From Thermoguttaceae bacterium (GTDB taxonomy: Bacteria; Planctomycetota; Planctomycetia; Pirellulales; Thermoguttaceae), in the NCBI GenBank assembly GCA_029975295.1, contig JARKPK010000127.1:1-64000 (forward strand): a stretch of 64,000 nt of DNA, in the 5' to 3' direction. Under the pieces are notes generated by a model that saw only the letters and a list, made by a program, of their open reading frames with translations, did no database searches and had not been told where the DNA came from. This document shows positions 1 through 64,000 of the stretch, piece by piece. The translations under genes and the position numbers were made by a program. Numbering within the stretch: position 1 is the first letter of the stretch; each line of letters starts with the position of its first letter.

Positions 1-946
1 CAAGCATTCCCAAAAAGCCGATGGCTGGATCGGCCAAACTCGTGCGAATCTCGTCGGTCACGCCCGTCACCACCCCGCCGGCCTCGGGCAAGTGCATGCC
101 CAAGACGCCGAAGATCAGCAACGCATGCGAAATCAAGAAGACGAGGAAGATCGGCATGAGCACCTGGACCGACTCACGAACTCCCCGCAGATTCAGCACA
201 ATCAACAGAACGATTAGGAAGAACTCCGTGGGCAATTTGGCGGCGGTCCACCTCGGCCCGAGCAGCCCGAACAAGGCGTTGCCCGCCGCGGCAATCGACG
301 TGGCGATGGTAAGCACGTAGTCGATCAGCAGCGCGCAACCCGAAACCAACCCGAATTTCGGGCCAAGCAGCTTCGACGCCACCAAATAGCCGCCGCCTCC
401 GCTGGGGAACTCTTCGATCAGGTGGCTGTAGCACGACGAAATAATCAGCACCGTGCCGATAATCGCGGCAGCCAAGAAAACCGCCAAGTGATGATGGCCT
501 TCGAGATGATGGAAGGCTTCTTCCGGGCCGTAGCACGACGACGACAATCCGTCGGCGCCCAAACCCACCCAGGCCAAGAATGCGATCAACGTAACGTGAC
601 TGAAGAGCGTGCGATCGGCCAAGTCGCGCGGCTTGCCGATCACGACATGCTTGACTTGGTCCAGCAAACTGGGCGAATCGTCGCCCACCGGACGCCCCGG
701 GATTTCGCCCACGCCGGCCACGACCGGACTCTCGGATGGCTGATCGGCCAACGTCTCAGAGTTGGTCGCTGGCGGTACGCTGTCCGATGGAGCGATGCCC
801 GCCGAGCCAAGGGCGTCAACCGCGCCTCCCGCCTCGGCCGCTTCGCGGTCGGCCTGGCGTCGCCGGCCTTCGTCAACGTTCTTCGATCGATTATTGAGGT
901 CCGACGGATTGGGAAGCGGCTCGAATCCGCTAGGGCAATCGCTCAT
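1..946 (-). CDS. APC-superfamily permease, KimA/YdaO-like (C-terminus beyond the window)
   Basis: The minus-strand frame from ATG at 946 stays open to the left edge, giving about 315 residues. An acidic, low-complexity leader of about 90 residues precedes the first membrane segment. The segments then carry GADGLSSSCYGPEEAF, EEFPSGGGGYLVASKLLG and a hydrophobic CALLIDYVLTIATSIAAAGN stretch. These match the KimA/YdaO type of APC permease, where a D-x-SS-x-YGxEE motif opens TM1 and a PxGGGxY motif follows TM2. KimA proteins are potassium-proton symporters, but close relatives carry amino acids, so the substrate is open. No Shine-Dalgarno is visible at the start. It is divergent from the Fe-S carrier gene. 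The second half, including any C-terminal cytosolic domain, cannot be seen. Confidence 0.75.
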   Translation of the reverse strand, partial: MSDCPSGFEPLPNPSDLNNRSKNVDEGRRRQADREAAEAGGAVDALGSAGIAPSDSVPPATNSETLADQPSESPVVAGVGEIPGRPVGDDSPSLLDQVKHVVIGKPRDLADRTLFSHVTLIAFLAWVGLGADGLSSSCYGPEEAFHHLEGHHHLAVFLAAAIIGTVLIISSCYSHLIEEFPSGGGGYLVASKLLGPKFGLVSGCALLIDYVLTIATSIAAAGNALFGLLGPRWTAAKLPTEFFLIVLLIVLNLRGVRESVQVLMPIFLVFLISHALLIFGVLGMHLPEAGGVVTGVTDEIRTSLADPAIGFLGML

Positions 947-1621
947 CGAAAAAGGCCGACTCGTTGACGAATCGGCCCCTCGGGTTTCCTGGAAACGCTG
1001 GCGAAACGGCTCCGATTATAGCCATTCCCTTCGGAACGCGAAAGTGGCGTATCGCTTCCAGAACGCAACCGCTTTATAAACAACGATTTGCGCATGTAGG
1101 CCGCCCGACCAAGCGCGGCAGAGTGCAGCGAAAAATGGCTGCAAGGTCGGAAAAGGTTTCGCTGGTTGATCCAGGCCGGAATGGAAAGAGCGGCCATCAC
1201 CACCCCCCCCATCTGTCTCTGCCGATCCAAAGCCGGCGCCGCCTTCCAACGGGTCCGCCCCAAAGCCCACTGCAAGCAACGGATTCGAACAATTCGGCGT
1301 CGTATCGCACGGGCCAGATCCCTCGGAGGTCCGTACGGCCCTTTCCAAGTCCACGCAACGCGAATACCATGGATCATCGGGTGCGACAGCTCCGACAAGC
1401 AATATCGCACAGCCGATCGACTCAAGGCCGCGTGTCGCCGAACATCCGATCGCCTTTTGTTGATGCCCAGAATACCAGAATAGCAGTGCCGCGGCGGCGC
1501 CTAGCCAAGGGCCGGTTCTGGCGGTTGACAGGCCATCACGCGGATGCGTTGTTCTGCTGCCAATCTGCTTTTTTTGTACCTGCAAAGACTGACCCTTTGT
1601 TTTCGATAGACGAGGAAGATT
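947..1621. other. intergenic region, nothing recognised
   Basis: This is the divergent spacer between the permease and the Fe-S carrier gene, and both promoters should lie here. Open frames on both strands have Arg/Pro-rich translations with no domain and look like G+C-driven chance frames. I see no RNA fold, repeat or clear promoter apart from an A/T-rich stretch just before the 1622 start. Confidence 0.5.
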
Positions 1622-1954
1622 ATGGCTATTGTTCTGACTGAAATCGCCGCGGCCGAAGTTCGCCGCTACATGGAAGCCCAAAAGATCGACGCCAACCACC
1701 TGCTGCGCATGACGGTCAACGGCGGTGGATGCTCTGGTTTGTCGTATTCGCTGGGTTTTTCGACCGAGTTCGACCCGAAAACCGACGTTTGCTACGAGCA
1801 ACACGGCGTCAAGGTGGCCACAACCAAGAAGATGGCCCTGCATCTCGACGGCACCACGATCGACTATCGTTCTGGACCAATGGGCAGCGGTTTCGCCATC
1901 GAGAACCCCAACGTCCCCAAAGGCGGCGGCTGCCCGGGCTGCGGCGGACACTGA
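1622..1954 (+). CDS. A-type iron-sulfur carrier (HesB/IscA/ErpA family)
   Basis: The 110-residue protein is full length for the A-type carrier family. It has the three conserved cysteines: one in the GGCSG loop at about residue 37 and the C-terminal CPGC pair. These bind an Fe-S cluster or iron for delivery to apoproteins in the cytoplasm. The segment GFAIENPN before the CxxC pair is the usual family spacing. A GAGGAAG ribosome-binding site lies about 5 bases before the ATG. No other isc or suf gene is adjacent, so which A-type subgroup it belongs to (IscA, SufA or ErpA) cannot be set from context. Confidence 0.93.
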   Translation: MAIVLTEIAAAEVRRYMEAQKIDANHLLRMTVNGGGCSGLSYSLGFSTEFDPKTDVCYEQHGVKVATTKKMALHLDGTTIDYRSGPMGSGFAIENPNVPKGGGCPGCGGH

Positions 1955-2253
1955 TTAGCGGCCGACGGTGCCGACGGTGCGAACGCGGTCCTTGGTTTGA
2001 CTTTGACATCGCCGAATAGTCAAAGTAGATTCTGTCGACCGACAAGCGAGGTGGCGTTTTTTTGGTCCCCAGTCGCCGTCCGACGGCACCAAGGCGATGG
2101 CTTCGAGAATTGCCCGGGCGGTCGTGGTCCGCCGACCGCTATGGACAGACAGAACACGTCTTGCCGCTCTTCCTCGGTTTCACAGAGAAGTTGAAGAAAG
2201 AGATATGGTGCACATCCGCATGGCCCAGCACACGGCCATCGAGACAACGGAAC

Positions 2254-2327
2254 GGGCGATTAGCTCAGTCGGTTAGAGCGCCACGCTTACAACGTGGATG
2301 TCGGTGGTTCGAATCCGCCATCGCCCA
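2254..2327 (+). tRNA. tRNA-Val (anticodon TAC)
   Basis: A 74-base cloverleaf is complete. The acceptor arms GGGCGAT and ATCGCCC pair fully, the D-arm starts TAGCTCAG, and the anticodon stem CCACG/CGTGG encloses the loop CTTACAA, giving anticodon TAC. The T-arm is GGTGG-TTCGAAT-CCGCC. The discriminator base is A and the 3' CCA is not encoded. It stands alone, with no second tRNA nearby. Confidence 0.97.
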
Positions 2328-2654
2328 TTTTCGAGTTTTGCGTAATTCGAGTTTTGCCCAAGCCGTGTTCGAACGGCGACCCTGTCCACGGCGCTGGGCT
2401 TCGGCTGGATCAGCGGCGGCTGCGGTGGCGCGCGAAGTTTGTTTTTCGCAGTCCGCCAGTCCTGGGCCGTCGCAACCATCGACGATGCTTTGGGGGCGTG
2501 TTGATGCTTGCAGACATTGCTCCTGGCGGCAGACCTTGCTCCTGGCGTCAGCGAAGGTCTTTCCGCGCGACGTCGGTCATTCCGGCAGTGATTGCTTGCT
2601 GCGGCAGGCTCGAACCGTCGAGGATATTCGGCAACGACAGTCCCATTTGGACAA
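2328..2654. other. intergenic region with short direct repeats
   Basis: Spacer between the tRNA and the phosphopantetheinyl transferase gene. It begins with a direct 12-base repeat, TTCGAGTTTTGC at 2330-2341 and 2346-2357, immediately after the tRNA, and holds the 19-base tandem repeat listed separately. Nothing else is recognised. Confidence 0.45.
2510..2547. repeat. two-copy 19-bp tandem repeat
   Basis: Two adjacent 19-base units, 2510-2528 and 2529-2547, differ at one base (GCAGAC[A/C]TTGCTCCTGGCG). The array is not in a recognised gene and lies about 110 bases before the transferase gene. It is probably a simple slippage duplication. Confidence 0.7.
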
Positions 2655-3449
2655 ATGGCAGTTGATTGGCCATTGATGGTGGCGGGCATGGCGTGGATCG
2701 ACCTTTGGACCACTCAGCCCCAGCACGTTGACGGGCCTTTGCTCGATCGCTACCTCCAGCTCTTGCCCCCGGCGGAACAGGCCGAGGTCGAACGGTTCCG
2801 TTGTCGACAATCGCGTGAACTCACGCTGATTGGTCGAGCGCTTGCCCGCCACGCTTTGTCGCATCATGAGGGCGGCGATCCGGCCGATTGGAAGTTCTCG
2901 CGCGGTCCATTCGGCAAGCCGTTTACAACAGGCGAGCGGCAGGGAACCGTCGTGTTCAACGTCGCGCACACCGATGGGCTGGTCGTCTGCGCGGTCGGTC
3001 TGGTTGACGCCATCGGCGTTGACGTCGAGCACGTGGAACGTCGCAATGCGCTCGATGCCATTGCGCAACGCTTCTTTGCACCGAGCGAAGCGAAGGTTCT
3101 GTCTGCCTTGCCCCAACCCCAGCGGAAGTGGGAGTTCTTTCGCCTCTGGACGCTGAAGGAGGCGTTCATCAAGGCCCACGGCAGCGGGCTTGCGCTGCCG
3201 CTCGACCGATTTGCCTTCGAACTGGAAGCAGCCGGGCCGCCCAGAATCCATTTTGACCCTCGGCTGCCGGGCGACCCCGATCGGTGGCGTTTTGTCGGCC
3301 TGCGGCTGGGGCCGCATCATCTCAGTGCGGTTGCCGCCGAGGCTGCGCCAGGCCGAACGCTCCGGCTCCGCGTCCGGCGTTGCGTGCCACTGCTCCAAAC
3401 GGAAAACCCACACGAGGTCGAAGGCTGTTGGGCCGAAGTCCCTCTCTAG
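2655..3449 (+). CDS. 4'-phosphopantetheinyl transferase (Sfp type)
   Basis: The protein carries the two hallmark Sfp/AcpT motifs: a GVDVEHV Mg2+-binding segment and the distal FFRLWTLKEAFIK helix (W-x3-KEA-x2-K). It would move 4'-phosphopantetheine from CoA to a carrier-protein serine, activating fatty-acid, polyketide or peptide synthases in the cytosol. The length of about 250-265 residues fits the Sfp class rather than the short AcpS class. The frame is open from 2592. Possible ATG starts are 2655, 2676 and 2688, none with a strong Shine-Dalgarno; family N-termini would suit 2676 or 2688 equally well. No carrier protein or synthase gene is nearby. Confidence 0.85.
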   Translation: MAVDWPLMVAGMAWIDLWTTQPQHVDGPLLDRYLQLLPPAEQAEVERFRCRQSRELTLIGRALARHALSHHEGGDPADWKFSRGPFGKPFTTGERQGTVVFNVAHTDGLVVCAVGLVDAIGVDVEHVERRNALDAIAQRFFAPSEAKVLSALPQPQRKWEFFRLWTLKEAFIKAHGSGLALPLDRFAFELEAAGPPRIHFDPRLPGDPDRWRFVGLRLGPHHLSAVAAEAAPGRTLRLRVRRCVPLLQTENPHEVEGCWAEVPL

Positions 3450-3811
3450 TAATCGCACAACGGGCAATCACCAGTCGATTTCACTTCCTTCGAACGAAAT
3501 CTATTGATGTCGATCGGCGGATCCAACCTCATCAAGAACGGGCGGCGGAGCAAGAACGGCGACAAAAAAGCGATTCCATCGCCCCAACAGGGATTGAGCC
3601 GACCGCGAAAACATTCGATAATCGGCGATGCGCCGGCAAGTTGAGCTGTGGGTCGACAAACGATTTGAGTCTTCCGGCCGCACCGGCAAGAGGTGGCACG
3701 GCTCCTTTGACAGAAGTGCGTTTTGTAAAGCCCAGGGCGGCCGATGCGGCCCGCCGTTTCGGCAATAAACTCGACAGTTATCCTCAGGATGAGAATCAGG
3801 AGACGGCAAAG
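3450..3811. other. intergenic region, nothing recognised
   Basis: Spacer before the Trx-fold lipoprotein gene. The lipoprotein frame extends upstream through here, but the translation is low-complexity and lacks a signal peptide, so I treat it as leader. A CAGGAGAC ribosome-binding site near 3797 belongs to the next gene. Confidence 0.5.
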
Positions 3812-4684
3812 ATGCTTCGGTGGTCGAGAGCGAACGACTTGGTGAAGGCAATCGTATTCGTTGCGATTGGTGCGGTGTGCTTCGTCGGCTGTCAGCGGCA
3901 GGAAGCTACGGCGAAGAAGCCGCCGGCCAAGCCGGTCGTGGTTGATCTCGATTCGCCGGCCGATGCCGCCGCGCCAAGCTCGGCGGAACCCGCGAAGCCC
4001 GCCTTGCCCTTGAAATCGCCTTCGGCGACGGACGAGCGTCCGGCGGCCTCTCCCGAGGCCCCGTCGTTGCCCGAGCCATCTCCAAGCACGACGGTGCGCG
4101 CCGCGCCCGGCAGCAGCCAAACGCCCAGTCGGCCGATCGAGGCCCCCACCGCGGCGCCGATCTCCTCGCGGATCGGCAATGCGGCGGTAATGCCCAAAGT
4201 GGTGCTGACAGCTCCGATGAAAGCCGACTGCGTGATCGGAGTAGGCGATCGGATGCCCGATGGGCCGCTTAGCGATGCGTCGGGCAAGTCGGTATCGATC
4301 GAGTCGCTGCGGGGCAAGAACGCTACGGTGGTGTTCTTCTTCGGTCCGGCCAAAACCAACGAGGGCCGGGCGATAGTCGTCAGCGCGCTGGAAGACCTGG
4401 CCGCCGAGGTCGCCTCGCCGTGGAGCGGCAAGGGAGTGGCCGTCGTAGCCGTCGGCGTGGGAGTCCCCTCCGAAGAGGTTCAAGCTCTGCGGTCGAAGGC
4501 CAAATACGCGATCTTGGACGACCCGGCGGGCGCGTACTTTGCTTTGGTCGCCAAGAGCCAACTGCCCCGGGTGTACTTGGTTGACGGAACGGGCCACGTT
4601 GTCTGGTTCGACATCGAGTTTTCGCGGACCACGCGGCGAGACCTCTTGCGGGCGCTGACCGCGCTGGCGGGAAACAGCCCCTAA
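3812..4684 (+). CDS. lipoprotein with thioredoxin-fold (TlpA/AhpC-like) domain lacking CxxC
   Basis: The 290-residue protein begins with a signal peptide ending in a lipobox (V-G-C27). A Pro/Ala/Ser-rich linker of about 110 residues follows, then a C-terminal Trx-like domain from about residue 145 (VGDRMPDGPLSDASGKSVSI, then LRGKNATVVFFFGP). Where TlpA/ResA proteins carry the redox CxxC, this one reads GPAKTNEG, with no cysteine, so it is unlikely to be a thiol oxidoreductase and may have a binding role. The C-terminal VYLVDGTGHVVW strand and cis-Pro region (QLPRVY) are kept. The start at 3812 is set by a CAGGAGAC site and the signal peptide; the open frame reaches back to 3284 without a plausible export signal. 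Confidence 0.78.
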   Translation: MLRWSRANDLVKAIVFVAIGAVCFVGCQRQEATAKKPPAKPVVVDLDSPADAAAPSSAEPAKPALPLKSPSATDERPAASPEAPSLPEPSPSTTVRAAPGSSQTPSRPIEAPTAAPISSRIGNAAVMPKVVLTAPMKADCVIGVGDRMPDGPLSDASGKSVSIESLRGKNATVVFFFGPAKTNEGRAIVVSALEDLAAEVASPWSGKGVAVVAVGVGVPSEEVQALRSKAKYAILDDPAGAYFALVAKSQLPRVYLVDGTGHVVWFDIEFSRTTRRDLLRALTALAGNSP

Positions 4685-4690
4685 TCGGCT

Positions 4691-4741
4691 CCGCCTGCGT
4701 TCCCCGTTGCAGTGCGTCAGCGGCAATTAGGCCGCAGGCGG
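4691..4741. terminator. inverted repeat between convergent genes
   Basis: A 9-bp perfect inverted repeat (CCGCCTGCG / CGCAGGCGG) with a loop of about 33 bases sits between the convergent lipoprotein and HD-domain genes. There is no T-tract, so an intrinsic terminator is only a weak call. Confidence 0.3.
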
Positions 4742-4747
4742 CGAGCG

Positions 4748-6076
4748 TCATCCCACTTGGCGAGCCGCCTCGGCAACCAACTCATTGATCTCAGCGAGCT
4801 GCCGCAAATCGTAGGCGACGCGCGGATGCGCGAAGATCCGCACCCGTTTCACGTAGTCGTCGAACTGCCGCTGGGCTAAAGTGCAGATCACCGGCGACAC
4901 CTCTCCCAAAGGCCGAAAACGGTTCTGCTTGGTGAAGCAGATTTCGATGTCGAACTCCACTTCACGGGCCTGCGGCGGCGCGTCGAAGAGGATTTCGTCC
5001 GGCGCAATCATCTTGCCCAATTCTTTGGCCGCCAATGCGGCAAACCGTTCGGCGCAAGCCACCAACCACGGATAGGGCCGCCGTGAGAGCAACCCGTACA
5101 CCTCGCCGTCTTCCACAAAGCTGTACTGACCAACCCGCTTGTACAACTGGCGAACGGGCCCGAACAGCCCAACCAGCAGTCCCTCGGCGGGCCCTCCGCA
5201 GGCAGCCCGCAGCAGCTCGTCGATCATCGGCCCCTCGGTCAGGCGAAACAGGGCGTCGAGATCGAGCTGTCCATGCAGCAGATAGAAGGCTCGCTGAAGC
5301 ATGGCCGTTGCGGCGCGCACGCCATGATGCCAATAGACCTCGCTGAACATCACGTAGCGAGCGAACACCATCAGTTCGGCGGCCGTCTTTCCTTTGTCGG
5401 TAACGGCGAGCCGATCTCCGGCCGAGTTCAAGCACAAGCTGCCCAAGAGCCGCTGCTGATCGAAGTGCCGACCGTAGGGCACGCCGGCGTGCAGACTGTC
5501 GCGAAAGAGGTAGTCCATTTTGTCGATGTCAATCGGCCCGGAAAGGATGCTCTTGAGGATTCGCGGCGTCGGGCCGGAGGGACTTTCGCTAAGAAGGGCC
5601 ACGATCTGCCGCGGATTGATCCCCCAATGCTCGCGGAGCACATCGGCCAAGTCGCTTTCCAGCAGAAAACTGTTGGCGAACAGTTCGTGCCGGGGCACCC
5701 CCGGAAGCCGAATGTCTTCGATTGCGTGGCAAAATGGCCAATGCCCGATGTCGTGCAGCAGTGCCGCGGCAATCAGCGTTTCCGCCGCCTCGACTGACAC
5801 GGCAGCCGCAAATCGGGCATCGCCGGCCAATTGCCGCAAATAGAGCAATGCCAGCCGATAAACGCCCAAGCTATGCTCGAAGCGGCTGTGGTGAGCGGCC
5901 GGATAGACCAGTGAAACCAATCCCAATTGGCTGATCCGCGAGAGCCGGCGGAACTCGGCCGTATCGATGAGCAGCCGCACCCGATCCGTCAAAGGCACGT
6001 CCGTTTCCGGCGGAATGCGCACGATTTGGCGCCGGGTGTCGAGCGCCGCAATTTCCGGGATTCCGAGCAATTCCAT
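4748..6076 (-). CDS. HD-domain phosphohydrolase (SAMHD1/dNTPase-like)
   Basis: The 442-residue protein has the HD metal-site signature: FEHS (His68), the LLHDIGH pair at His108-Asp109, and a distal Asp in DIDKMDYLFRDS. The fused arrangement (RLSRISQLGL, then HSRFEHSLGVY) is typical of the SAMHD1/YdhJ family of HD proteins, many of which cleave dNTPs to nucleosides and triphosphate. The exact substrate here is not shown. The start at ATG 6076 is chosen because GAGCTGGAGC lies just upstream and the protein then begins MELLGIPEI. The frame continues to 6190, but the extra residues are Arg-rich. It is convergent with the lipoprotein gene. Confidence 0.82.
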   Translation of the reverse strand: MELLGIPEIAALDTRRQIVRIPPETDVPLTDRVRLLIDTAEFRRLSRISQLGLVSLVYPAAHHSRFEHSLGVYRLALLYLRQLAGDARFAAAVSVEAAETLIAAALLHDIGHWPFCHAIEDIRLPGVPRHELFANSFLLESDLADVLREHWGINPRQIVALLSESPSGPTPRILKSILSGPIDIDKMDYLFRDSLHAGVPYGRHFDQQRLLGSLCLNSAGDRLAVTDKGKTAAELMVFARYVMFSEVYWHHGVRAATAMLQRAFYLLHGQLDLDALFRLTEGPMIDELLRAACGGPAEGLLVGLFGPVRQLYKRVGQYSFVEDGEVYGLLSRRPYPWLVACAERFAALAAKELGKMIAPDEILFDAPPQAREVEFDIEICFTKQNRFRPLGEVSPVICTLAQRQFDDYVKRVRIFAHPRVAYDLRQLAEINELVAEAARQVG

Positions 6077-6564
6077 CGTGGTTCGCTCCAGCTCGATTCG
6101 GCTGCGCCGCCGGCAAGCCCCCCAACGGCGGCGACCGGATCGCTGCCGGAGTTTACCCCAACCGATGGCCGCAAGGAAGCCCGCAGCCAACCCATGCGAA
6201 AAAGCCCTGCCGCGCCGATTTGAACCATGAGAACCAAGCCGCGCATTGTCCCGCGTCTGATTGGCCCGTTCCTTGTGCCGAGCCCGGGCCGGCGTTGCCC
6301 GCCGCCTTGCCCAGCGGCAAATCGACGGCAGCTCAACCGCGATTGCACGACGCTAGCAGTTCTGCCACAATTGAGAACCGCACCAATGACAAAACAACGA
6401 TCCGGGGCGAAAAAGAGCGGCAGCGCGACCGTTGGCTAAGACCGCAAACTTCTGATGGCAATCGGTCGCCCGTCGCTTCTCGTTTTTTTTCGCCAAGAAC
6501 ACTTGCGGCTCGCGCAGAAAGCCGGATCGGCTCGTTCGGCCGCAGCTACAACGGAGCCTAAAGC
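6077..6564. other. intergenic region, nothing recognised
   Basis: Divergent spacer between the HD-protein and peptidase genes. It includes a T-run near 6484 but no convincing hairpin, RNA or coding frame. Confidence 0.5.
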
Positions 6565-8373
6565 ATGACCAAAGCGGATGGTTGCGACATGTCGTCGGCC
6601 TATTCGGCCTTGCCGCGGCACAATCTCCAACAGAACGGCTCTGACGGAGGGAAACCCGTCGCAAAGGCAGGGCTTGTGATGTCGGCGGCGATCGCCGTTG
6701 GGGCTTGTTTCTTTTCGGGAGCAACAATGATCATCGGCGCTGAAACAACGGCCGCAAAAGGCGACAAAGAGGCGGTGGAGTTCATCAAGTTCCACGAGGC
6801 CCAGATTCGCCCGATGGAAATCGAGGTCGCGCGGCGCTGGTGGGAGGCGGCCACGACCGGCAAAGACGAAGCGTTCGCGGCCAAACAGCGGGCCGAAGAA
6901 CAACTGGAAAAACGCTTGGCCGATCGGGCCGCGTTTTCGCGATTGCGGGCGATTCGCGCCGATGGTCCGACCGACCCGCTTCTGCGCCGGCAAATCGACC
7001 TGCTCTATCTGCAATATCTGGGCCGCCAGATTGATCCCGCGTTGATCGAAGCCATGCTCGCTCGAAGCAACGCCGTGGAGAAGGCGTTCACCAATTACCG
7101 CCCGAAACTCAACGGCAAGGAATTGACCGACAACCAAGTGCGCGAGGTGTTGCGCGAATCGCGCGACTCAGCCGAACGCGAGGCGGTATGGAAGGCCGGC
7201 AAAGCCGTGGCCCGGGTGCTGCTGCCCGACTTCAAAGAGCTGGTGGCCTTGCGGAACCGCGCGGCTGTGCAATTGGGGTTCAAGAATTATCACGTAATGC
7301 AGCTCGCGCTGGCCGAGCAAGACCAGGACGAGGTTCTGCGCCTGTTCGATCAATTGGACGATCTGACCCGCGACGCCTTTATCAAAGCTAAAGCGGAGAT
7401 CGACGCCGAGCTGGCTCGCCGGTGCGGCGTCGAGGTGGCGGCATTGCGGCCGTGGCACTATCACGATCCGTTCTTCCAGGAATCGCCCGCCGTTTTCGCC
7501 GGCGCGCCGAAGGAAATCTTCAAGAAGATCGACATCGTCAAATTCTGCACCGATTTCTTCGGCGGGATCGGGCTGCCGGTGGACGACGTGATGGCCAAAA
7601 GCGACTTGTACGAACGGCCGGGGAAGAACCCTCATGCGTTCTGCATCGACATCGACCGCGCCGGCGATGTTCGGATATTGTGCAACTTGGTTCCCGGCGA
7701 GGAATGGCTTTCCACCACGCTGCACGAATTGGGCCACGCCGTCTATTCGAGCAAGAACATCCCCGATTCGCTGCCCTACGTGCTGCGAACCGATGCCCAT
7801 GCGTTGAGCACCGAGGGCATCGCCATGATGTTCGAGCGATTCGTGGGCAACGCGGCGTTTCTCAAGGCGATGGGCGTCGAGATCGAAGACCCGGCGGCGT
7901 TCGACGCCGCGACCGAGAAAGTCCGCCGCAATCGGCTCCTGATCTTTTCGCGTTGGGCGCAGGTGATGTTCCGTTTCGAGAAAGCCCTGTATGAGAACCC
8001 AGACCAAGACCTCAATACCCTGTGGTGGAACTTGGTCGAGAAGTACCAGATGGTCCGCAGGCCGGAAGGACGCGACGAGCCCGACTTTGCCGCCAAGATC
8101 CATGTGGTGACAGTACCCGCCTATTACCACAACTACTTGATGGGCGAGTTGTTTGCCGCGCAGGTGCATCAGGCGCTCTGCCGCGAGGCGCTCGGCGGGG
8201 TCGACCCGCGCAAGGCCATCTATGTGGGCAATCCGAAGGCGGGCGAATTCCTCGTCAAGCGCGTGTTCGCGCCGGGGCGAACGCTCTCGTGGCAAGAGCT
8301 GAGCAAATTCGCCACTGGCTCAGCCCTGGGCCCCGAGGCCTTCGCCCGTGAAATCTCCGCTGGCAAGGAGTAG
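6565..8373 (+). CDS. zinc metallopeptidase, M2/M3 (gluzincin) type, probably exported
   Basis: The 602-residue protein has the zinc motif in TTLHELGHAVY (HExxH at about residue 387) and a downstream glutamate in TEGIAMMFERF, the gluzincin arrangement of M2 (peptidyl-dipeptidase A/ACE-like) and M3 (oligopeptidase) enzymes. The helical N-terminal half (repeated Glu/Ala/Arg helices, residues 80-300) matches the lid of this fold. A hydrophobic segment at about residues 38-58, before AETTAA, suggests export with a long n-region; Met39 is an alternative start. GGAG lies 9 bases before ATG 6565. The next gene is a peptide importer, so a peptide-scavenging pair is plausible. Confidence 0.85.
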   Translation: MTKADGCDMSSAYSALPRHNLQQNGSDGGKPVAKAGLVMSAAIAVGACFFSGATMIIGAETTAAKGDKEAVEFIKFHEAQIRPMEIEVARRWWEAATTGKDEAFAAKQRAEEQLEKRLADRAAFSRLRAIRADGPTDPLLRRQIDLLYLQYLGRQIDPALIEAMLARSNAVEKAFTNYRPKLNGKELTDNQVREVLRESRDSAEREAVWKAGKAVARVLLPDFKELVALRNRAAVQLGFKNYHVMQLALAEQDQDEVLRLFDQLDDLTRDAFIKAKAEIDAELARRCGVEVAALRPWHYHDPFFQESPAVFAGAPKEIFKKIDIVKFCTDFFGGIGLPVDDVMAKSDLYERPGKNPHAFCIDIDRAGDVRILCNLVPGEEWLSTTLHELGHAVYSSKNIPDSLPYVLRTDAHALSTEGIAMMFERFVGNAAFLKAMGVEIEDPAAFDAATEKVRRNRLLIFSRWAQVMFRFEKALYENPDQDLNTLWWNLVEKYQMVRRPEGRDEPDFAAKIHVVTVPAYYHNYLMGELFAAQVHQALCREALGGVDPRKAIYVGNPKAGEFLVKRVFAPGRTLSWQELSKFATGSALGPEAFAREISAGKE

Positions 8374-8565
8374 GGCCGATCGCAAAATGGAGGCGATTGG
8401 CGGCAAACAAACTGGCCGTGCCCGGCGGCCGGCAGTTGCTGCTCGCCTGGCGACGGGGCCAGCCGGTTGGCGCCGCTGGCGCTCTGCCGCGATCCTTGGT
8501 GCGACGGGCCGGCCGATTGTCGTTCGGGTTCGGAACGATCGAAAACCACGCATAAGGAACTGGAA

Positions 8566-9972
8566 ATGGAACGGATGACGGCTCCCTTGGCCACCGACAA
8601 GATGCCGCCCGGCGTGCCGTACATTATCGGCAACGAGGCAGCCGAACGGTTTTCGTTCTACGGCATGAGGACGATCCTGATCATCTTCATGACGAAATGG
8701 CTGCTCGACCGCGAAGGCAATTTGGCGGTGATGAGCGAAGAAGAAGCCAAGGGCTGGTTCCATCTGTTCGTTGCCGGAGTCTATTTCCTGCCGATGGCCG
8801 GGGCGATCCTTGCCGACGCCTTCTTCGGCAAGTACCGCACGATTCTGTACCTGTCGATCGTATATTGCTTGGGCAGCTTCGCCCTGGCGACCGACCAAAC
8901 CCGCGTCGGCTTGGCGGTCGGGTTGGTTCTGATCGCTGTCGGGTCGGGCGGCATCAAATCGTGCGTCTCGGCCAACGTGGGCGACCAGTTCGGCCCGAAG
9001 AACAAGCACCTGCTTGAAAAGGTTTTCGGCTGGTTCTATTTCTCTATTAATTTCGGGTCGTTTTTCTCGACCTTGCTCACCCCGGTGCTGCTCGACTACT
9101 TCGGCGATCCCCAGCGGTTCGGCGAAAACGCCAAGCACCTCGGGCCGATGGTGGCCTTCGGCGTGCCCGGCGTGCTGATGGTTACGGCAACGGTGGTCTT
9201 TCGCCTCGGGCGGAACAAGTTCGTTCACATCCCGCCCGGCGGAAGCCAACTTGTGCGCGACTTGGTGAGCCGAGAGGGTTTGAGCGTTCTGGCTAAACTG
9301 GCCGGGCTCTATCTGTTCATTTCCGTGTTCTGGGCGCTCTACGATCAGACGGGAGCCGCTTGGGTGCTGCAAGCCGAAAAGATGGACCGCCGACTGCTGC
9401 CGGGCATTCTCAACTACGAAGTGAAAGCGGCGCAAGTGCAAGCAATCAATCCGTTGCTGGTAATGATTATGATTCCGTTGTTCACATTGGTGCTCTACCC
9501 CGCGGTCAACCGGTTTGTTCGACTGACGCCGCTACGGAAGATCGGCATAGGCATGCTGCTTTGCGGAGTGGCATTCGCCATTTCGGCGCATGCCGAGTCG
9601 CTCATCGCCTCGCATGCCGCCGCCGACCTGCCGCCGCCAAGCGTGTGGTGGCAATGGCTGGCCTTCGTCATCATCACCATGGCCGAGGTCATGGTGTCGA
9701 TCACCAGCTTGGAGTTCTCGTACACACAGGCGCCCAATCGCATGAAGTCGTTGGTGATGGGCGTTTATCTGCTATCGATCACACTGGGCAACTTCTTCGC
9801 CTCGCAGGTCAACTTTTACATTCGCAACGAGGATGGCACCACCAAGCTGCCAGGCGCGTCGTACTACTGGTTCTTCACTGGCGCGATGGTGTTGGCCACG
9901 CTCTTCTATTGCGCCTACGCCCGATTCTACCGCGAACGAACCTACATTCAAGGAGAAGAACAATCGGCGTAG
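8566..9972 (+). CDS. proton-coupled oligopeptide transporter (POT/PTR family, MFS)
   Basis: The 468-residue protein has about 12-14 membrane segments. POT signatures include the TM1 segment AAERFSFYGMRTIL, the loop ADAFFGKYRTI, GGIKSCVSANVGDQF, and FYFSINFGSFFS at the TM5 region. It would import di- and tripeptides with protons across the inner membrane. The start at ATG 8566 has AAGGAAC 6-12 bases upstream, and the protein starts directly before TM1; the frame is open further upstream without signal. It follows the metallopeptidase by about 190 bases in the same direction. The IRNEDGTTKLPGASYY loop before the last helix is typical of bacterial DtpA-like members. Confidence 0.9.
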   Translation: MERMTAPLATDKMPPGVPYIIGNEAAERFSFYGMRTILIIFMTKWLLDREGNLAVMSEEEAKGWFHLFVAGVYFLPMAGAILADAFFGKYRTILYLSIVYCLGSFALATDQTRVGLAVGLVLIAVGSGGIKSCVSANVGDQFGPKNKHLLEKVFGWFYFSINFGSFFSTLLTPVLLDYFGDPQRFGENAKHLGPMVAFGVPGVLMVTATVVFRLGRNKFVHIPPGGSQLVRDLVSREGLSVLAKLAGLYLFISVFWALYDQTGAAWVLQAEKMDRRLLPGILNYEVKAAQVQAINPLLVMIMIPLFTLVLYPAVNRFVRLTPLRKIGIGMLLCGVAFAISAHAESLIASHAAADLPPPSVWWQWLAFVIITMAEVMVSITSLEFSYTQAPNRMKSLVMGVYLLSITLGNFFASQVNFYIRNEDGTTKLPGASYYWFFTGAMVLATLFYCAYARFYRERTYIQGEEQSA

Positions 9973-10704
9973 CGCCGCTCGAAACGTTGGTTGCGACGCC
10001 CCAGCAACGGCGGACTCCGGAGAACTTTGTTTTTGCGCCGCTACGGTGCGGCATACCGCCCCGAAAGGAGCCGTTGTCGGCAGCGTCAGCCATGAGCGTC
10101 CCTTCGAGCGATCATTGATTCGCAGCCGATCTCTGCCGTTGTGTGACTGCGATGCTGTCCGCAGAAGCCCGCTTCCCGTCGGCTGGCCTCGTTGCGTTGC
10201 CCGACATTGAACTTCGTTGCCAAGCCGTTGCAAGCCTCAATTGCTACGCGATCGGAAAGCCGGCAGCGGCAACATCGGTGGGGCCAAGGGCTTGCGGCCG
10301 CGAGAAACAGGGCGATTCCGCCGACAGCCGACCAATTGCCACCCGCCGGTTTCGTCGCACTTCCCACCCGAATCGAGGGTCGGCGGAACCGCTAGTCAGC
10401 GGGCGGTTTGGTCGTTAGTATGGAATCATTCAGCCCGCGGCTGAGACGGCCCGGCCTGCAAGCGCGGAGCCGAACTCGATGCCGCGAAGGTGGCGACGGC
10501 TGTTCGCCTATTGATCCTCCGGAATTCGGTGCAAGTGCAACAGTGTCGCTGTTTACAGAATCCGGTCTCGTGTTGGTCGGCCGTGTTGCCTTGTTCTTCC
10601 CAGAATCAATAGGTCCCTAAAATCCAGGGCGCCGGTCGCCCAGGTTTCGGTTCGTGCAGGCAACCAGCCGCACTCTTGGTTGCAACGGTTCGCCCAGGAT
10701 CAAA
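9973..10704. other. intergenic region, nothing recognised
   Basis: A gap of about 730 bases before der. Frames on both strands give Arg/Ala/Pro-rich chance translations. I found no tRNA, riboswitch-like conserved core or repeat. Confidence 0.5.
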
Positions 10705-12036
10705 ATGGCAGTCCCGCAAGTCGTCATCGTCGGTCGGCCGAACGTCGGCAAATCAAGCCTCTTCAATTGGCTGGCCGGACGCCGAATCGCCATTGTCGAC
10801 GCCACCGCGGGCGTTACCCGCGATCGCGTAACGCATTTGGTCGAACTCCGCGGGCGATTTGTCGAGTTGGTCGATACCGGCGGGATGGGCTTCGACGATC
10901 CCGACAACCTTTCCGCACAAATCGAACAGCAGATTCAGGCCGCGATCGACTCGGCATCGATCATCCTGTTCGTGGTCGATACCCGCACGGGCCTAACGCT
11001 CGCTGATGAAGAGGTGGCCCGCCGCCTGCGCTACACCAACGTGCCGGTGATCTGCGTGGCCAACAAGGCCGACACCGAGGCGATGGCGGTCGAGGCCGAG
11101 GCGTTCTACAAATTCGGCCGGCCGCTGGTCCGCACCAGCGTGTTGCAGAACCGCGGCCAGGAGGAACTGCTCACGGCGATTTATCAGAAATTGCCGCCTG
11201 CCGAAGATGAAAACGCCCCCCCGCCCGAGGCCGAGATGAAGCTGGCGATCGTCGGCCGGCGAAACACCGGCAAGAGCACCTTCATCAACACGCTCGCCCA
11301 AGCCGAGCGAATGATCACCAGCGAAGTGCCGGGCACCACCCGCGACAGCGTGGACGTGCGATTCACCCTCGACGGCAAGGCTTTTCTGGCGATCGACACT
11401 CCCGGGTTGCGCCGCACCAAGTCGCTGGCCGGCGACATCGAGTTCTACGGGCTGCATCGGGCCCAACGCAGCGTGCGCCGCGCCGACGTGGTCCTGCTTT
11501 TCTTCGACGCCACGCAACGCATCAGCAAAGTTGACAAACAGCTCTGCGACTATATCGCGCAAGAGTACAAGCCGTGCATCTTCGTAGTCAACAAATGGGA
11601 CTTGCAAGCCAAGGCGATGCCCACGGAAAAATGGGTGGCCTATTTGCGCGACACCTTCCGCTCGATGGCCTATGTGCCGATCGCGTTTATTACGGGCCAG
11701 ACAGGCAAGAACGTCAAGGCGATGCTCAATCACGCACAAATGCTGTTCAAGCAGGCGCGCCATCGCGTGGCCACCGCCACTTTGAACAAGCTGGTGCAAG
11801 TGGCGGTGGAACGCAACAGCCCGCCGCTCTACCGCAATCGGCCGCCGAAAATCTATTTCGCCACCCAAGTGTCGGGGCAGCCGCCCACCATCGTGTTGTT
11901 CTGCAACAATCCGGAAGCGATTTCGCCGAGCTATCGTCGATACCTGCTGGGCGTCTTTCGCGACCATCTTCCCTTCGGCGAGGTGCCGATCAAGCTCTAT
12001 CTTCGCAGACGGGCCGGCGACACCCAAGAGGATTGA
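10705..12036 (+). CDS. der: ribosome-biogenesis GTPase Der (EngA)
   Basis: The 443-residue protein has the diagnostic double GTPase layout. G-domain 1 has the P-loop GRPNVGKSS near residue 8 and NKAD. G-domain 2 has GRRNTGKST near residue 190, DTPG and NKWD. A C-terminal KH-like domain follows, ending in the conserved IKLYLRRR segment. Der acts in 50S subunit maturation. The second P-loop reads GRRNTGKS where GRPNVGKS is more usual; the key Lys-Ser are kept. The start at 10705 (MAVPQVVIVGRPN) has AGGAT 6-9 bases upstream; the frame extends to 10654 without family support. Confidence 0.97.
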   Translation: MAVPQVVIVGRPNVGKSSLFNWLAGRRIAIVDATAGVTRDRVTHLVELRGRFVELVDTGGMGFDDPDNLSAQIEQQIQAAIDSASIILFVVDTRTGLTLADEEVARRLRYTNVPVICVANKADTEAMAVEAEAFYKFGRPLVRTSVLQNRGQEELLTAIYQKLPPAEDENAPPPEAEMKLAIVGRRNTGKSTFINTLAQAERMITSEVPGTTRDSVDVRFTLDGKAFLAIDTPGLRRTKSLAGDIEFYGLHRAQRSVRRADVVLLFFDATQRISKVDKQLCDYIAQEYKPCIFVVNKWDLQAKAMPTEKWVAYLRDTFRSMAYVPIAFITGQTGKNVKAMLNHAQMLFKQARHRVATATLNKLVQVAVERNSPPLYRNRPPKIYFATQVSGQPPTIVLFCNNPEAISPSYRRYLLGVFRDHLPFGEVPIKLYLRRRAGDTQED

Positions 12037-12294
12037 ACGCCCCTACGCGGCCGTCGCCCCAAAAGCCGATTTCGCTGAGAACGCCCCGACTTGCGACGCG
12101 AAGCCGAATCTGCCCAAGGGGGCGACAATCGCAAAACAACGGAACCGCCCGCCGCGGACCAACGGAAGGAACATGGGCCGTGCCGAAACGGCCACGGCCC
12201 CGGGCCTGCGGCGGGGATGCCCTATCGGCATCGGATGGATAGAATAGCTCAGAGAATCATTGCGTTGATCGCGGCAATCGAAAACAGGACTACT

Positions 12295-13428
12295 ATGGCG
12301 ACGGCAACCAAGCCCGAGGCTTTCGAACACTACCGTTCGTTGAGCGACGCCGAATTGATCGAGCGCATCGGCGCGGTTCGTTCGGCGATGGGGGAGCAAC
12401 TGCTTATCCTCGGCCACCATTACCAGCAAGACGACGTGATCGCCCTGTCCGACCTCCAAGGCGACAGCTACCAACTGGCCAAATTGGCGGCCCAAGATCG
12501 CGACTGCAACGCAATCGTCTTTTGCGGCGTCCACTTCATGGCCGAAACGGCCGACATCTTGGCCAACCGGCCCGAACGGCTCGCCGAGCGCGGCGGACGG
12601 CGCGTAACCGTGGTGTTGCCCGACATGGCCGCCGGCTGCTCGCTGGCCGACATGGCCGACATCGACCAAGTGGAAGAGTGTTGGCAGCAGTTGGGCGAGA
12701 CGATCGACACCTCGCGGCTGATGCCGATCACCTACGTCAACTCATCGGCCACGCTGAAGGCGTTCGTCGGCCGACATGGGGGATTGGTTTGCACCTCGGC
12801 CAACGCCCGCGCGGCGCTGGAATGGGCGTTCGCCCGGGCCGATCGAGTGCTGTTCTTTCCCGACCAGCACTTGGCCCGAAACACTGCGAAAGCAATGGGC
12901 GTTCCTTTGGACGAGATGCCGCTTTGGGATCCGCGCAAACCTGTGCTGGGCGGAAATTCGCACGACGCCATCGCCCGCAGCCGTGTAATTCTGTGGCGCG
13001 GGCATTGCAGCGTGCATCAGATGTTCCTGCCCGACCATGTGGCGCAGTTCCGAGCCAAATATCCCGACATCAAGATTCTCGTGCATCCCGAGTGCATGAT
13101 GGAAGTGGTCGATCTGGCCGACGTCGTCGGCTCGACCGGCAAGATCATCGAGGCCGTGCGTCAGTCGCCGCCGGGCACGCGTTGGGCCATCGGCACCGAG
13201 CTGCATTTGGTGCAGCGGCTCAAGCAAAACCACCCGGAGCAGGAAATCCACTTCCTTTCGCCAATGGTGTGCATGTGCGCGACGATGTATCGGATCGATT
13301 TGGCGCACCTGTGCTGGTCGCTCGAACATCTGGCCACCGGCGCGCCGGTGAACGTGATTCGCGTAGACGAGGAAACCGCGCGTTGGTCGTTGGCCGCGTT
13401 GCAGCGCATGCTCGAGATATCGAAGTAG
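12295..13428 (+). CDS. nadA: quinolinate synthase NadA
   Basis: The 378-residue protein condenses iminoaspartate with dihydroxyacetone phosphate to give quinolinate in de novo NAD synthesis. The LGHHYQQDDV motif opens the first domain. The ligand cysteines of the single 4Fe-4S cluster are present in DMAAGCSLADM, in VHPECMMEV and in the C-terminal CMCATMYR segment. ACAGGACT upstream of ATG 12295 supports this start; an upstream ATG at 12235 is possible. No nadB or nadC lies in the window. It is followed 51 bases later by the YqeG-like gene, probably co-transcribed. Confidence 0.95.
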   Translation: MATATKPEAFEHYRSLSDAELIERIGAVRSAMGEQLLILGHHYQQDDVIALSDLQGDSYQLAKLAAQDRDCNAIVFCGVHFMAETADILANRPERLAERGGRRVTVVLPDMAAGCSLADMADIDQVEECWQQLGETIDTSRLMPITYVNSSATLKAFVGRHGGLVCTSANARAALEWAFARADRVLFFPDQHLARNTAKAMGVPLDEMPLWDPRKPVLGGNSHDAIARSRVILWRGHCSVHQMFLPDHVAQFRAKYPDIKILVHPECMMEVVDLADVVGSTGKIIEAVRQSPPGTRWAIGTELHLVQRLKQNHPEQEIHFLSPMVCMCATMYRIDLAHLCWSLEHLATGAPVNVIRVDEETARWSLAALQRMLEISK

Positions 13429-13479
13429 TCGGGGCGGAGCCCCGTCAGAAAGACCGCTAATCGCCCCACTTCGCCGCCG

Positions 13480-14055
13480 ATGGGATTGCTGACGCCCACC
13501 TACCGATTGCGACACGTTTTCGAACTCACTCCGCAGTGGGTTCGGCGCGAAGGCATTGCCGCGCTGTTGCTCGATGTGGACTGCACCCTGAAGCGCTATC
13601 GCCAATCGCGACTCGCGCCCGAGGTCGTCCAATGGTGCGATCGCATCCGCGGCTCGGGCGTGAAAATGTGCTTGGTTTCCAATGGCGGCGGGCGCCGTCT
13701 GAGGCCGCTGGCCGATGAAATCGCCCTGCCGCTGGTCGCGTTGGCGATGAAGCCCTTGCCCTTCGGCTGCCGCCGCGCGCTTCGGTTGCTGGGGGTGGCG
13801 CGCGCTCGGGCGATGATGGTCGGCGACCAGCTTTTCGCCGACGTGTTGGCGGGCAACTGGGCCGGGGTGCGAACCGCCCTGGTGGAGCCGATCGCGCCGG
13901 AGGAAGAACCCTGGTTCACACGGCTCAAACGGCCCTTGGAACGACGCTTGCTGCGGAAGCTGCCTTTCGCTGCCCAAGGAGCCCCTGAGGACATCCAAGA
14001 CGGGAGCTGCCGTACACGCGCCGCCGAGTCCGTGGAATCGTTCGACAGCCGTTGA
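13480..14055 (+). CDS. YqeG-family HAD-IIIA phosphatase
   Basis: The 191-residue protein matches YqeG from its N-terminus: PTYRLRHVFELTP, then the HAD motif 1 LLLDVDCTLKRY with nucleophile Asp32 and Asp34, then VSNGGG (motif II), and MVGDQLFADVLAGNWAG (motif IV). Most relatives read DxDNTL; here it is DVDCTL. The family contains small cytosolic phosphatases, with homologues acting on phosphatidylglycerophosphate in other lineages, so lipid phosphate is a possible substrate. The C-terminal 40 residues are polar and unlike the family. It sits close behind nadA and converges with the aminopropyltransferase-like gene. Confidence 0.85.
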   Translation: MGLLTPTYRLRHVFELTPQWVRREGIAALLLDVDCTLKRYRQSRLAPEVVQWCDRIRGSGVKMCLVSNGGGRRLRPLADEIALPLVALAMKPLPFGCRRALRLLGVARARAMMVGDQLFADVLAGNWAGVRTALVEPIAPEEEPWFTRLKRPLERRLLRKLPFAAQGAPEDIQDGSCRTRAAESVESFDSR

Positions 14056-14260
14056 TTGAGGAAAGCGAATCGGTTTGCTGCTGCAACAGCGACGAGAAGC
14101 TTCGGCAGCAGTGGCTGTGGCATTTGTCGGGCAATCAGCTCGTAGAGCGGCTTCTCGGCACCGATCTTGATTGATTTACTGGCCGTAATTGGTTGTGCGA
14201 CGCAGAGTTGTTCCCGACCGACAAGGTCGCAGGTCGGCAATGCCGTCTCGCAACGAGCAA

Positions 14261-15175
14261 TCATCCTCTGGCGGAGGGTTTTTCCTGTTCCGCGTCGCGC
14301 AAGGGGCGGAGCTTCGAATCGGCCGGGCCTTCGCGGACGAAGTTCCTCAGCACGATTTCCGGCAGCGAAAACCGCAGCTCCAGCCGCTTGTTCAACAAGG
14401 CCGACTGACGGGCCACTTCCACCGCGGTCCATCTCTGCTCGGCCAACGGGGCCAACAAAATCCGATTGCCCGCGGCAGGCACGTCCACTCGATACAGTTC
14501 CGGGAACACCTCTTGATAGGTTCGCACCATGCGATCGTAAAGGCGGTTGGAATCGCGGCTCCACACGTTGCCCACCACCAAACCATCGGGCGTGGTCGCC
14601 TTTCGGGCCGCTTGCAGGAACTCAACCGTGGCCAGATGAAATGGAATGCTGTCCGCTCCGTACGCGTCGAGGAAGATCAGATCGTACGGTTCGCGGACCT
14701 TCTCGACGAACTCGCGGCCGTCGCCCACGTGCGCACGGAGCAACTCGTCTTCCTTGAAGCCGAAATACTCCTTCGCCACGCGAACCACTTCCGGGTCAAT
14801 TTCCACACAATCGATTCGGCACCGCGGCCAGTGGCGGTGGATGTACATCGGCAGTGTGCCGCCGCCCAAGCCCACAACCAATACCCTCTGCGGCCGATCG
14901 ACCAACACCAACGCGGTGAGAATGGCCTTCAAATAACCCAACTCCAAGTGATCGGGATCGTCGAGTTTGATTACGCTTTGCCGCGCGCCGTAAAGCTCGA
15001 AGCGCAACTCGCGCAGCCCGCCCGGTTCGTCAACAACGAATATCTCGTTGAACTCCGACGTCCGCCGACAGACGACTTTCGAGCCGTCGGCCGAAAAGCA
15101 CAACGAGGCAATTCCCCCAAGAACGGCTAAAAACGCCAAGGCGGCTGAAAGCTTCAACGATCGCGCGATCCGCAT
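14261..15175 (-). CDS. spermidine-synthase-like (aminopropyltransferase-fold) protein with N-terminal anchor
   Basis: The 304-residue protein starts with a positively charged region and one hydrophobic segment (residues about 10-30), a signal or anchor absent from true SpeE. The Rossmann-like methyltransferase/SpeE fold follows: VVGLGGGTLPMYI, VEIDPEVV, GDGREFV, then LIFLDAYGADSIP. In spermidine synthases the loop after the last strand normally carries an Asp that deprotonates putrescine (D-S/T-x-DP); here it is LDAYG, so polyamine synthesis is doubtful. ATG 15175 is preferred because AAAAGGACC precedes it with good spacing; an in-frame TTG lies at 15205. Neighbours give no pathway clue. Confidence 0.75.
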   Translation of the reverse strand: MRIARSLKLSAALAFLAVLGGIASLCFSADGSKVVCRRTSEFNEIFVVDEPGGLRELRFELYGARQSVIKLDDPDHLELGYLKAILTALVLVDRPQRVLVVGLGGGTLPMYIHRHWPRCRIDCVEIDPEVVRVAKEYFGFKEDELLRAHVGDGREFVEKVREPYDLIFLDAYGADSIPFHLATVEFLQAARKATTPDGLVVGNVWSRDSNRLYDRMVRTYQEVFPELYRVDVPAAGNRILLAPLAEQRWTAVEVARQSALLNKRLELRFSLPEIVLRNFVREGPADSKLRPLRDAEQEKPSARG

Positions 15176-15419
15176 GAAACGGTCCTTTTCTCTCTTGTCG
15201 TTCAACGGCCGCCTCGCGACGGCAACGCAAGCCGGGCCGGTCGAGCGAAAGCGTCGGGCCGCGGCGCGGCCGGAAGCCGCAAAGCCGATCTCACCGCAGA
15301 AGCCGCCGTCAAATTCTTCACTCCCGCATCGCCAGAAGCCGCTGCGCCCATCATTCCAGCATCGGTCGAACCGCAGGGAAATGCAAGCTCTCGGGCCGCG
15401 CCATTTCGCCTTGCACCCG

Positions 15420-16883
15420 TCAGAGCGTCCACCCGTAGCGGTATTTGTAGCGGATCAGCGCGTTGGCGGCCTCGTCTCCGGCAAACTGTCCCTTCGCCGG
15501 CTCATAAACCAACGCGCGATCGAACTGTGTCGCCACATTGCCGAGCATGAGAAGTTCGCTGAGCGGTCCGCCTATGTCAAAGCTGGCGATGATGTGCGAA
15601 CTTTGTCCGCGGCAGGCATCGATCCAATCCTTGTAGATGCCATGAGTCGCGGGAATTCGCTGCGGCCGGTTGGTTTCGATCTTCTCGAACTTTTCTTTCG
15701 GCAGACAGGTGATCACTGTGCTGTGGTCGTTGCCCACCAACGCGCCGTCGGCGCCGATGAGCATCGAGCCGGCCGAGGCCATGAGTGCGTCGGCCGCCTT
15801 GGCGTCGCTAAGCCCAAACTGTCGCAACCGCCCGCGGATTGCTTCCCGCGAGCCGGGGCCGAAGTCGGGGCCATGGTGCCAAACGATCGTAAGCGGCGGC
15901 ATCGTTCTCCGCGCCGGCAGTTCCCATCGCACCCGCTCCCACCGAGGAAACGAGACTGGGTTCCGCCGGGCGCATTCGGCCTGTACGCGAATCTTGGCGT
16001 CGGTCGCGTCCCATAATTCCCGCAAACCGAGCAATACAAAGGGGAAGATCGAAGCGTGCATGCCAAAAACGCCCAACCCCCCGCTGCATGTTTCGCGCCA
16101 ATGCGAGTACGACATCCAGTCGGGGTGATACTCGCGCCAGGCGAGCGGCCCGAGCCACAAATCCCAGTCGAGCCCTTCGGGCACCGGTTGGCTGCCGCTG
16201 GGAATCGCATCGCGATCGGGGCCGCCCCGGTCGAGCCAAACATGAACCTCGCTAATCGGCCCGATCACGCCGTCTTCCACCAGTTCCATCGCCCGGCGGA
16301 ATTGGCCGACGCCCGTGCCGGGACTGCGATAGGTCGTGGGCAGTTTCGTCTGGGCGGCCAAGGCGCGCAAAGCGCGGGCATCGCCGATGTTGAATCCCAA
16401 GGGCCGCTCGCTGCACACGGGTTTGCCGGCGCGGAGGGCCGCGCCGCAGGCAACGCCGTGGAAGTGGTCGTAGTCGGAAACGACCAACGCATCGATCTGG
16501 TCGGCCGATTCGCGGAAGAGCCGACGAACGTCGCTAGCGATGATTACGCCTTTCCGCTGGGCCATTTCGGCGTAGCGCTGGGCCGCGCGGCGGTCTTGGG
16601 GGTTTTGCGAACCCGACAGCTTGCCGGCCTGCTCCTCCCACATCTTCAGAACGGACGAAATCTTCCGCTGATCGGCGTTGCAAATCGCGGAAATTTCAGC
16701 GTTGTAGGTGTGCGATGCCACCAGGAAATGCGCGGCGTTGTACATGTTGCCGAATACGGCCAGCCGCAAGCGCTCGTTGGCCGCATAGCCGAAGGCCGTG
16801 CGGGCCGACGGCAGAATCGTCAACCCGCCCAGCGCCAGCCCGACCTGCGAAAGAAACCGCCGCCGCGTGTCGTGCCGTTTCAT
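15420..16883 (-). CDS. Gfo/Idh/MocA oxidoreductase, Tat-exported, variant EKP motif
   Basis: This 487-residue protein has a Tat signal (TRRRFLSQVGLALGG) and then the GYAANERLRLAVFG start of the NAD(P)-binding Rossmann domain. It is a clear tandem paralogue of the gene just upstream, sharing RAGKP and LGxFGxH segments and the PRWERVRW/GYKDW-like C-terminal blocks. The Gfo/Idh catalytic EKP motif reads CSERPLG, with Lys replaced by Arg, and the glycine-rich loop is GNMYNA rather than GxGxxG, so cofactor binding or catalysis may be changed. Its ATG at 16883 overlaps the upstream stop as ATGA, showing translational coupling. Substrate unknown, probably sugar derivatives. Confidence 0.85.
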   Translation of the reverse strand: MKRHDTRRRFLSQVGLALGGLTILPSARTAFGYAANERLRLAVFGNMYNAAHFLVASHTYNAEISAICNADQRKISSVLKMWEEQAGKLSGSQNPQDRRAAQRYAEMAQRKGVIIASDVRRLFRESADQIDALVVSDYDHFHGVACGAALRAGKPVCSERPLGFNIGDARALRALAAQTKLPTTYRSPGTGVGQFRRAMELVEDGVIGPISEVHVWLDRGGPDRDAIPSGSQPVPEGLDWDLWLGPLAWREYHPDWMSYSHWRETCSGGLGVFGMHASIFPFVLLGLRELWDATDAKIRVQAECARRNPVSFPRWERVRWELPARRTMPPLTIVWHHGPDFGPGSREAIRGRLRQFGLSDAKAADALMASAGSMLIGADGALVGNDHSTVITCLPKEKFEKIETNRPQRIPATHGIYKDWIDACRGQSSHIIASFDIGGPLSELLMLGNVATQFDRALVYEPAKGQFAGDEAANALIRYKYRYGWTL

Positions 16884-18352
16884 ATCGTCCAGCCCTTGCG
16901 ATACTCGTACTGAAGAAAACCGGCCGCGCGAGGATGATTGGTGATTTGCCCGCCCACAGGATCGAACTCGATCGTTTCGCCGGGAAACCGCGTCGCGATG
17001 CTGCCGACATTGAGAAACTCGGCAAACGGCGCCGCGTAGGCGAAGGTCGAAATCGTCGAGCCCTGGCCACGGCAAGCATCGACCCATTCTTTGTAGTGCC
17101 CCAGCGACAGAGGAAGCCGCAGCGGCTTCTTTTGCTCGATGCCGGCGAATTTCTCTTTAGGAAACAACCGAATCTCGGTGTTGTGGCTGTTCGTAGCGAG
17201 CAAGCCCTTGCTGCCGACGATGATGCAGCCGGCATATTTCAACAACGCCTCGACATCGGCATCGGTCGCGCCTCGGTCGCGCAACAACCCCTCAAGCATT
17301 TGCCGTGAGCCCGGCGCGTAGTCGGGGGGCCAACCATGGTGCCAAGTAAATGCCACCGGCGGCCGCGCGCCGCGGGCGGGGACATCCCAGCGAATCCGCT
17401 CCCAGCGCGGATAAGAAAGCTGATTAGCCTCGGAACACTCGGCCTGCACCCGGATACGGACCCCGCCGCCTTCCGAACCTTCCCACAAGTCTTTCACGCG
17501 AAGCCCCATGAACGCCATGTTGGACGAATGAGGCCCGAAATTGCCCAACTCGCCAATGCTCGACTCGCGCCAGGCAATGCGGTTGATCCACCCCGAGTGA
17601 TACGGCCGCCACTTCAACTGCGCGAGCCAGCAATCCCAGTTCAATTCCTTGGGACATTCCTCTGAGCCTTGCGGAGGGTCTTGGAAGTTGCGGCCGCCGC
17701 GGCTGAAGAAGATATGCACCTCGCGCACGTCGCCGAGCAGGCCATCTTCAACCACCTCGACACCGCGGCGAAAACCGGGCTGAGCGGCGCCGCCGTTGTT
17801 CATTTGCGTGGCCAAGTGCGGACGTTCCTTAACCAGCTTCATCAGCGCCCGAGCGTCGCAGGCGGCGATGGTCAGCGGCTTTTCGGCCAACACCGGCTTG
17901 CCCGCGCGCAACGCGGCCGCGGCGATGATCGCATGCGTGTGGTCGGGCGTTGCCACGACGACGGCATCGAATTGCTTTCCCGCCTCGTCGAACATGCGGC
18001 GAAAATCGGCGTACAGTGGCGGCTTCCTCTGAGCAAGCGGACCGAACACCTCCGACGCGGCCCGTCGCTGATCGACGTTGTCCGAATTCGCCCATTCCGT
18101 CGCCCGCTGCCGCCAAAGGTCGTAAACCTTCTGCACTTTTCGCAAATCCACATCGCACGAAACGGCATAGCCCACATTGCCCAACGTGTGCAGCAACTCG
18201 CAAAAGCCGTGCCATGCCCCAAACCCGGCCATTCCCACAACAGCCAACCGCAACTGCTCATTGGCCGCATAACCCAGAGCGTGCGACGAGGGCAACACGA
18301 GCGGGGCGGCTGAAGTCAGGGCGGCCCCTTTCAACCAGTCTCGACGCAGCAT
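16880..18352 (-). CDS. Gfo/Idh/MocA oxidoreductase, Tat-exported
   Basis: The 490-residue protein has a Tat signal (LRRDWLKGAALTSAA) followed by GYAANEQLRLAVVGMAGFG (Rossmann glycine loop), ATPDHTHAI and the intact AEKPLTI motif with the catalytic Lys. This is the full planctomycetal Gfo/Idh/MocA layout, an NAD(P)-dependent oxidoreductase that would act in the periplasm with a tightly bound cofactor. It is the first gene of a two-gene unit; its TGA overlaps the start of the paralogue at 16883. The start at 18352 is set by the Tat signal, although the frame is open to 18514. The substrate is not deducible. Confidence 0.88.
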   Translation of the reverse strand: MLRRDWLKGAALTSAAPLVLPSSHALGYAANEQLRLAVVGMAGFGAWHGFCELLHTLGNVGYAVSCDVDLRKVQKVYDLWRQRATEWANSDNVDQRRAASEVFGPLAQRKPPLYADFRRMFDEAGKQFDAVVVATPDHTHAIIAAAALRAGKPVLAEKPLTIAACDARALMKLVKERPHLATQMNNGGAAQPGFRRGVEVVEDGLLGDVREVHIFFSRGGRNFQDPPQGSEECPKELNWDCWLAQLKWRPYHSGWINRIAWRESSIGELGNFGPHSSNMAFMGLRVKDLWEGSEGGGVRIRVQAECSEANQLSYPRWERIRWDVPARGARPPVAFTWHHGWPPDYAPGSRQMLEGLLRDRGATDADVEALLKYAGCIIVGSKGLLATNSHNTEIRLFPKEKFAGIEQKKPLRLPLSLGHYKEWVDACRGQGSTISTFAYAAPFAEFLNVGSIATRFPGETIEFDPVGGQITNHPRAAGFLQYEYRKGWTI

Positions 18353-19224
18353 GGCCTTCTCCGTAATCAAGAAGTGACTTCGGCCCAACAGGACGTCGCA
18401 AACGAAACAAGGGCGCGCGGCGAGTGGGTCGCCGTACACAAGGCGGGCATTCCGAAATCGATCAGCGAATCGGCCACGCGTCGAAAACTTCCGCGAAGCA
18501 GACATGCTCCGCAAACGGAAGCGATTGCCGACAGCGCGGCAGATCCGACGGGCGATCGAGGCGGGCGAACGTTACGGCGTCGGCAACGGCTCAATCGCTT
18601 CCGGCAACGCCGAACGTCTTTCAAACAGAATAGTCCGCCTTGGCAACAACCGCAAGCGCGGGCAACGGCCGGCACAGCCGCCGACAGGGCAATCGCTTGG
18701 CTCGCCATGCTTTGAACGAACTGCCCGCAGCGACTCCCATCGCGCGTATGCACCGGCGACAAGCACGCGCCGGTCTGCGTTGAAGACGTGTGCGAACCGT
18801 CTCGCCTGCCGGCTGGAGCGACGGCGCTCGGGGGTTTACGCGCCCCGCAACGCGGAGTAAGCTGTAACCTCGGAAAAGCGCCAGAGTTGGCTCGGGTTGT
18901 TTCTCGGCAGTCCGTCCGTTGGTTGTGTTGCATTGCCAGTGCGAGGAGCAAACAGACTGCTTTTTTAGCCTTCAATCCACGCCTGCCCGGCTTTGCCGAG
19001 GCGTCGGCAAGTCGTGTTCGCGTTGGCTCGGTCCGGGGGCTCCGTTTGCCGATGAGATTTCGGCCGCGATCGCTGGCGTTGGTCGGAAGCGGTGCGGAAT
19101 CGGGCGGTGCTGCGCCGCCGGACATTGGTCGGTTTGGATGCAGGTTCCTCCGGGGCGCCGCACAGCAGCCCGTTGGCTCGGTGGATTGATTTCTCGGTTG
19201 GTCGGTCGCAAGGAGTAAACGAGA
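18353..19224. other. intergenic region, nothing recognised
   Basis: About 870 bases between divergent genes. A minus-strand frame here (18367-19125) translates to a Cys/Arg-rich product without domain and is rejected as coding. No RNA or repeat is recognised. An AAGGAG ribosome-binding site at 19210 belongs to the GH88 gene. Confidence 0.5.
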
Positions 19225-20343
19225 ATGGAAAATGCCCGTTTAGCGCGTTACGAGCAGGCCCTTCAATTTGCCGAACGGCAGGTGGCCGCCGAAACCGAGC
19301 GAGACCCCGACTACTTCCCCATTTACACCACCGGCGGCAAATGGCGACACGAAGGCGAGTTGTGGACCGACTGGACCGGCGGATTCTTCGCAGGCATGAT
19401 GTGGCAGTTCCATCGCCGCACGAAAGACCCGGTTTGGCGGCAACGCGCGGAGCATTACTCGAAGCTGCTCGAACACCGCAAGCTCGACCGCAACGTGCAC
19501 GACCTGGGCTTCATCTTTCTGAACACCTACTTGCCTTGGTTCCAACTGACGCACGATCCGGCCTTGAACGAAGTGCTCATTACGGCGGGCCGAACGTTGG
19601 CGGGCCGATTCGTCGAATCTGGACAATATCTGCGATCGTTCGTCAGCGTGGATTCGCTGTTCATCGACATCATGATGAACGTGCCCATCATCTTCTACGC
19701 AGCCAAGCAAACAGGCGACCAGCAGCTTTGGCAAATAGCGGTTGCCCATTGCCGAACCACGCGCGATCGGCTGGTTCGGCCCGACGGCTCGACCGCCCAC
19801 GAAGGGCTGTTCCATGTCGAGACGGGCGAGTTCCTCCGCGAAAGCACGCATCAGGGCCGAAGCGCCGACAGCGCTTGGGCCCGCGGACTGGCGTGGTCGC
19901 TCTACGGATTCAGCAAGGTATATGCCCTTTCCGAGATGGAGGAGTTCCTTTCCGTTTCGGAACGCAACGCGGCCTACTGGATCAGCCACTTGCCCGAAGA
20001 CAGAGTGCCCTACTGGGATTTCCACGCCGATCTGAGCGAGCCGCTCCCCTGGGGGCCGCAGAAGGAAAGCTCGGCGGCGGCGATTGCGGCCAGCGGGCTG
20101 CTGGATTTGGCCCAACAAACCAAAGTGCCCGAAAAGGCCGCTCTGTATCGCCGCACGGCCTTGGAAATGCTCGACGCATTGTGCGATCCCGAGTATCTCG
20201 CCATCGACACGCCCGGCTGGGAAGGCATACTCAAACACGGGGTGTATCACACGAAGAAGGGGCTGGGCGTCGATGAATCGGTGATGTGGGGCGAATACTT
20301 CTTCGTCGAAGCGCTCACCAAGGTCGTCGTTGACGGGAAGTGA
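19225..20343 (+). CDS. glycoside hydrolase family 88 (unsaturated glucuronyl hydrolase-like)
   Basis: The 372-residue protein is an alpha/alpha barrel of family GH88/GH105 type. Two acidic positions match the catalytic pair of unsaturated glucuronyl hydrolases: Asp93 in VHDLGF and Asp148 in LFIDIMMN. The segment DSAWARGLAWSLYGFSKVY corresponds to the conserved RGQAWxLYG block. GH88 enzymes hydrate and release the 4,5-unsaturated uronic acid left on oligosaccharides by polysaccharide lyases. AAGGAG lies 9 bases before the ATG. There is no signal peptide, so action is cytoplasmic unless exported by other means. Oxidoreductases on both sides fit uronate or sugar processing. Confidence 0.87.
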   Translation: MENARLARYEQALQFAERQVAAETERDPDYFPIYTTGGKWRHEGELWTDWTGGFFAGMMWQFHRRTKDPVWRQRAEHYSKLLEHRKLDRNVHDLGFIFLNTYLPWFQLTHDPALNEVLITAGRTLAGRFVESGQYLRSFVSVDSLFIDIMMNVPIIFYAAKQTGDQQLWQIAVAHCRTTRDRLVRPDGSTAHEGLFHVETGEFLRESTHQGRSADSAWARGLAWSLYGFSKVYALSEMEEFLSVSERNAAYWISHLPEDRVPYWDFHADLSEPLPWGPQKESSAAAIAASGLLDLAQQTKVPEKAALYRRTALEMLDALCDPEYLAIDTPGWEGILKHGVYHTKKGLGVDESVMWGEYFFVEALTKVVVDGK

Positions 20344-20428
20344 GGGCCGGTCCGCGGCCTCGCAAAGGCATTCGCGTTCATCAACCCGCCTTCCGGATGA
20401 TCGGTTCCTCGACCAAAGAGGATGTGCC

Positions 20429-20461
20429 ATGCGGTCGGCCTCGCGGCCGGCGCTTGTGTGA
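20429..20461 (+). pseudogene. possible decayed 5' end of a Gfo/Idh/MocA gene
   Basis: The sequence GGATGTGCCATGC here resembles GGATATGCCATGC at the start of the intact oxidoreductase gene (21649). In frame, this copy reads MRSASRPALV-stop and the intact gene begins MLSASRWAFV, identical at seven of ten residues. It stops at 20459-20461. I infer that this is a remnant of a duplicated gene start, separated from the intact gene by the acyltransferase. The stretch is short, so chance is not excluded. Confidence 0.35.
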
Positions 20462-20547
20462 TGATCGGAAACACGCCGGAAACGCGGGCGGCGATTTCGA
20501 GGGGCGCAACCGCTTTGAACCGACGCGAACCCGAAAGGGATCCGCAC

Positions 20548-21624
20548 ATGCCGTTGGACAGCGACTCTTCCGATCGGCTCGCTTCGCTTCGGTTTCCTCT
20601 GATCGTTGGGGTTGTGTTTATTCATGCCTATTCGACAGAGATGCGGCTCTCCCACAGCACGGTCGGCATCGAACAAACGCCCTTTGTTCTCGATCTCATT
20701 CGAAATCTCCTCTCGCAGGGCATTGCCCGAATTGCCGTACCGACTTTCTTTCTGATGTCGGGCTACTTCTTCTTTCTGGATTTCTCGTGGTCGGTCGCGG
20801 CATACAAAGCGAAGCTTTCTTCTCGAGGCCGAACACTACTAATCCCGTACTTGTTCTGGAATACTTGCGGATTCCTGGCGATTTTGGCGGCTCAAACCCT
20901 GCCGGCAACCCGACCGTTTTTCGCGGGTTCGACGCCGGATCTCCCATCGCTGAGCGTTTGGGATCGCGTTGACGCAACCATCGGCATTACGCGATTGCCG
21001 ATTCTGTATCAATTCTGGTTCATTCGGGATCTTATGGTCCTGGTCGTCTTGAGTCCGCTTTTCTACGTTTTCCTCCGCGTGCTTCCCAGCATCACTCTCG
21101 GGGCGATCGGTATTGCTTGGTTCTTGGGGGCATGGTTTCTCACAATCCCGACGATCGAGGCGTTAGCGTTCTTCCTGATCGGCGCCGGCTGCGCCATGGC
21201 CGGAGAGAGCCTTTTCGCATTCGACCGATTCGGGATTCCTATCACGATCGCGTACCTCGTGGTCCTCTTGTCCGACGCCCTAACGAAGGGCTCTCCATTG
21301 AATCCTTATCTTCACAAGTCGGGGATTCTGCTGGGGATCCCTTGCACGCTTTTTCTGACTCACCTTGTTGTTGACCGGCCGCGGTTGAAAGGCATTCTGC
21401 TCTGGCTCGGCCGAAGCAGTTTCTTCGTTTTCGCCACTCATGAACCGCTGATGACCGGGATCAGAAAGATCGTATTCAAGCTGTTGTCGCCATCGAGCCC
21501 GTGGTTGGTCCTCGTCCTTTACCTGGTCATCCCTTCCCTGTTGATCGCTCTTTTGGTTCTCGTCTATGCCGTCTTCAAGAGACTCTTCCCTCGGTTTGCA
21601 TCGTGGGTTACAGGTGGAAGATAG
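20548..21624 (+). CDS. acyltransferase family 3 membrane protein (OafA/WecH-like)
   Basis: The 358-residue protein has about ten membrane helices and the acyltransferase-3 pattern: an early RFPLIVGVVFIHAY segment (R-x10-H), then FFLMSGYFFF, then YLFWN and FWFIRDLMVL. These proteins O-acetylate or O-acylate cell-surface or exported sugars. AAAGGGAT lies 7-14 bases before ATG 20548. Its base composition is visibly more A/T-rich than its neighbours (the 60 bases from 20581 hold about 29 G+C), suggesting recent acquisition. It lies between a GH88 hydrolase and an oxidoreductase, and 24 bases separate it from the latter. Confidence 0.87.
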   Translation: MPLDSDSSDRLASLRFPLIVGVVFIHAYSTEMRLSHSTVGIEQTPFVLDLIRNLLSQGIARIAVPTFFLMSGYFFFLDFSWSVAAYKAKLSSRGRTLLIPYLFWNTCGFLAILAAQTLPATRPFFAGSTPDLPSLSVWDRVDATIGITRLPILYQFWFIRDLMVLVVLSPLFYVFLRVLPSITLGAIGIAWFLGAWFLTIPTIEALAFFLIGAGCAMAGESLFAFDRFGIPITIAYLVVLLSDALTKGSPLNPYLHKSGILLGIPCTLFLTHLVVDRPRLKGILLWLGRSSFFVFATHEPLMTGIRKIVFKLLSPSSPWLVLVLYLVIPSLLIALLVLVYAVFKRLFPRFASWVTGGR

Positions 21625-21648
21625 CCTCTTTCCAGAAAGGGATATGCC

Positions 21649-23028
21649 ATGCTTTCCGCATCGAGATGGGCGTTTGTGAAGCGTTCGCGCGAAATCGGCG
21701 GCAGGGTCGGGGTATGGGGCGGCGCTGCGGTTGCGTCAGCGACGGCCGCAACGATTCCCGCCGTTCATGCCGGCGAACGGCACACGATTCACGTGGGGCT
21801 CGTCGGCTGCGGCGGTCGAGGCACCGGCGCGGCGGCCAACGCCCTGTCGGTTCCCCATGGGCCAATCAAGCTCGTGGCCGCGGGCGACATCTTCCCCAAT
21901 CGCCTCGAAGCCAGCGTGCGGAATCTGACGCGGCAATTTCCGGATCGGGTCGATGTGCCGGCGGAGCGGCAGTTCGTGGGCTTCGACGCCTATCGACAGG
22001 TGATGGACGCGCTGCGGCCTGGCGATGTGGTGATTTTGACCACTCCGCCGGCCTTTCGCTGGCCCCATTTCCGCTACGCCATCGAGAAGCGGCTGCATGT
22101 GTTCATGGAGAAGCCCGTCTCCGTCGATGGCGCGAGCACGCGGCGGATGATCGAATTGGCGCGGCAATCGATCGCGGCCGGGCTGAAGGTCGGAGTAGGC
22201 CTGATGTCGCGTCATTGCGAAGCAAGGCGGCAGTTGGTCGAACGGATTCGCGACGGAGCGCTGGGCGAGCTGCTGGTGATGCGCACCTATCGAATGCACG
22301 GTCCGCTCGGAGCATTTCCCTCGAAGCGCAGGCCGGCGAACATCAGCGAGCTGCGCTATCAGGTGCAACGCTTTCACAGTTTTCTTTGGTCGGGCGGCGG
22401 AGTGTACAGCGACTTCTACGTTCACAACATCGACGAATGCTGTTGGATGAAAGGCGCCTGGCCGATCCGGGCGCAGGGGCTCGGCGCCCGCCACTTCCGC
22501 GAAGATGCCGTCGATCAGAACTTCGACACCTATGCGGTCGAGCACACCTTCGACGACGGAACCAAACTATTGCTTTATGGGCGGACGATCGCCGGCTGCT
22601 TCGAACAGTTCTCCAGCTTCCTGCACGGCAGCCGCGGTTTGGCGACGATCACCGCTTGCGGCGCCGTTCCCGGCCGCTGCCGAATCCTCGCCGGTCACGA
22701 CGAATCGGGCAAACCGGTTTGGGAGGCGGTCTCCGACCCGCCCAACCCCTACCAAACCGAATGGGATCGCTTGATCGACGCCATCCGCAACGATCGGCCG
22801 TTCAACGAGGTCGAGTCGGGCGCCATCGCCAGCGCGGTAACGGCCATGGGCCGTATGGCCGCGCATACTGGCAGGATCATCGAGTTCGATCACTATCTGA
22901 ACCACTCGCTCGAACTGGCGCCCGACGTGGACAAGCTTACGGAAGATAGTCCCGCCCCGTTGACGCCCGACGCCGAGGGCCGCTACCCCGTTCCGCAGCC
23001 GGGCATCGTAACCGATCGAGAATATTGA
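21649..23028 (+). CDS. Gfo/Idh/MocA oxidoreductase with degenerate Tat signal
   Basis: The 459-residue protein has an N-terminal signal ending IPAVHA, then the Rossmann loop GLVGCGGRGTG and an intact MEKPVSV motif. A His-Asp pair is seen in FYVHNIDECCW, near the position of the catalytic HxxxD. Close planctomycetal relatives start with SRRxFLK; here the segment reads SRWAFVK, so the second Arg of the twin-arginine pair is Trp and Tat export may fail or be weak. AAAGGGAT precedes the ATG by 6-13 bases, nearly the same leader as the acyltransferase. It is NAD(P)-dependent, with unknown sugar-like substrate. It converges with mutS. Confidence 0.87.
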   Translation: MLSASRWAFVKRSREIGGRVGVWGGAAVASATAATIPAVHAGERHTIHVGLVGCGGRGTGAAANALSVPHGPIKLVAAGDIFPNRLEASVRNLTRQFPDRVDVPAERQFVGFDAYRQVMDALRPGDVVILTTPPAFRWPHFRYAIEKRLHVFMEKPVSVDGASTRRMIELARQSIAAGLKVGVGLMSRHCEARRQLVERIRDGALGELLVMRTYRMHGPLGAFPSKRRPANISELRYQVQRFHSFLWSGGGVYSDFYVHNIDECCWMKGAWPIRAQGLGARHFREDAVDQNFDTYAVEHTFDDGTKLLLYGRTIAGCFEQFSSFLHGSRGLATITACGAVPGRCRILAGHDESGKPVWEAVSDPPNPYQTEWDRLIDAIRNDRPFNEVESGAIASAVTAMGRMAAHTGRIIEFDHYLNHSLELAPDVDKLTEDSPAPLTPDAEGRYPVPQPGIVTDREY

Positions 23029-23089
23029 CGAGCCGGCGAAGAACCGCACGAGGCGAAAGGCGAGTTGGGCTGCGCAATCCGTCAAGCGC

Positions 23090-25693
23090 TCAGCGACGGC
23101 GAAGCTGCTCTTTCCATTGATGCAGGCGTTGCAAAGCCGCCAGTGGAGTCAGCGAATCGACGTCGAGAGAGCGAAGCTCATCGACCATCGGATGCTCGGC
23201 GCCAAATAGAGTCAATTGGATCCTTGTCGGCCGTTCGGTCTCGGCCGACCGTGCGATCTTCGCCCGGCCGGCCGAATCGAGATGCTCTTGTTCGAGCCTG
23301 ACGAGGATGTCTTTGCTTCGCTCGATCACCGACTTGGGCACCCCGGCCAAACGGGCAACGTGGATGCCGTAGCTCTTGTCGGCTGCGCCCCGCACGATCT
23401 TGTGCAGAAACACCACGTTGTCTTGCCATTCGCGCACAGCCACATTGTAGTTCCGCACCCCGGACAACGACTTTTCTAGGTCGGTCAATTCGTGGTAGTG
23501 CGTGGCGAACAACGTGCGGCAGCCGATGCGATCATGCAAATGTTCAACCACCGCCCAGGCCAGCGAGATGCCGTCGTAGGTGCTTGTGCCGCGGCCGATC
23601 TCGTCAAGAACCACCAAGCTCCGTTCGGTAGCCAGGTTGAGAATTCTCGCTGTCTCGGTCATCTCCACCATGAAGGTGCTTTGCCCCCGGGCAATTTCGT
23701 CGCCGGCGCCGACGCGGGCGAAAAGGCGATCGACTGTGCCGAAGACGGCCTTTCGGGCGGGCACGAAACTGCCGATCTGGGCCATCACGGCCATCAGCGC
23801 CGCCTGCCGAATGTACGTGCTCTTTCCGGCCATGTTCGGCCCGGTAATCAACAGAACTTTGCCATCCTCGCCGCCGCATCGGCAATCGTTGGGAACAAAC
23901 TCGCCGGCGGCCAGCAAGGCGTCGAGCACCGGATGGCGCCCTTCGTCAACGCGTAGAATCGGCTCGTCCACCATCTCCGGGCGGCAGTAGCCGCGCTGGC
24001 GAGCCAGTTCCGCCAGCCCCGCCAGAACATCCAGTTCGGCCAATGCCGCTGCCGTCGATTGCAGGGGCCGACGGTGCTCGGCCGCGGCGTCGCGAAGCGA
24101 CAAGAACAGTTCGTACTCCATCTCCTTGGCTCGCTCATCGGCCGAGAGCACCTTCTCCTCGTACTCCTTCAGCTCCGGCGTGATGTAGCGCTCGGCGTTC
24201 TTGATCGTCTGCTTGCGGATGTATTCAGCCGGGATCTTCTGTTGATGGACGTTGGTGATTTCGATGTAGTAGCCGAACACCTTGTTGTATCCGACCTTCA
24301 AGTTGGGAATGCCCGTCCGCCGGCTTTCTTCCGCTTGGTAGCGGGCAATCCATTGCTTGCCGCCGCGGGCCAGCTCGCGCAGTTCTTCCAGCGGCGGATG
24401 AAAGCCCTCGCGAATAAATCCCCCGTCGCGGCAGCTCAACGGGCAATCGTCGGCCAACGCGGCATCAAGCCGGGCGCGAAGCGCGGCGCACAGATCGATC
24501 GCCGATTCCAACCGCGCCAACAGCGGCGATTTCCTCGCGGCCAGCTTGGCCTTTACGCCGGGCAGCGCGCGGAGCGACCGACCAACCGCCGCCAGGTCGC
24601 GCGGCGTCGCTCGCCCGGTGACGATCCGCGTCAACAGCCGCTCCAAATCGTACACGCCCCGCAGCGCCTCGCGCAAATCGGAACAAAGCTTCGGATCGGC
24701 GACCAGTTCGCCCACCGCCTCGTGACGTGCGCTGATCGTCTCCCGATCGGCCGAGGGCGCGGCCAGCCATTCGCCGAGCAATCGGGCGCCCATCGCGGTG
24801 GTTGTGCGATCGACCACCGCCAACAGCGAACCCTCGCGTTTGCCATCGCGCATCGTCCGCGTGATTTCCAGACTGCGGCGGGCCGCTTGGTCAATCTCCA
24901 GGGTCTTGCCCCGGCGATAGGGGGCCAATCGCTCGATGTGTTCCAACGTCGTACGCTGGGTTTCACGCAAGTAGTCGAGAATGGCGCCGGCCGCGCGCAG
25001 GGCCTGAGCGTCGCGGAGGTCGTCGTCGGAAAATCCGAATCCCTCCAAACCAGCCGTGCCGAACTGCTTGCGGAGAGTCATCCGCGCGGCATCGCGTGAA
25101 AAAGCCCATGGCGGTCGCTTGGTCACCATCATCGGCCGCACGACCAGCGCCGGCGGGGGGGAACCATCCTCGGGCGCCAGGCACTCGGCCGGACAGATCC
25201 GCGCCAAATGCTCGGCCAGCTCGTCGGCGGCCACGGCGGTCGCCCAGAAACGCCCGGTCGAAAGCTCGATCCAGGCCAGCCCCCACCAGGCCTCGCTCGT
25301 CGGCGGCGCAACAGCGGCAAGGTAATTGCTTTCGCGCGGGTCGAGCAGGGCGTCGTCCGTCACGGTGCCGGGCGTGACAACCCGCGTCACCTCGCGACGC
25401 ACCAACCCCTTGGCCTTCTTGGGGTCTTCAACCTGTTCGCAGACGGCCGCGCGGAAACCGGCGGCGATCAGTTTGCCTAAGTAGCTTTCCAACTGGTGAT
25501 GCGGAAAGCCGGCCATGGGGATGGCGTTTTCGCCCTTCTCGCGGCTGGTGAGCGTTAACCCCAGGACGGCCGACGCCGTCTTTGCGTCGTCGTGGAACAA
25601 CTCGTAGAAATCGCCCATGCGGAACAGCAGCAGGGCGTCGGGACAGGCGCGCTTCGCCTCTTCGTACTGACGCATCATGGGGGTGTCGGCCAT
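23090..25693 (-). CDS. mutS: DNA mismatch repair protein MutS
   Basis: At 867 residues this is full-length MutS1. The N-terminal mismatch-reading motif GDFYELF is present at about residue 27, the clamp and lever region fills the middle, and the ATPase has Walker A TGPNMAGKST (about residue 615), the STFMVEM signature, Walker B LVVLDEIGRGTSTYDG and the conserved TLFATHYHEL. The short C-terminal tail ends without an obvious beta-clamp motif. It binds mismatches and recruits MutL, which is not in the window. The start at 25693 fits the family N-terminus (TPMMRQYEEAK). Confidence 0.98.
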   Translation of the reverse strand: MADTPMMRQYEEAKRACPDALLLFRMGDFYELFHDDAKTASAVLGLTLTSREKGENAIPMAGFPHHQLESYLGKLIAAGFRAAVCEQVEDPKKAKGLVRREVTRVVTPGTVTDDALLDPRESNYLAAVAPPTSEAWWGLAWIELSTGRFWATAVAADELAEHLARICPAECLAPEDGSPPPALVVRPMMVTKRPPWAFSRDAARMTLRKQFGTAGLEGFGFSDDDLRDAQALRAAGAILDYLRETQRTTLEHIERLAPYRRGKTLEIDQAARRSLEITRTMRDGKREGSLLAVVDRTTTAMGARLLGEWLAAPSADRETISARHEAVGELVADPKLCSDLREALRGVYDLERLLTRIVTGRATPRDLAAVGRSLRALPGVKAKLAARKSPLLARLESAIDLCAALRARLDAALADDCPLSCRDGGFIREGFHPPLEELRELARGGKQWIARYQAEESRRTGIPNLKVGYNKVFGYYIEITNVHQQKIPAEYIRKQTIKNAERYITPELKEYEEKVLSADERAKEMEYELFLSLRDAAAEHRRPLQSTAAALAELDVLAGLAELARQRGYCRPEMVDEPILRVDEGRHPVLDALLAAGEFVPNDCRCGGEDGKVLLITGPNMAGKSTYIRQAALMAVMAQIGSFVPARKAVFGTVDRLFARVGAGDEIARGQSTFMVEMTETARILNLATERSLVVLDEIGRGTSTYDGISLAWAVVEHLHDRIGCRTLFATHYHELTDLEKSLSGVRNYNVAVREWQDNVVFLHKIVRGAADKSYGIHVARLAGVPKSVIERSKDILVRLEQEHLDSAGRAKIARSAETERPTRIQLTLFGAEHPMVDELRSLDVDSLTPLAALQRLHQWKEQLRRR

Positions 25694-25788
25694 GCCGCCA
25701 TGCTAACAGATCGTCGCGGCGGCGCGCAGGGAGCGGGCGAACCGCGAAGTGGGACGGCGATGGACCAACCGTTTCTCGCCCGAGGCGT

Positions 25789-26307
25789 TCAGTCGCCGTT
25801 GGCCGCGGCAACCGCCAGTTGTTTTCCGACGGCCTTTCCCACCGCAAGCAGAGCCGTCTGGATTTTCAAGCAGGCGCGACGGACAACCTCCGGGCGGCGC
25901 ACTCCGGCAAGCCGCAACAGTTCTTCTCCGCCGCGACGAAATGAGAGATCGCCCGAGCGAAACCACTGCTGGCCGGGCAGCACTTCGACGGCGATCTCGT
26001 CGAAGTCCTCCATGCTGATCCAATGGTCTTCCAAGGCGGCGAGCCCGCGGCGAACAATCACCCGCCGTGTTGTCAGCGCGTACCGGCGGCAGACGACGGG
26101 CGCAAACAGCCAGCAGAAAAGCGCCAAACTCAACGGGATGGTCGCCAGCGCGAACACGGCGCCGACGGTCAACGGCCCCCATCCCCAGCCGATCGCCGCA
26201 TAGCGGCCAATCCAACGCCCGAGGCGCAGGGCGCCGAGCGTCGGCCAGACGGTCATCACAGGCGCCTCGCCCAATTCGGGCGGCGTTTCTCCAGCGATTG
26301 GCTGCAT
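25789..26307 (-). CDS. bacterial PH-domain (bPH2/YdbT-like) membrane protein
   Basis: The 172-residue protein has two close hydrophobic segments (about residues 38-75: IGRYAAIGWGWGPLTVG and IPLSLALFCWLF) and then the bPH2 pattern RRYALTTRRVIVRRGL, followed by strands with ISMEDFDEIAVEV and GDLSF. Members are small integral membrane proteins of unclear role, often in pairs. ATG 26307 is chosen because the protein then begins with a short cytosolic stretch; an open frame extends to 26367. It lies 95 bases upstream of mutS on the same strand, but no functional link is known. Confidence 0.78.
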   Translation of the reverse strand: MQPIAGETPPELGEAPVMTVWPTLGALRLGRWIGRYAAIGWGWGPLTVGAVFALATIPLSLALFCWLFAPVVCRRYALTTRRVIVRRGLAALEDHWISMEDFDEIAVEVLPGQQWFRSGDLSFRRGGEELLRLAGVRRPEVVRRACLKIQTALLAVGKAVGKQLAVAAANGD

Positions 26308-26970
26308 CGCTCTCTCCAATGATTGCCGGCTCAAACAAGCAAGAAGGCCCACCGGTTCGGGCGTCATCGAGGCGTGCGCACGGGGCCGACGAAAGCGCGC
26401 CCATCAGGCGCGGCAGTCGCCTACGGCGCAGGCCGCCGTGCCGCAGCTCGATCCCGATATCTTAGGCGACCTTGCGAGATTTCGGAAGCGGACAATGGCC
26501 CCCGTGCCGCCGGCCCGCCGGCGCCTTCGGCCCTGCTCAGGGCGCGCAGGGCCTGCAAGTGCGAGAATAGCCCCGCGGCCCCCTCGACTGTCATGCCAGC
26601 CAAAACGCTCCGCGAAGGTCGCCGATTCTCGATGCAAACAAACACCAGTCCTTTCGCCGTTTTTCGCGTTCCTTGACATCCCCAAGGGCGTCGATCATAC
26701 TGCCGATTCTTTGTTCGCGGCCGGCGGGCCGTTCAACAGAAGGGCGGCGGCTTTTCCGGGCGAAAACCGCGTTGGTTCTCGGGGGAAGGAACCGCATGGC
26801 CGCCAGAACCAGTTGTGCCGCTGAGAGATGTGCCGCCGAGATGATCGCCCCGCGTTTGCCCGCGGCATCGGGTTGCAGCGGCCCGACTGTTTCTTCGTTT
26901 GATTGAATGAACCAAGCTGCCATTGCAGCGAATTGTGATTCCGCGTGTTCGAGACAAGGAGCTAATCGGC
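26308..26970. other. intergenic region, nothing recognised
   Basis: Divergent spacer. In-frame TTG at 26923 extends the lyase frame back, but there is no ribosome-binding site before it. No RNA, repeat or coding frame is credible. Confidence 0.5.
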
Positions 26971-28416
26971 GTGGACATTCTGCTTTCTGACGGTCGCCGC
27001 ATTCCCATCGAGATGCACAAAGTGCGCGTTGTGCAGAAAACCCGTCTTGCGCCGGTCGATGAGCGACTCCGCGCCATCGAGGAGGGCGGGTACAACACCT
27101 TCCTGCTCCGCACGCGCGACATCTTCATCGACATGCTGACCGACAGCGGCACCAATGCGATGAGCGACAATCAGTTGGCTTCCATGATGGTGTCCGACGA
27201 CGCCTACGCCGGCGGCGAAAGCTACTACAAGCTGTTGTCGGCCGTCAAAGACGTGTTGGGGTTCGACTTCTGCGTGCCCGCGCATCAAGGCCGCGCCGCC
27301 GAGCACTTGCTGGCGAAGATATTCGTCAAACCCGGCTCGGTCGTGCCGATGAACTACCATTTCACGACGACCAAGGCCCACTTCGAAATGGCCGGCGGAA
27401 AAGTTCTCGAGATCTACACCGACGAAGCCCTGAACACGGCGAGCAGTTGCCCGTTCAAAGGCAATCTCGACTTGCACAAGTTCGCCGAAGTGATCGAGAA
27501 GTACGGAGCCGACAATGTGGCCTTCGTGCGGATGGAGGCGACGACGAATCTTATCGGCGGGCAGCCGTTTTCGCTGGCGAACCTGAAGGAAGTCCGCAAG
27601 ATGGCCTCCGAGCACGGCATCCCCGTGATCATCGATTGCAGCCTGATTTCGGAAAACGCCTATTTCATCAAGCGCCGCGAGGCGGCGTGCAAGGATTGGT
27701 CGATCGAGAAGATCGTCGCCGAGATGATGAAACAGGCCGACCTGATCTACCTTTCCGGCCGGAAAAGCACCTGCGTGCGCGGCGGCTTGATCGCCACGAA
27801 CAATCCGAAATACTGGGAGAAGCTCAAGGCCTGGTTGCCGGTGTACGAGGGTTTCATCACGTACGGCGGCATGTCGTCGAAAGAGATCGAGGCGATGGCC
27901 GTGGGCTTGCGTGAAATGACCGATTACGACGTTGCCAGCAGCTCGCCCGACCTGATCGAGTTTTTCGTCAACTCGATGACCGATCGCGGCATCCCGGCAG
28001 TCACGCCGCCGGGCGGCTTGGCGGGCCATGTCGATGCCATGAAGTTCCTGCCCCATGTGCCGCAATCTCAATACCCCGCCGGGGCGTTGGCCGCGGCGTT
28101 GTACATTGTTTCCGGCGCCCGCGGCATGGAGCGCGGAACCATCTCGATGGACCGCGATGAGAAAGGCCGCGATGTCTATGCCGACATGGAACTCTGCCGC
28201 TTGGCGGTCCCGCGTCGCGTGTATTCGACGGCGCACATGGAATACGTGGCCGACCGGCTTAAGTGGCTGCTCGAACACCGCGATTTGGTGGGCGGACTGG
28301 AGTTCTACGAAGAGCCGCCCGTGCTGCGGTTCTTTACCGGACGGTTGCGTCCGTTGAACGATTGGGGCCGGAAGCTCGCGGCGGCCTTCAAGAAGGACTT
28401 CGGCGACGCCTGCTGA
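26971..28416 (+). CDS. tryptophanase/tyrosine phenol-lyase-like PLP enzyme
   Basis: This is a beta-eliminating-lyase family member of 481 residues from a GTG start; AAGGAG lies 9 bases before the GTG and decides it. Family blocks are clear: FIDMLTDSGTNAMSD, DDAYAGGESY, the AENAYF-like block (SENAYFIKRREA-x-KDWS) and the PLP lysine in YLSGRKSTC (Lys265, aligned with Lys270 of TnaA). The C-terminal PRRVYSTAHM block matches too. Two changes stand out: the DSAR/DATR motif contacting PLP reads DCSL (Leu225 for Arg), and Ser follows the PLP lysine in place of Asp. It may therefore act on a different amino acid. Cytoplasmic. No tryptophan permease or leader is adjacent. Confidence 0.83.
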   Translation: MDILLSDGRRIPIEMHKVRVVQKTRLAPVDERLRAIEEGGYNTFLLRTRDIFIDMLTDSGTNAMSDNQLASMMVSDDAYAGGESYYKLLSAVKDVLGFDFCVPAHQGRAAEHLLAKIFVKPGSVVPMNYHFTTTKAHFEMAGGKVLEIYTDEALNTASSCPFKGNLDLHKFAEVIEKYGADNVAFVRMEATTNLIGGQPFSLANLKEVRKMASEHGIPVIIDCSLISENAYFIKRREAACKDWSIEKIVAEMMKQADLIYLSGRKSTCVRGGLIATNNPKYWEKLKAWLPVYEGFITYGGMSSKEIEAMAVGLREMTDYDVASSSPDLIEFFVNSMTDRGIPAVTPPGGLAGHVDAMKFLPHVPQSQYPAGALAAALYIVSGARGMERGTISMDRDEKGRDVYADMELCRLAVPRRVYSTAHMEYVADRLKWLLEHRDLVGGLEFYEEPPVLRFFTGRLRPLNDWGRKLAAAFKKDFGDAC

Positions 28417-28823
28417 ATCGGTCCTCAGCCGGTTCCTTCGCCTCGAATCGCTTTCCATCTGAGCGGCAAGCTGGTATCTTGTCCGCCATCGGCTTGTCGT
28501 CTGCAAGATTGCGTGCAGCGTCGTTTGCAGCTTGGTCGAACAGACCGGCGCAGCGCCCGCAGACGTTGTGAAAGAGTTGTCGGCTCCGTCGGGCGCCCCA
28601 GTCCGCCGGATCGACTCGACATCCCTTCACAGCGCAGAACACCGCGGAGCCCGTCCCGCTCGCGATCGCCTGTTGTCGACTGCCGAACATCGCGGTTCGC
28701 ATGCGGCATGCCGGGTGCAATCGGGCCGACCATCCGGATGCCGGGTTGCCGCTGAGCGCCCTAGCCCGCACGCGGGTTTATTGAAGCAAGAATAGCGATT
28801 CCGCCAGCATGGAGTGATCGGTC
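28417..28823. other. intergenic region, nothing recognised
   Basis: Spacer of about 400 bases between the lyase and aldo/keto reductase genes. No terminator, RNA or coding frame is convincing; GGAG at 28811 serves the next gene. Confidence 0.5.
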
Positions 28824-29816
28824 ATGCGCACACGACCATTCGGACCGGCCGAAGTTGAGGTTTCTGAGGTGGGGCTGGGCACCTGGCAGCTCGGCGGAAC
28901 GGAATGGGGCGATGTGTCTGACGATCAGGCGCTCAACACGCTTGCGGCGGCGGCCGATGCCGGCGTCACCTTTTTCGACACGGCCGACATCTACGGCATG
29001 GGACGCAGCGAAACGTTGATCGGCCGGTTTCTCAAGAGCCGGCCGGATCGCGAGCGTTTCTTCGTGGCCACCAAGCTGGGCCGCCATCCGCGTCCCGGCT
29101 GGCCGGCCAATTTCACCCGCGAAGCGGTCCGGCAGCACACCGAAGACTCGCTCCGCCGTTTGCAAGTCGAGGCGCTCGATCTGACTCAAACCCACTGCAT
29201 CCCGCGCGAACAGATGGTTTCGGGCGAAGTGTTCGAGTATTTGCGAGAGTTGAAGCGCGAGGGGAAAATCAAGGGTTTCGGCGCAAGTGTCGAGACAATG
29301 GACGAGGCCCTCCTGTGCTTGGAACAGGAGGAAATTAGCTCGCTCCAGATCATTTTCAACATCTTTCGGCAAAAGCCGATCGACGTGCTTTTCGAGCAGG
29401 CGCGGGCGCGGCGCGTGGCTCTCATCGTTCGGCTGCCGTTGGCCAGCGGGCTGCTCAGCGGGCAACTGACGCGCGACGCCGTCTTCTCCGAGAAGGATCA
29501 TCGGCACTTCAACCGCGACGGCCAGTATTTCAACGTGGGCGAGACGTTCGCCGGGCTGCCCTTCGATCGCGGGGTGGAGCTTGCCGACGCGCTAAAGGCG
29601 CTGACGCCCAGCGGCATGACGATGGCGCAATTCGCGCTGCGATGGTGCCTCGACTACGATGCGGTCACCACGGTCATCCCGGGCGCCAAGCGGCCCGAAC
29701 AGGCCAGGCACAACGCCGCCGCCTCCGAACTGCCCCGACTGCCCGCGGGGCTTCACTCGCAACTGCGGCGGTTCTATGATGATGAAGTGGCGCCGTTGAT
29801 CCGCGGACCGTACTAA
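28824..29816 (+). CDS. aldo/keto reductase
   Basis: The 330-residue TIM-barrel protein carries the AKR catalytic tetrad: Asp52 and Tyr57 in FDTADIYG, Lys84 in VATKLG and His124 in LTQTHC. NAD(P)H would reduce carbonyls to alcohols in the cytosol. The N-terminal motif VGLGTWQLGG and the C-terminal VIPGAKRPEQ cofactor loop are family-typical, and the length is normal. The ATG has GGAG 9 bases upstream. It precedes the exported hydrolase gene by about 100 bases, and it is unclear whether it shares that transcript. Confidence 0.92.
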   Translation: MRTRPFGPAEVEVSEVGLGTWQLGGTEWGDVSDDQALNTLAAAADAGVTFFDTADIYGMGRSETLIGRFLKSRPDRERFFVATKLGRHPRPGWPANFTREAVRQHTEDSLRRLQVEALDLTQTHCIPREQMVSGEVFEYLRELKREGKIKGFGASVETMDEALLCLEQEEISSLQIIFNIFRQKPIDVLFEQARARRVALIVRLPLASGLLSGQLTRDAVFSEKDHRHFNRDGQYFNVGETFAGLPFDRGVELADALKALTPSGMTMAQFALRWCLDYDAVTTVIPGAKRPEQARHNAAASELPRLPAGLHSQLRRFYDDEVAPLIRGPY

Positions 29817-29913
29817 GCAGGACCGTGGACCGGCCTAATTCGACCCAAGACGGAACCGCGTCTGCCGATTCGGGTCCTAGGCCGCAGGGAATTCTCGGAG
29901 GGAGATCGCTCGA

Positions 29914-31494
29914 ATGACGAGGCGCAACGCGGCCGTCGGCCCGACATCCTCTGAGCACGTCAGCAGCCGACGCGGGCCGGTGCGGCGGGCGCTGTGCGTT
30001 GCGGTGGTGTTCTTGGCCGTCTTCCTGGGCGGCGCCGGGGCTCCCCCCGAAAGCAACGAAGGAGTGGTGGCGGCGCAAGAGGGCCGGTACGAATTGGGCC
30101 GACGGCTGCGCAACTTCGAGATCGCCCTGACCGACCAGCACTCCGCCGAGTCGCTGCAACGGGCCACGCCCTACCTGAACGACGCCGTTCGCGACTTCTT
30201 CAGCATGCGTTGGAACGAAGCGGCCGCCGCGCTCGACATGGCGCGTTTCAGTTTGATTGCGGCCGAGCGACCGTCGCGCGAGCTTCGTTGGGCTGCATCG
30301 CTGAGCGTGGTGCCCAACACCTTTCTGCTTGATCTGGAATCGAACGAAGTCGGGCTGACGATCACGCCGTTTTATAACGTAGCCGGCGAGATTCCCAAGG
30401 GACTGAAGATCGAAGTCGTCTTGCGGGACGGGGAGCAAAAGCCAGTGGCCCGCGTCGAGTTCAAACCCGAGGCCGTTCCGTACCGCGACCTTCTGCCGCT
30501 GGGCATCCGTAGCGAAGGCGACTATGCGCTGATTGCCGAAGCGGTGGTGGGAACCCAACGAGTAGTCATTGCCCAGCATCGGCTGTCGCTTGCCCAAAAG
30601 CTCAAGCCCCGCCTCCAGGCGCTGCGCGACGGTTTGCGCCTCTTGCCCGACAAACCGCGCAACACTCAGCGCGCCACGCTGGAAGATTACGTGGCCGCTC
30701 TCTCGACGCTGGCGCACGGCGGGCAGTTGGAGACTGCGGTTCGAGCCGTGCAACTATTGGAAGAGTCTGAGAAGCTGCTCTCGGCCGAACAGAAGAATAC
30801 CCAGCATTTCGGCCGCGGCCGAAGCGGCGATTTCTGGCTGACGCTTGCGCAACCGACGGGCAACGCGCGCGTCCGGTTGTTCGCGCCCGAGGCTGCCCGC
30901 AACGGCCAGCCGCTGCCGTTGGTGATCGCCCTGCACGGCGCCGGCGGAAGCGAGAACATGTTTTTCGACGCTTACGGCAACGGCAAAATCACGGAGCTAT
31001 GCCGCCGCCGCGGCTGGTTGGTTGTCGCGCCGGCTGCGACCTTCTTCGGGCTGGGCTTGTCCGCGCAGAAAATCATTGACGAAATCGATTCGCTCTATCC
31101 GGTCGATCGCACTCAAGTGTTGGTCGTTGGGCATTCGATGGGCGCCGGTCACGCCGTCCGCACCGCCGAGCTGCTGACAACACCGCCTCGGGCCGTGGCT
31201 GCCCTGGGCGGCGGCAGCCGGCTGCGCCAGCCGGAACGCTTGCGGTCGGTCGCCGTGTTTGTCGCGGCCGGCAGCGAAGATTTCCTGCTCGAACAGGCAA
31301 AAACGCTGGCCGCTGCATTGCGTCAGGCCGGCGCCGATCCGGTGGAGTTCCGCGAGTATCCCAACGTCGAGCATCTGGGCATCGTGCAGTTGGCCCTTGA
31401 TGATGTGTTCGCGTTTTTCGACAAACAAATAACCGCATCGCCCGCGGCCGCGCCCACGGCCGCACGATCGAACGGCTCATCAGTCCGGAACTGA
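29914..31494 (+). CDS. exported alpha/beta hydrolase (esterase-like) with N-terminal helical domain
   Basis: The 526-residue protein has a signal segment at about residues 24-45 (ALCVAVVFLAVFLGG). A Planctomycetes-style helical and beta N-terminal half of unknown function follows. From about residue 325 there is an alpha/beta hydrolase domain: the oxyanion strand HGAGGSENM, the nucleophile elbow GHSMGAG (Ser about 407), an acid in AGSEDF and a His in VEHLGIV. This is a complete Ser-Asp-His set of the dienelactone-hydrolase/polyhydroxybutyrate-depolymerase-like type. Ester substrate unknown. GGAGGGAG precedes the ATG. It begins a three-gene set with the DUF4159 protein and ApbE. Confidence 0.82.
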   Translation: MTRRNAAVGPTSSEHVSSRRGPVRRALCVAVVFLAVFLGGAGAPPESNEGVVAAQEGRYELGRRLRNFEIALTDQHSAESLQRATPYLNDAVRDFFSMRWNEAAAALDMARFSLIAAERPSRELRWAASLSVVPNTFLLDLESNEVGLTITPFYNVAGEIPKGLKIEVVLRDGEQKPVARVEFKPEAVPYRDLLPLGIRSEGDYALIAEAVVGTQRVVIAQHRLSLAQKLKPRLQALRDGLRLLPDKPRNTQRATLEDYVAALSTLAHGGQLETAVRAVQLLEESEKLLSAEQKNTQHFGRGRSGDFWLTLAQPTGNARVRLFAPEAARNGQPLPLVIALHGAGGSENMFFDAYGNGKITELCRRRGWLVVAPAATFFGLGLSAQKIIDEIDSLYPVDRTQVLVVGHSMGAGHAVRTAELLTTPPRAVAALGGGSRLRQPERLRSVAVFVAAGSEDFLLEQAKTLAAALRQAGADPVEFREYPNVEHLGIVQLALDDVFAFFDKQITASPAAAPTAARSNGSSVRN

Positions 31495-31579
31495 CGCCGG
31501 GAACGCCGGGAACGCCGGGGCAATCCGAGGAATTGCCCGCCGATCGGTTGGTTGGAATAGGGTTCGCGGCCGACGAACG

Positions 31580-34024
31580 ATGAAAGCAATCGATTCCATG
31601 GACGGTTCCCGGTACTCTCTGATGGTCCGAGGCCTGCTTATCCTCGTTGTTTTGCCGGCACTTGCCGGGGTGTCTGCGCCCGCGGCGTTCGCCGGCGAGC
31701 CGCCGGCCGACCTGGCGCCCGAACAAGTCCGCAGCGCAATCGACTTTGGGATCAGCTATTTGACCAAGCGCCAGAAAGCGGACGGAAGCTGGCCCGACTA
31801 CGGCGGCATGGTCGGCGGAGGAATCGTATTCCCCGGCGGCTCGACGGCCTTGTGCTCGCTGGCCATGCTCAGCGCCGGTGTGCCGGCCGACGACCCGCGG
31901 ATGAAAGCCGCCCTGACTCGGCTGGAAAGCTACCGCCCGCAAACCACGTACGTCATCTCGCTGCAAACGCTCGTCTTCTGCCAAGCGAACCCGCGGCAAT
32001 ATCTGGCACGCATCCAGTCAAACGTTCACTGGCTGGAAGGCGCCCAGTTGGCCTCCGGCCCGAACAAGGGCGCTTGGTCGTATCGCTCTGGCGGCAACGA
32101 AGGCGGCGACAATTCCAATTCGCAGTTCGCGCTGCTGGCGTTGCACGAAGCCGAGCGCGCCGGCGCAACCGTAAAGCGCGAAACTTGGACGAACGCCAAA
32201 GCCTACTGGGAAGACGGCCAAAACCTCGACGGCTCGTGGGGATATCACAAACGCACGTTGGGGACGGGCAGCATGACCTGCGCCGGCATCGCCTCGCTGA
32301 TCATCACCAGCGACCGCTTTCGCCAGCCCAACGCCGAGGTGCAAGGCGACCAAGTCCTCTGTTGCCGGAAGGCGCCCGACGACGGCGAGAACCGCATCGA
32401 AAGCGGACTGGCCTGGCTGGGCCGCAACTTCCGCGTAACGGGCAACCCCGGCGCGCCGGGCAACATGTGGTTGCTCTATTATCTCTACGGCGTCGAACGC
32501 GTCGGCCGCATGACGAATCACCGCTATTTCTACGACGGCGACGGAACGCCGCGCGATTGGTATCGCGAGGGGGCGGCTCAACTCATCAGAATGCGCGGCG
32601 CGCTCGACACCACCTGGGTCGGCAGCGGGGCCGGCGAGCGCGATCCCGACATCAGCACGGCCTTCGCTCTGCTCTTTCTCTCGAAAGGCCGACGGCCGGT
32701 CCTCATGGCCAAGTTGCAATTCGGCCCGGCGGAAGATTGGAACCATCACCGCAGCGATGTCGATAATCTTACCCGCTACGCCGAAACCCAGTGGCGCCGC
32801 GACATGACTTGGCAGGTTGTCGAACTGCGGCGCGCGACGATCGAAGATCTGCTCCAGTCGCCGGTGCTTTATCTCTGCGGCAGCCTCAGTCCGTTGCCCG
32901 CCGAGAAAGTCGAACGCGAAAAGCTTGCGGGCAAGCTCCGCGGCTATCTCGACCGCGGCGGATTCGTCTTCGCCGAGGCCGATTGCAATTCGCCCGATTT
33001 CGACCGCGGGTTCCGCGAACTGATGACCCTGGCGTTTCCCGAGCCCGAGTATCAACTTGCTCTCCTACCTCCCGAGCATCCGATCTGGCGCGCCGAGCGG
33101 CCCGTGCCCCCGAACCACCTCAGACCGCTGTGGGGAATTGACTACGGATGCCGCACCAGCGTTGTTTACGGCGCGCCCGACCCGGCCCGCGCTCGGCCCA
33201 GCATGTCGTGTTTGTGGGAGTTGTCGCGTTCGGGCCGCGATGCCGCCTATTCGCGCAGCGTGCGCGATCAGATCGACGCGGCGCTGACCATCGGCATCAA
33301 TGTCCTGGCCTATGCCACCAATCGCGAGCTGAAAGGGAAAGAAGAGAACTTCCGCATCGCGGCCCCGCGTCCCAAGGCCGACCCCTCCCGTCGAAACACC
33401 ATCACCGTGGCCAAGCTGCGCCATCCCGGCGGATGCAACGCCGCGCCGCGGGCCGTGGTGAACCTGCTTGAGTTGGCCGGCTCGGGCGACGCGCCGCTGA
33501 ACACCGCCGCCGAATCGCGGCTGATTGACATCACCGATCCCAGCCTGTTCGAGCATCATTTGGTGTTCATGCACGGCCGAAGCGCGTTTCAACTGACCGA
33601 CGCCGAACGAAAGCAGCTCCGCCAGTACATCGAACGGGGCGGAATGCTGTTCGCCGACGCTATCTGCTCCAGCGGCGCGTTCATCGAAAGTTTTCGCCGC
33701 GAAATGTCGCTGATCTTCCCGGAACAGAAACTCGAGCGAATCCCGGCCAACGACGAAATGTTCAGCAACCGTTTCGGCGGCCACCAACTGAAAACCGTTC
33801 GGCGACGAGAGCCGCAGCGGCCCGACGGGACGGCATCGACCGTGCGCGAAGGGCCGCCGGAACTCGAAGGCATTCGCTTCGACGATCGTTGGGGCGTCAT
33901 CTTTTCGCAGTTCGACGTCAGTTGCGCGTTGGAGAAACGCCAAACCATGGAATGCCGCGGCTATCTCCCCGACGACGCCGCGCGCATCGGCCTGAACGTC
34001 CTCCTCTACTCTCTCCACCAATGA
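31580..34024 (+). CDS. exported prenyltransferase-fold protein with two DUF4159 domains
   Basis: The 814-residue protein has a signal peptide (hydrophobic to about residue 38, AFA-G). Residues 45-360 form an alpha/alpha-toroid like squalene cyclase/prenyltransferase repeats, with QW-like motifs QKADGSWPDY and QNLDGSWGYH, though no DxDD catalytic motif is visible. Two DUF4159 domains follow (about 372-590 and 610-760), each with the pattern LxxYLxRGGxxFADA and a Phe-Arg-Glu block near PE. DUF4159 proteins are abundant in planctomycetes and of unknown role. Its stop overlaps the ApbE ATG (ATGA), so the two are co-translated. The toroid is likely a binding scaffold, not an enzyme. Confidence 0.8.
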   Translation: MKAIDSMDGSRYSLMVRGLLILVVLPALAGVSAPAAFAGEPPADLAPEQVRSAIDFGISYLTKRQKADGSWPDYGGMVGGGIVFPGGSTALCSLAMLSAGVPADDPRMKAALTRLESYRPQTTYVISLQTLVFCQANPRQYLARIQSNVHWLEGAQLASGPNKGAWSYRSGGNEGGDNSNSQFALLALHEAERAGATVKRETWTNAKAYWEDGQNLDGSWGYHKRTLGTGSMTCAGIASLIITSDRFRQPNAEVQGDQVLCCRKAPDDGENRIESGLAWLGRNFRVTGNPGAPGNMWLLYYLYGVERVGRMTNHRYFYDGDGTPRDWYREGAAQLIRMRGALDTTWVGSGAGERDPDISTAFALLFLSKGRRPVLMAKLQFGPAEDWNHHRSDVDNLTRYAETQWRRDMTWQVVELRRATIEDLLQSPVLYLCGSLSPLPAEKVEREKLAGKLRGYLDRGGFVFAEADCNSPDFDRGFRELMTLAFPEPEYQLALLPPEHPIWRAERPVPPNHLRPLWGIDYGCRTSVVYGAPDPARARPSMSCLWELSRSGRDAAYSRSVRDQIDAALTIGINVLAYATNRELKGKEENFRIAAPRPKADPSRRNTITVAKLRHPGGCNAAPRAVVNLLELAGSGDAPLNTAAESRLIDITDPSLFEHHLVFMHGRSAFQLTDAERKQLRQYIERGGMLFADAICSSGAFIESFRREMSLIFPEQKLERIPANDEMFSNRFGGHQLKTVRRREPQRPDGTASTVREGPPELEGIRFDDRWGVIFSQFDVSCALEKRQTMECRGYLPDDAARIGLNVLLYSLHQ

Positions 34025-35142
34025 GCTTACATCGTCAAGGGCAGCGGCCGGCCGCAGGGGGCGTGGCAACCGGCGCATCGCCGATCCGGCCGCGGGCGCG
34101 GATGTGCGCGATCGCCGCTGCCGCAGTGATTGTTGCAACAGCAGCCGCTACGATGGTCCGCGCCGCCGAGGGGACAAGCGCGCGGAACCTGCGGCGCTAT
34201 GAGTTCTCGCGCATCGAAATGGCTGTGGACTTTCGGATCGTGCTCTACGCCGAGCGGGACGACGCCGCGCAACAGGCGGCCGATGCCGCTTTCGAGCGAA
34301 TCGCGCGGCTTAACGGCATCTTCAGCGACTACGACGCGGAAAGCGAGTTGCGGAAGCTGTGCGAAACAGCCGGACAGGGGCAATCGGTCGCTGTCAGCGA
34401 CGACCTTTGGAACGTCTTCGAAAAGGCTCAGCGCATCGCAGAGCTTTCTGAAGGCGCCTTCGACATCACCTGCGGCAACGTGGTCCGCCTGTGGCGCCGG
34501 GCGCGCCGGCAGCGCGAATGGCCGCCCGAAAACCGTCTCGAAGAAGCTCTGCGCACCACCGGCCGCGATCTCTTGCGGCTCGATCCCCGACAACGCACGG
34601 CTGAATTGATGCGCCCGGGAATGAGGCTCGACCTGGGCGGCATCGCCAAAGGATATGCGACCGCGGCCGCCCTTGAGGTGCTGCGACGCCGCGGAATCGG
34701 CATGGCGATGATCGACGCCGGCGGCGACTTGTGCTTGGGCGACGCCCCGCCCGGCGCCGCAGGCTGGTCGGTGGGCGTAGCCCCGCGCGGACCCAACGGC
34801 CCGCCCCGCTGGATTCTTTCGGCGGAGCGCCGGGCCGTGGCCACCTCGGGAGACATGTGGCAGTTCGTCGTTATCGACGGCAAACGCTACTCTCATATCG
34901 TCGATCCGCGAACCGGCGTCGGGCTGACCAACCGATTGCATTGCACCATCGTCCACCCCGACGGGCCGACTGCCGACGCCTTGGCCACGGCCGTCTCGGT
35001 TTTGGGCAAGGAGCGCGGCCTGAAATTGATCGAGTCTGTGCCCGACGCAGCCGGCTTGCTCGTTCCCGTCGAAGAGCCCGACGACCGAATTGTCGCATCG
35101 GCGCGCTGGTCGAAGCTGGCCGTTTCTCCTGCCGGCCGATAG
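34021..35142 (+). CDS. apbE: FAD:protein FMN transferase ApbE, exported
   Basis: The 373-residue protein has an N-terminal hydrophobic segment (about residues 28-48, ending MVRAA) for export or anchoring. The ApbE core follows: DLGGIAKGYA (FAD site), MIDAGGD, AVATSGD, RYSHIVDPRTG and the metal-binding TADALATAV. ApbE attaches FMN to Thr in DGxTSAT-type targets such as Nqr or Rnf subunits, in the periplasm. No flavinylation target is in the window. Start at ATG 34021 overlaps the upstream stop; Met28 (34102) is an alternative that would start right at the signal segment. Confidence 0.93.
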   Translation: MSLHRQGQRPAAGGVATGASPIRPRARMCAIAAAAVIVATAAATMVRAAEGTSARNLRRYEFSRIEMAVDFRIVLYAERDDAAQQAADAAFERIARLNGIFSDYDAESELRKLCETAGQGQSVAVSDDLWNVFEKAQRIAELSEGAFDITCGNVVRLWRRARRQREWPPENRLEEALRTTGRDLLRLDPRQRTAELMRPGMRLDLGGIAKGYATAAALEVLRRRGIGMAMIDAGGDLCLGDAPPGAAGWSVGVAPRGPNGPPRWILSAERRAVATSGDMWQFVVIDGKRYSHIVDPRTGVGLTNRLHCTIVHPDGPTADALATAVSVLGKERGLKLIESVPDAAGLLVPVEEPDDRIVASARWSKLAVSPAGR

Positions 35143-35363
35143 GCAGGCCGAGAATCGTCGGTCGGGGTAAACGTGAAGACATGCGGGCGCGGATACGGAC
35201 GGATCATTTCAGGCCATTGCCGAAACGCGGATCGTGCGCCTTTGATTTCCAGGCCGTCGCGGCCGATCGGCCTGAGCCGCGTTCGCCGGGCCGAACAGAA
35301 CGCCGCAGTCGCGTTGCCTGAACAAGTGTTGAGAATTTTCCATCCCTAGCGAAAGAACATCAC

Positions 35364-36296
35364 ATGGCGGCATGGCAGGGCAGCGGTCCTTCTCCACACG
35401 GCGTTCCGCTGGATCCGCACGAACGCCGGCGCCTGTTCGCCGGGCGTCTGTGGGTCGTCGCCGCCGCATTGCTGTGGAGCACCAGCGGGCTGTTCGCCAA
35501 GTCGCCCTGGTTTGTCGATTGGCCCGTCGCCGATCGCGGCCCGATGCTGGCCTTCTGGCGAGCACTGTTCGCTTCGCTCGTTCTGCTTCCGTTTGTACGA
35601 CGGCCGAGGTGGCGACCGATGCTGGCGCCGCTGGGAATTTCGTTTGCGGCGATGAGCGTGCTGTACATGACCAGCATGGCGATGACCACGGCCGCCAACG
35701 CGATTTGGTTGCAGAACATCGCTCCCGCCTGGGTCTTTTTGCTCGGCATCACCATCTTCGGCGATTCGGTGGATCGGCGAAACTTCGTACCCTTGGGGTT
35801 CTCGCTGGCCGGCGTCGGCCTGATCTTGTTCCACGAAGCGGGCGGGCAGGCGATTATCGGCGTGGCATGCGGGCTTGCCTCGGGCTTGGCCTTCGCCTTG
35901 GTCGCCCTACTCATGCGGCGCACGGCCGACGAAGACCACGCCTGGATCGTTGCCTTCAATCAGGGCGTAGTGGCAGTGCTCCTGCTTCCGTGGATTGTTT
36001 GCTGCACGCCCATGCCCTCGGGCCAACAGCTGGTCGCCACGGCCGCGTTCGGAGTGCTGCAAATGGCCCTGCCCTACCTCTGTTTTGTCCGCGGACTGCG
36101 CCTGATCAGCAGCCAAGAGGCCACATTGATCGTTTTGCTCGAGCCGGTCGTACTGCCCCTTTGGGTGTATCTGATGTGGGGCGAAACCCCTCGCTGGTGG
36201 ACGATGGGCGGAGGCGGCCTGATCTTCGTCGGCCTGACACTTCGCTATGCCTGGCTCGAGTTCCGCAAGGCCCCCCCGCCCATCCCGCCTCCGTGA
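35364..36296 (+). CDS. DMT-family transporter with two EamA repeats
   Basis: The 310-residue protein has about ten membrane helices arranged as two EamA halves, the first beginning WVVAAALLWSTSGLFAK and the second at about residue 170 (GVACGLASGLAFALVALLMRR). These inner-membrane carriers move small metabolites, often amino acids or sugars, outward or inward. The length is normal for the family, and the C-terminal proline-rich tail is short. The ATG start at 35364 gives a 25-residue cytosolic lead before TM1. It stands alone between apbE and the giant envelope genes, with gaps of over 200 bases either side, so is likely monocistronic. Confidence 0.87.
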   Translation: MAAWQGSGPSPHGVPLDPHERRRLFAGRLWVVAAALLWSTSGLFAKSPWFVDWPVADRGPMLAFWRALFASLVLLPFVRRPRWRPMLAPLGISFAAMSVLYMTSMAMTTAANAIWLQNIAPAWVFLLGITIFGDSVDRRNFVPLGFSLAGVGLILFHEAGGQAIIGVACGLASGLAFALVALLMRRTADEDHAWIVAFNQGVVAVLLLPWIVCCTPMPSGQQLVATAAFGVLQMALPYLCFVRGLRLISSQEATLIVLLEPVVLPLWVYLMWGETPRWWTMGGGGLIFVGLTLRYAWLEFRKAPPPIPPP

Positions 36297-36800
36297 GACA
36301 GTTCCAGCACCTTTCGGTCACTCGCGCTCCACGCGAGCAAGAAATCCGGCTGCCGTATCCCGCGACGCACTGGCACGGAGGGGCCAACTGGGCTATTCTG
36401 CAATCGGGCGAAATGCCCGCAAAAGCGATGCATTCACCCCATTCCACACATTCCTCCCAAGCATCCAAGAGCGTGGGCCGATGATCTTGGCGAACTTGCC
36501 GAATGTGGAATCTGGAGAACTTTTTTCGCATTCCTTGCGTCGTAAAGTGGGGTAGCGACCGCTTTGCGCCCAACTGAGCTTGTCCAGCACCCACCGCATG
36601 GGTGAGCCGGGGCAACGAGCGTGTAGTGTGGGCCGAGAAGTGACGGAACCGTTGCCTTCGTCTTCGAGTTCCCGGCAGTTGTCTGTCGCGCAAGGCACCA
36701 ATAGAAACACAACGCCTGCGGGCCCCTGCGTCGTGGGGTTCACGGAGCGACACAAACAGATCTCAGAAACGGCGGAATCTATCTCGAGAAAGGTGCTGCC
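36297..36800. other. intergenic region upstream of the giant envelope genes
   Basis: About 500 bases that should hold the promoter for the 36801 gene. Only a small hairpin (CACCC-ACCGCAT-GGGTG) near 36586 is visible; no clear promoter, RNA or gene. GAGAAAGG lies 8-15 bases before the next ATG. Confidence 0.4.
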
Positions 36801-39800
36801 ATGAATGGTCAGAGTTCCGGCTCTCGTCACGACACGGGAGGAGCTTGCGTTGGTTGGCGGACAACGATTTGCTCGCGCCTGGCTTCGTCGCGCCTGCCGG
36901 CTTTTCTCGGCCTGGCCCTGTTGCTGTGGCCCGCGGCAGCGAAATCGGCCGACGAGCCTTCATTGCCGGCCGTTGCCGAGCCCACTGCGGCGGCTCCCGA
37001 CCGCGAGACCGGCGCCGCGGCCGGCGATCCGGCCAAGCCGGTTCGCGAGCAAAGCATCTATATTCCCTACGAGAAGCTCCGTCACGTGTTTGAGAAGCAG
37101 GGACGAGGGGTGTTTTTGCCCTACGAGGAATTCGAGGCGCTTTGGAAGGCCGCCCGCCAGCGCGATCCGGCGACGGCCGAGGTCAAGCCGCCGGTGGGCG
37201 CGTTGATCGTCGAAAGCGAAAACGAGGCCGTGGCCGAGAAGGATGTGGTTCGCGTCAAGTGCCGCCTGAAGATCGAGGTTCTTTCGCAGGGCTGGGTCGA
37301 GGTTCCCCTGCGGTTGTCCGACGCGGCGATCGCCAAGGCCGTCGTTGACGGAACACCCGCTCGTCTGCTGGGCGAGCCGGGCCAAGACCACCGCCTTCTG
37401 ATCGAAAACCCGACGAAGAAGCCGAAGACCGTGACCCTCGATCTGGAGTACGCCAAGACGATCACTCGAGCGCCCGGGCAGAACAGCGTTTCGTTCCAAA
37501 CGCCGCAGTCGCCCGTCAGCCGCTGGCAGATCACCGTGCCGCAAGCCGGCGTGAACGTCAACGTTCAACCGTTGCTGGCCGCAACTGAAGTGCCCAAGGC
37601 CGCCCCCGCCCCAGGCGGCGCCGACGCCGAACGGACGACGATCATGGCCTTCGTGGGAGCGGCCCCCTCGGTCCGAATCGATTGGACGCCCAAGGCGGAG
37701 GGCGCCGCCGGTTTGGCGGCCCTGGCCAGCGTTCAGGCCGAGCAACATTCGGCCGTCGCCGAAGGAGTGGTCCGCACGCGAGCCGTTCTGACCTATGCGA
37801 TCAGCCGGGCCGAGATGTCGGAATTGGTGGTCGAGGCGCCTGCCGATCAGAAGATCGTCAGCGTCTTCGACGACAACGTGCGGCAATGGACGGCCGTTGA
37901 GGCCGAGGGCAAACAGAAAATCACAGTTCAGTTGTTCGAGCCGGCCAAAAGCTCACAACGATTGACGATTGAGATGGAGAAGTTCTTCGACGACGCGGCC
38001 GCCACGACGATCGAGACTCCGATGATTCGCGCCGTCGGAGTCGGCCGGCAGCAAGGCGTGGTGGCCGTCAGCGTTGCGGCCGGCCTGCGGGCCGACGCCG
38101 CGAAGTCGACCGGACTGTTGCAGATCGATCAAGCCGAATTGCCGGCGGCGCTTCGCGGGGCGCAAACGGCGTTGGCCTATCGCTACGCGGCGGTGCCATA
38201 TTCGCTGACCTTCGACGTCGAGAAAGTCCAACCGCGTCTTCTGGCCGACACGCTGACCGAAGTCCATCTCAGCGCCGAACGGCTCGCGCTCGACATTACC
38301 GCCGCGGTCACCGTAGAACGAAGCGGCGTGTTCCGATTGGAGTTCGACATACCCGAGGGGTACCAGTTGCGCCGCGTCGTCGGCCGATCGCTGCCCGCCG
38401 GAAAAGACGGCGAAGTGCCCGCCGCGTCGCCGGCGCAAATCGACAACCACCACCTTGAAGGCGAAAAGAAGACGCGTTTGGTGGTCAATTTGAGCAAGAA
38501 GGCCCTCGGACGGGTCGCCCTGCTTTGCGAGTTGCAGCAAGACCTCGCGCAGCGCGAGTTGCTCGCACAGCCGGGCAAAAAGGTTGCTTTGCCCTTAACC
38601 GCGCCCCGCGCCGCCGGAGCCGCCCTCGAACGCAACCGGGGTCGGTTGGTGATCTTCGCCCCGGAAAGCCTGCGGGTCGATGTCGAGAAGGCCCTGGGCT
38701 TGGGCGAAATGCGGTTGGATGAGGTGTACGACGGTTTCGCCACTGCGCGCGAAGTGAAACCCGGCGACAGCCGCCCGCTTTCGGCATGGTCGTTTGCCGA
38801 GGAGGCCGCCAGCCTGACCATTCAGGCCGAACGGCGTCAACCGAAAGTTACCGTGCAGCAACTGCTGGCCGTGCGCATTGAAAGCGGCGTCGCCCGATTC
38901 GAGTGCTCATTGAACTACGACGTTCAGTACAGCGGCGTGAAGTCGCTGCGGCTGGACCTGCCCGCCGCCATCGCCGCCAAAGTGCGCAACGAAACGCCGA
39001 CGATCCCGGAAAAACCGATCGATCCCCAGCCCGACGACGTGGCCAAGGGCGATGTCGCGTGGAATCTGACGGGCGAGAACGAGTTGTTCGGCCGCGGCGC
39101 CGTCCGATTGGTTTGGGACGAACCGTTGGAAAAGTTGCAGGTGGGCAAAAGCGTTGTGCTTTCGATCCCCCATCTGAAACCCCGCGGCGTGGACCGCGCT
39201 TGGGGACAAATCGTCCTCTCCAAGGCCGAGTCGCTCGATGTCAGCGCCCCGTCCGACACCCCGGGTTTGCGCGCGATCGATCCGCAGGTCGATTTGAACC
39301 CGCCGGCGCCACAGGCCGCCCGGGCCTTCGAGTTCCATGATTCGTGGTCGCTCAACGTCACGGTCACTCAGTTCGAGTTGGAAGAGATCAAACGGACCAG
39401 TGTCGAGCGCGGCGTGGTGCGGGCCGTGCTCACTCCGGCCGGAGAGGTCTCAATGCAAGCGATCTACCGCATTCGAAGCGCGCGCCAGCGGCTCGAGATC
39501 AAATTGCCAGAGAACGCCGGTTTTGCGGCCGCGCCGTTGCGCATCAACGGCAAGGCGGTCGTGCTGGAACGAGGCGTGCCGGGCCAATACTTCGCGCCGC
39601 TCACCGGCGCCGAACCGGATACGCCGATGCTTGTCGAACTGCGGTACACCACCCCCGACGGCGGCCGACGGCTGACTATTCCGGAGTTTCCCGAAGAACC
39701 GGCCGTGATGAAGGTGTTCTTATGCGTTTATCTGCCGCCGGATCAGGCATTGTTGGGCTCGCGCGGGAAATGGTCGGGCGAGTTCGGCTGGTGGCTCGAC

Positions 39801-40394
39801 CCGGCCGGCGTGTGGCGGCCGCAGGTTCACACCACAGTGGGCGACAGCGATCAGAAGCTGCTCCAATGGGTGAGCGACGGTCTGGAATCCGGACCGATCG
39901 GCGACTTCCAAACCGACGGCACGCTGTTCGTCTTCTCCACGTTGGCGCCGGCGCCCTCGCCGGAAGGCGATCTCCACCTGAGCATGCTTCGCCGCGAGTT
40001 GTTGCGGGCGGCCGTGTTTCTCATCGCCATCGGCTGCGGCGTACTGCTGCTGCCGGCGCCGTGGAGCCGCCGCGCCGCGGCCCTAGGCGCAGCCGTGGTG
40101 CTGATTGTGCTGGGCGGAGTGTTCCTGCCGACGTTCTCGCTGCAAGTGCTCGACGGGGTGTTCTTCTCGGCCGCCATGGTGGTTGCCGTGCTTTGGCTGG
40201 TATGGCACTTCGTCCGCATGCCGCGGCGCCCGGTGATCGCCGCTGTGGGCGCGCCGGCAACGGCGGCCTCCGCCCCGGCCAAACCATTGGGCGGGGCGCC
40301 GGCGGGAATCGACTTGACCAGACAACCCGCCGGCGAATCTGCCGAAGAGCCGACGCCGAAAACGGACTCCGACGGAGGCAAGAGCCATGAATAA
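36801..40394 (+). CDS. giant exported membrane protein, PY-module family, copy 1 (1197 aa)
   Basis: I do not recognise a named family. A signal segment at about residues 30-48 precedes a Pro/Ala-rich stretch. The start of the module follows: IYIPYEKLRHVFEKQ at about 86 and FLPYEEFEALW about 20 residues on. A long beta-rich region covers about 130-1060 and holds the segment KIEVLSQGWVEVPLRLSD. About three membrane helices (1067-1135) and a short Pro-rich cytosolic tail end the protein. The same module order occurs twice in the next gene, which starts 8 bases before this stop (ATGAATAA overlap). The bulk would sit outside the inner membrane with a C-terminal anchor. No enzyme motif or regular sequence repeat is visible. 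Confidence 0.8.
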   Translation: MNGQSSGSRHDTGGACVGWRTTICSRLASSRLPAFLGLALLLWPAAAKSADEPSLPAVAEPTAAAPDRETGAAAGDPAKPVREQSIYIPYEKLRHVFEKQGRGVFLPYEEFEALWKAARQRDPATAEVKPPVGALIVESENEAVAEKDVVRVKCRLKIEVLSQGWVEVPLRLSDAAIAKAVVDGTPARLLGEPGQDHRLLIENPTKKPKTVTLDLEYAKTITRAPGQNSVSFQTPQSPVSRWQITVPQAGVNVNVQPLLAATEVPKAAPAPGGADAERTTIMAFVGAAPSVRIDWTPKAEGAAGLAALASVQAEQHSAVAEGVVRTRAVLTYAISRAEMSELVVEAPADQKIVSVFDDNVRQWTAVEAEGKQKITVQLFEPAKSSQRLTIEMEKFFDDAAATTIETPMIRAVGVGRQQGVVAVSVAAGLRADAAKSTGLLQIDQAELPAALRGAQTALAYRYAAVPYSLTFDVEKVQPRLLADTLTEVHLSAERLALDITAAVTVERSGVFRLEFDIPEGYQLRRVVGRSLPAGKDGEVPAASPAQIDNHHLEGEKKTRLVVNLSKKALGRVALLCELQQDLAQRELLAQPGKKVALPLTAPRAAGAALERNRGRLVIFAPESLRVDVEKALGLGEMRLDEVYDGFATAREVKPGDSRPLSAWSFAEEAASLTIQAERRQPKVTVQQLLAVRIESGVARFECSLNYDVQYSGVKSLRLDLPAAIAAKVRNETPTIPEKPIDPQPDDVAKGDVAWNLTGENELFGRGAVRLVWDEPLEKLQVGKSVVLSIPHLKPRGVDRAWGQIVLSKAESLDVSAPSDTPGLRAIDPQVDLNPPAPQAARAFEFHDSWSLNVTVTQFELEEIKRTSVERGVVRAVLTPAGEVSMQAIYRIRSARQRLEIKLPENAGFAAAPLRINGKAVVLERGVPGQYFAPLTGAEPDTPMLVELRYTTPDGGRRLTIPEFPEEPAVMKVFLCVYLPPDQALLGSRGKWSGEFGWWLDPAGVWRPQVHTTVGDSDQKLLQWVSDGLESGPIGDFQTDGTLFVFSTLAPAPSPEGDLHLSMLRRELLRAAVFLIAIGCGVLLLPAPWSRRAAALGAAVVLIVLGGVFLPTFSLQVLDGVFFSAAMVVAVLWLVWHFVRMPRRPVIAAVGAPATAASAPAKPLGGAPAGIDLTRQPAGESAEEPTPKTDSDGGKSHE

Positions 40395-43300
40395 GATTTG
40401 TCAACGCACCCACCTCCGCTCAAGGGTCATGATCGGTTGCGCTGTCGCGTTGTCGGCCGCCCTGTTGGCGCCCTTGACACCGGCCGCTGCCCAGGCGCCG
40501 GCCGTTGCTCAGGCGCCAGCGCCGCCAGTCAATGCGGAGAAGCCGCGCCGCGAGTTGTACGTTCCCTATGCCGATCTTCACATTCTGCTCGAGAACCAAC
40601 CGCGCCGCGTCATGCTGCCCCGCAAGCAGTTCGACGAACTGCTGCAACAGGCCGAGCAAGCCGCCAAATCGCGAGCGCCGCACAGCGTTCTGCCCTTGGC
40701 CGCCGAATACGATGGGAAGATCGAAGATCAGCGGGCTTCGATCCGCGCCAAGCTGACGATCGACGCTCTGCACGAAGGATTGCAGGTGGTTCCGCTCGAT
40801 CTGGGCGAAGTCGGCGTTGTCTCGGCAACCATCGACGGCCGACCGGCCGCACTGGGGCGATTGCCCGACGGTCGCGTCGCCGCCGTAGTCGAGGGACCGA
40901 AGCGGCGCGTCTTGGAGCTTGAGCTGGTTTCCTCGTTCGAGATCACCTCGGCTCATCAGGTGTTGCAGCTTCGACTGCCGCGGCCGCCGGCGGCCCGCAT
41001 GCAGTTGGTCGTGCCCGGCGACGTCGAGTTGAAAAGCGGCGCGGCCGTTCTCAGCCGCCAAGTGCAAGCCGATCCGCGGCAAACCCGGTTCGAACTCATT
41101 CCGGCCTCGGCCGACTGCACGCTGGTGTTCACGCTCAACAGCCACCTGAAGCAGACCGAATCGGTGCTGACGGCCAGCGGCGTGTACCTGCACGAAGTGA
41201 CGCAGGGCTACGAACGGATTCACGCCACCGTTTCGTTCCAAGTTCTCTATCGGGCGGTCGATCAACTCCGGTTGGTCGTTCCCGCTGGTTTTGAAGTACA
41301 AGAGGCGTCAACACCGTTGTTGGCCCGATGGGAGGTTGTGGCGGATCGGGGCCGGTCGATGCTGGTTGTGCGGCTGCGCGAGCAGACCACCGAACCGATC
41401 GTGCTGAATGTGACCGCCGTGCGCACCCCGGCGGTGTTTAACGAATGGACCGCATCGCGATGGGAACCGCTCGACGTGGCGGCGCACGTCGCCGTGGTCG
41501 GCTTGCTGTTGGAAGACCGCGTTGCCGCCGTTCGCCTGGAAACCGCCGGCCTCACGCCGATCGATGTCGAATCCTTGCAAGTCGCCTTGCCGGCCAGCTT
41601 GTTGCGCCCGGCCCCCGGCATGCCGCTGCTGCGGCCTGTGGCGGCATGGTATGCCGCCCCGGCAGCCTATCGCCTGGCCGGCCGATTCGAAAAACCGGCC
41701 GGCAAGATCGCCGCGAAGACGAATGTCCTCTTGGTCCTCGATGAATCGCGGCAGGAGGCTATCGGCGGCTTCACCGTGGTTCCGCGGCACGAGCGGCTCT
41801 TTGCCATCGATTTTTCATCGCCTTCGGGCTGGACGGTCGAATCGGTCACCGGCCCCGACGAGCAGCCGCTGGCCTTCGAACGCTATGACGCGGCCGAGGG
41901 GGCGGGGCGGATTCATGTGCGATTGCCCTCCGGCGTCGCTCCCGACACGGCCTACACGTTGCACTTCCGAGCCACGAGCGTGCCCGCCGGCTGGCTCCAG
42001 CCTTGGGACCAACGTACAGTGGCCTTTCCGCGTTTTGCCATTGTCGAGCCGCACGCCGCCGAGCGAACCGCGGCGATCGACGATGTCGGCGCCATCGCTG
42101 TCGAGCCGCGAGGCGATTTGGTGATTCGCCCCGAAAAACTGGACAAACTGCTTCCGCTCGACCAAGCCGAGCGAGCTCAATACGGGCTGGGCGAGGTGGG
42201 CGAAGGCCCCGCCTATCGCTACGACAACGCTGTTTATCAGGCGGAGTTCGCGGTCACCCGAGCTCAGCCCCGCGCAGTTGCTCGAACCATCGCCTTCTAC
42301 AACGTCAAACCGAGAGTGTTGACCTTCCACGGCGAACTGATCTACACCATAGAAGAAGCCCGCACACGGCGATTGCGATTTGCGCTGCCCCAAGACACGC
42401 CCACGCTCTTGTCGGTTAGCGGACAGGACGGCGTGGAGATCGAAGAATTTTATAGCCGCGACGGCGAGAACAACCGCGAGTGGACGGTTCTCCTCAAGCA
42501 GCCGCGCCGCGGCGTCGTGCGATTGGCGATCGACTTCGACCGGCCGATCGCAGAAGAAGCGGATTCTCTGGCGCTTCCCAAGTTGTCGGCGTTGGATGTA
42601 GCGTACCAGTCGGGCCTCACGGCCATCGAGGCCGATCCTCTCCTCCGCGTGGCTGTGAAAACCGAAGCCCGCACGGTCGATGTGGGCGAGTTGTCCGAAG
42701 CCGAGTACCAACCCGGCCGCCGGCTGCTGGGCGCGTACGGGTTCAGCGGCGCAGCCCCCGAATTCCAACTGTCGCTGGCCCGCGACCCGGCCTTGCCCAT
42801 TCCCGAAGCGCTCGTGGGCAAAGCCCTCCTGATCACGCAGCTTTCGGCTGAGGGCGAAGCCCAGAACGAAGCTGTTTTTTCGCTGCACGCCAAAGTGTTG
42901 TCGGTCGAGATCGAGCTGCCCGGGCAAGCCGACTTTTGGGCGGCCACGGTCGACGACGAGCCGATCAAGCCGCAACGGCTTGGCGCGAGGGTTCTGCTCG
43001 ATTTGCCCGGGGCGCGTCGGCCGACCCGCGAACTTCGGGTGGTTTACGCCGCTCGGGTCAACCCCGTCGCGATGCGCGGCACCGTGGACTTGCCCGCCCC
43101 GCGGCTATTCTGCGGTCTGACGCGCGCCGCGGCGGGCCCTGCCGACAAGGCGCCCGCCGGAGAACAGGTGCGCGCACGCGAGGTTCCGCTCAATCAACTC
43201 GTTTGGCAAGTGCGATTGCCCGCTCAGTACCGCCTGAGCGGCTATCACGGCACGCTAACCGCGCTCGATATCGATCGGCCGCGTCCCGCTGCCATCGGTT

Positions 43301-46300
43301 TGGCCGAAGCCATCTGGTTCTTGGGCGGCGGAGTCGGATCGGGTCTGTACGCCCCGGCCTCGCGGGCCGCCCGCGAATCTGCCAGCGTCGCATCGCGGCG
43401 CGGCGCTTGGGGCAAGCATGCCCCGGTGGCCAGTCGAGAATTGGAGGAATCCTTCCGATTCGACGATTCACGAAGCGCCCTTGAGCCCGACGGCCGCGAA
43501 ATGGGCGACACGAAAGCCGAAGGTGGAGCAATGGCCGACACTCCGGCTGCTGAGCCGGCCCAACCGATGGCTCCGCCCGCGATGAAGCCGGCCAACGGCA
43601 TGATCGTTAGCGATTTGGAGATTGCCGAGAAGGCCAAGGAACTGCGCGACGCGAGCACGCCAACGGCATCGCCGGCGCCGCGGCCCACACGACCTGCGGA
43701 TTCGTTGCGATCCGATCACGATCTCGACAAGGCCATGGCGGATGCGAAGTCGCAGGCCGTGGAGGAACCCAAACCGGCGACCCGCCAGAGCGGCATGAAT
43801 GGCGAATCGCTCGATCGGCGACGGAAGGATTCGCTGCAAGGCATTCGAAGTCTGCGCATTCAACTGGCACAGGCCGGCGGCGAACAGTCGCAGATCGAGT
43901 TCCGCAGCTTGGGCGGCAACCCGCAACTCGACTTGGTGCTGAGCAACAGCGAACGCTTCTCCTTCCTGGGCTGGGGCCTCTTCGGCGCTGCCGTACTGTG
44001 GGGGCTCTGCCGCATTCAGCGTCCAGCGCGCAGCAAAACCATGTTCGTCTTCGGCTTGGCAGTCGCCACTACGATCGTGGCCGTGCTGGTGCGCGATGTC
44101 GCGATCGTGGAACTGGCGAATTTTGTGTTTCACGCCTCATGGACGCTGGCCCTGCTTTATATCGCCATTGGCGCGGCGTTATGGCTGGGACGCAAGCTGA
44201 TCGGCCTATGGCAAAAGCTCTTTCGGCAAGCCGGCGAGGCGGCGCCCGTTGGAGCAACGCCGGCGGCTTCGACCGTCTCGGCCGTAATGACGGCAGTCGT
44301 CGTTGCCTGGGCGTTGCAGGCCCGGGCGGCCGACGACCACGCGCCGCCCCCGCCCGTGGCCGTGCCCGACGATGTGATCATCGTACCCTACGAACCCAAA
44401 GACGATACCGCACCGGCGGTGGGCGACAAAGTATTGGTTCCCTATGCCGAGTACGAGCGTTTGCGAAACCAAGTACTGGCCAATCAACGGGCGACCGAGA
44501 AGAAACCACCGCTTCCCTACGCCTTTGCCGGCGGAGAGTATCGGGCCACGCTCGGCACGGACGAGCACCTGACGTTCCAAGGCCGCTTCACCGTCGAACT
44601 CTATACGGACCAACTGACTGAAATTCCGCTGTCGCTCTCCGGCGGCGTGTTGGCCGTCGCCCAAGCCGATGGCAAGCCCGCTCGCATTCGAATGGTCGAA
44701 CCGCGATCGGCCGAAGCCGTTCCGATAACGGCGAACCAACCGAATCAGCCGGCGGCCCAGCAATCGATGCCGCAGCAGGCTGTCGTCCCGCAAGCGGCAA
44801 ACGCGCGGCCGGCGCCGGCCGCGCCGATCGTCGTGCTGTATCTCAGCGGGAAGGGCAAGCATGAGCTGTCGATGGAAATTCGCATGAAAACCGCGAGGCA
44901 AGGCGGTTGGCGGTCGATCGAGGGCGTTGTTCCCTCGGCGCCGGCCACCTCGCTGGCGCTCAGCGTGCCCAAGTCGGGTACGGAGCTGCGGCTGGGCCAT
45001 GTCAGCGATCGCCGCAACTACGAAGTTGATCGCGACAACTACACGCTGGTGACTGCCGTGGGCGCCGATGGCGCGGTGAAGATCGCTTGGCGTCCCAAGG
45101 TGGCCGAAGCCCAAGTGGACCGAAGCCTGACAGTCGAATCGACTTCGGTTCTCGACGTCGAGCAGGAAGGCGCTCGGCTGACCTGCCGCGTTTCGCTCCA
45201 ATTCCGCCGCGGGCGGCGCGACCGTTTCGAGTTGCTCGTTCCGAAAGACTACCTGATCGAGTCGGTCCGAGGCCCCAATGTTCGCGGCTGGCGGCTGGGC
45301 GCCCAAGGAGACGCGGCGGGCGATCGGGCGGACGCCAAGACAGCGGTCCGACCCGTCGAAATCGAGTTGCTCAAGCCTGCCGAAGACTCGGAGGAAATAA
45401 CCGTCGTGTTGTGGAAGGCCGCGGCAGGACCCGGCGGCCAAGCCATGGAATGGGCCGTGCCCTATGTCGTCGTTCCCGAGGCGGCGTTGCACGGCGGCAC
45501 GGTCAGCATTCGCCGCAGCCCTTGGCTCGACTTACGGACTACGGCCAAAAGCGGCGTCACTCGCACCGATGCCGACCCGAAAACCGCCGAGCTGGCCGGC
45601 GATGCGGTGCGGCAGCGTCCGTGGGCGTTGCGGCCGTACGAGGCGTATCGATTCGTCGGCGTGCCGTTCGACCTGAAACTTACGGCCGCGCCGATCACGG
45701 CCGAATACTCCGCCACGGTTCAATCGCTGGTGAAGATTGCGGCGTTCCAACGGACTTTGGAATCGCGAATTGAAATCACGCCCAAGGGACGCCCCCTGTA
45801 CGTCGCTGAGATTCTTCTTCCCGAAGGCTTCGTTCTCGACGAACTGCGTGCGCCGGGCGTGAGCCATTGGTCGATCGCGGCCGATGGCCCGCGGCCTCGG
45901 TTGTCCGTTTTTTACGCCCAGGGAAGCGATGCGCCGCAGGCGATTGTTGTTCAAGGCACATTGGCGCGCGAGACTCCGCCGCCCGAGTTGCCGCTGCCGC
46001 AAATCGAGGTCGTCGCGGTGGCCCGCCAGCAAGGCGAAATCGTCATCCAGGCGGATCCGGCCTACGGGATTGACGCTGTCGATCTCCAGCAAGCCGAGGT
46101 TCGCCCGCTGGCCCGCGCCGCCGGTTGGCTCAAACCGCAACAGATGGCCATGGCGCGGCTGAACATCAGCTACCAAAACGCCGCTTATCGCGGCAAGTTG
46201 CGGCTGACGGCGCGAACCCCATCGGTATCGTGCGAAACCATCTCCAATGTTCGGATCACCGGGCGGGCAATCGAAGAAACCATTTTGCTCGATTACAGCA

Positions 46301-48510
46301 TTCAACAGGCCGGCATCCGTCAGGTGAAGTTTCAGCTTCCGCCGCAAGCGGCCGGGTGCCGAGTGCGCGCCCCGATGATTCGCCAGAAGAAAATCACGGG
46401 CGAGCCCGGACAACCGATCGACGTTGAGATCGAGTTCCAGGAAGAAATCATGGGCCGACTGCTGGTGATCGTCGAGAACGATCGGCTGCTCGAGCCGTCG
46501 GCCGTTCACTCGGCGCCCATTCCGCGGGTGGAAAACGCCCGAGTCGTTCGACAATATGTCACCCTAGAGGCTTCCGGGCGTGACGAAGTCGAAGAAGTCG
46601 GGCCGCTCAAAGGGGCCGAGCGGCTCAGCCGCAACCTCGCGGAATACCGATTGCTGGCCGCCCGTTTGCCCGGCCGATTGGATCAGGCCTATTTGATTCG
46701 CGGCGACTCGCCCGACGCACAACTCCGTTTTCGCACCAAAAAGCGCGAAGCCGTGCAAACCGCCGGCGCGCGGATACTGTTGGCCGAGACGTTGTTGATG
46801 ATGGATGCCGCCGGGGCCTATCGCGCGCGGCAGTCGTACCGCATCGACAATCAAACCGAGCCGTACCTCGATGTGGACCTGCCCGAGGGCGCCGTGCTGT
46901 GGACCGCTGCGGTGGCCGGCGAGCCGGTCAAGCCGTCGCGCGGCCCATCCGACGCTCCGTCGCGGCGCGCCCGGGTGCCGCTGGTGAAGACGGCCGCCGG
47001 CGATCTCGATTATCAGGTGGTGTTCACCTACGGCGGCCAAATGCCGGCGATCAGCGGCATTGCGCCGATCAACTTCCCGCTGATGCGGGCCGTAGGCCTT
47101 AAGCCCGAATCGAGCGTGGTGCAGCTCTGCGTGCCCAAGCAGTTCCGTTGGCTCCGCTTTTCCGGCACCATGCGGCAAATCGAAAGCGAGAGGCAACTCG
47201 CTGGAGAGTACGAGAACTACTACGCCAAACAATTGGAAAACCTGAAGCAATCGCTCGCCAGCGGCGACTCTTATTCGCGGGTCCGAGCGGCCAATTCGTT
47301 GCAATTGTGGCAGATGCAGGTCGCATCCGGTGCGCAACCGGGTGCAGCCGGACAAAGCGCGGCGCTGCAAGAACAGCTCCGCGAATACATCGACGGCACG
47401 TCGCAAATCGTCGCCCTCGATGACGTTGATGCGATGGCCCGCAACGACAACCGGCTGCAATTGAACAACTCGTTCGCCGAGCAGCGCAACGACCGAGCCA
47501 AGAATGTGGTGCAAGGCGTCGGCTCGAATTGGGATGTCGCCCCGACAACGCCGCAATCCCCCGGTTCCGGCAGCAAAAGCAATTTCAACGCCGGTTGGTT
47601 CGAAACGAACAAGCTGGCGCAGGCCGTGCCGCCAAGCGACGCTCCGGGCGAGGGCAACTATCGTCCGTCGAGCGGTGAGGGGGCGGCGAAGGCGCCTGCT
47701 CAGGCCGGCGGCCAAGTTCTTTGGGGCGGCAAAGGCGAAGGCAGAGGCAGAGGCGAAGAATTCAAGAACCCCGAGGTCGCTCAGGGCCGCGCCAAAAAGC
47801 GGTTGGCCGAGATCCAACAAGAACAGCAAATGGATCTGAGCAACGTTCAGCAACCTCAGTCGCGGGCCGCCGACGAGCAGAACCTTCAGCGCTACAACGA
47901 GCGCCTCCAAAAAGACCAAGGCCGGCAGATCGCCCAACAAATGGCCGACTTCGGCATCAATGCCGCTCCGAGCAACCAACCGCTCGGGCCGCCGGGCGGA
48001 ATGCCCATGGGCGGCGGAGTCGGCGGCTTTGGGCGCGACGTGGCGAAGGAACCCGCAACGGAATCGGAAGAAGCGTCGGTGCTGACGGTTTCCCACGCGA
48101 CGGGCGATGCGCTCGGCCTGGCCAGCTTGGAATTGGCCATGCCCGAGATCGACCCGAATCGCTACGACGTGTTCCGCTTCACCACCCCGCTGGGGCAAAC
48201 CGAACTGACCGGCTGGGCCGTGTCGCGCGAATGGACCCGAACGGGCAGCCACCTCGGCCTGACGGCGATGGTCGCGCTGCTCGCTTGGCTCGCCATCAGT
48301 CTGGTGCTCGGCGGGGCAGGGCGATGGATCGTCAGCCCGGCCGGCGAAACGGCGATGATCGTCGCCGGTTTGGTCATGCTGATTTTCGGCCTGCTGCCGG
48401 TCGCCGGCGTGCTGATGATGGTGGTCGGCGCCGTCCGAAAGCTGGCCCGAGCCATTCGTCGCTGGTTCTCAAGACGCAATACGCCGGTCGAGGCGGAAGT
48501 GGTGCTGTAA
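40387..48510 (+). CDS. giant exported membrane protein, PY-module family, tandem fusion (2707 aa)
   Basis: No named family is recognised. Unit 1 has a signal peptide (about 15-35, AAA-Q), the module start ELYVPYADLHILLE (residues 56-69) with VMLPRKQFDELL, a long beta-rich ectodomain, and membrane helices at about 1191-1209, 1219-1236 and 1250-1268. A fourth hydrophobic segment (about 1299-1312) ends ARA-ADD like a signal peptide. Unit 2 then repeats the module (IIVPYEP at 1331, VLVPYAEYERL at 1349) and an ectodomain. A Gln/Asn/Gly-rich linker (about 2280-2560) and C-terminal helices (2625-2643, 2656-2680) follow. It overlaps the previous gene by 8 bases. Role unknown; probably envelope structure or surface sensing. 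Confidence 0.8.
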   Translation: MNKICQRTHLRSRVMIGCAVALSAALLAPLTPAAAQAPAVAQAPAPPVNAEKPRRELYVPYADLHILLENQPRRVMLPRKQFDELLQQAEQAAKSRAPHSVLPLAAEYDGKIEDQRASIRAKLTIDALHEGLQVVPLDLGEVGVVSATIDGRPAALGRLPDGRVAAVVEGPKRRVLELELVSSFEITSAHQVLQLRLPRPPAARMQLVVPGDVELKSGAAVLSRQVQADPRQTRFELIPASADCTLVFTLNSHLKQTESVLTASGVYLHEVTQGYERIHATVSFQVLYRAVDQLRLVVPAGFEVQEASTPLLARWEVVADRGRSMLVVRLREQTTEPIVLNVTAVRTPAVFNEWTASRWEPLDVAAHVAVVGLLLEDRVAAVRLETAGLTPIDVESLQVALPASLLRPAPGMPLLRPVAAWYAAPAAYRLAGRFEKPAGKIAAKTNVLLVLDESRQEAIGGFTVVPRHERLFAIDFSSPSGWTVESVTGPDEQPLAFERYDAAEGAGRIHVRLPSGVAPDTAYTLHFRATSVPAGWLQPWDQRTVAFPRFAIVEPHAAERTAAIDDVGAIAVEPRGDLVIRPEKLDKLLPLDQAERAQYGLGEVGEGPAYRYDNAVYQAEFAVTRAQPRAVARTIAFYNVKPRVLTFHGELIYTIEEARTRRLRFALPQDTPTLLSVSGQDGVEIEEFYSRDGENNREWTVLLKQPRRGVVRLAIDFDRPIAEEADSLALPKLSALDVAYQSGLTAIEADPLLRVAVKTEARTVDVGELSEAEYQPGRRLLGAYGFSGAAPEFQLSLARDPALPIPEALVGKALLITQLSAEGEAQNEAVFSLHAKVLSVEIELPGQADFWAATVDDEPIKPQRLGARVLLDLPGARRPTRELRVVYAARVNPVAMRGTVDLPAPRLFCGLTRAAAGPADKAPAGEQVRAREVPLNQLVWQVRLPAQYRLSGYHGTLTALDIDRPRPAAIGLAEAIWFLGGGVGSGLYAPASRAARESASVASRRGAWGKHAPVASRELEESFRFDDSRSALEPDGREMGDTKAEGGAMADTPAAEPAQPMAPPAMKPANGMIVSDLEIAEKAKELRDASTPTASPAPRPTRPADSLRSDHDLDKAMADAKSQAVEEPKPATRQSGMNGESLDRRRKDSLQGIRSLRIQLAQAGGEQSQIEFRSLGGNPQLDLVLSNSERFSFLGWGLFGAAVLWGLCRIQRPARSKTMFVFGLAVATTIVAVLVRDVAIVELANFVFHASWTLALLYIAIGAALWLGRKLIGLWQKLFRQAGEAAPVGATPAASTVSAVMTAVVVAWALQARAADDHAPPPPVAVPDDVIIVPYEPKDDTAPAVGDKVLVPYAEYERLRNQVLANQRATEKKPPLPYAFAGGEYRATLGTDEHLTFQGRFTVELYTDQLTEIPLSLSGGVLAVAQADGKPARIRMVEPRSAEAVPITANQPNQPAAQQSMPQQAVVPQAANARPAPAAPIVVLYLSGKGKHELSMEIRMKTARQGGWRSIEGVVPSAPATSLALSVPKSGTELRLGHVSDRRNYEVDRDNYTLVTAVGADGAVKIAWRPKVAEAQVDRSLTVESTSVLDVEQEGARLTCRVSLQFRRGRRDRFELLVPKDYLIESVRGPNVRGWRLGAQGDAAGDRADAKTAVRPVEIELLKPAEDSEEITVVLWKAAAGPGGQAMEWAVPYVVVPEAALHGGTVSIRRSPWLDLRTTAKSGVTRTDADPKTAELAGDAVRQRPWALRPYEAYRFVGVPFDLKLTAAPITAEYSATVQSLVKIAAFQRTLESRIEITPKGRPLYVAEILLPEGFVLDELRAPGVSHWSIAADGPRPRLSVFYAQGSDAPQAIVVQGTLARETPPPELPLPQIEVVAVARQQGEIVIQADPAYGIDAVDLQQAEVRPLARAAGWLKPQQMAMARLNISYQNAAYRGKLRLTARTPSVSCETISNVRITGRAIEETILLDYSIQQAGIRQVKFQLPPQAAGCRVRAPMIRQKKITGEPGQPIDVEIEFQEEIMGRLLVIVENDRLLEPSAVHSAPIPRVENARVVRQYVTLEASGRDEVEEVGPLKGAERLSRNLAEYRLLAARLPGRLDQAYLIRGDSPDAQLRFRTKKREAVQTAGARILLAETLLMMDAAGAYRARQSYRIDNQTEPYLDVDLPEGAVLWTAAVAGEPVKPSRGPSDAPSRRARVPLVKTAAGDLDYQVVFTYGGQMPAISGIAPINFPLMRAVGLKPESSVVQLCVPKQFRWLRFSGTMRQIESERQLAGEYENYYAKQLENLKQSLASGDSYSRVRAANSLQLWQMQVASGAQPGAAGQSAALQEQLREYIDGTSQIVALDDVDAMARNDNRLQLNNSFAEQRNDRAKNVVQGVGSNWDVAPTTPQSPGSGSKSNFNAGWFETNKLAQAVPPSDAPGEGNYRPSSGEGAAKAPAQAGGQVLWGGKGEGRGRGEEFKNPEVAQGRAKKRLAEIQQEQQMDLSNVQQPQSRAADEQNLQRYNERLQKDQGRQIAQQMADFGINAAPSNQPLGPPGGMPMGGGVGGFGRDVAKEPATESEEASVLTVSHATGDALGLASLELAMPEIDPNRYDVFRFTTPLGQTELTGWAVSREWTRTGSHLGLTAMVALLAWLAISLVLGGAGRWIVSPAGETAMIVAGLVMLIFGLLPVAGVLMMVVGAVRKLARAIRRWFSRRNTPVEAEVVL

Positions 48511-48610
48511 ACGCCGCGGGCCGCGGAGCGACTCGGCCTGACGCCTTCCGACTTGTTCCGCGACGGCCGGGCCGATTGCAACTCGGCCTCGCGGGGCGCG
48601 CCGGCGCCGT

Positions 48611-49396
48611 TCAACCGGCGAACAGTCCGCGCAAGGGCTCCAGACAATCACAATCGAAGACGTACTTCAGCGCGAAATGCGCGCCGATGACGATGAACAC
48701 CCATCCGGTAGCCTGCCGGGCGCCCCACTCGATCTTGCCCAAGGCGTTGTAAGCCTTCCCTACCGACTGGGCGCTATAAGCCAAGAGAAGCGCAACCAGA
48801 ATCACGGGGGTTGCCGTGCCCAAACCATAAACGCTGGGCAACACAACCGTGCTTGCCGGCAGCGCGGCCTCCGGAAGACTAATGCCCACCTTGGTCAACA
48901 CGGTGGTGATCGCGCCCGCCTCGGCGCCCATCATCAGGGTAATCAATCCGAAGAACCAAGCGGCCGATGTCGGACAGAACGACAGCGCGAACAGCGCCCC
49001 CAGCACGAGCGATCCCCAAACGCCCATAGCGTCGATCCGCTTCTGAATGCCCTCGGAAATCATCGATCCGCCGATGCTGATCTGGATCAGCCCCACCAAG
49101 AACATCCCCACCACCAAAAACAGCGGTGCCAGCACAATGTGCATCGACGACTGCAAGAACCGTGAAACGGCCGGAATCGATGCGGCCGTCATCACCAAAA
49201 ACACCGCCAAGCCGACATAAACCGCGCACCGCCCAACCGTGTAAAGCAATCCCGCGCCGATCACCGCCCGCGGGCTGCCCACCTTCCGCCCCACGTAGGA
49301 AACGGCCGCGATGTTCGTGGCCAAAGGGCATGGGCTAATCGAGGTCAACAGCCCCAGATACAGCGAAGCAAGAATATACAGAACGTAAGCGGCCAT
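48611..49396 (-). CDS. CcdA/DsbD-type membrane protein, ArsG-like
   Basis: The 261-residue protein has about six to seven helices of the DsbD/CcdA transmembrane fold. Two cysteines each precede proline, Cys23 in ISPCPLATN and Cys141 in SFCPTSAAW, matching the redox pair that passes electrons across the membrane in CcdA/DsbD. The SPCPLATN form is that of the group annotated as ArsG, described as an efflux permease for reduced aromatic arsenicals. So it is either an exporter or a thiol-electron conduit. It is last in the arsR-led unit, 250 bases after the second CxxC protein. The cysteines after the last helix (DCDC) are unusual. Confidence 0.78.
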   Translation of the reverse strand: MAAYVLYILASLYLGLLTSISPCPLATNIAAVSYVGRKVGSPRAVIGAGLLYTVGRCAVYVGLAVFLVMTAASIPAVSRFLQSSMHIVLAPLFLVVGMFLVGLIQISIGGSMISEGIQKRIDAMGVWGSLVLGALFALSFCPTSAAWFFGLITLMMGAEAGAITTVLTKVGISLPEAALPASTVVLPSVYGLGTATPVILVALLLAYSAQSVGKAYNALGKIEWGARQATGWVFIVIGAHFALKYVFDCDCLEPLRGLFAG

Positions 49397-49648
49397 CGTC
49401 GGGCGCCCTCTTGGCAGCTTCCAACGCCCGTTCTTTGTTGGAACATCGGTTCACCGCGCACTTTCATTGCGGCAGCACGCGACGATTCCCTCGCTGGAAC
49501 GAGCGCGTTGAAGCAATCCGTTGAATTGATCCCTCTCGCACATCCGCCCAGAATCACGCACAGTCGAAAGCCGCGCATCTTTGCACAATCGATCCATGCG
49601 GTTCTGTTTCGCGACACAATCCGTTACGAAGCGACGATTCGAGCCGGC

Positions 49649-50068
49649 CTATTTTAGCAACTCGCGGACGTTGCTTTGCACGTAGTCGAAAAAGGATTGC
49701 TTGTCGCGCACCTTCACCCAAATCTCCGTGAGTTTTCGCACTTCGGCTGCCTTATTCCCGTTTACGCGAACCACGACCAACGTGGGGCCTTCAACCTTGT
49801 AGCCTTTGGCTAGGGCATCGTTGGCCGGGTTCTGAAAATCCACATCGTGCAGTTCGACTTTGCCGCTTTTCATCTCTTCGGCAAAGCCTGTGCGCACGGC
49901 CTCTTGCGCGTAGCCGCCCATCTTCTGGCAGGTGGGGCAGCGCACCGTACGGTGGAAATACATAACCACCACACGGTCCGACGGCGGCTCGGCCGCTTGC
50001 AAAGTCGCCGTGTCAGCAAACGATAGGGCCGCAACAACCAAGAGAACACCAGCGTTGAACAATCGCAT
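49649..50068 (-). CDS. small exported CxxC thioredoxin-fold protein, ArsF-like
   Basis: The 139-residue protein has a signal peptide (residues 1-27, TLQAA) and then MYFHRTVRCPTCQK with Cys44 and Cys47. The short Trx-like domain fits the group annotated as ArsF (nitrophenyl-compound reduction subunit in arsEFG-type clusters). GGAGAG 7 bases before ATG 50068 decides the start over the ATGs at 50083 and 50086. The paralogue lies directly upstream and shares the YFHxxxRCPxC core, so the two may work as a pair like ArsE and ArsF. Likely periplasmic reductase or thiol carrier. Confidence 0.75.
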   Translation of the reverse strand: MRLFNAGVLLVVAALSFADTATLQAAEPPSDRVVVMYFHRTVRCPTCQKMGGYAQEAVRTGFAEEMKSGKVELHDVDFQNPANDALAKGYKVEGPTLVVVRVNGNKAAEVRKLTEIWVKVRDKQSFFDYVQSNVRELLK

Positions 50069-50125
50069 CGCTTTTCTCTCCATCATCTTCAGGACCTATT
50101 GAAAATCACCGATCGACGACAACCC

Positions 50126-50830
50126 TCACTCGGAAATAGGAATACGAGGCAACGGCGCGCCGGCCGGCGGATCTTCTTCAGGAATCGGTATGCCGGCCGG
50201 GGCGCGAAGCGGACTGGACGGGCTTGTCTGTGCGGGGCCCGGGGCCGAAACAGCGTCCGAATGGGCGTGGGGAGCCGCGCGATCGCCTGCGGTCGAAGCG
50301 AGCATGTCGCTGATTTCTTGTCTTACGAATGCAGCGAACTTCGGCGGATCGTCGTACAGGCCCCACACCTCGTCAAGCCGCTTCCAACGCTCGATTCGCC
50401 CCTGATTCATCTTCGCCAACACCACAACCGCCATCTGCACATCGAACATCTTGGCCATCGCTGCGGCGCCGGGCTTTTCATAATTGATCACCTCCCACGC
50501 GATTTTGCCATCGGCCAAAGGGCCGGCAAAGTCCTTCCGCACGACATCGTAGGCCTGCGACTCGATCGCCCGGCACGAAGGGCAACGCTGCTTTCCGTGA
50601 AAGTAATACACGATCAGCCCGTCGCTGAGTTCCGTCTGCGAAGCAGTATCGCCCTGAACCGCCAGTCCGCCGCCCTGCTTGCGAATCGCTTCGAGTTCCG
50701 CGGCGATCTTGACCAAACTGGGCTCGAGTTGCGAAGCGGCGTGCAAGTCAAGCGTTCGAGCGATCAAAACCACGATCGTCGCCGAAAACAGCGAGATCAG
50801 ACAGACCGCTACGGCATTCTTCAAATCCAT
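50126..50830 (-). CDS. membrane-anchored CxxC thioredoxin-fold protein, ArsF-like
   Basis: The 234-residue protein has one N-terminal helix (about 7-25) that is signal or anchor, then a short coiled segment, and the core YYFHGKQRCPSCRAIE with Cys83 and Cys86. After the Trx-like domain, which ends near residue 180, a Pro/Ala/Ser-rich tail of about 50 residues follows; this tail is absent from the smaller paralogue next door. GGGAAGGGAA lies upstream of the ATG. The active site faces the periplasm if the helix anchors it. Its partner genes (ArsG-like, cytochrome-like) suggest a role in reduction of an arsenic compound or of disulfides. Confidence 0.75.
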   Translation of the reverse strand: MDLKNAVAVCLISLFSATIVVLIARTLDLHAASQLEPSLVKIAAELEAIRKQGGGLAVQGDTASQTELSDGLIVYYFHGKQRCPSCRAIESQAYDVVRKDFAGPLADGKIAWEVINYEKPGAAAMAKMFDVQMAVVVLAKMNQGRIERWKRLDEVWGLYDDPPKFAAFVRQEISDMLASTAGDRAAPHAHSDAVSAPGPAQTSPSSPLRAPAGIPIPEEDPPAGAPLPRIPISE

Positions 50831-50896
50831 GATGTGAGTTCCCTTCCCTGCCCCGGCGCAAATCGTTGTCGAGCGATGATCGCGGACCGGCCGATG

Positions 50897-51292
50897 CTAC
50901 TCGGCCGCCAACAACGCCTTGCCCTGGGCAACCACAGTCGAAACCGCCTGTTGGCTGACGGTCGTTTTGCCTTTCTCGAAACCCAAGTCGCTCAGCCGGA
51001 TGTACGCGAATTGTTGGAAACCGGCGTTTTCGAGAGTCTTCTTGGCGCAATCGAGCGGGCAACCGTCGATAGCCAGGATAGCCTGGGCCGAACGTGTGGT
51101 TTCGACGATCCCGCTCACTCGGCCGCCGATGCCCGCCAGGCAGAACATTCGGCCGACGCCTTCGGCGGAAAGCTCCCGTGCAGCCAGGTCGGCCAACTTG
51201 CCCACATCCGCTGCGCCCGAGCAAGCAAAGACCAACTTCGGCGCGCTGCCGCACTGACACGAAACAGGCGAACCCATGCCTTGACTATCCAT
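50897..51292 (-). CDS. putative zinc-binding protein with DGC motif
   Basis: The 131-residue cytosolic protein carries six well-placed cysteines: C12-Q-C14, Cys24 in VFACSGAAD, Cys51, and the IDGCPLDC pair (Cys78, Cys82) that names the DGC family. These are annotated as putative zinc-binding proteins and recur beside thiol-redox and arsenic genes. GGGAGG 9 bases upstream picks ATG 51292 over ATG 51301 and ATG 51340. It may bind metal or metalloid through thiolates; the enzymatic role is unknown. It sits between the di-heme protein and the CxxC pair in one presumed transcript. Confidence 0.75.
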   Translation of the reverse strand: MDSQGMGSPVSCQCGSAPKLVFACSGAADVGKLADLAARELSAEGVGRMFCLAGIGGRVSGIVETTRSAQAILAIDGCPLDCAKKTLENAGFQQFAYIRLSDLGFEKGKTTVSQQAVSTVVAQGKALLAAE

Positions 51293-51394
51293 TGGCCACA
51301 TCCTCCCATTGTGCGTTGCTCTAGCCGTTGATTCGGCCATTGCGCCCGCCGTTGATTCGGCCGTTGAACGCAGGCAACTACGGCCGCCGAATCG

Positions 51395-52228
51395 CTACGG
51401 CTTCGGGTGTTTCTTATCGCCAAACTGATGACAAGTGGAGCATTGCATCTTGCCCATCGCGTCGGCCAATTCTTTCGGCCCATGACAATCGATGCACGCC
51501 TTGACCTCTGCCCGGACCGGAGCGAATTCGCATTTCGGATCGACGCAGCGGCGATTGAGCAACTCGACGACCTTCGCCGCCCCGTCGGCCGCCAACCGCC
51601 GGCAGCGTTCCTTCTTCTCAACGCTGAAGGCCTCGTTGCCCGACGCCTTGCTCCACTTCGCCACCGAAAAATGGCAAAGCACCGACCCGGCGACGCTCGG
51701 CACGGCCTCGGGCGCCCATTCGGGCTTCTCCGGCACGAAGGCGGGCAAGCTGGTGGTTTCGTACCACACGCACATCTCCGTGATCATCGCCTCGCGGACT
51801 TCTTTCGCTTTTTCGTGGCGGAACAATCCGATCAAGGCGGCCGCGCCGTTCACCACACCGCATAGGCTGCCAAACCCGCCCACGCCCCCTTCGCCGTATC
51901 TCATCATTTCCACCGGGAACGATCGGAACGGTGCGCCGTATCGTTCGGTCAACTGGCCCACAACGCTGCCGACCACCGCATACATGCAGCCGCCGTCGGG
52001 ATAGATGCGGTAGGCCGCTTTCGCCACCTCCTCCGGCTCTAGAGGCCGGTATTCCCAAGATGCCGCCGTCAACTCGTTGCCATTGCCAGCCGCCTTGTCT
52101 GTCGGCTTGTCGATCGCCAAGGCCACCGCAGGCAGTGTGGACGGTCGCCCGCAGCCGCCGAGCACGCCTGCGCCAAGCCCGGTGCCGATCACGGCCGTCC
52201 ACTGCCGACGCGACCATTCCCGTGCCAT
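51395..52228 (-). CDS. C-GCAxxG-C-C / split-Soret-like di-heme protein, exported
   Basis: The 277-residue protein begins with a Tat-like signal (SRRQWTAVIGTG) ending at Gly-Gly-Cys, so it may be a lipoprotein. The C-GCAxxG-C-C family core follows: DGGCMYAVVGSV, GFGSLCGVVNGAAALIGL and LCHFSVAKW. Two c-type heme motifs lie near the C-terminus, CIDCH and CSTCH, as in split-Soret cytochrome c precursors. It is therefore a periplasmic redox protein with cysteine and heme centres. ATG 52228 is chosen over a TTG at 52246. It links the cytosolic Trx and DGC genes to exported CxxC proteins in the cluster, fitting electron delivery to or from them. The electron partner is not shown. Confidence 0.8.
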   Translation of the reverse strand: MAREWSRRQWTAVIGTGLGAGVLGGCGRPSTLPAVALAIDKPTDKAAGNGNELTAASWEYRPLEPEEVAKAAYRIYPDGGCMYAVVGSVVGQLTERYGAPFRSFPVEMMRYGEGGVGGFGSLCGVVNGAAALIGLFRHEKAKEVREAMITEMCVWYETTSLPAFVPEKPEWAPEAVPSVAGSVLCHFSVAKWSKASGNEAFSVEKKERCRRLAADGAAKVVELLNRRCVDPKCEFAPVRAEVKACIDCHGPKELADAMGKMQCSTCHQFGDKKHPKP

Positions 52229-52423
52229 TCTTGCACCATTCAACAATCAGCTTGGAACCCGAATGAACGCACAACACCGCAACCGTCCGCCGGTCGAAAT
52301 CGGCACGCAACCACCGGCCGTGCAAGCGTTCCCGCTCCCCAACGATGTGCATGCAGCTTGTTGCCCATAGCAAATCAGGCAGCGGAGGCTGCATATTCAT
52401 CGCCAGCAACGGAACTCAAGCAA

Positions 52424-52657
52424 CTACTGCAACAGCTTCGCCGCATCCTCCGGCGTGAGTACCTTGCCGACGGATTTCACCTCGCCGTCAACAACCACCG
52501 CCGGAGTCACCATCACGCCGAATGCGATGATCTGATTGATGTCCGTCACTTTCTCCACCACGGCCTCGACCCCGGACGCGGCAACGGCCTGCTCCACGTT
52601 CTTCTTGAGCTGCTCGCACTTCGGACAGCCCGGGCCGAGAATCTGAACAAGTCTCAT
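52424..52657 (-). CDS. mini-thioredoxin (TM0996/MTH895-type redox protein)
   Basis: The 77-residue protein is a small thioredoxin/glutaredoxin-like protein with the active site PGCPKCEQ (Cys11 and Cys14) and the cis-proline in VMVTPAVVVDG. A GGAAGGAG ribosome-binding site lies 5-12 bases before ATG 52657. These proteins are cytosolic and often sit next to ArsP-like permeases, as here. It could give reducing equivalents to the permease, ArsC or the CcdA-like protein at the end of the unit. Confidence 0.9.
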   Translation of the reverse strand: MRLVQILGPGCPKCEQLKKNVEQAVAASGVEAVVEKVTDINQIIAFGVMVTPAVVVDGEVKSVGKVLTPEDAAKLLQ

Positions 52658-52806
52658 CAGTCGCTCCTTCCTTATCACACCATCGAGCACCAGTTTTCCT
52701 TCAAACTCATTTCGGCTCTTGGCGGCCGGGCCGTTCGAAAATCGCTTTTCGCCATACCGCGGAATCCGCCGCCCACCGACCACGTTGCACGCATTATGGC
52801 GAGTTC

Positions 52807-54129
52807 CTACGCGACGAACCAGCCGAAAATCATCCCCGACACGGCACTCATTAGTACCGTGAGCGAACAAAACGCGAACGTCTTCTTGAACCCGAGCACG
52901 CTGTAAATCACGGCGATGCTCGGCAACGAAAGGGCGGGCCCCGCCAACAGCAGCGACAGCGCCGGCCCGGCGCCCATGCCTAAACCGCGAAGGGCTTCCA
53001 GAATCGGAATTTCCGTCAACGTGGCGAAGTACCACATCGCCCCGATCAAGGCCGCGACCAGATTGGCGCCAAAGCTGTCGCCGCCGACCCACCGCGCAAC
53101 GATCTCCTCGGGAATCAACGCGCCAACGAACCCGGTAACGAACACCCCACCGAACAGCAACGGAATGATCGTCTTGGCAAATCCCCACGTTTGGCCGATC
53201 CATTCCTGCAATTCGCTGCGGTCGAACCAAGCGCCCACCATCAACAACGTGGCCGCCAAGCAGGCGAAGGAAGCCCACCATCGCTTCTGGTAAACCCATT
53301 CGGCCCATTCGTAGCCCTCGGGCGTAGCCTTTTCGCGGTTGACAATCTCGCTTGTCGCCATCGTCAATTTCTGGCCTTTCTTCAACCCGTCCACAGGCTC
53401 CTCGACCTGCACCCGAACCATTTCGGCCGTTTCGATCAACACGGCCACCTGCATCTTCGTGCCATCGGTCTTGGTGATCACCGTCTGACTCGGACTGGCC
53501 CAGTCGGCAAACACCAAGAACGCGATCATCGACGCAAAGAACGCAGCCGACTGCCAGAGCCGGCGTTTGGCCGGCGGCGGGTCGGGCAATTGCATGACGG
53601 CCGTTTGACGCTTCTCCTCGTCACCGCGAAACAGCGCGGCCATAATCAACCCGATGACCACGGCAAAGGCGATTGATCCGATCGCGCGGGCCAGCCCTAG
53701 TTCCAACCCCAGCACGCGCGCCGTTAGAAAGATGGCCATCACGTTGATCGCCGGGCCGGAGTAGAGGAAGGCCGAGGCCGGTCCTAAGCCCGCCCCCACC
53801 CGGTAGATGCCGGCGAACATCGGCAGCACACTGCACGAACAGACCGCCAACACCGTGCCGGAAACCGAAGCGACGGAGTACGCTTCGACCTTGTTCGCCT
53901 TCGGCCCCAGATGCCGCAACACCGCCTCCTTATTCAAAAACGCAGCGATCGCCCCGGCAATGAACATCGCCGGCACCACACAGGCCAACGTGTGGTATCG
54001 GGCATACCATTGCAGCATGTAGAACGCCTCCATAATGGCGTTCTGAATCCTCGGATCCGTGAAGTTCAAGAAGTAGGCCAGCAGGAAAATCACGCACAAA
54101 CCGGCCAGCAAACTCAGTTCTCGTTTCAT
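52807..54129 (-). CDS. ArsP-like permease (DUF318/YraQ family)
   Basis: The 440-residue protein has about eight to ten helices in two halves, each with the permease-family block. The first contains VCSCSVLPMFAGIYRVG, the cysteine-rich site where trivalent organoarsenicals are thought to bind, then GPAINVMAI. The second has FGANLVAALIGAMWY and GPALSLLLAGPALSLPS. A soluble loop (about 200-270) separates them. ArsP exports methylarsenite or aromatic As(III), while other members transport other substrates. ATG 54129 is preferred because GAGAAGAAG precedes it and residues 1-14 of the longer frame are polar without signal. It lies directly downstream of arsR and upstream of the mini-thioredoxin. 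Confidence 0.83.
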   Translation of the reverse strand: MKRELSLLAGLCVIFLLAYFLNFTDPRIQNAIMEAFYMLQWYARYHTLACVVPAMFIAGAIAAFLNKEAVLRHLGPKANKVEAYSVASVSGTVLAVCSCSVLPMFAGIYRVGAGLGPASAFLYSGPAINVMAIFLTARVLGLELGLARAIGSIAFAVVIGLIMAALFRGDEEKRQTAVMQLPDPPPAKRRLWQSAAFFASMIAFLVFADWASPSQTVITKTDGTKMQVAVLIETAEMVRVQVEEPVDGLKKGQKLTMATSEIVNREKATPEGYEWAEWVYQKRWWASFACLAATLLMVGAWFDRSELQEWIGQTWGFAKTIIPLLFGGVFVTGFVGALIPEEIVARWVGGDSFGANLVAALIGAMWYFATLTEIPILEALRGLGMGAGPALSLLLAGPALSLPSIAVIYSVLGFKKTFAFCSLTVLMSAVSGMIFGWFVA

Positions 54130-54252
54130 CTTCTTCTCAAGTTTGTTCTTACGGCCGATCTCGGCGGCCATCGCTTGCCGCGAAATCCACTTGCCTTCTC
54201 TTCGCTTGAGCTTGTTTATTTGGCCATTCTGCCAAGCACTTGCACAAAAAAA

Positions 54253-54585
54253 TCACGCCCTTCCGGCCGACGTCCCCCGCTGGCTTCGCGTGCTGCACTG
54301 CATGACCCCCTCGACGCAATCGAAGAAGTTCAACACGCAAGGAACCCGGAGTTTGTAAAACACCTGCAATCCGCGCTTCTCGTCTTCGAGAATGCCCGCG
54401 TTCTTCAAAACCGCCAAGTGCCGCGATACGGTGGACATGTCTGCACCGATCTTCTCGGTAAGTTCGCATACGCAGCATTCGCCCTTGGCGGCGAGTTCAT
54501 CAACGATGAACAACCGCGTCGGATGAGCCATCGCCTTGATGACCCTCGCCCGCGCTTCGTATTTGGCTTTCAATTCACTGTTCAT
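54253..54585 (-). CDS. arsR: ArsR-family metalloregulator, unit A
   Basis: The 110-residue winged-helix repressor carries ECCVCEL (Cys37, Cys38, Cys40) at the alpha-3 region, followed by the recognition helix MSTVSRHLAVL. Further cysteines at 83, 90 and 97 near the C-terminus may complete a trivalent-arsenic site unlike that of E. coli ArsR. Binding of As(III) or organoarsenic(III) should release DNA. It begins the unit of eight genes running to ArsG. ATG 54585 is preferred over a GTG at 54606. A palindromic operator and promoter lie 45-80 bases upstream. Confidence 0.93.
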   Translation of the reverse strand: MNSELKAKYEARARVIKAMAHPTRLFIVDELAAKGECCVCELTEKIGADMSTVSRHLAVLKNAGILEDEKRGLQVFYKLRVPCVLNFFDCVEGVMQCSTRSQRGTSAGRA

Positions 54586-54628
54586 CGTTGCTGCCCAACG
54601 GCACACAAATGTATCGGCCGAAACATAC

Positions 54629-54644
54629 TTGGCTATTTAGCCAA
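54629..54644 (-). promoter_or_regulatory. ArsR operator palindrome, unit A
   Basis: The sequence TTGGCTATTTAGCCAA is a perfect 16-base inverted repeat (TTGGCTA, TT, TAGCCAA). It covers the -10 region of the promoter at 54634-54663 and lies 44-59 bases upstream of the arsR start. I infer it is the binding site of the adjacent ArsR. Confidence 0.65.
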
Positions 54645-54663
54645 ATACCCACGGTTTTGTCAA
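54634..54663 (-). promoter_or_regulatory. sigma-70-type promoter for the arsR unit A
   Basis: On the minus strand TTGACA (54663-54658) matches the -35 consensus exactly, with an 18-base spacer to TAAATA (54639-54634) as a weak -10. The -10 lies inside the operator palindrome, so repressor and polymerase would exclude each other. Confidence 0.55.
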
Positions 54664-54917
54664 GGCCGACAATGCTTGTCCCAACCGTAGAACGCAAAAC
54701 GGCCGAGCAATCTCGCCCATCGACGGAACTTAAACGCCGCCTTCGGGTTACATTCGCCATACAAGGGGCGATTTCCGCCGCCGGGCGTCACAACTCGGAC
54801 TTTCAGTGGCTCAACAGCCGCCAGCCAGTCCGATGCGACGGCTTCGCTGTTTGTGGTTGATTGCATGTCCGCCCACGCGCTGTGCGCGTCGGGCGGGGCA
54901 ATCAGGGCGGGCGTCCG
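54664..54917. other. intergenic region, nothing recognised
   Basis: Spacer between acr3 (unit B) and the promoter of unit A, both on the minus strand. No terminator hairpin is clear. The 332-base gap counts from the arsR start at 54585. Confidence 0.4.
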
Positions 54918-56009
54918 TCAACTCGGCTCGTGGAAATACGTGCGCCGGAAATAGAGCGCCACATTCACCAAACCGATCATCACCGGCACCTCGACCAGCG
55001 GACCGATCACGGCCGCGAAAGCGGCGCCGTGATGAATCGAGAACACAGCCACGGCCACGGCAATGGCCAGTTCGAAGTTGTTGCTGGCGGCCGTGAACGA
55101 CAACGTCGTCGTTTGCCCGTAGGTGGCCCCCACCTTGCGGCTCATGTAGAAACTCACCAGGAACATCACCACAAAATAGATCAGCAACGGCACCGCGATG
55201 CCCAAAACGTGCAAGGGCCGCGCCACGATCTTTTCGCCTTGAAGGCTGAACATCACGACAATCGTGAACAGCAACGCCAGCAGCGTAATCGGACTGATCT
55301 TCGGCAGGAACTTCTTTTCGTACCATTGGGCGCCCTTGGCTCGAAGCAGCACGAATCGCGTCAGCATGCCCGCCACGAACGGAATGCCCAAATAGATCAT
55401 AACGCTTTTGGCGATCTGCCCAACGGTGACATCAACCACCACGCCCGCCAACCCCAACATCGGCGGCAGCACCGTGATGAACAGGTAGGCGTAGAGGCTG
55501 TAGAAAAAGACCTGAAACACGCTGTTGAACGCCACCAAGCCGGCCGCGTACTCCGCGTCGCCTTTGGCCAAGTCGTTCCAGACAATCACCATGGCAATGC
55601 ATCGCGCCAAGCCGATCAGAATCAGCCCGACAAGATACTGCGAGAAGATCGTCTCCTCAGGCTCCAACGCGGGAAAGATCACGCCCATGAACAGCACGGC
55701 CAAGCCGAACATCAGGATCGGTCCGATCACCCAATTCTGCACGAGCGAAAGCCCCAAGACTTTCACATTGCGAAAGACGTCGGCCAACTCCTCGTACTTC
55801 ACCTTGGCCAGCGGCGGATACATCATCAGAATCAGGCCCAACGCGATGGGAATGCTCGTCGTTTCATCGAGTTTGAACCCGTCGATCCATTCGGCCGTTC
55901 CCGGCGACAACCGCCCCCACCCAACCCCAACGGCCATCGCTGCGAAAATCCACACGGTCAGATAGCGATCCAAGAAGGAAAGCTTGCCCTTCGTTGCCGA
56001 TTCACTCAT
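54918..56009 (-). CDS. acr3: arsenite efflux permease Acr3
   Basis: The 363-residue protein has ten predicted helices of the BASS/Acr3 fold. The essential cysteine is Cys137 in [19 protein letters not shown], and the conserved Glu sits in [17 protein letters not shown]. It exports As(OH)3 driven by proton exchange. ATG 56009 has GGAGAAGG 5-12 bases upstream and gives the usual N-terminus ([13 protein letters not shown]). It is third after arsR and arsC in unit B, 460 bases downstream of arsC, so co-transcription is likely but the gap is wide. Confidence 0.95.
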
Positions 56010-56470
56010 CGCCTTCTCCAAGATACTTGCGGTTGATAACGTCGCCCCCCAGGAGCGCTTTGGCCTCACACACTCTTGGACCCTCGTCGTGTCCCCCGCC
56101 GCGCTCGCATCCGACAACACGGCCAACAGAGCGGACGCGGCCTGCGCCGCCCATTGCTCCGCTTAATAGCAGCGAGCAGCACAGTTGAGGCTCTCTCCGC
56201 CGAGTCCGGTTCGCCGCTGGTTCGATTCTCCCGGTTCGCCCGGCAAGGCAAAAAGCTGCGTTGCAAAAAAGCGCCGGCTGATCAACGACTGGACCATGGC
56301 GGGCGCCAATAGAAATCAAGTGTGACACGACTACGCGAGTTCTCAGCGCCTATTCGGAAGGCCGGCCGAATCGATCCACACATACGGCGAAGCAGGTCCC
56401 AGCGCCGCGAGGCTCTTCTAACCCGTTGCGCGTTTCGCCCCCTTGAACCGCCCTTGCTCCACGGATTCCG
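56010..56470. other. gap between arsC and acr3, nothing recognised
   Basis: About 460 bases within unit B. A minus-strand frame of 108 codons (56002-56328) has no domain and overlaps acr3, so I reject it. Neither a promoter nor a small RNA is evident. Confidence 0.4.
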
Positions 56471-56908
56471 TCAGGGCAGATCTCCCCGCGACGAAAGCCA
56501 TTGGCGAATTCGTTCGTCAATCTGATCTCGCACTTTGCGAAACGCCGCTCGCTGCTCCTCGGGTGAACCGCTAACGGCGGCCGGATCGTCGAACGGCCAA
56601 TAATGCCGCTCGCCGGGCCCGGGAAAGATCCGCGGGCAGTTCTTCTCGACGTTCTCACAAACGACAAAAAGATAGTGAGCCGTCAACTTGCCGAGATACT
56701 CTTGTACGCTTTTCGACCTCTGCCCGGCGGTGTCAACACCCGCCTCTGCCATCACTTCGGCCACCATCGGATGCACCCGATCCGGTTCCAGGCCCGCACT
56801 GAACACATTGAACCGATCACCGGCGCGTTTGCGGAACAGCGCCTCGGCCATCTGGCTGCGCGCTGAATTGCGCGTGCAAAGAATCAGCACATTTTGTCGA
56901 TCAGCCAT
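56471..56908 (-). CDS. arsC: arsenate reductase ArsC, thioredoxin-coupled (LMW-PTP type)
   Basis: The 145-residue protein has the phosphatase loop LILCTRNSARS, where Cys11 is the nucleophile of CX5R. It also has the resolving pair Cys85 and Cys92 (VCENVEKNC), spaced like Cys82/Cys89 of the S. aureus pI258 enzyme. This identifies the thioredoxin-linked class of arsenate reductase. As(V) becomes As(III) for export by Acr3 next door. GAGGAT lies 7 bases before ATG 56908. It is cytosolic, and the length is standard. Confidence 0.95.
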   Translation of the reverse strand: MADRQNVLILCTRNSARSQMAEALFRKRAGDRFNVFSAGLEPDRVHPMVAEVMAEAGVDTAGQRSKSVQEYLGKLTAHYLFVVCENVEKNCPRIFPGPGERHYWPFDDPAAVSGSPEEQRAAFRKVRDQIDERIRQWLSSRGDLP

Positions 56909-57066
56909 GGCTTATCCTCGTTTGCCCATTTCCAGGCCGCACAAGCGACCCAACTGCTTCGGAAAACGCCCCCATGGCGCGACCATTGCTTCGCTGCAAC
57001 GGCCCGCGAGGCCTGCGCCGCCCTCCACGCGGGCCACCTTTCTTCTTCCTCCGACTCGCGACCGGT

Positions 57067-57432
57067 TCACTCGCGACTTTGCCGCCGGCAGAGTTCATCG
57101 CGATCAATCTTGAGAATCCGCTCCAGCAATTTGTCGTCTTTGGCTGCCTCGGGCGAACGAGCATAGGCCTTGCAAACCACCTTGGCCACCGAGCGCGCCA
57201 CCGCCGGCGCGTCGGCCTCCGCGGCGCGATAGTGGATCCAACGGCCTTCTTTTCGGCTCTCGACAAGCCGGGCCGTGTGGAGAATCGACACGTGCTTCGA
57301 CACTGTGGACTGCGCCAGACCCAACAGCTCCACGATCTGGCACACGCACAGCTCCCTTCGACGCAACGCCCATAGAACCCGCACACGGTTCTCGTCGGCA
57401 ACTGCCTTGAGCGCAGCAATCAACTCTCGCAT
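57067..57432 (-). CDS. arsR: ArsR-family metalloregulator, unit B
   Basis: The 121-residue winged-helix repressor has the classic alpha-3 site RELCVCQIVELLG (Cys29 and Cys31) and the recognition helix AQSTVSKHVSIL, the E. coli-type As(III)/Sb(III) sensor layout. It differs from the unit A regulator in cysteine content, so they may sense different arsenicals. It precedes arsC and acr3. GTGAGGCG precedes the ATG. The candidate promoter and operator lie about 250 bases upstream, giving a long leader. Confidence 0.94.
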   Translation of the reverse strand: MRELIAALKAVADENRVRVLWALRRRELCVCQIVELLGLAQSTVSKHVSILHTARLVESRKEGRWIHYRAAEADAPAVARSVAKVVCKAYARSPEAAKDDKLLERILKIDRDELCRRQSRE

Positions 57433-57684
57433 CGCAATCGCCTCACTTTTCCAATCCGGTCCAAGAGCCGGCGACTCGCCGCAAGAGCGGCATCACGCAC
57501 GCAGCGATCGGTCCCTGTTGCCACATCCGCAGACAGACGCTCCCCCTTTACGAATCCTGGCAAAAACGCTCAACCGCCCAAGAATGACGGCAACGGCAGA
57601 AGTCCCATCGCAGTTGTTCGGTTTGCAGCCGTTTTATCCGCCCCTGCGTTGGCGGAAACAGCGATTCTCGCGACATCGCCGGTA

Positions 57685-57708
57685 TTCGTCATATCGCCAT
57701 ATAACGAA
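57685..57708 (-). promoter_or_regulatory. ArsR operator palindrome, unit B
   Basis: TTCGTCATATCGCCATATAACGAA is matched by its own reverse complement at 20 of 24 bases, with ATAT half-site cores as in known ArsR operators. It starts at the downstream edge of the -10 of the promoter listed next, on the minus strand. No other such palindrome is seen in this gap. Confidence 0.6.
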
Positions 57709-57736
57709 ATATAGAAAGCTCGCGGCATTCGGTCAA
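57708..57736 (-). promoter_or_regulatory. sigma-70-type promoter for the arsR-arsC-acr3 unit B
   Basis: On the minus strand TTGACC (57736-57731) and TATATT (57713-57708) are separated by 17 bases, each with one mismatch to consensus. Transcription would start near 57700, inside the operator, leaving a leader of about 265 bases before arsR. Confidence 0.6.
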
Positions 57737-58090
57737 CCTGGGGAACAGCGATTTCTGTGCGAGCCCCCGCCGGATGGCGCCACCAAGGGAAATCGTGCCG
57801 CTTTCGGTCGCTGGCGGGGCATGGATTTCCGATTCCTGCGGCGTTCGCTTCTCGGCCGTTCCTTTCTCTTTCTTCCATAGTTGCTAGCGATGAAGAAATC
57901 GTCGGCCCGCTTCGCCCTCCAGGCCGCCGCCGGCGATTGATCGGCCGCATTCCGCGGCCGAACCGCTTTCGGTTTTCCGCCGTTCGCTTTAGAATACTGG
58001 TTTCGACGGATGTCGCGGCAGCCATCTGGTGGTCCGCCGAATTGATCCCGAGAGGCAAGACACCTATTTGCACGCCCGGAGGCGCCGGCC
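57737..58090. other. intergenic region upstream of the YhaM-like gene
   Basis: Divergent spacer between unit B of the ars island and the 58-64 kb plus-strand unit. A minus-strand frame (57570-58121) crossing it has no domain and is rejected. GGAGGC before 58091 is the ribosome-binding site of the next gene. Confidence 0.4.
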
Positions 58091-59065
58091 ATGTCGCGTC
58101 GTTACGTTGCGCAATTGACACAACAGGAAGACGTGGACGAGGTCTTTCTGGTGTCGGAGAAGCAGTTGCGGCCGAATCGCAACGGCAACCTGTATTTGCA
58201 GTTCGAGCTGTCCGATCGCACCGGTTCGATTAGCGCACGGATGTGGAATGCCGACGAATCGCTCTACCGTTCGTTCGACAACGGCGACTTTTTGCAGGTT
58301 GAAGGCACCACGCAACTCTTTCAGGGCGCGGTGCAATTGATCGCCAAGCATATCGCCAAGGTGGATCCCGCGTCGATCGATCACGACGACTTCACGCCGG
58401 TCAATGCAGTTGCCGTCGACGCCTTGCAGCGCAGGCTGGCGGAAATGCTGCGCGCGATGAGCGATCCGGCGCTGCGCAACTTGGCCGAGTGCTACTTGAT
58501 GGACTCGGCTTTGATGGACAAACTTGCCGCGGCGCCGGCCGGAATCAAACACCATCATGCGTATCGCGGCGGTCTGCTCGAACACACGGTTTCGCTCATG
58601 GACTTGGCGCAGCGCGTCGTTCCGCTCTACCCCCAAATCGATGGCGATCTGCTGCTGATGGGCGCCTTTCTCCACGACTTGGGCAAGGTGGACGAGTTGA
58701 GTTACGATCGTGAGTTCGGCTACACCGATCAGGGGCAGTTGATCGGCCATTTGATTATGGGCGTCGAAACGCTCAACGCCAAATTGGTCGAGGCCGAACG
58801 CCTGGCGGGTGAGCCGTTTCCCGAAGAGACCGCCCTCCGCCTGAAACACATGCTCATTAGTCATCATGGCGAATACGACTTCGGAAGCCCGAAACTGCCC
58901 ATGACCGTCGAAGCCATGGCGCTGTATTGCTTAGACTTCCTTGACGCGAAAGTGAATGCGTTTTGCGGGCTCCTGCGCGACGATCCGAACAAGGACAGCA
59001 CGTGGACCAACTTCCACCCGCAACACAATCGCAAGTTGTTCAAGGGCAAGCCCAAGACGGCGTAA
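58091..59065 (+). CDS. OB-fold/HD-domain nuclease-like protein (YhaM family)
   Basis: The 324-residue protein joins an N-terminal OB-fold (about residues 15-95: VSEKQLRPNRNGN, RTGSISARMWN) to an HD domain: HHHAYRGGLLEHT, then AFLHDLGKVDEL, then LISHHGEYDFGSPK and LDFLDAKVN. This is the YhaM layout, a 3'-5' exoribonuclease in Firmicutes that can also act on DNA. It is cytosolic. GGAGGC precedes the ATG with proper spacing. The 3' end overlaps the next gene by 64 bases, so expression is linked to envelope polysaccharide genes. Confidence 0.88.
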   Translation: MSRRYVAQLTQQEDVDEVFLVSEKQLRPNRNGNLYLQFELSDRTGSISARMWNADESLYRSFDNGDFLQVEGTTQLFQGAVQLIAKHIAKVDPASIDHDDFTPVNAVAVDALQRRLAEMLRAMSDPALRNLAECYLMDSALMDKLAAAPAGIKHHHAYRGGLLEHTVSLMDLAQRVVPLYPQIDGDLLLMGAFLHDLGKVDELSYDREFGYTDQGQLIGHLIMGVETLNAKLVEAERLAGEPFPEETALRLKHMLISHHGEYDFGSPKLPMTVEAMALYCLDFLDAKVNAFCGLLRDDPNKDSTWTNFHPQHNRKLFKGKPKTA

Positions 59066-61512
59066 CGGCCGCACGATGGCCATGGACGGCCGCGGCCGCT
59101 TTGCTGGTTGTAACGACTTGGGCCCCGGCCGAGTCGCCGCGTTGGGGCGACGGCCTGCCCGCAGCATTGCTTTGGCTAAGTCTTCCCGCACTGTGGCTGC
59201 TGTTCTCGTTGGGCAAACCGCTGCGCGTTTTTCGGCTTCACCTTGCCGATGCGGCCGCGCTGGCGGTTTTCGGCTGGCATTCCGCCGCCGCGCTGGTCGC
59301 TGTGTCCCACGGCATGCCGCGGCCAGCCATTAACTCGCTTTGGCTCTGGCTAGGCTTAGGGGCATGTTATCTTTGCATCCGCCAAGCGGCGCAGCGCCCG
59401 TGCGACGCACGCCTGCTTGTTGCGGTGATGTGCGGTTTGGCGGCGGCCCAAAGCACGTTGGGCTGTTACCAATCGCTTTGGGGCATCCCTTCGGCACGCA
59501 GCGAGTTCGCGGCGTCGGCCGACCGTCCGTTTGAGGTTGTCGGCCTAAGTCTTCCCAGTGACTCGCCCCTGCGATTGCTTTTCGAAGCCCGGCTGGGCGG
59601 TGATGAGCCGTTAGGCGGATTCACGCTGGCCAACTCGCTGGCCGGCTGGCTCACCCCATGGATCGTTCTTTTGGTTTGGATCATCGGCGATAGCGCCCGG
59701 GAACTCTGGAGGCCGCACGATGCGAGTCCTCCATCAAGCCGCCGACTGAAAAAAAAGAACCAGCGACCCAACAAGACGGCGTTGCGATTGAGCATTCCCG
59801 CCATGGCAAGGGTTGCCGGATTGGCGGCGATGCTGCTTGTCGCGGTTTTCACCTTGGTTCGAACCGGCAGTCGAACCGGGCTTGCTGCTTGTTGCATTGG
59901 CGTCGGGCTGCTGGCCCTTCCCTGGGCTCGTCGCGCGTGGCGTTCGGGATCAGGTTGGCGACGCTTTCCGATCGTCGCCGGCGCGGTTGTCATTGCCGGA
60001 GCGTTCATCTTTGCGCTGACGCGGGGTGGAATCGCATCATCGCTCAAATCGCTGCACTACCGTTTCGACTATTGGCGAACGGCAGCGGCCATCATTGCTG
60101 ATCGGCCGTGGTTGGGTTGCGGACCGGGCCAGTTCCAGCAAGCCTACACGGCCAAGAAGTCGCCGCCGGCAGGCGAGGAACCGGGCGATCCCCATAACGC
60201 CCTGCTTGAGATCTGGGCCACGGCCGGAACACCGGCGGCCTTGGCATGGATTGCGTTCTGCGGATTGATCGGGCTGACCGCGTTCCGTGCCGCCCGCCCG
60301 ACCGGCGTCTCTGCCCAAGCAGACTGGTCGCCCGAAGCCGATGCACAGGGCCCATCGCAACCTCAAAAGCGCAGCCCAGTTCTCGGCACGGCACGTTGGC
60401 GATGGTCGGTGCTTGGCGCCGTCCAGCCGGCAATGGCGGGCGTTGCAGCCGTGCTCATCGGCTACGCGATCTTCATCCCTGTTTCGTGGATGACGCGGGC
60501 TGTTGCCGACGCTTGGCTGGTTTGGGCCACCCTGCCCGTCGCCCTGCTTTGCCTTGGCTTGCTCGGTGATTGGGTTCAGCGCGGCCGGCTGCCGGCCTGG
60601 GTGATTGCCGTCGCGTGGGTCGCGCTGATCGTCAATCTCGGGGCAGCCGGCGGTATTGGGTTCCCCGGGGTCGCGTCCGCCTTCTGGATGTTGGCCGCGC
60701 TTGCTCTGAACGCCGCTTCTAATGAAACGTCCACCAACGCGATCTCCCCCAATAACGTTTGCACCGGAAAGACCGCGCTGAACGAATTGACAAGCCCGCC
60801 CGTCTGTCCCACACCACGATCAGAACACACCGCCGCTTCGCCGCCAACGGTCCCATCGTCGGAAAGAGCAGACCGCCGAACGAACGGAGCGCGGCCGGCC
60901 CCGGTGGTTCTCGCCTTGGCGATCTCGTTCGGCCTCGTGTATGCCTGCCATGCGACGGCCTACCGCCCTGTTCTTCAATGCTCCGCCGAAATGCTTGCCG
61001 CCGAACGGCTGTCGGCAGCGACCGACCCGTTGCCCGCCCTGGCGCACTGGCAAGCAGCCGTCGAAGCGGACCCGTGGGCGTTTGAACCTCGCGCAGCGTT
61101 GGCCGCTGCTCAGTTCGCCCTTTGGCGGCAATCGCCGCATCCGGATCGTTGGCCGCCGATCATCGAGTCGCTCGATTCAGCAACGGCGCGAGCCGCCAAT
61201 TGGAGCGCGGCTTGGCTTTGGAGAGGCCGACTGTTGCTCGACGCCGCCAGTGTTACAACCGCTAACGGCGCGCCGGCGGCGCCCCGAGCGTCAGCCGATG
61301 CCGCTGAGGCGCTGCGAATAGCTGTGCAGTGCTACCCGGCATCGCCGACCAACTGGGCCTATCTGGCCGTTGCCGAAGACCGCCTCGGGCTGCCCGAGGC
61401 GCCGCAAACCGCTCGACAGGCCATCGCACTGGACGCCGACAATCCTCACCGCGACAAGAAGCTGCCCGAACCATTGCGGCGTTCGTTGCAAGCCATTACT
61501 CTGAAAGAATGA
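59002..61512 (+). CDS. O-antigen ligase/polymerase-like (Wzy_C) membrane protein with C-terminal TPR-like region
   Basis: The 836-residue protein has about twelve helices. The hallmark is the periplasmic loop block WLGCGPGQFQQAY followed by DPHNALLEIWATAG, with Arg/His residues used by WaaL/Wzy-type enzymes to transfer undecaprenyl-linked glycans. The C-terminal 170 residues (alanine-rich helices with AEALRIAVQCYP and NWAYLAVAEDRLG) look TPR-like. No ATG exists near the start; GTG 59002 with AAGGA 6 bases upstream is chosen, inside the end of the YhaM-like gene. A Lys/Arg-rich loop at about 250-275 is notable. The last base triplet overlaps the DUF1573 start (ATGA). Confidence 0.8.
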   Translation: MDQLPPATQSQVVQGQAQDGVTAARWPWTAAAALLVVTTWAPAESPRWGDGLPAALLWLSLPALWLLFSLGKPLRVFRLHLADAAALAVFGWHSAAALVAVSHGMPRPAINSLWLWLGLGACYLCIRQAAQRPCDARLLVAVMCGLAAAQSTLGCYQSLWGIPSARSEFAASADRPFEVVGLSLPSDSPLRLLFEARLGGDEPLGGFTLANSLAGWLTPWIVLLVWIIGDSARELWRPHDASPPSSRRLKKKNQRPNKTALRLSIPAMARVAGLAAMLLVAVFTLVRTGSRTGLAACCIGVGLLALPWARRAWRSGSGWRRFPIVAGAVVIAGAFIFALTRGGIASSLKSLHYRFDYWRTAAAIIADRPWLGCGPGQFQQAYTAKKSPPAGEEPGDPHNALLEIWATAGTPAALAWIAFCGLIGLTAFRAARPTGVSAQADWSPEADAQGPSQPQKRSPVLGTARWRWSVLGAVQPAMAGVAAVLIGYAIFIPVSWMTRAVADAWLVWATLPVALLCLGLLGDWVQRGRLPAWVIAVAWVALIVNLGAAGGIGFPGVASAFWMLAALALNAASNETSTNAISPNNVCTGKTALNELTSPPVCPTPRSEHTAASPPTVPSSERADRRTNGARPAPVVLALAISFGLVYACHATAYRPVLQCSAEMLAAERLSAATDPLPALAHWQAAVEADPWAFEPRAALAAAQFALWRQSPHPDRWPPIIESLDSATARAANWSAAWLWRGRLLLDAASVTTANGAPAAPRASADAAEALRIAVQCYPASPTNWAYLAVAEDRLGLPEAPQTARQAIALDADNPHRDKKLPEPLRRSLQAITLKE

Positions 61513-62669
61513 GGCTAATCGCTGCAATTCTGGTCGGGTTGGTTCTCGGCGCCGGCAGCGGCGCGGGGCTGGGCTATTGGCGTTTCGCGCGAATTGCCGC
61601 GACTAATCTCTCCGGGCTCGCCGAAGGCAACTCCGAAGGCGCGCGGCTGCCGCAACCGGTCGCCGAAGTGCCGCACCTTGAGCACGACTTCGGCACGCTG
61701 AGCCTGGCCGCCACCGGCGAACACCGATTTATCATTCGCAACGCGGGAACGGCGCCGCTTCGGCTCGAGGCCGGCGAAACAAGCTGCAAATGCACCGTCA
61801 GCCGGATCGAACAGCCCGAGGTGCCACCGGGTGGCGAAACGGCGGTCCTCGTTCGATGGAAGGGGCTGGATGAACCCGGACCGTACCGGCAAAACGCCGT
61901 CATTCTGACGAACGATCCGGGGCGGCCGCGAATCATCTTATCGTTGACCGGAAAGATGATCGTTGCGGTCCAACTTAAGCCCGCGGAGTTGGTATTTTCG
62001 CAAATCGCGTCGACGCAACCAACCGTCGGACAAGTCCGGCTCTACGCCTACCAGAGGCCGAGCATCGATATTTCCGGCTGGCAAACAGGGAATAATGCAA
62101 CAAAAGGGCAATTTGAGTGCCGCTGGGAACCTCTGTCGAAAGCCATGCTCGGCGAAGAGCCCGACGCACTTGCGGGCCAATTGATTGAAGTTACGATCAA
62201 ACCGGGCTTGCCTTCAGGGCCGTTCGAACAGACAATCCGCCTGACCACCGACGATCCGGCCGCGCCGGCGATCGACTTGCCGATCCGCGGCTATGTGGTT
62301 TCCGACATCAGCGTTGCCGGTCCCGGCTGGAACGCAGAGCACAATCTGTTGGAATTGGGCACGATCGACAAACACAAAGGCCTGCGTCGCAACATACTAT
62401 TGGTGGCCCGCGGGCCGTTTCGTGAGCAAGTTCGTTTTGAACTGGCCGAGGCGCGGCCCGCGTTTGTCCGTTGCCAGATCGGAACGCCGAAGGCCATCAA
62501 CAACGGGGCCGCCTACCAAACGCCCGTGACGATTGAAATTCCGAAAGATAGCCCGGCCGTGAGCTTCGCCGGGCCACAAACCAGCGCGCTGGGGCGTCTC
62601 GTACTTCGCACCAATCACCCCAACGTGCCGGAGATACGGATTCTGCTGAGCCTGACCATCGAGGAGTGA
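61509..62669 (+). CDS. DUF1573-type Ig-like exported protein
   Basis: The 386-residue protein has an N-terminal anchor (MRLIAAILVGLVLGAG) followed by beta-sandwich domains. The first is a clear DUF1573 domain: HDFGTLSLAATGEHRF, RNAGTAPLRLEAGETSCKCT, PPGGETAVLVRW and VILTNDPGRP. Two further related domains follow to the end. DUF1573 proteins are common in Bacteroidetes and planctomycetes and probably act in the envelope. ATGA overlap with the ligase gene indicates translational coupling. The single CKC pair may bind or form a disulfide. Confidence 0.85.
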   Translation: MRLIAAILVGLVLGAGSGAGLGYWRFARIAATNLSGLAEGNSEGARLPQPVAEVPHLEHDFGTLSLAATGEHRFIIRNAGTAPLRLEAGETSCKCTVSRIEQPEVPPGGETAVLVRWKGLDEPGPYRQNAVILTNDPGRPRIILSLTGKMIVAVQLKPAELVFSQIASTQPTVGQVRLYAYQRPSIDISGWQTGNNATKGQFECRWEPLSKAMLGEEPDALAGQLIEVTIKPGLPSGPFEQTIRLTTDDPAAPAIDLPIRGYVVSDISVAGPGWNAEHNLLELGTIDKHKGLRRNILLVARGPFREQVRFELAEARPAFVRCQIGTPKAINNGAAYQTPVTIEIPKDSPAVSFAGPQTSALGRLVLRTNHPNVPEIRILLSLTIEE

Positions 62670-62802
62670 CGCGTTATCTCGCATGCGAACTGCCGCCTGA
62701 GCCCGGCTCGTGCGATCAGTTCGAGGCGTGCTCAACGGCGATTGCAGAATCGCCATGCTGTTGTGCGCTTTGCGCTGCGGCGGGTATTCAAGGAGGATGG
62801 AC

Positions 62803-64000
62803 GTGTTTTTCGCGGCACGAAAGAGCCTGTTGCTTGCCGTGGGCGTTGCATTGTTCGGCGCGTGGACGGCGGGCTGTCGGCAAGAAAGAACGGCAACGAC
62901 GGCGGAAGGAGCGGCCGAGACTCGATCCGATGCGCAAACCGCGACGAACCCGTCGCCGCGCCCGGCCGGAAACGATGCCCCATCGACGTTGGCGCTGATT
63001 CCAGCGCCGGCTGCCGAGGCGGCAACTCCGCTTTTGGTTTCGCCGCCTCGTTCGACCGAATCGCCCGTTTTGCCGGATGCGGCGGGCTCGGCATCATCCA
63101 CCAGGATTGTCGCTCGGCCGGCCGACGGCCTTGCCTCGGACAGCCCGACGGGCGAAGCCGATCGGTTGCCCGCAAGCGATGGCCCATCGGAATCCGGCAG
63201 CGACAACGCGCCCCGCATTTTGCCGGCCGTTGGGGCCATACCGGTCACCAGTTCCAACACAACGTTTGCCGCGAACGACGACTCGGTGCGGCTCTCCATC
63301 GCAGACGAAAAACAACCGGACGACGGATCCAACCCCCTGCGGCGCGGCAATCACGGCGCCGAGCGACGGACCGATCGAGCAACCACGCAGCGCCCGCACC
63401 AGGCGCCCGAGTGGCCGAGTGGCGTTGGTGGCCCCGAGCCTGCCGACCGATTCGCCCCCGCCGCGCCTGCTCCGACCGCTCCTGCGGCCTCTGCGGGGCC
63501 ACCGTCGGCCGGCCTGCGATCGCCGGCAGACGGTTCCGCATGGGAGAATTCGCTGGATCAATCTGCTGGCGCCGCGCGTCGGCCAACCGGATCTGAACTG
63601 CGCGGTTCCAATCCGATCACTCTCCGCCCGAGCGATCAGCAGCCCTCGTCGGCGCGTCTGGCGGCTGAGTCATCTTCGTCGGCCGTTCGCCTTTCGGTCG
63701 GGTCTCCGTCGGGCGAGCAGGCAGCCGTCCCTGGTTCGACGGACGCTGCCGGGGCGGACGATCGGGGCGACAAGCCCGCGCCGCCCAAGCGAAAGGGCAA
63801 ACACAGCGGCGAACACTTCGATCCGATCAAAGAAAACGGCCCGATCTTCGAAGGCTGGCCGAAACCGCAGCTTGCCTTGGTGATCACCGGTCGGGAAGAG
63901 GGGTATATCGAACCCTGTGGTTGCGCCGGCCTCGATCGAATGAAGGGCGGCATGGCGCGACGACAGACGCTATTCCGCTCGCTAAGGAAGCAAGGCTGGG
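62803..64000 (+). CDS. long lipoprotein with disordered linker and start of an EPCGC domain (C-terminus beyond the window)
   Basis: The frame is open to the right edge (399 codons seen). The signal peptide ends at a lipobox, T-A-G-C25. A Ser/Pro/Ala/Asp-rich linker of about 300 residues follows. A folded domain begins near residue 345: FEGWPKPQLALVITGREEG, YIEPCGCAGLDRMKGGMARR. The EPCGC plus GGxxRR signature is seen at the start of planctomycetal metallophosphatase/5'-nucleotidase-like and cytochrome-linked proteins, so an enzyme may follow outside the window. AGGAGG at 62791 abuts ATG 62797 and sits 6 bases from GTG 62803, which I take as start. The protein shares the direction of the ligase and DUF1573 genes. 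Confidence 0.72.
   Translation, partial: MFFAARKSLLLAVGVALFGAWTAGCRQERTATTAEGAAETRSDAQTATNPSPRPAGNDAPSTLALIPAPAAEAATPLLVSPPRSTESPVLPDAAGSASSTRIVARPADGLASDSPTGEADRLPASDGPSESGSDNAPRILPAVGAIPVTSSNTTFAANDDSVRLSIADEKQPDDGSNPLRRGNHGAERRTDRATTQRPHQAPEWPSGVGGPEPADRFAPAAPAPTAPAASAGPPSAGLRSPADGSAWENSLDQSAGAARRPTGSELRGSNPITLRPSDQQPSSARLAAESSSSAVRLSVGSPSGEQAAVPGSTDAAGADDRGDKPAPPKRKGKHSGEHFDPIKENGPIFEGWPKPQLALVITGREEGYIEPCGCAGLDRMKGGMARRQTLFRSLRKQGW

Follow-up and report, generated by a model that had tools for sequence, protein, structure and literature searches.

The present analysis shows that the two overlapping giant genes at positions 36801 to 48510 of the window (the whole stretch of DNA analysed, 64,000 nucleotides of a Thermoguttaceae bacterium contig) encode three homologous units, here called A, B and C, the last two fused in one protein. 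In the reading that we hold with moderate confidence, the pair is an envelope scaffold controlled by an ECF (stress-type) sigma factor and probably partnered with an anti-sigma sensor that carries a VWA domain. For one large unannotated protein family of planctomycetes and their relatives, bacteria with a disputed envelope biology, this provides both a fold and an evolutionary history, along with a promoter, a candidate regulator and several genes that may be co-regulated.

The layout of the pair is given below, with the membrane topology predicted from hydropathy and AlphaFold.

36801..40394, plus strand: ORF1, 1197 residues, with an N-terminal hydrophobic export segment, unit A and three C-terminal membrane helices.
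37056..37145, plus strand: conserved tandem [IVL]P[YF]xx[LF] motif, IYIPYEKLRHVFEKQGRGVFLPYEEFEALW (IYIPYEKL...GVFLPYEEF), of low model confidence.
39993..40217, plus strand: the three C-terminal membrane helices of unit A (hydropathy and AlphaFold model).
40387..48510, plus strand: ORF2, 2707 residues, with a signal peptide, unit B, helices, an internal signal-peptide-like segment, unit C and helices.
40387..40394, plus strand: overlap of the ORF1 stop and the ORF2 start, 8 bases, ATGAATAA.
40528..43386, plus strand: unit B ectodomain, residues 48-1000 of ORF2 (profile-profile comparison).
44035..44202, plus strand: membrane helices between B and C.
44260..44331, plus strand: hydrophobic signal-peptide-like segment AVVVAWALQARAAD inside the B-C fusion.
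44329..47376, plus strand: unit C, residues 1315-2330 of ORF2, with the five-domain layout of unit A (profiles and model).
48247..48456, plus strand: C-terminal membrane helices of unit C.

Both reading frames, with their lengths and the 8-base overlap ATGAATAA at 40387-40394, are as the first-pass annotation had described them, and the C-terminal membrane helices that it proposed are found as three after A, a cluster between B and C, and two to three after C. The signal-peptide-like segment AVVVAWALQARAAD just ahead of unit C is what would be expected if ORF2 consists of two former genes that have become fused.

The relation between the units is confirmed by sequence comparison. Within its own genome, ORF1 finds ORF2 twice, with E values of 3e-15 (unit B) and 6e-7 (unit C), and the profile-profile comparisons all give a probability of 100, with E values of 3.9e-65 for A/B, 2.4e-68 for A/C and 1.1e-66 for B/C (853-862 columns across the three). 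A, B and C are thus three homologous units of about 950 residues, similar far beyond chance, and the proposal of one module occurring three times in two giant proteins is borne out at E values of the order of 1e-65 or better over some 855 columns. The start motif named in the same proposal is real as well: it belongs to the best conserved parts of unit A, and FE[KS]xGRGVF and LPYxxFxxLW were picked as patterns by the search tool. Since the tandem motif is well conserved and yet modelled with low confidence, it is probably a binding segment. Searches of both proteins against Pfam, NCBIfam and PDB sequences gave no match, in line with the earlier statement that no named family is recognised, and a search for viral relatives of the giant proteins found none.

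Two of the units were modelled with AlphaFold, unit A from 58 sequences (mean pLDDT 88.5) and unit C from 48 (83.6), and both are predicted to be chains of beta-sandwich domains, five per unit. The domains of unit A, with boundaries taken from the structure models, are the following.

37191..37703, plus strand: domain 1, an M1-aminopeptidase N-terminal-like beta sandwich (Z 13.8, rmsd 3.2, 158 residues, to 4gaa_A).
37707..38231, plus strand: domain 2, a repeat of domains 3 and 4 (hhalign E 1.5e-19 and 8.8e-22).
38232..38750, plus strand: domain 3, repeat (profile comparison).
38757..39380, plus strand: domain 4, repeat (profile comparison).
39381..39845, plus strand: domain 5, best match domain 5 of unit C, E 4e-18 (profile comparison).

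Domains 2, 3 and 4 are repeats of one another (E 1e-7 to 1e-22 in profile comparison), while domains 1 and 5 show only a weak relation, both with these repeats and between themselves (A1/A5, E 4e-5). Every domain of A pairs with the domain of C in the same position, with E values of 4e-18 to 1e-25, which indicates that the five-domain unit predates the triplication. In unit C, two stretches match the M1-aminopeptidase N-terminal fold with Z of about 11. The fold shared by A and C, the two units modelled, agrees with the module proposed earlier, and together with the homology and the helices it supports a duplicated, exported and membrane-anchored envelope system.

As modelled, the units, which we refer to as rods, have no catalytic site, and their domains show a fold relationship with the N-terminal domain found in M1 aminopeptidases. 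In LTA4H, PepN and ERAP1 this domain shares its fold, over nearly its whole length, with domain 1 of both modelled units; unlike these enzymes, the rods have no catalytic domain and are arrays, with five domains in every unit and fifteen in the pair as a whole. The HEXXH zinc-binding catalytic motif is absent from both the ORF1 and the ORF2 protein, and searches of Pfam with E values up to 10 connect the rods with no M1 family. Among multi-domain structural matches the best are Ost1 and ribophorin I (8b6l_O, E 4.5e-10), which likewise have a membrane anchor bearing M1-N-like luminal domains in tandem. Ost1 possesses a pair of similar, beta-rich domains in the lumen (PMC7226087), and its alignments span 57-402 of the A model and 262-630 of the C model, i.e., two tandem M1-N-like domains. 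This resemblance raises the possibility that the rods assist a membrane enzyme as an accessory subunit, in the manner of Ost1/ribophorin I, and hold the proteins on which a glycosyl- or other transferase acts. We regard such a role as very improbable, given that no transferase gene is conserved beside the rods and that the match is one of fold, at 8-12% identity. Ost1 and ribophorin I have two domains and one helix, as compared with five and three here, and searches of PDB and Pfam reveal no sequence relation between them and the rods.

Two further comparisons concern large or serially built proteins. The leg of the integrin alpha chain is also a series of beta sandwiches and is found by Foldseek with E of 1e-9 to 1e-10, but the TM-scores are about 0.15 and there is no sequence relation; the resemblance is likely a generic one. 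The membrane-coat-like proteins of PVC bacteria are large membrane-linked proteins of the same superphylum (PMC2799638); those, however, combine a beta-propeller with an alpha-solenoid, neither of which occurs in the A and C models, which are strand-rich up to the C-terminal helices.

The family is widespread. BLAST gives matches in 25 of 60 relatives, and profile search finds the family in 99 of 294 Planctomycetota genomes. A second phylum, entered via a relative labelled Verrucomicrobia, carries it in 34 of 194 genomes, and the suggestion that the system is peculiar to planctomycetes therefore fails. Presence beyond PVC bacteria was checked via two peptide patterns alone, across 84,980 species. 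The arrangement of the units varies: in some loci (L090/L160 and L100) they are three consecutive genes with B and C separate, and in others (L095 and L097) two units lie within one protein of about 2200 residues. In a FastTree phylogeny of 84 units from 28 loci, the long branches of which leave the inner order unsure, the units group by position and not by genome, with three changes (the minimum being two) as against 40 with shuffled labels, and the triplication is accordingly ancient. The genome of the window has a second, divergent A and B-C pair (L087 5071-15692, contig C82), which belongs to a subgroup elsewhere preceded by an inositol monophosphatase gene. Records labelled Lentisphaeria, Kiritimatiellia and Victivallales (L119, L124, L151) were not counted as wider spread, because all three of their units nest inside a Pirellulales-type clade; judged by this placement, they are probably mis-labelled or mis-binned.

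In many divergent relatives, the units come after an ECF sigma gene and the gene of an anti-sigma partner. In three loci (L101/L172, L095 and L097), Pfam identifies an ECF sigma factor and a VWA/YfbK_C protein upstream of the units, with zf-HC2 detected in the latter in two of them. A scan of the phylum with a VWA alignment has among its top matches 15 genomes (G191, G321, G176, G255, G206, G136, G338, G234, G292, G123, G096, G173, G138, G265 and G076) in which a unit match follows directly on the end of the VWA gene; the unit matches came from a separate profile search, and ten of the genomes are independent, the other five having supplied the alignment. By six-frame search, a sigma gene lies directly upstream of the units in all 11 genomes with sequence to search, seven of which had gone into the sigma profile and four of which had not. 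In the second phylum, a VWA gene is found within about 3 kb upstream and on the same strand in 18 of the 32 family-bearing genomes tested, all loci with this partner being of the two-unit kind. In several loci the sigma gene and that of its partner share a few bases, and in several deep ones the scaffold, sigma and anti-sigma genes form one overlapping operon.

The partner protein has one hydrophobic helix between its anti-sigma region and the VWA domain, near residue 100-120, the start being clear in six of the eight proteins checked and the other two being truncated. A single helix ahead of the VWA domain suggests that the VWA/YfbK domain is probably extracytoplasmic. The DxSGS metal-site (MIDAS) motif is invariant in the partner VWA domains. 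Sigma regions 2 and 4, a zf-HC2 region, one helix, an AAC/CGT promoter and apparent autoregulation are shared with ECF sigma factors that have a transmembrane anti-sigma; what differs is that the extracytoplasmic part is here VWA/YfbK_C, in an operon with giant rods in the relatives. The first-pass annotation is supported in part: its envelope module stands, while the ECF sigma/anti-sigma-VWA context, the ECF-type promoter described below and the M1-N fold had been missed.

On the basis of these arrangements we propose that three paralogous, exported rods, A and B fused to C, would be anchored in the inner membrane and form a non-catalytic scaffold in the periplasm that binds proteins. The state of the rods would be read by the anti-sigma protein through its extracytoplasmic VWA domain, perhaps at the conserved DxSGS metal site, and a disturbance would free the ECF sigma factor, such that more scaffold is transcribed. 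In the lineage of the window, the sigma, VIT-VWA and scaffold genes lie scattered, yet share one promoter. A bolder version, which we consider unlikely, is a PVC-wide trans-envelope machine, loosely integrin-like, where the metal-site VWA domain of the anti-sigma protein binds the rods and turns their mechanical or occupancy state into release of the ECF sigma factor.

An ECF-type promoter lies 259 bases before the start codon of ORF1 and is the sole exact match in the 64 kb.

36517..36541, plus strand: ECF-type promoter GAACTT-N15-CGTC.

Such AAC (-35) and CGT (-10) boxes are a hallmark of promoters read by ECF sigma factors (PMC8103513). In 69 loci searched upstream of unit A, the spacing of 15 gives 12 exact matches and every other spacing from 8 to 24 gives none or one, and upstream of 317 other (control) genes in the same loci the motif does not occur (0/317). 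The sequence flanking the motif is otherwise unalignable (median identity 0.5), and hence shared descent of the region does not by itself explain why the motif is kept. As the exact promoter is present in only 12 of the 69 loci, other lineages use another promoter or none. Genome-wide there are 26 matches versus 12 in the reversed control, meaning that about half of them may be real and half are expected by chance; in one relative the reversed control exceeds the motif matches. A looser pattern, GAAC-N15-19-CGT[CT], occurs at about twice expectation (48 vs 20.2) and was not relied on.

Among the genes behind the motif in the genome of the window is an ECF sigma gene (L233 10784-11399, contig C152); the motif stands 46 bases ahead of its start, and a zf-HC2 membrane protein follows. 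From its promoter and neighbour, this gene is a candidate regulator of the pair. Also behind the motif are genes for an exported VIT-VWA protein, a PQQ_2 protein and a protein with alpha-2-macroglobulin domains (L235 3453-9000, contig C114). In another genus (G025) the motif stands ahead of the orthologue of the sigma gene (64% identical), and a third (G026) has it ahead of unit A as well as of the VIT-VWA orthologue (59%).

These candidate targets bear on two other explanations. The rods could be pure output, a structural or adhesive layer switched on by the ECF sigma factor with no part in sensing, the VWA protein sensing something else. That the other candidate targets are also large exported proteins would fit such a bulk envelope response, which we rate as possible though rather doubtful, because the overlapping operons of scaffold, sigma and anti-sigma genes in several deep loci are a closer association than that of an ordinary target. 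Alternatively, the rods could guard the surface against foreign or misplaced proteases, alongside serpin, VIT-VWA and alpha-2-macroglobulin proteins whose genes have the same type of promoter. The alpha-2-macroglobulin domains of the C114 target, the occurrence of the motif at VIT-VWA orthologues of two genera, and a serpin-like reading frame, recognised by eye only, after one motif match (L260) point in this direction; however, no inhibitor or bait region is found in the rods and several of these motif matches may be chance, and we find this role improbable. The sensing scaffold remains our preferred reading. The promoter together with the sigma/anti-sigma pair makes the function directly testable, and in this way a giant protein family that had no name can be linked to an envelope-signalling system open to experiment.

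No description of these proteins or of the sigma/VWA/rod operon was found in the curated families or the literature searched, which is weak evidence of novelty as subscription journals are thinly covered. ECF control and the M1-N fold are already known kinds; their combination and size are new.

Within the window, the neighbours of the pair are EamA, ApbE, DUF4159 and a minus-strand gene, with neither a sigma nor a VWA gene at its side. In this lineage, too, the pair has no adjacent VWA anti-sigma gene, and the best VWA matches in the window's own genome are weak. A conserved neighbouring enzyme was sought and none was found, the inositol monophosphatase preceding the pair in one subgroup only. 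The DUF4159 protein (31580-34024) lies about three kilobases upstream of the pair and is followed by the ApbE gene. Downstream, at 48611-54171, a gene group resembling an arsenic or metal/thiol cluster encodes an ArsP_1 permease, a Thioredoxin_3 protein and, judged by eye, a CcdA-like membrane protein, and a Wzy_C O-antigen-ligase-like membrane protein is present at 58963-61512. Elsewhere in the same genome (L185 3734-10230, contig C127), an ECF sigma and VWA gene pair is followed by a 1034-residue frame, possibly a sister system.

Follow-up and report, generated by a model that had tools for sequence, protein, structure and literature searches.

An eight-gene unit beside a canonical ars operon

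Known strategies of arsenic resistance comprise efflux, methylation and oxidation. A gene cluster of a planctomycete, a Thermoguttaceae bacterium (genome of 5.0 Mb in 190 contigs), in which an ArsR-type repressor gene heads genes for a permease, thioredoxin-like proteins, a heme protein and a DGC protein, raises the question of whether an arsenic-dedicated transmembrane reducing line should join them, as it would if the relay proposed below is true. The DNA analysed is a stretch of 64,000 nucleotides, here called the window, and family scans compared Pfam and NCBIfam models with their cut-offs.

The cluster occupies positions 48611-54663 of the minus strand and consists of eight complete co-directional open reading frames, encoding in order ArsR2, a PF03773 permease, ArsE, a di-heme protein, a DGC protein, ArsFa, ArsFb and ArsG. 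The original prediction of eight genes in this order is borne out, its family assignments are each backed by the scans, and its placing of two ArsG cysteines at positions 23 and 141 is correct. It had overlooked a canonical arsR1-arsC-acr3 operon, which immediately precedes the unit on the minus strand (57432-54918). This operon begins with arsR1 (57067-57432; motif ELCVCQI; NF033788, 89.9 bits, cut-off 55), followed by arsC (56471-56908), encoding an LMW-phosphatase-type arsenate reductase that is over the PF01451 cut-off (69.1 bits) and below the equivalog cut-off of TIGR02691 (106.7 bits), and by acr3 (54918-56009), encoding an arsenite efflux transporter (TIGR00832, 438 bits, cut-off 282.8).

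The source of the known arsEFG genes is Shewanella putrefaciens 200. The system was reportedly the subject of a study by Chen, Zhang and Rosen in 2019. In the window, ArsE (52424-52657, minus strand), a cytosolic mini-thioredoxin with a CPKC motif, scores 99.6 bits (cut-off 62) with TIGR00412, a model named 'MTH895/ArsE family'; therefore ArsE, ArsF and ArsG are all present, the two ArsF copies reaching 100 and 106.1 bits with NF040494 (cut-off 60) and ArsG 258.7 bits with NF040495 (cut-off 200). As in the known system, the three families probably belong to one operon under ArsR control. The unit differs from known arsEFG in its two ArsF copies, one membrane-anchored and one soluble, in the split-Soret and DGC genes inserted between ArsE and ArsF and in its large PF03773 permease. 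The suggestion of a new arsenic-redox system goes too far, as the core is a member of the known arsEFG kind; the novelty lies in the split-Soret and DGC genes that recurrently join it. New here are the statistical tie of these two genes to ArsG, conserved operator-like sites and evidence for a CcdA-type ArsG.

Putative operators flank arsR2

The unit, which adjoins the canonical operon, has its own repressor gene, arsR2 (54253-54585, minus strand; NF033788, 91.1 bits, cut-off 55), whose product keeps the CVC motif and the C-terminal cysteines in the alignment. The palindrome TTGGCN6GCCAA occurs twice in the window, once on either side of this gene: TTGGCTATTTAGCCAA (54629-54644) in the gap before arsR2 and TTGGCCATTCTGCCAA (54220-54235) in the interval that separates arsR2 from the permease gene. 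The number expected in the window is 0.16, and two copies arose in 1 of 100 shuffles. Across the whole genome, perfect matches to the extended form ATTTGGCN6GCCAA are found only at these two sites, and related palindromes flank arsR2 in about ten relatives. No such site was found at the arsR1-arsC-acr3 operon in a search of the window. Both palindromes are likely operators of ArsR2, through which the repressor would regulate its own gene and control the genes from the permease onward.

The arsEFG core recurs with arsenic genes

ArsG exceeds its NCBIfam cut-off in 25 of 392 phylum genomes and 24 of 398 class genomes. The window proteins supplied the profiles with which the surroundings of ArsG were annotated. 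At 57 planctomycete ArsG loci, ArsF lies directly upstream of ArsG in 53, and ArsE (50), ArsR (44) and the PF03773 permease (39) are nearby, several of the missing partners being due to contig ends. Since the core recurs across these loci, the cluster exceeds chance. The usual order, arsR-permease-ArsE-(extra)-ArsF-ArsF-ArsG, matches that of the window. Beyond the phylum, a plasmid of Prevotella nigrescens carries the order winged-helix regulator-arsF-arsG-thioredoxin-permease-arsC-acr3. The co-occurrence check proposed with the original prediction has thus been run, and the pattern does not point to an unrelated pathway.

In other planctomycetes ArsEFG adjoins ArsA (TIGR04291), ArsD (NF033727) and ArsM (NF008823), all over their cut-offs; ArsA and ArsE share one open frame at locus L118, and ArsM and ArsD do so at loci L036 and L041. 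The window's own genome contains no ArsM over the cut-off, which makes methylarsenicals produced by the cell itself an improbable target of the unit. The arsenic link proposed for the unit is stronger than first claimed because of the adjacent arsR-arsC-acr3 operon, the ArsA, ArsD and ArsM neighbours elsewhere, the plasmid copy and the conserved putative operator. Thus, the unit is real, recurrent and arsenic-linked.

The position between ArsE and ArsF is occupied by different genes, which encode a split-Soret protein, a DGC protein, a Tat-exported FMN-reductase-like protein (PF03358; loci L066, L068 and L129), a ProC-like Rossmann protein (L116 and L121) or an exported Trx-MerB protein with an alkylmercury-lyase domain (L042 and L045). 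The PF03358 flavoprotein was considered as a second constant partner and rejected: in a 73-genome control it is in-cluster in just one of the six positive genomes, and one of the six is ArsG-negative.

The permease (52807-54171, minus strand) reaches 233.8 bits with PF03773 (ArsP_1 family, cut-off 32.3) and has invariant cysteines at positions 64, 111 and 113. It shares this Pfam family with the methylarsenite permease ArsP; it differs in that it has 454 residues and that its nearest named NCBIfam models are SO_0444 (118.6 bits, cut-off 300) and SaoE (104.2 bits, cut-off 325). The resemblance to these efflux families, SO_0444 being a Cu/Zn family, and the two related loci with Trx-MerB between ArsE and ArsF would fit a unit directed at a soft metal(loid) other than arsenic or at an organometal (candidates being Hg, Sb, Te, Cu and organomercury), its arsenic labels being historical. 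This is very unlikely: neither cut-off is reached, and ArsA, ArsD, ArsM, ArsC and Acr3 recur as neighbours.

ArsG resembles CcdA

ArsG (48611-49396, minus strand) has two near-invariant cysteines, Cys23 (SPCPLATN) in 57 of 58 members and Cys141 (FCPTSA) in all 58; no further cysteine is conserved in most members. A search of the PDB with a 29-sequence ArsG profile retrieved only CcdA (5VKV, E 6.5e-5), aligned over positions 7-220 of 229 with the first cysteine in the CcdA register and the second offset by two residues. The same database searched with the single ArsG sequence gave only a chance match (E 0.57). An AlphaFold model built with 10 close homologues reached a pLDDT of 47 and was set aside in favour of the profile searches. 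These profile comparisons are evidence for ArsG as a protein of the CcdA type.

The other core proteins are related to thioredoxin. ArsFa (50126-50830, minus strand) has an N-terminal membrane anchor and an exported Trx domain with CPSC, and ArsFb (49649-50086, minus strand) a signal peptide and an exported soluble Trx domain with CPTC. Across the family, the CxxC motif is found in 76 of 76 ArsF proteins and a preceding hydrophobic anchor or signal in 75 of 78. The model of ArsFb (pLDDT 95-98 over the domain) has a thioredoxin fold according to a fold search, and its best PDB sequence match is the Trx-like domain of DsbD (E 0.0017). ArsE, which matches PDB entry 1ILO (E 2e-15), is a cytosolic thioredoxin of the MTH895 type. 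The set thus resembles a CcdA/DsbD relay in having a CcdA-homologous membrane protein with two near-invariant cysteines, a cytosolic thioredoxin and an exported acceptor with a thioredoxin fold, related by sequence to a DsbD domain. It differs in the offset of the second cysteine in the alignment, in its separate genes under ArsR control and in the heme protein as a possible extra acceptor; the likeness claimed here is one of working principle only.

The CcdA superfamily also contains true exporters, and weak matches to the cadmium-transporter family PF03596 occur in six of 10 close ArsG members. The published role of ArsG as an efflux permease is a live rival to a conduit role. With reference to Chen, Zhang and Rosen 2019, a published listing names ArsG an efflux transporter and places ArsE and ArsF among the proteins of organoarsenical resistance (PMC9144182). 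Together with the NCBIfam names of ArsF and ArsG, it favours the published scheme, in which nitrophenyl arsenicals have their nitro group reduced by ArsE and ArsF acting together and the resulting trivalent aminophenyl compound is exported by ArsG, with the heme and DGC proteins as accessories. We regard this as unlikely. Nitrophenyl arsenicals of the roxarsone type are synthetic, whereas planctomycetes living in nature carry the unit widely, in many cases together with ArsA, ArsD or ArsM; because ArsF is exported, ArsE and ArsF are probably in separate compartments unless joined through ArsG; and an exporter needs neither two near-invariant membrane cysteines nor an obligatory exported Trx partner. 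If ArsG is instead a CcdA-type conduit, the present annotation of arsEFG, a nitroreductase and an efflux pump, would have to be revised.

A split-Soret di-heme protein and a DGC protein are tied to ArsG

The di-heme protein (51395-52228, minus strand; motifs CIDCH and CSTCH) scores 46 bits with PF09719 (cut-off 27) and 178.5 bits with NF047622; the latter is under the equivalog cut-off of 400, and the protein is therefore classed as a homologue and not as an equivalog of the split-Soret cytochromes. It matches the Desulfovibrio split-Soret cytochrome c (PDB 1H21) over its full length (E 1e-40) and shares with it two CxxCH motifs, extra conserved cysteines (non-heme residues 81, 123, 185 and 209) and export. 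In contrast to the Desulfovibrio protein, it sits in an ars cluster and scores below the equivalog cut-off. It carries a twin-arginine signal with a lipobox-like LGGC; the twin-arginine motif, established here for the planctomycete family, and both CxxCH motifs are present in all full-length family members seen.

The title of a paper on the Desulfovibrio split-Soret protein, as cited in PMC5701242, describes a novel iron centre. Such a centre would fit Tat export, and the conserved non-heme cysteines may be its ligands. Although the structure of a split-Soret cytochrome has been solved by crystallography (1H21), the literature examined assigns these proteins no function, and no fitness phenotype is reported for them in Desulfovibrio (PMC4215793). 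Literature searches linking split-Soret proteins to arsenic returned nothing useful, as did searches on a selenocysteine-assisted organometallic system.

Co-occurrence with ArsG was counted at E <= 0.001 for split-Soret (NF047622) and E <= 1e-30 for ArsG, which makes 26 class genomes ArsG-positive. Of the 398 class genomes, seven have split-Soret proteins, and these 26 include every one of them (Fisher p 2e-9); counted by genus, split-Soret is present in 6 of 187 and ArsG in 23 of 187 (p 2e-6). The split-Soret gene lies inside the ArsG cluster in six of the seven genomes, the window included. The seventh copy and a second copy in genome G713 have ArsR genes as neighbours, and acr3 lies on that stretch as well; locus L070 contributes a further split-Soret member of an ArsG cluster. 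Two copies in the wider phylum (G354 and G254) have no ars genes in view; thus, the family is not exclusive to the ArsG context. Conversely, most ArsG loci have no heme protein, which is therefore optional. A plasmid search with the heme protein gave no match, and the tree of ten split-Soret proteins is mostly unresolved.

The DGC protein (50897-51340, minus strand; PF08859, 103.8 bits, cut-off 27) keeps six cysteines in 11 of 11 members. It is found in 8 of the 26 class genomes with ArsG and in none of 47 without it (p 1e-4), and within the order in 8 of 18 against none of 20 (p 9e-4). Five of the eight DGC-positive genomes have the gene in the ArsG cluster. Both the split-Soret and the DGC gene are thus statistically tied to ArsG and not associated with it by chance. 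The strict co-occurrence of split-Soret with ArsG in the sampled class offers a testable context for an orphan family, and the poorly understood arsEFG genes gain a context shared with heme proteins.

A possible transmembrane thiol relay in arsenical detoxification

The original prediction offered, as an alternative to arsenical nitroreduction and export, a reducing relay across the membrane, and this alternative gains support from the CcdA homology and two cysteines of ArsG, the exported ArsF proteins, the cytosolic ArsE and the tie of split-Soret and DGC to ArsG. We consider it moderately probable that the unit is an ArsR-switched, CcdA/DsbD-like transmembrane thiol relay acting in arsenical detoxification, with the heme protein as its periplasmic end member. 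Electrons from the cytosolic thioredoxin pool would pass to ArsE, from there to the Cys23/Cys141 pair of ArsG, and on to the membrane-anchored ArsFa and the soluble ArsFb outside. In this lineage ArsF may hand them on to the Tat-exported split-Soret protein, which contains two c-type hemes and, in all probability, an Fe-S centre. The task of the relay would be either to maintain thiols of the periplasm in the reduced state or to reduce an arsenical or its adduct with a thiol. Acr3 and the PF03773 permease would export arsenicals, and the DGC protein would act as a cytosolic cysteine-rich metal handler. Coupling in the opposite direction, from cytochrome to the thioredoxin-like protein CcmG, is a published proposal for NapB (PMC8782879), which makes thiol-heme exchange in the periplasm plausible.

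The same parts could instead form a repair line that does not convert arsenic and restores the thiols of exported proteins after these have been blocked or oxidised during the pumping of arsenite into the periplasm, the heme protein being an electron outlet or a client. The CcdA/DsbD-type components, the variable extra gene between ArsE and ArsF and the proximity of acr3 and arsC, here and in several relatives, are consistent with such repair. It is nevertheless quite unlikely, as most loci have a dedicated ArsR and permease, and the products of the extra genes are redox or metal enzymes, of which some contain an organometal-lyase (MerB) domain; this speaks for chemistry directed at the toxicant.

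A more specific form of the preferred relay is less probable and put forward tentatively: a dedicated thiol-to-heme path from ArsE through ArsG and ArsF would bring cytosolic electrons to the split-Soret protein, which as terminal reductase, a periplasmic di-heme/Fe-S enzyme, would act on an arsenical or arsenic-thiol species. If true, it would define a new class of metalloid-detoxifying redox system, give split-Soret proteins their first function and recast ArsG, now listed as an exporter, as an electron conduit.

Thioredoxin, a CcdA-like channel and ArsF are naturally linked in another planctomycete: a Trx-CcdA fusion protein to which ArsG aligns with an hhalign probability of 97 (E 4e-10) is encoded by a gene whose direct neighbour encodes an ArsF-like protein.

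Variants and neighbours of the ArsEFG cluster

Apparent fusions with pump genes were identified in other planctomycetes. ArsA, an arsenical pump component, and the cytosolic mini-thioredoxin ArsE occupy a single open frame at one locus (L118:1770-3794), while ArsM and ArsD do so at two (L036:3621-4925 and L041:11686-12945). These seemingly fused genes link ArsE and ArsM to the ArsA/ArsD pump machinery.

At two loci (L042:7511-8821 and L045:8106-9374), the gene between ArsE and the exported Trx-fold protein ArsF encodes an exported thioredoxin that carries a MerB (alkylmercury lyase) domain at its C-terminal end. A DGC gene adjoins the Trx-MerB gene at both loci. In the planctomycete genome G713, the slot between ArsE and DGC holds the remnant of a Tat flavoprotein gene (L113:10719-10895), its C-terminal part attached to the signal peptide, and a split-Soret gene is situated after the gene for ArsG, the CcdA-like membrane protein. 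It is possible that one redox protein has been replaced by another in this genome.

Another ArsEFG cluster (L070:4402-6723) contains glycine-cleavage-H-like, OsmC-like and two DGC genes in place of the permease. An IMG/VR contig also carries, at one of its ends, ArsF and ArsG genes (L135:2-933) alongside terminase- and portal-like genes; the ArsF and ArsG genes may represent either phage cargo or the host flank of a prophage. In another planctomycete, an ArsF-like exported protein adjoins a thioredoxin-CcdA fusion (L031:1495-3109), a pair that is likely an evolutionary relative of the ArsE/ArsF/ArsG set.

Beside arsG in the window, and convergent with its end, lies a single ORF of 2707 amino acids (40387-48510, plus strand) with a signal-like N-terminus; an NCBIfam search of this ORF returned no match at E <= 0.01.

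Split-Soret genes were also found outside the ArsG cluster (L132:4056-8331 and L133:7068-10429), where they neighbour ArsR and FtsX/ABC-transporter genes. The same stretches carry acr3.
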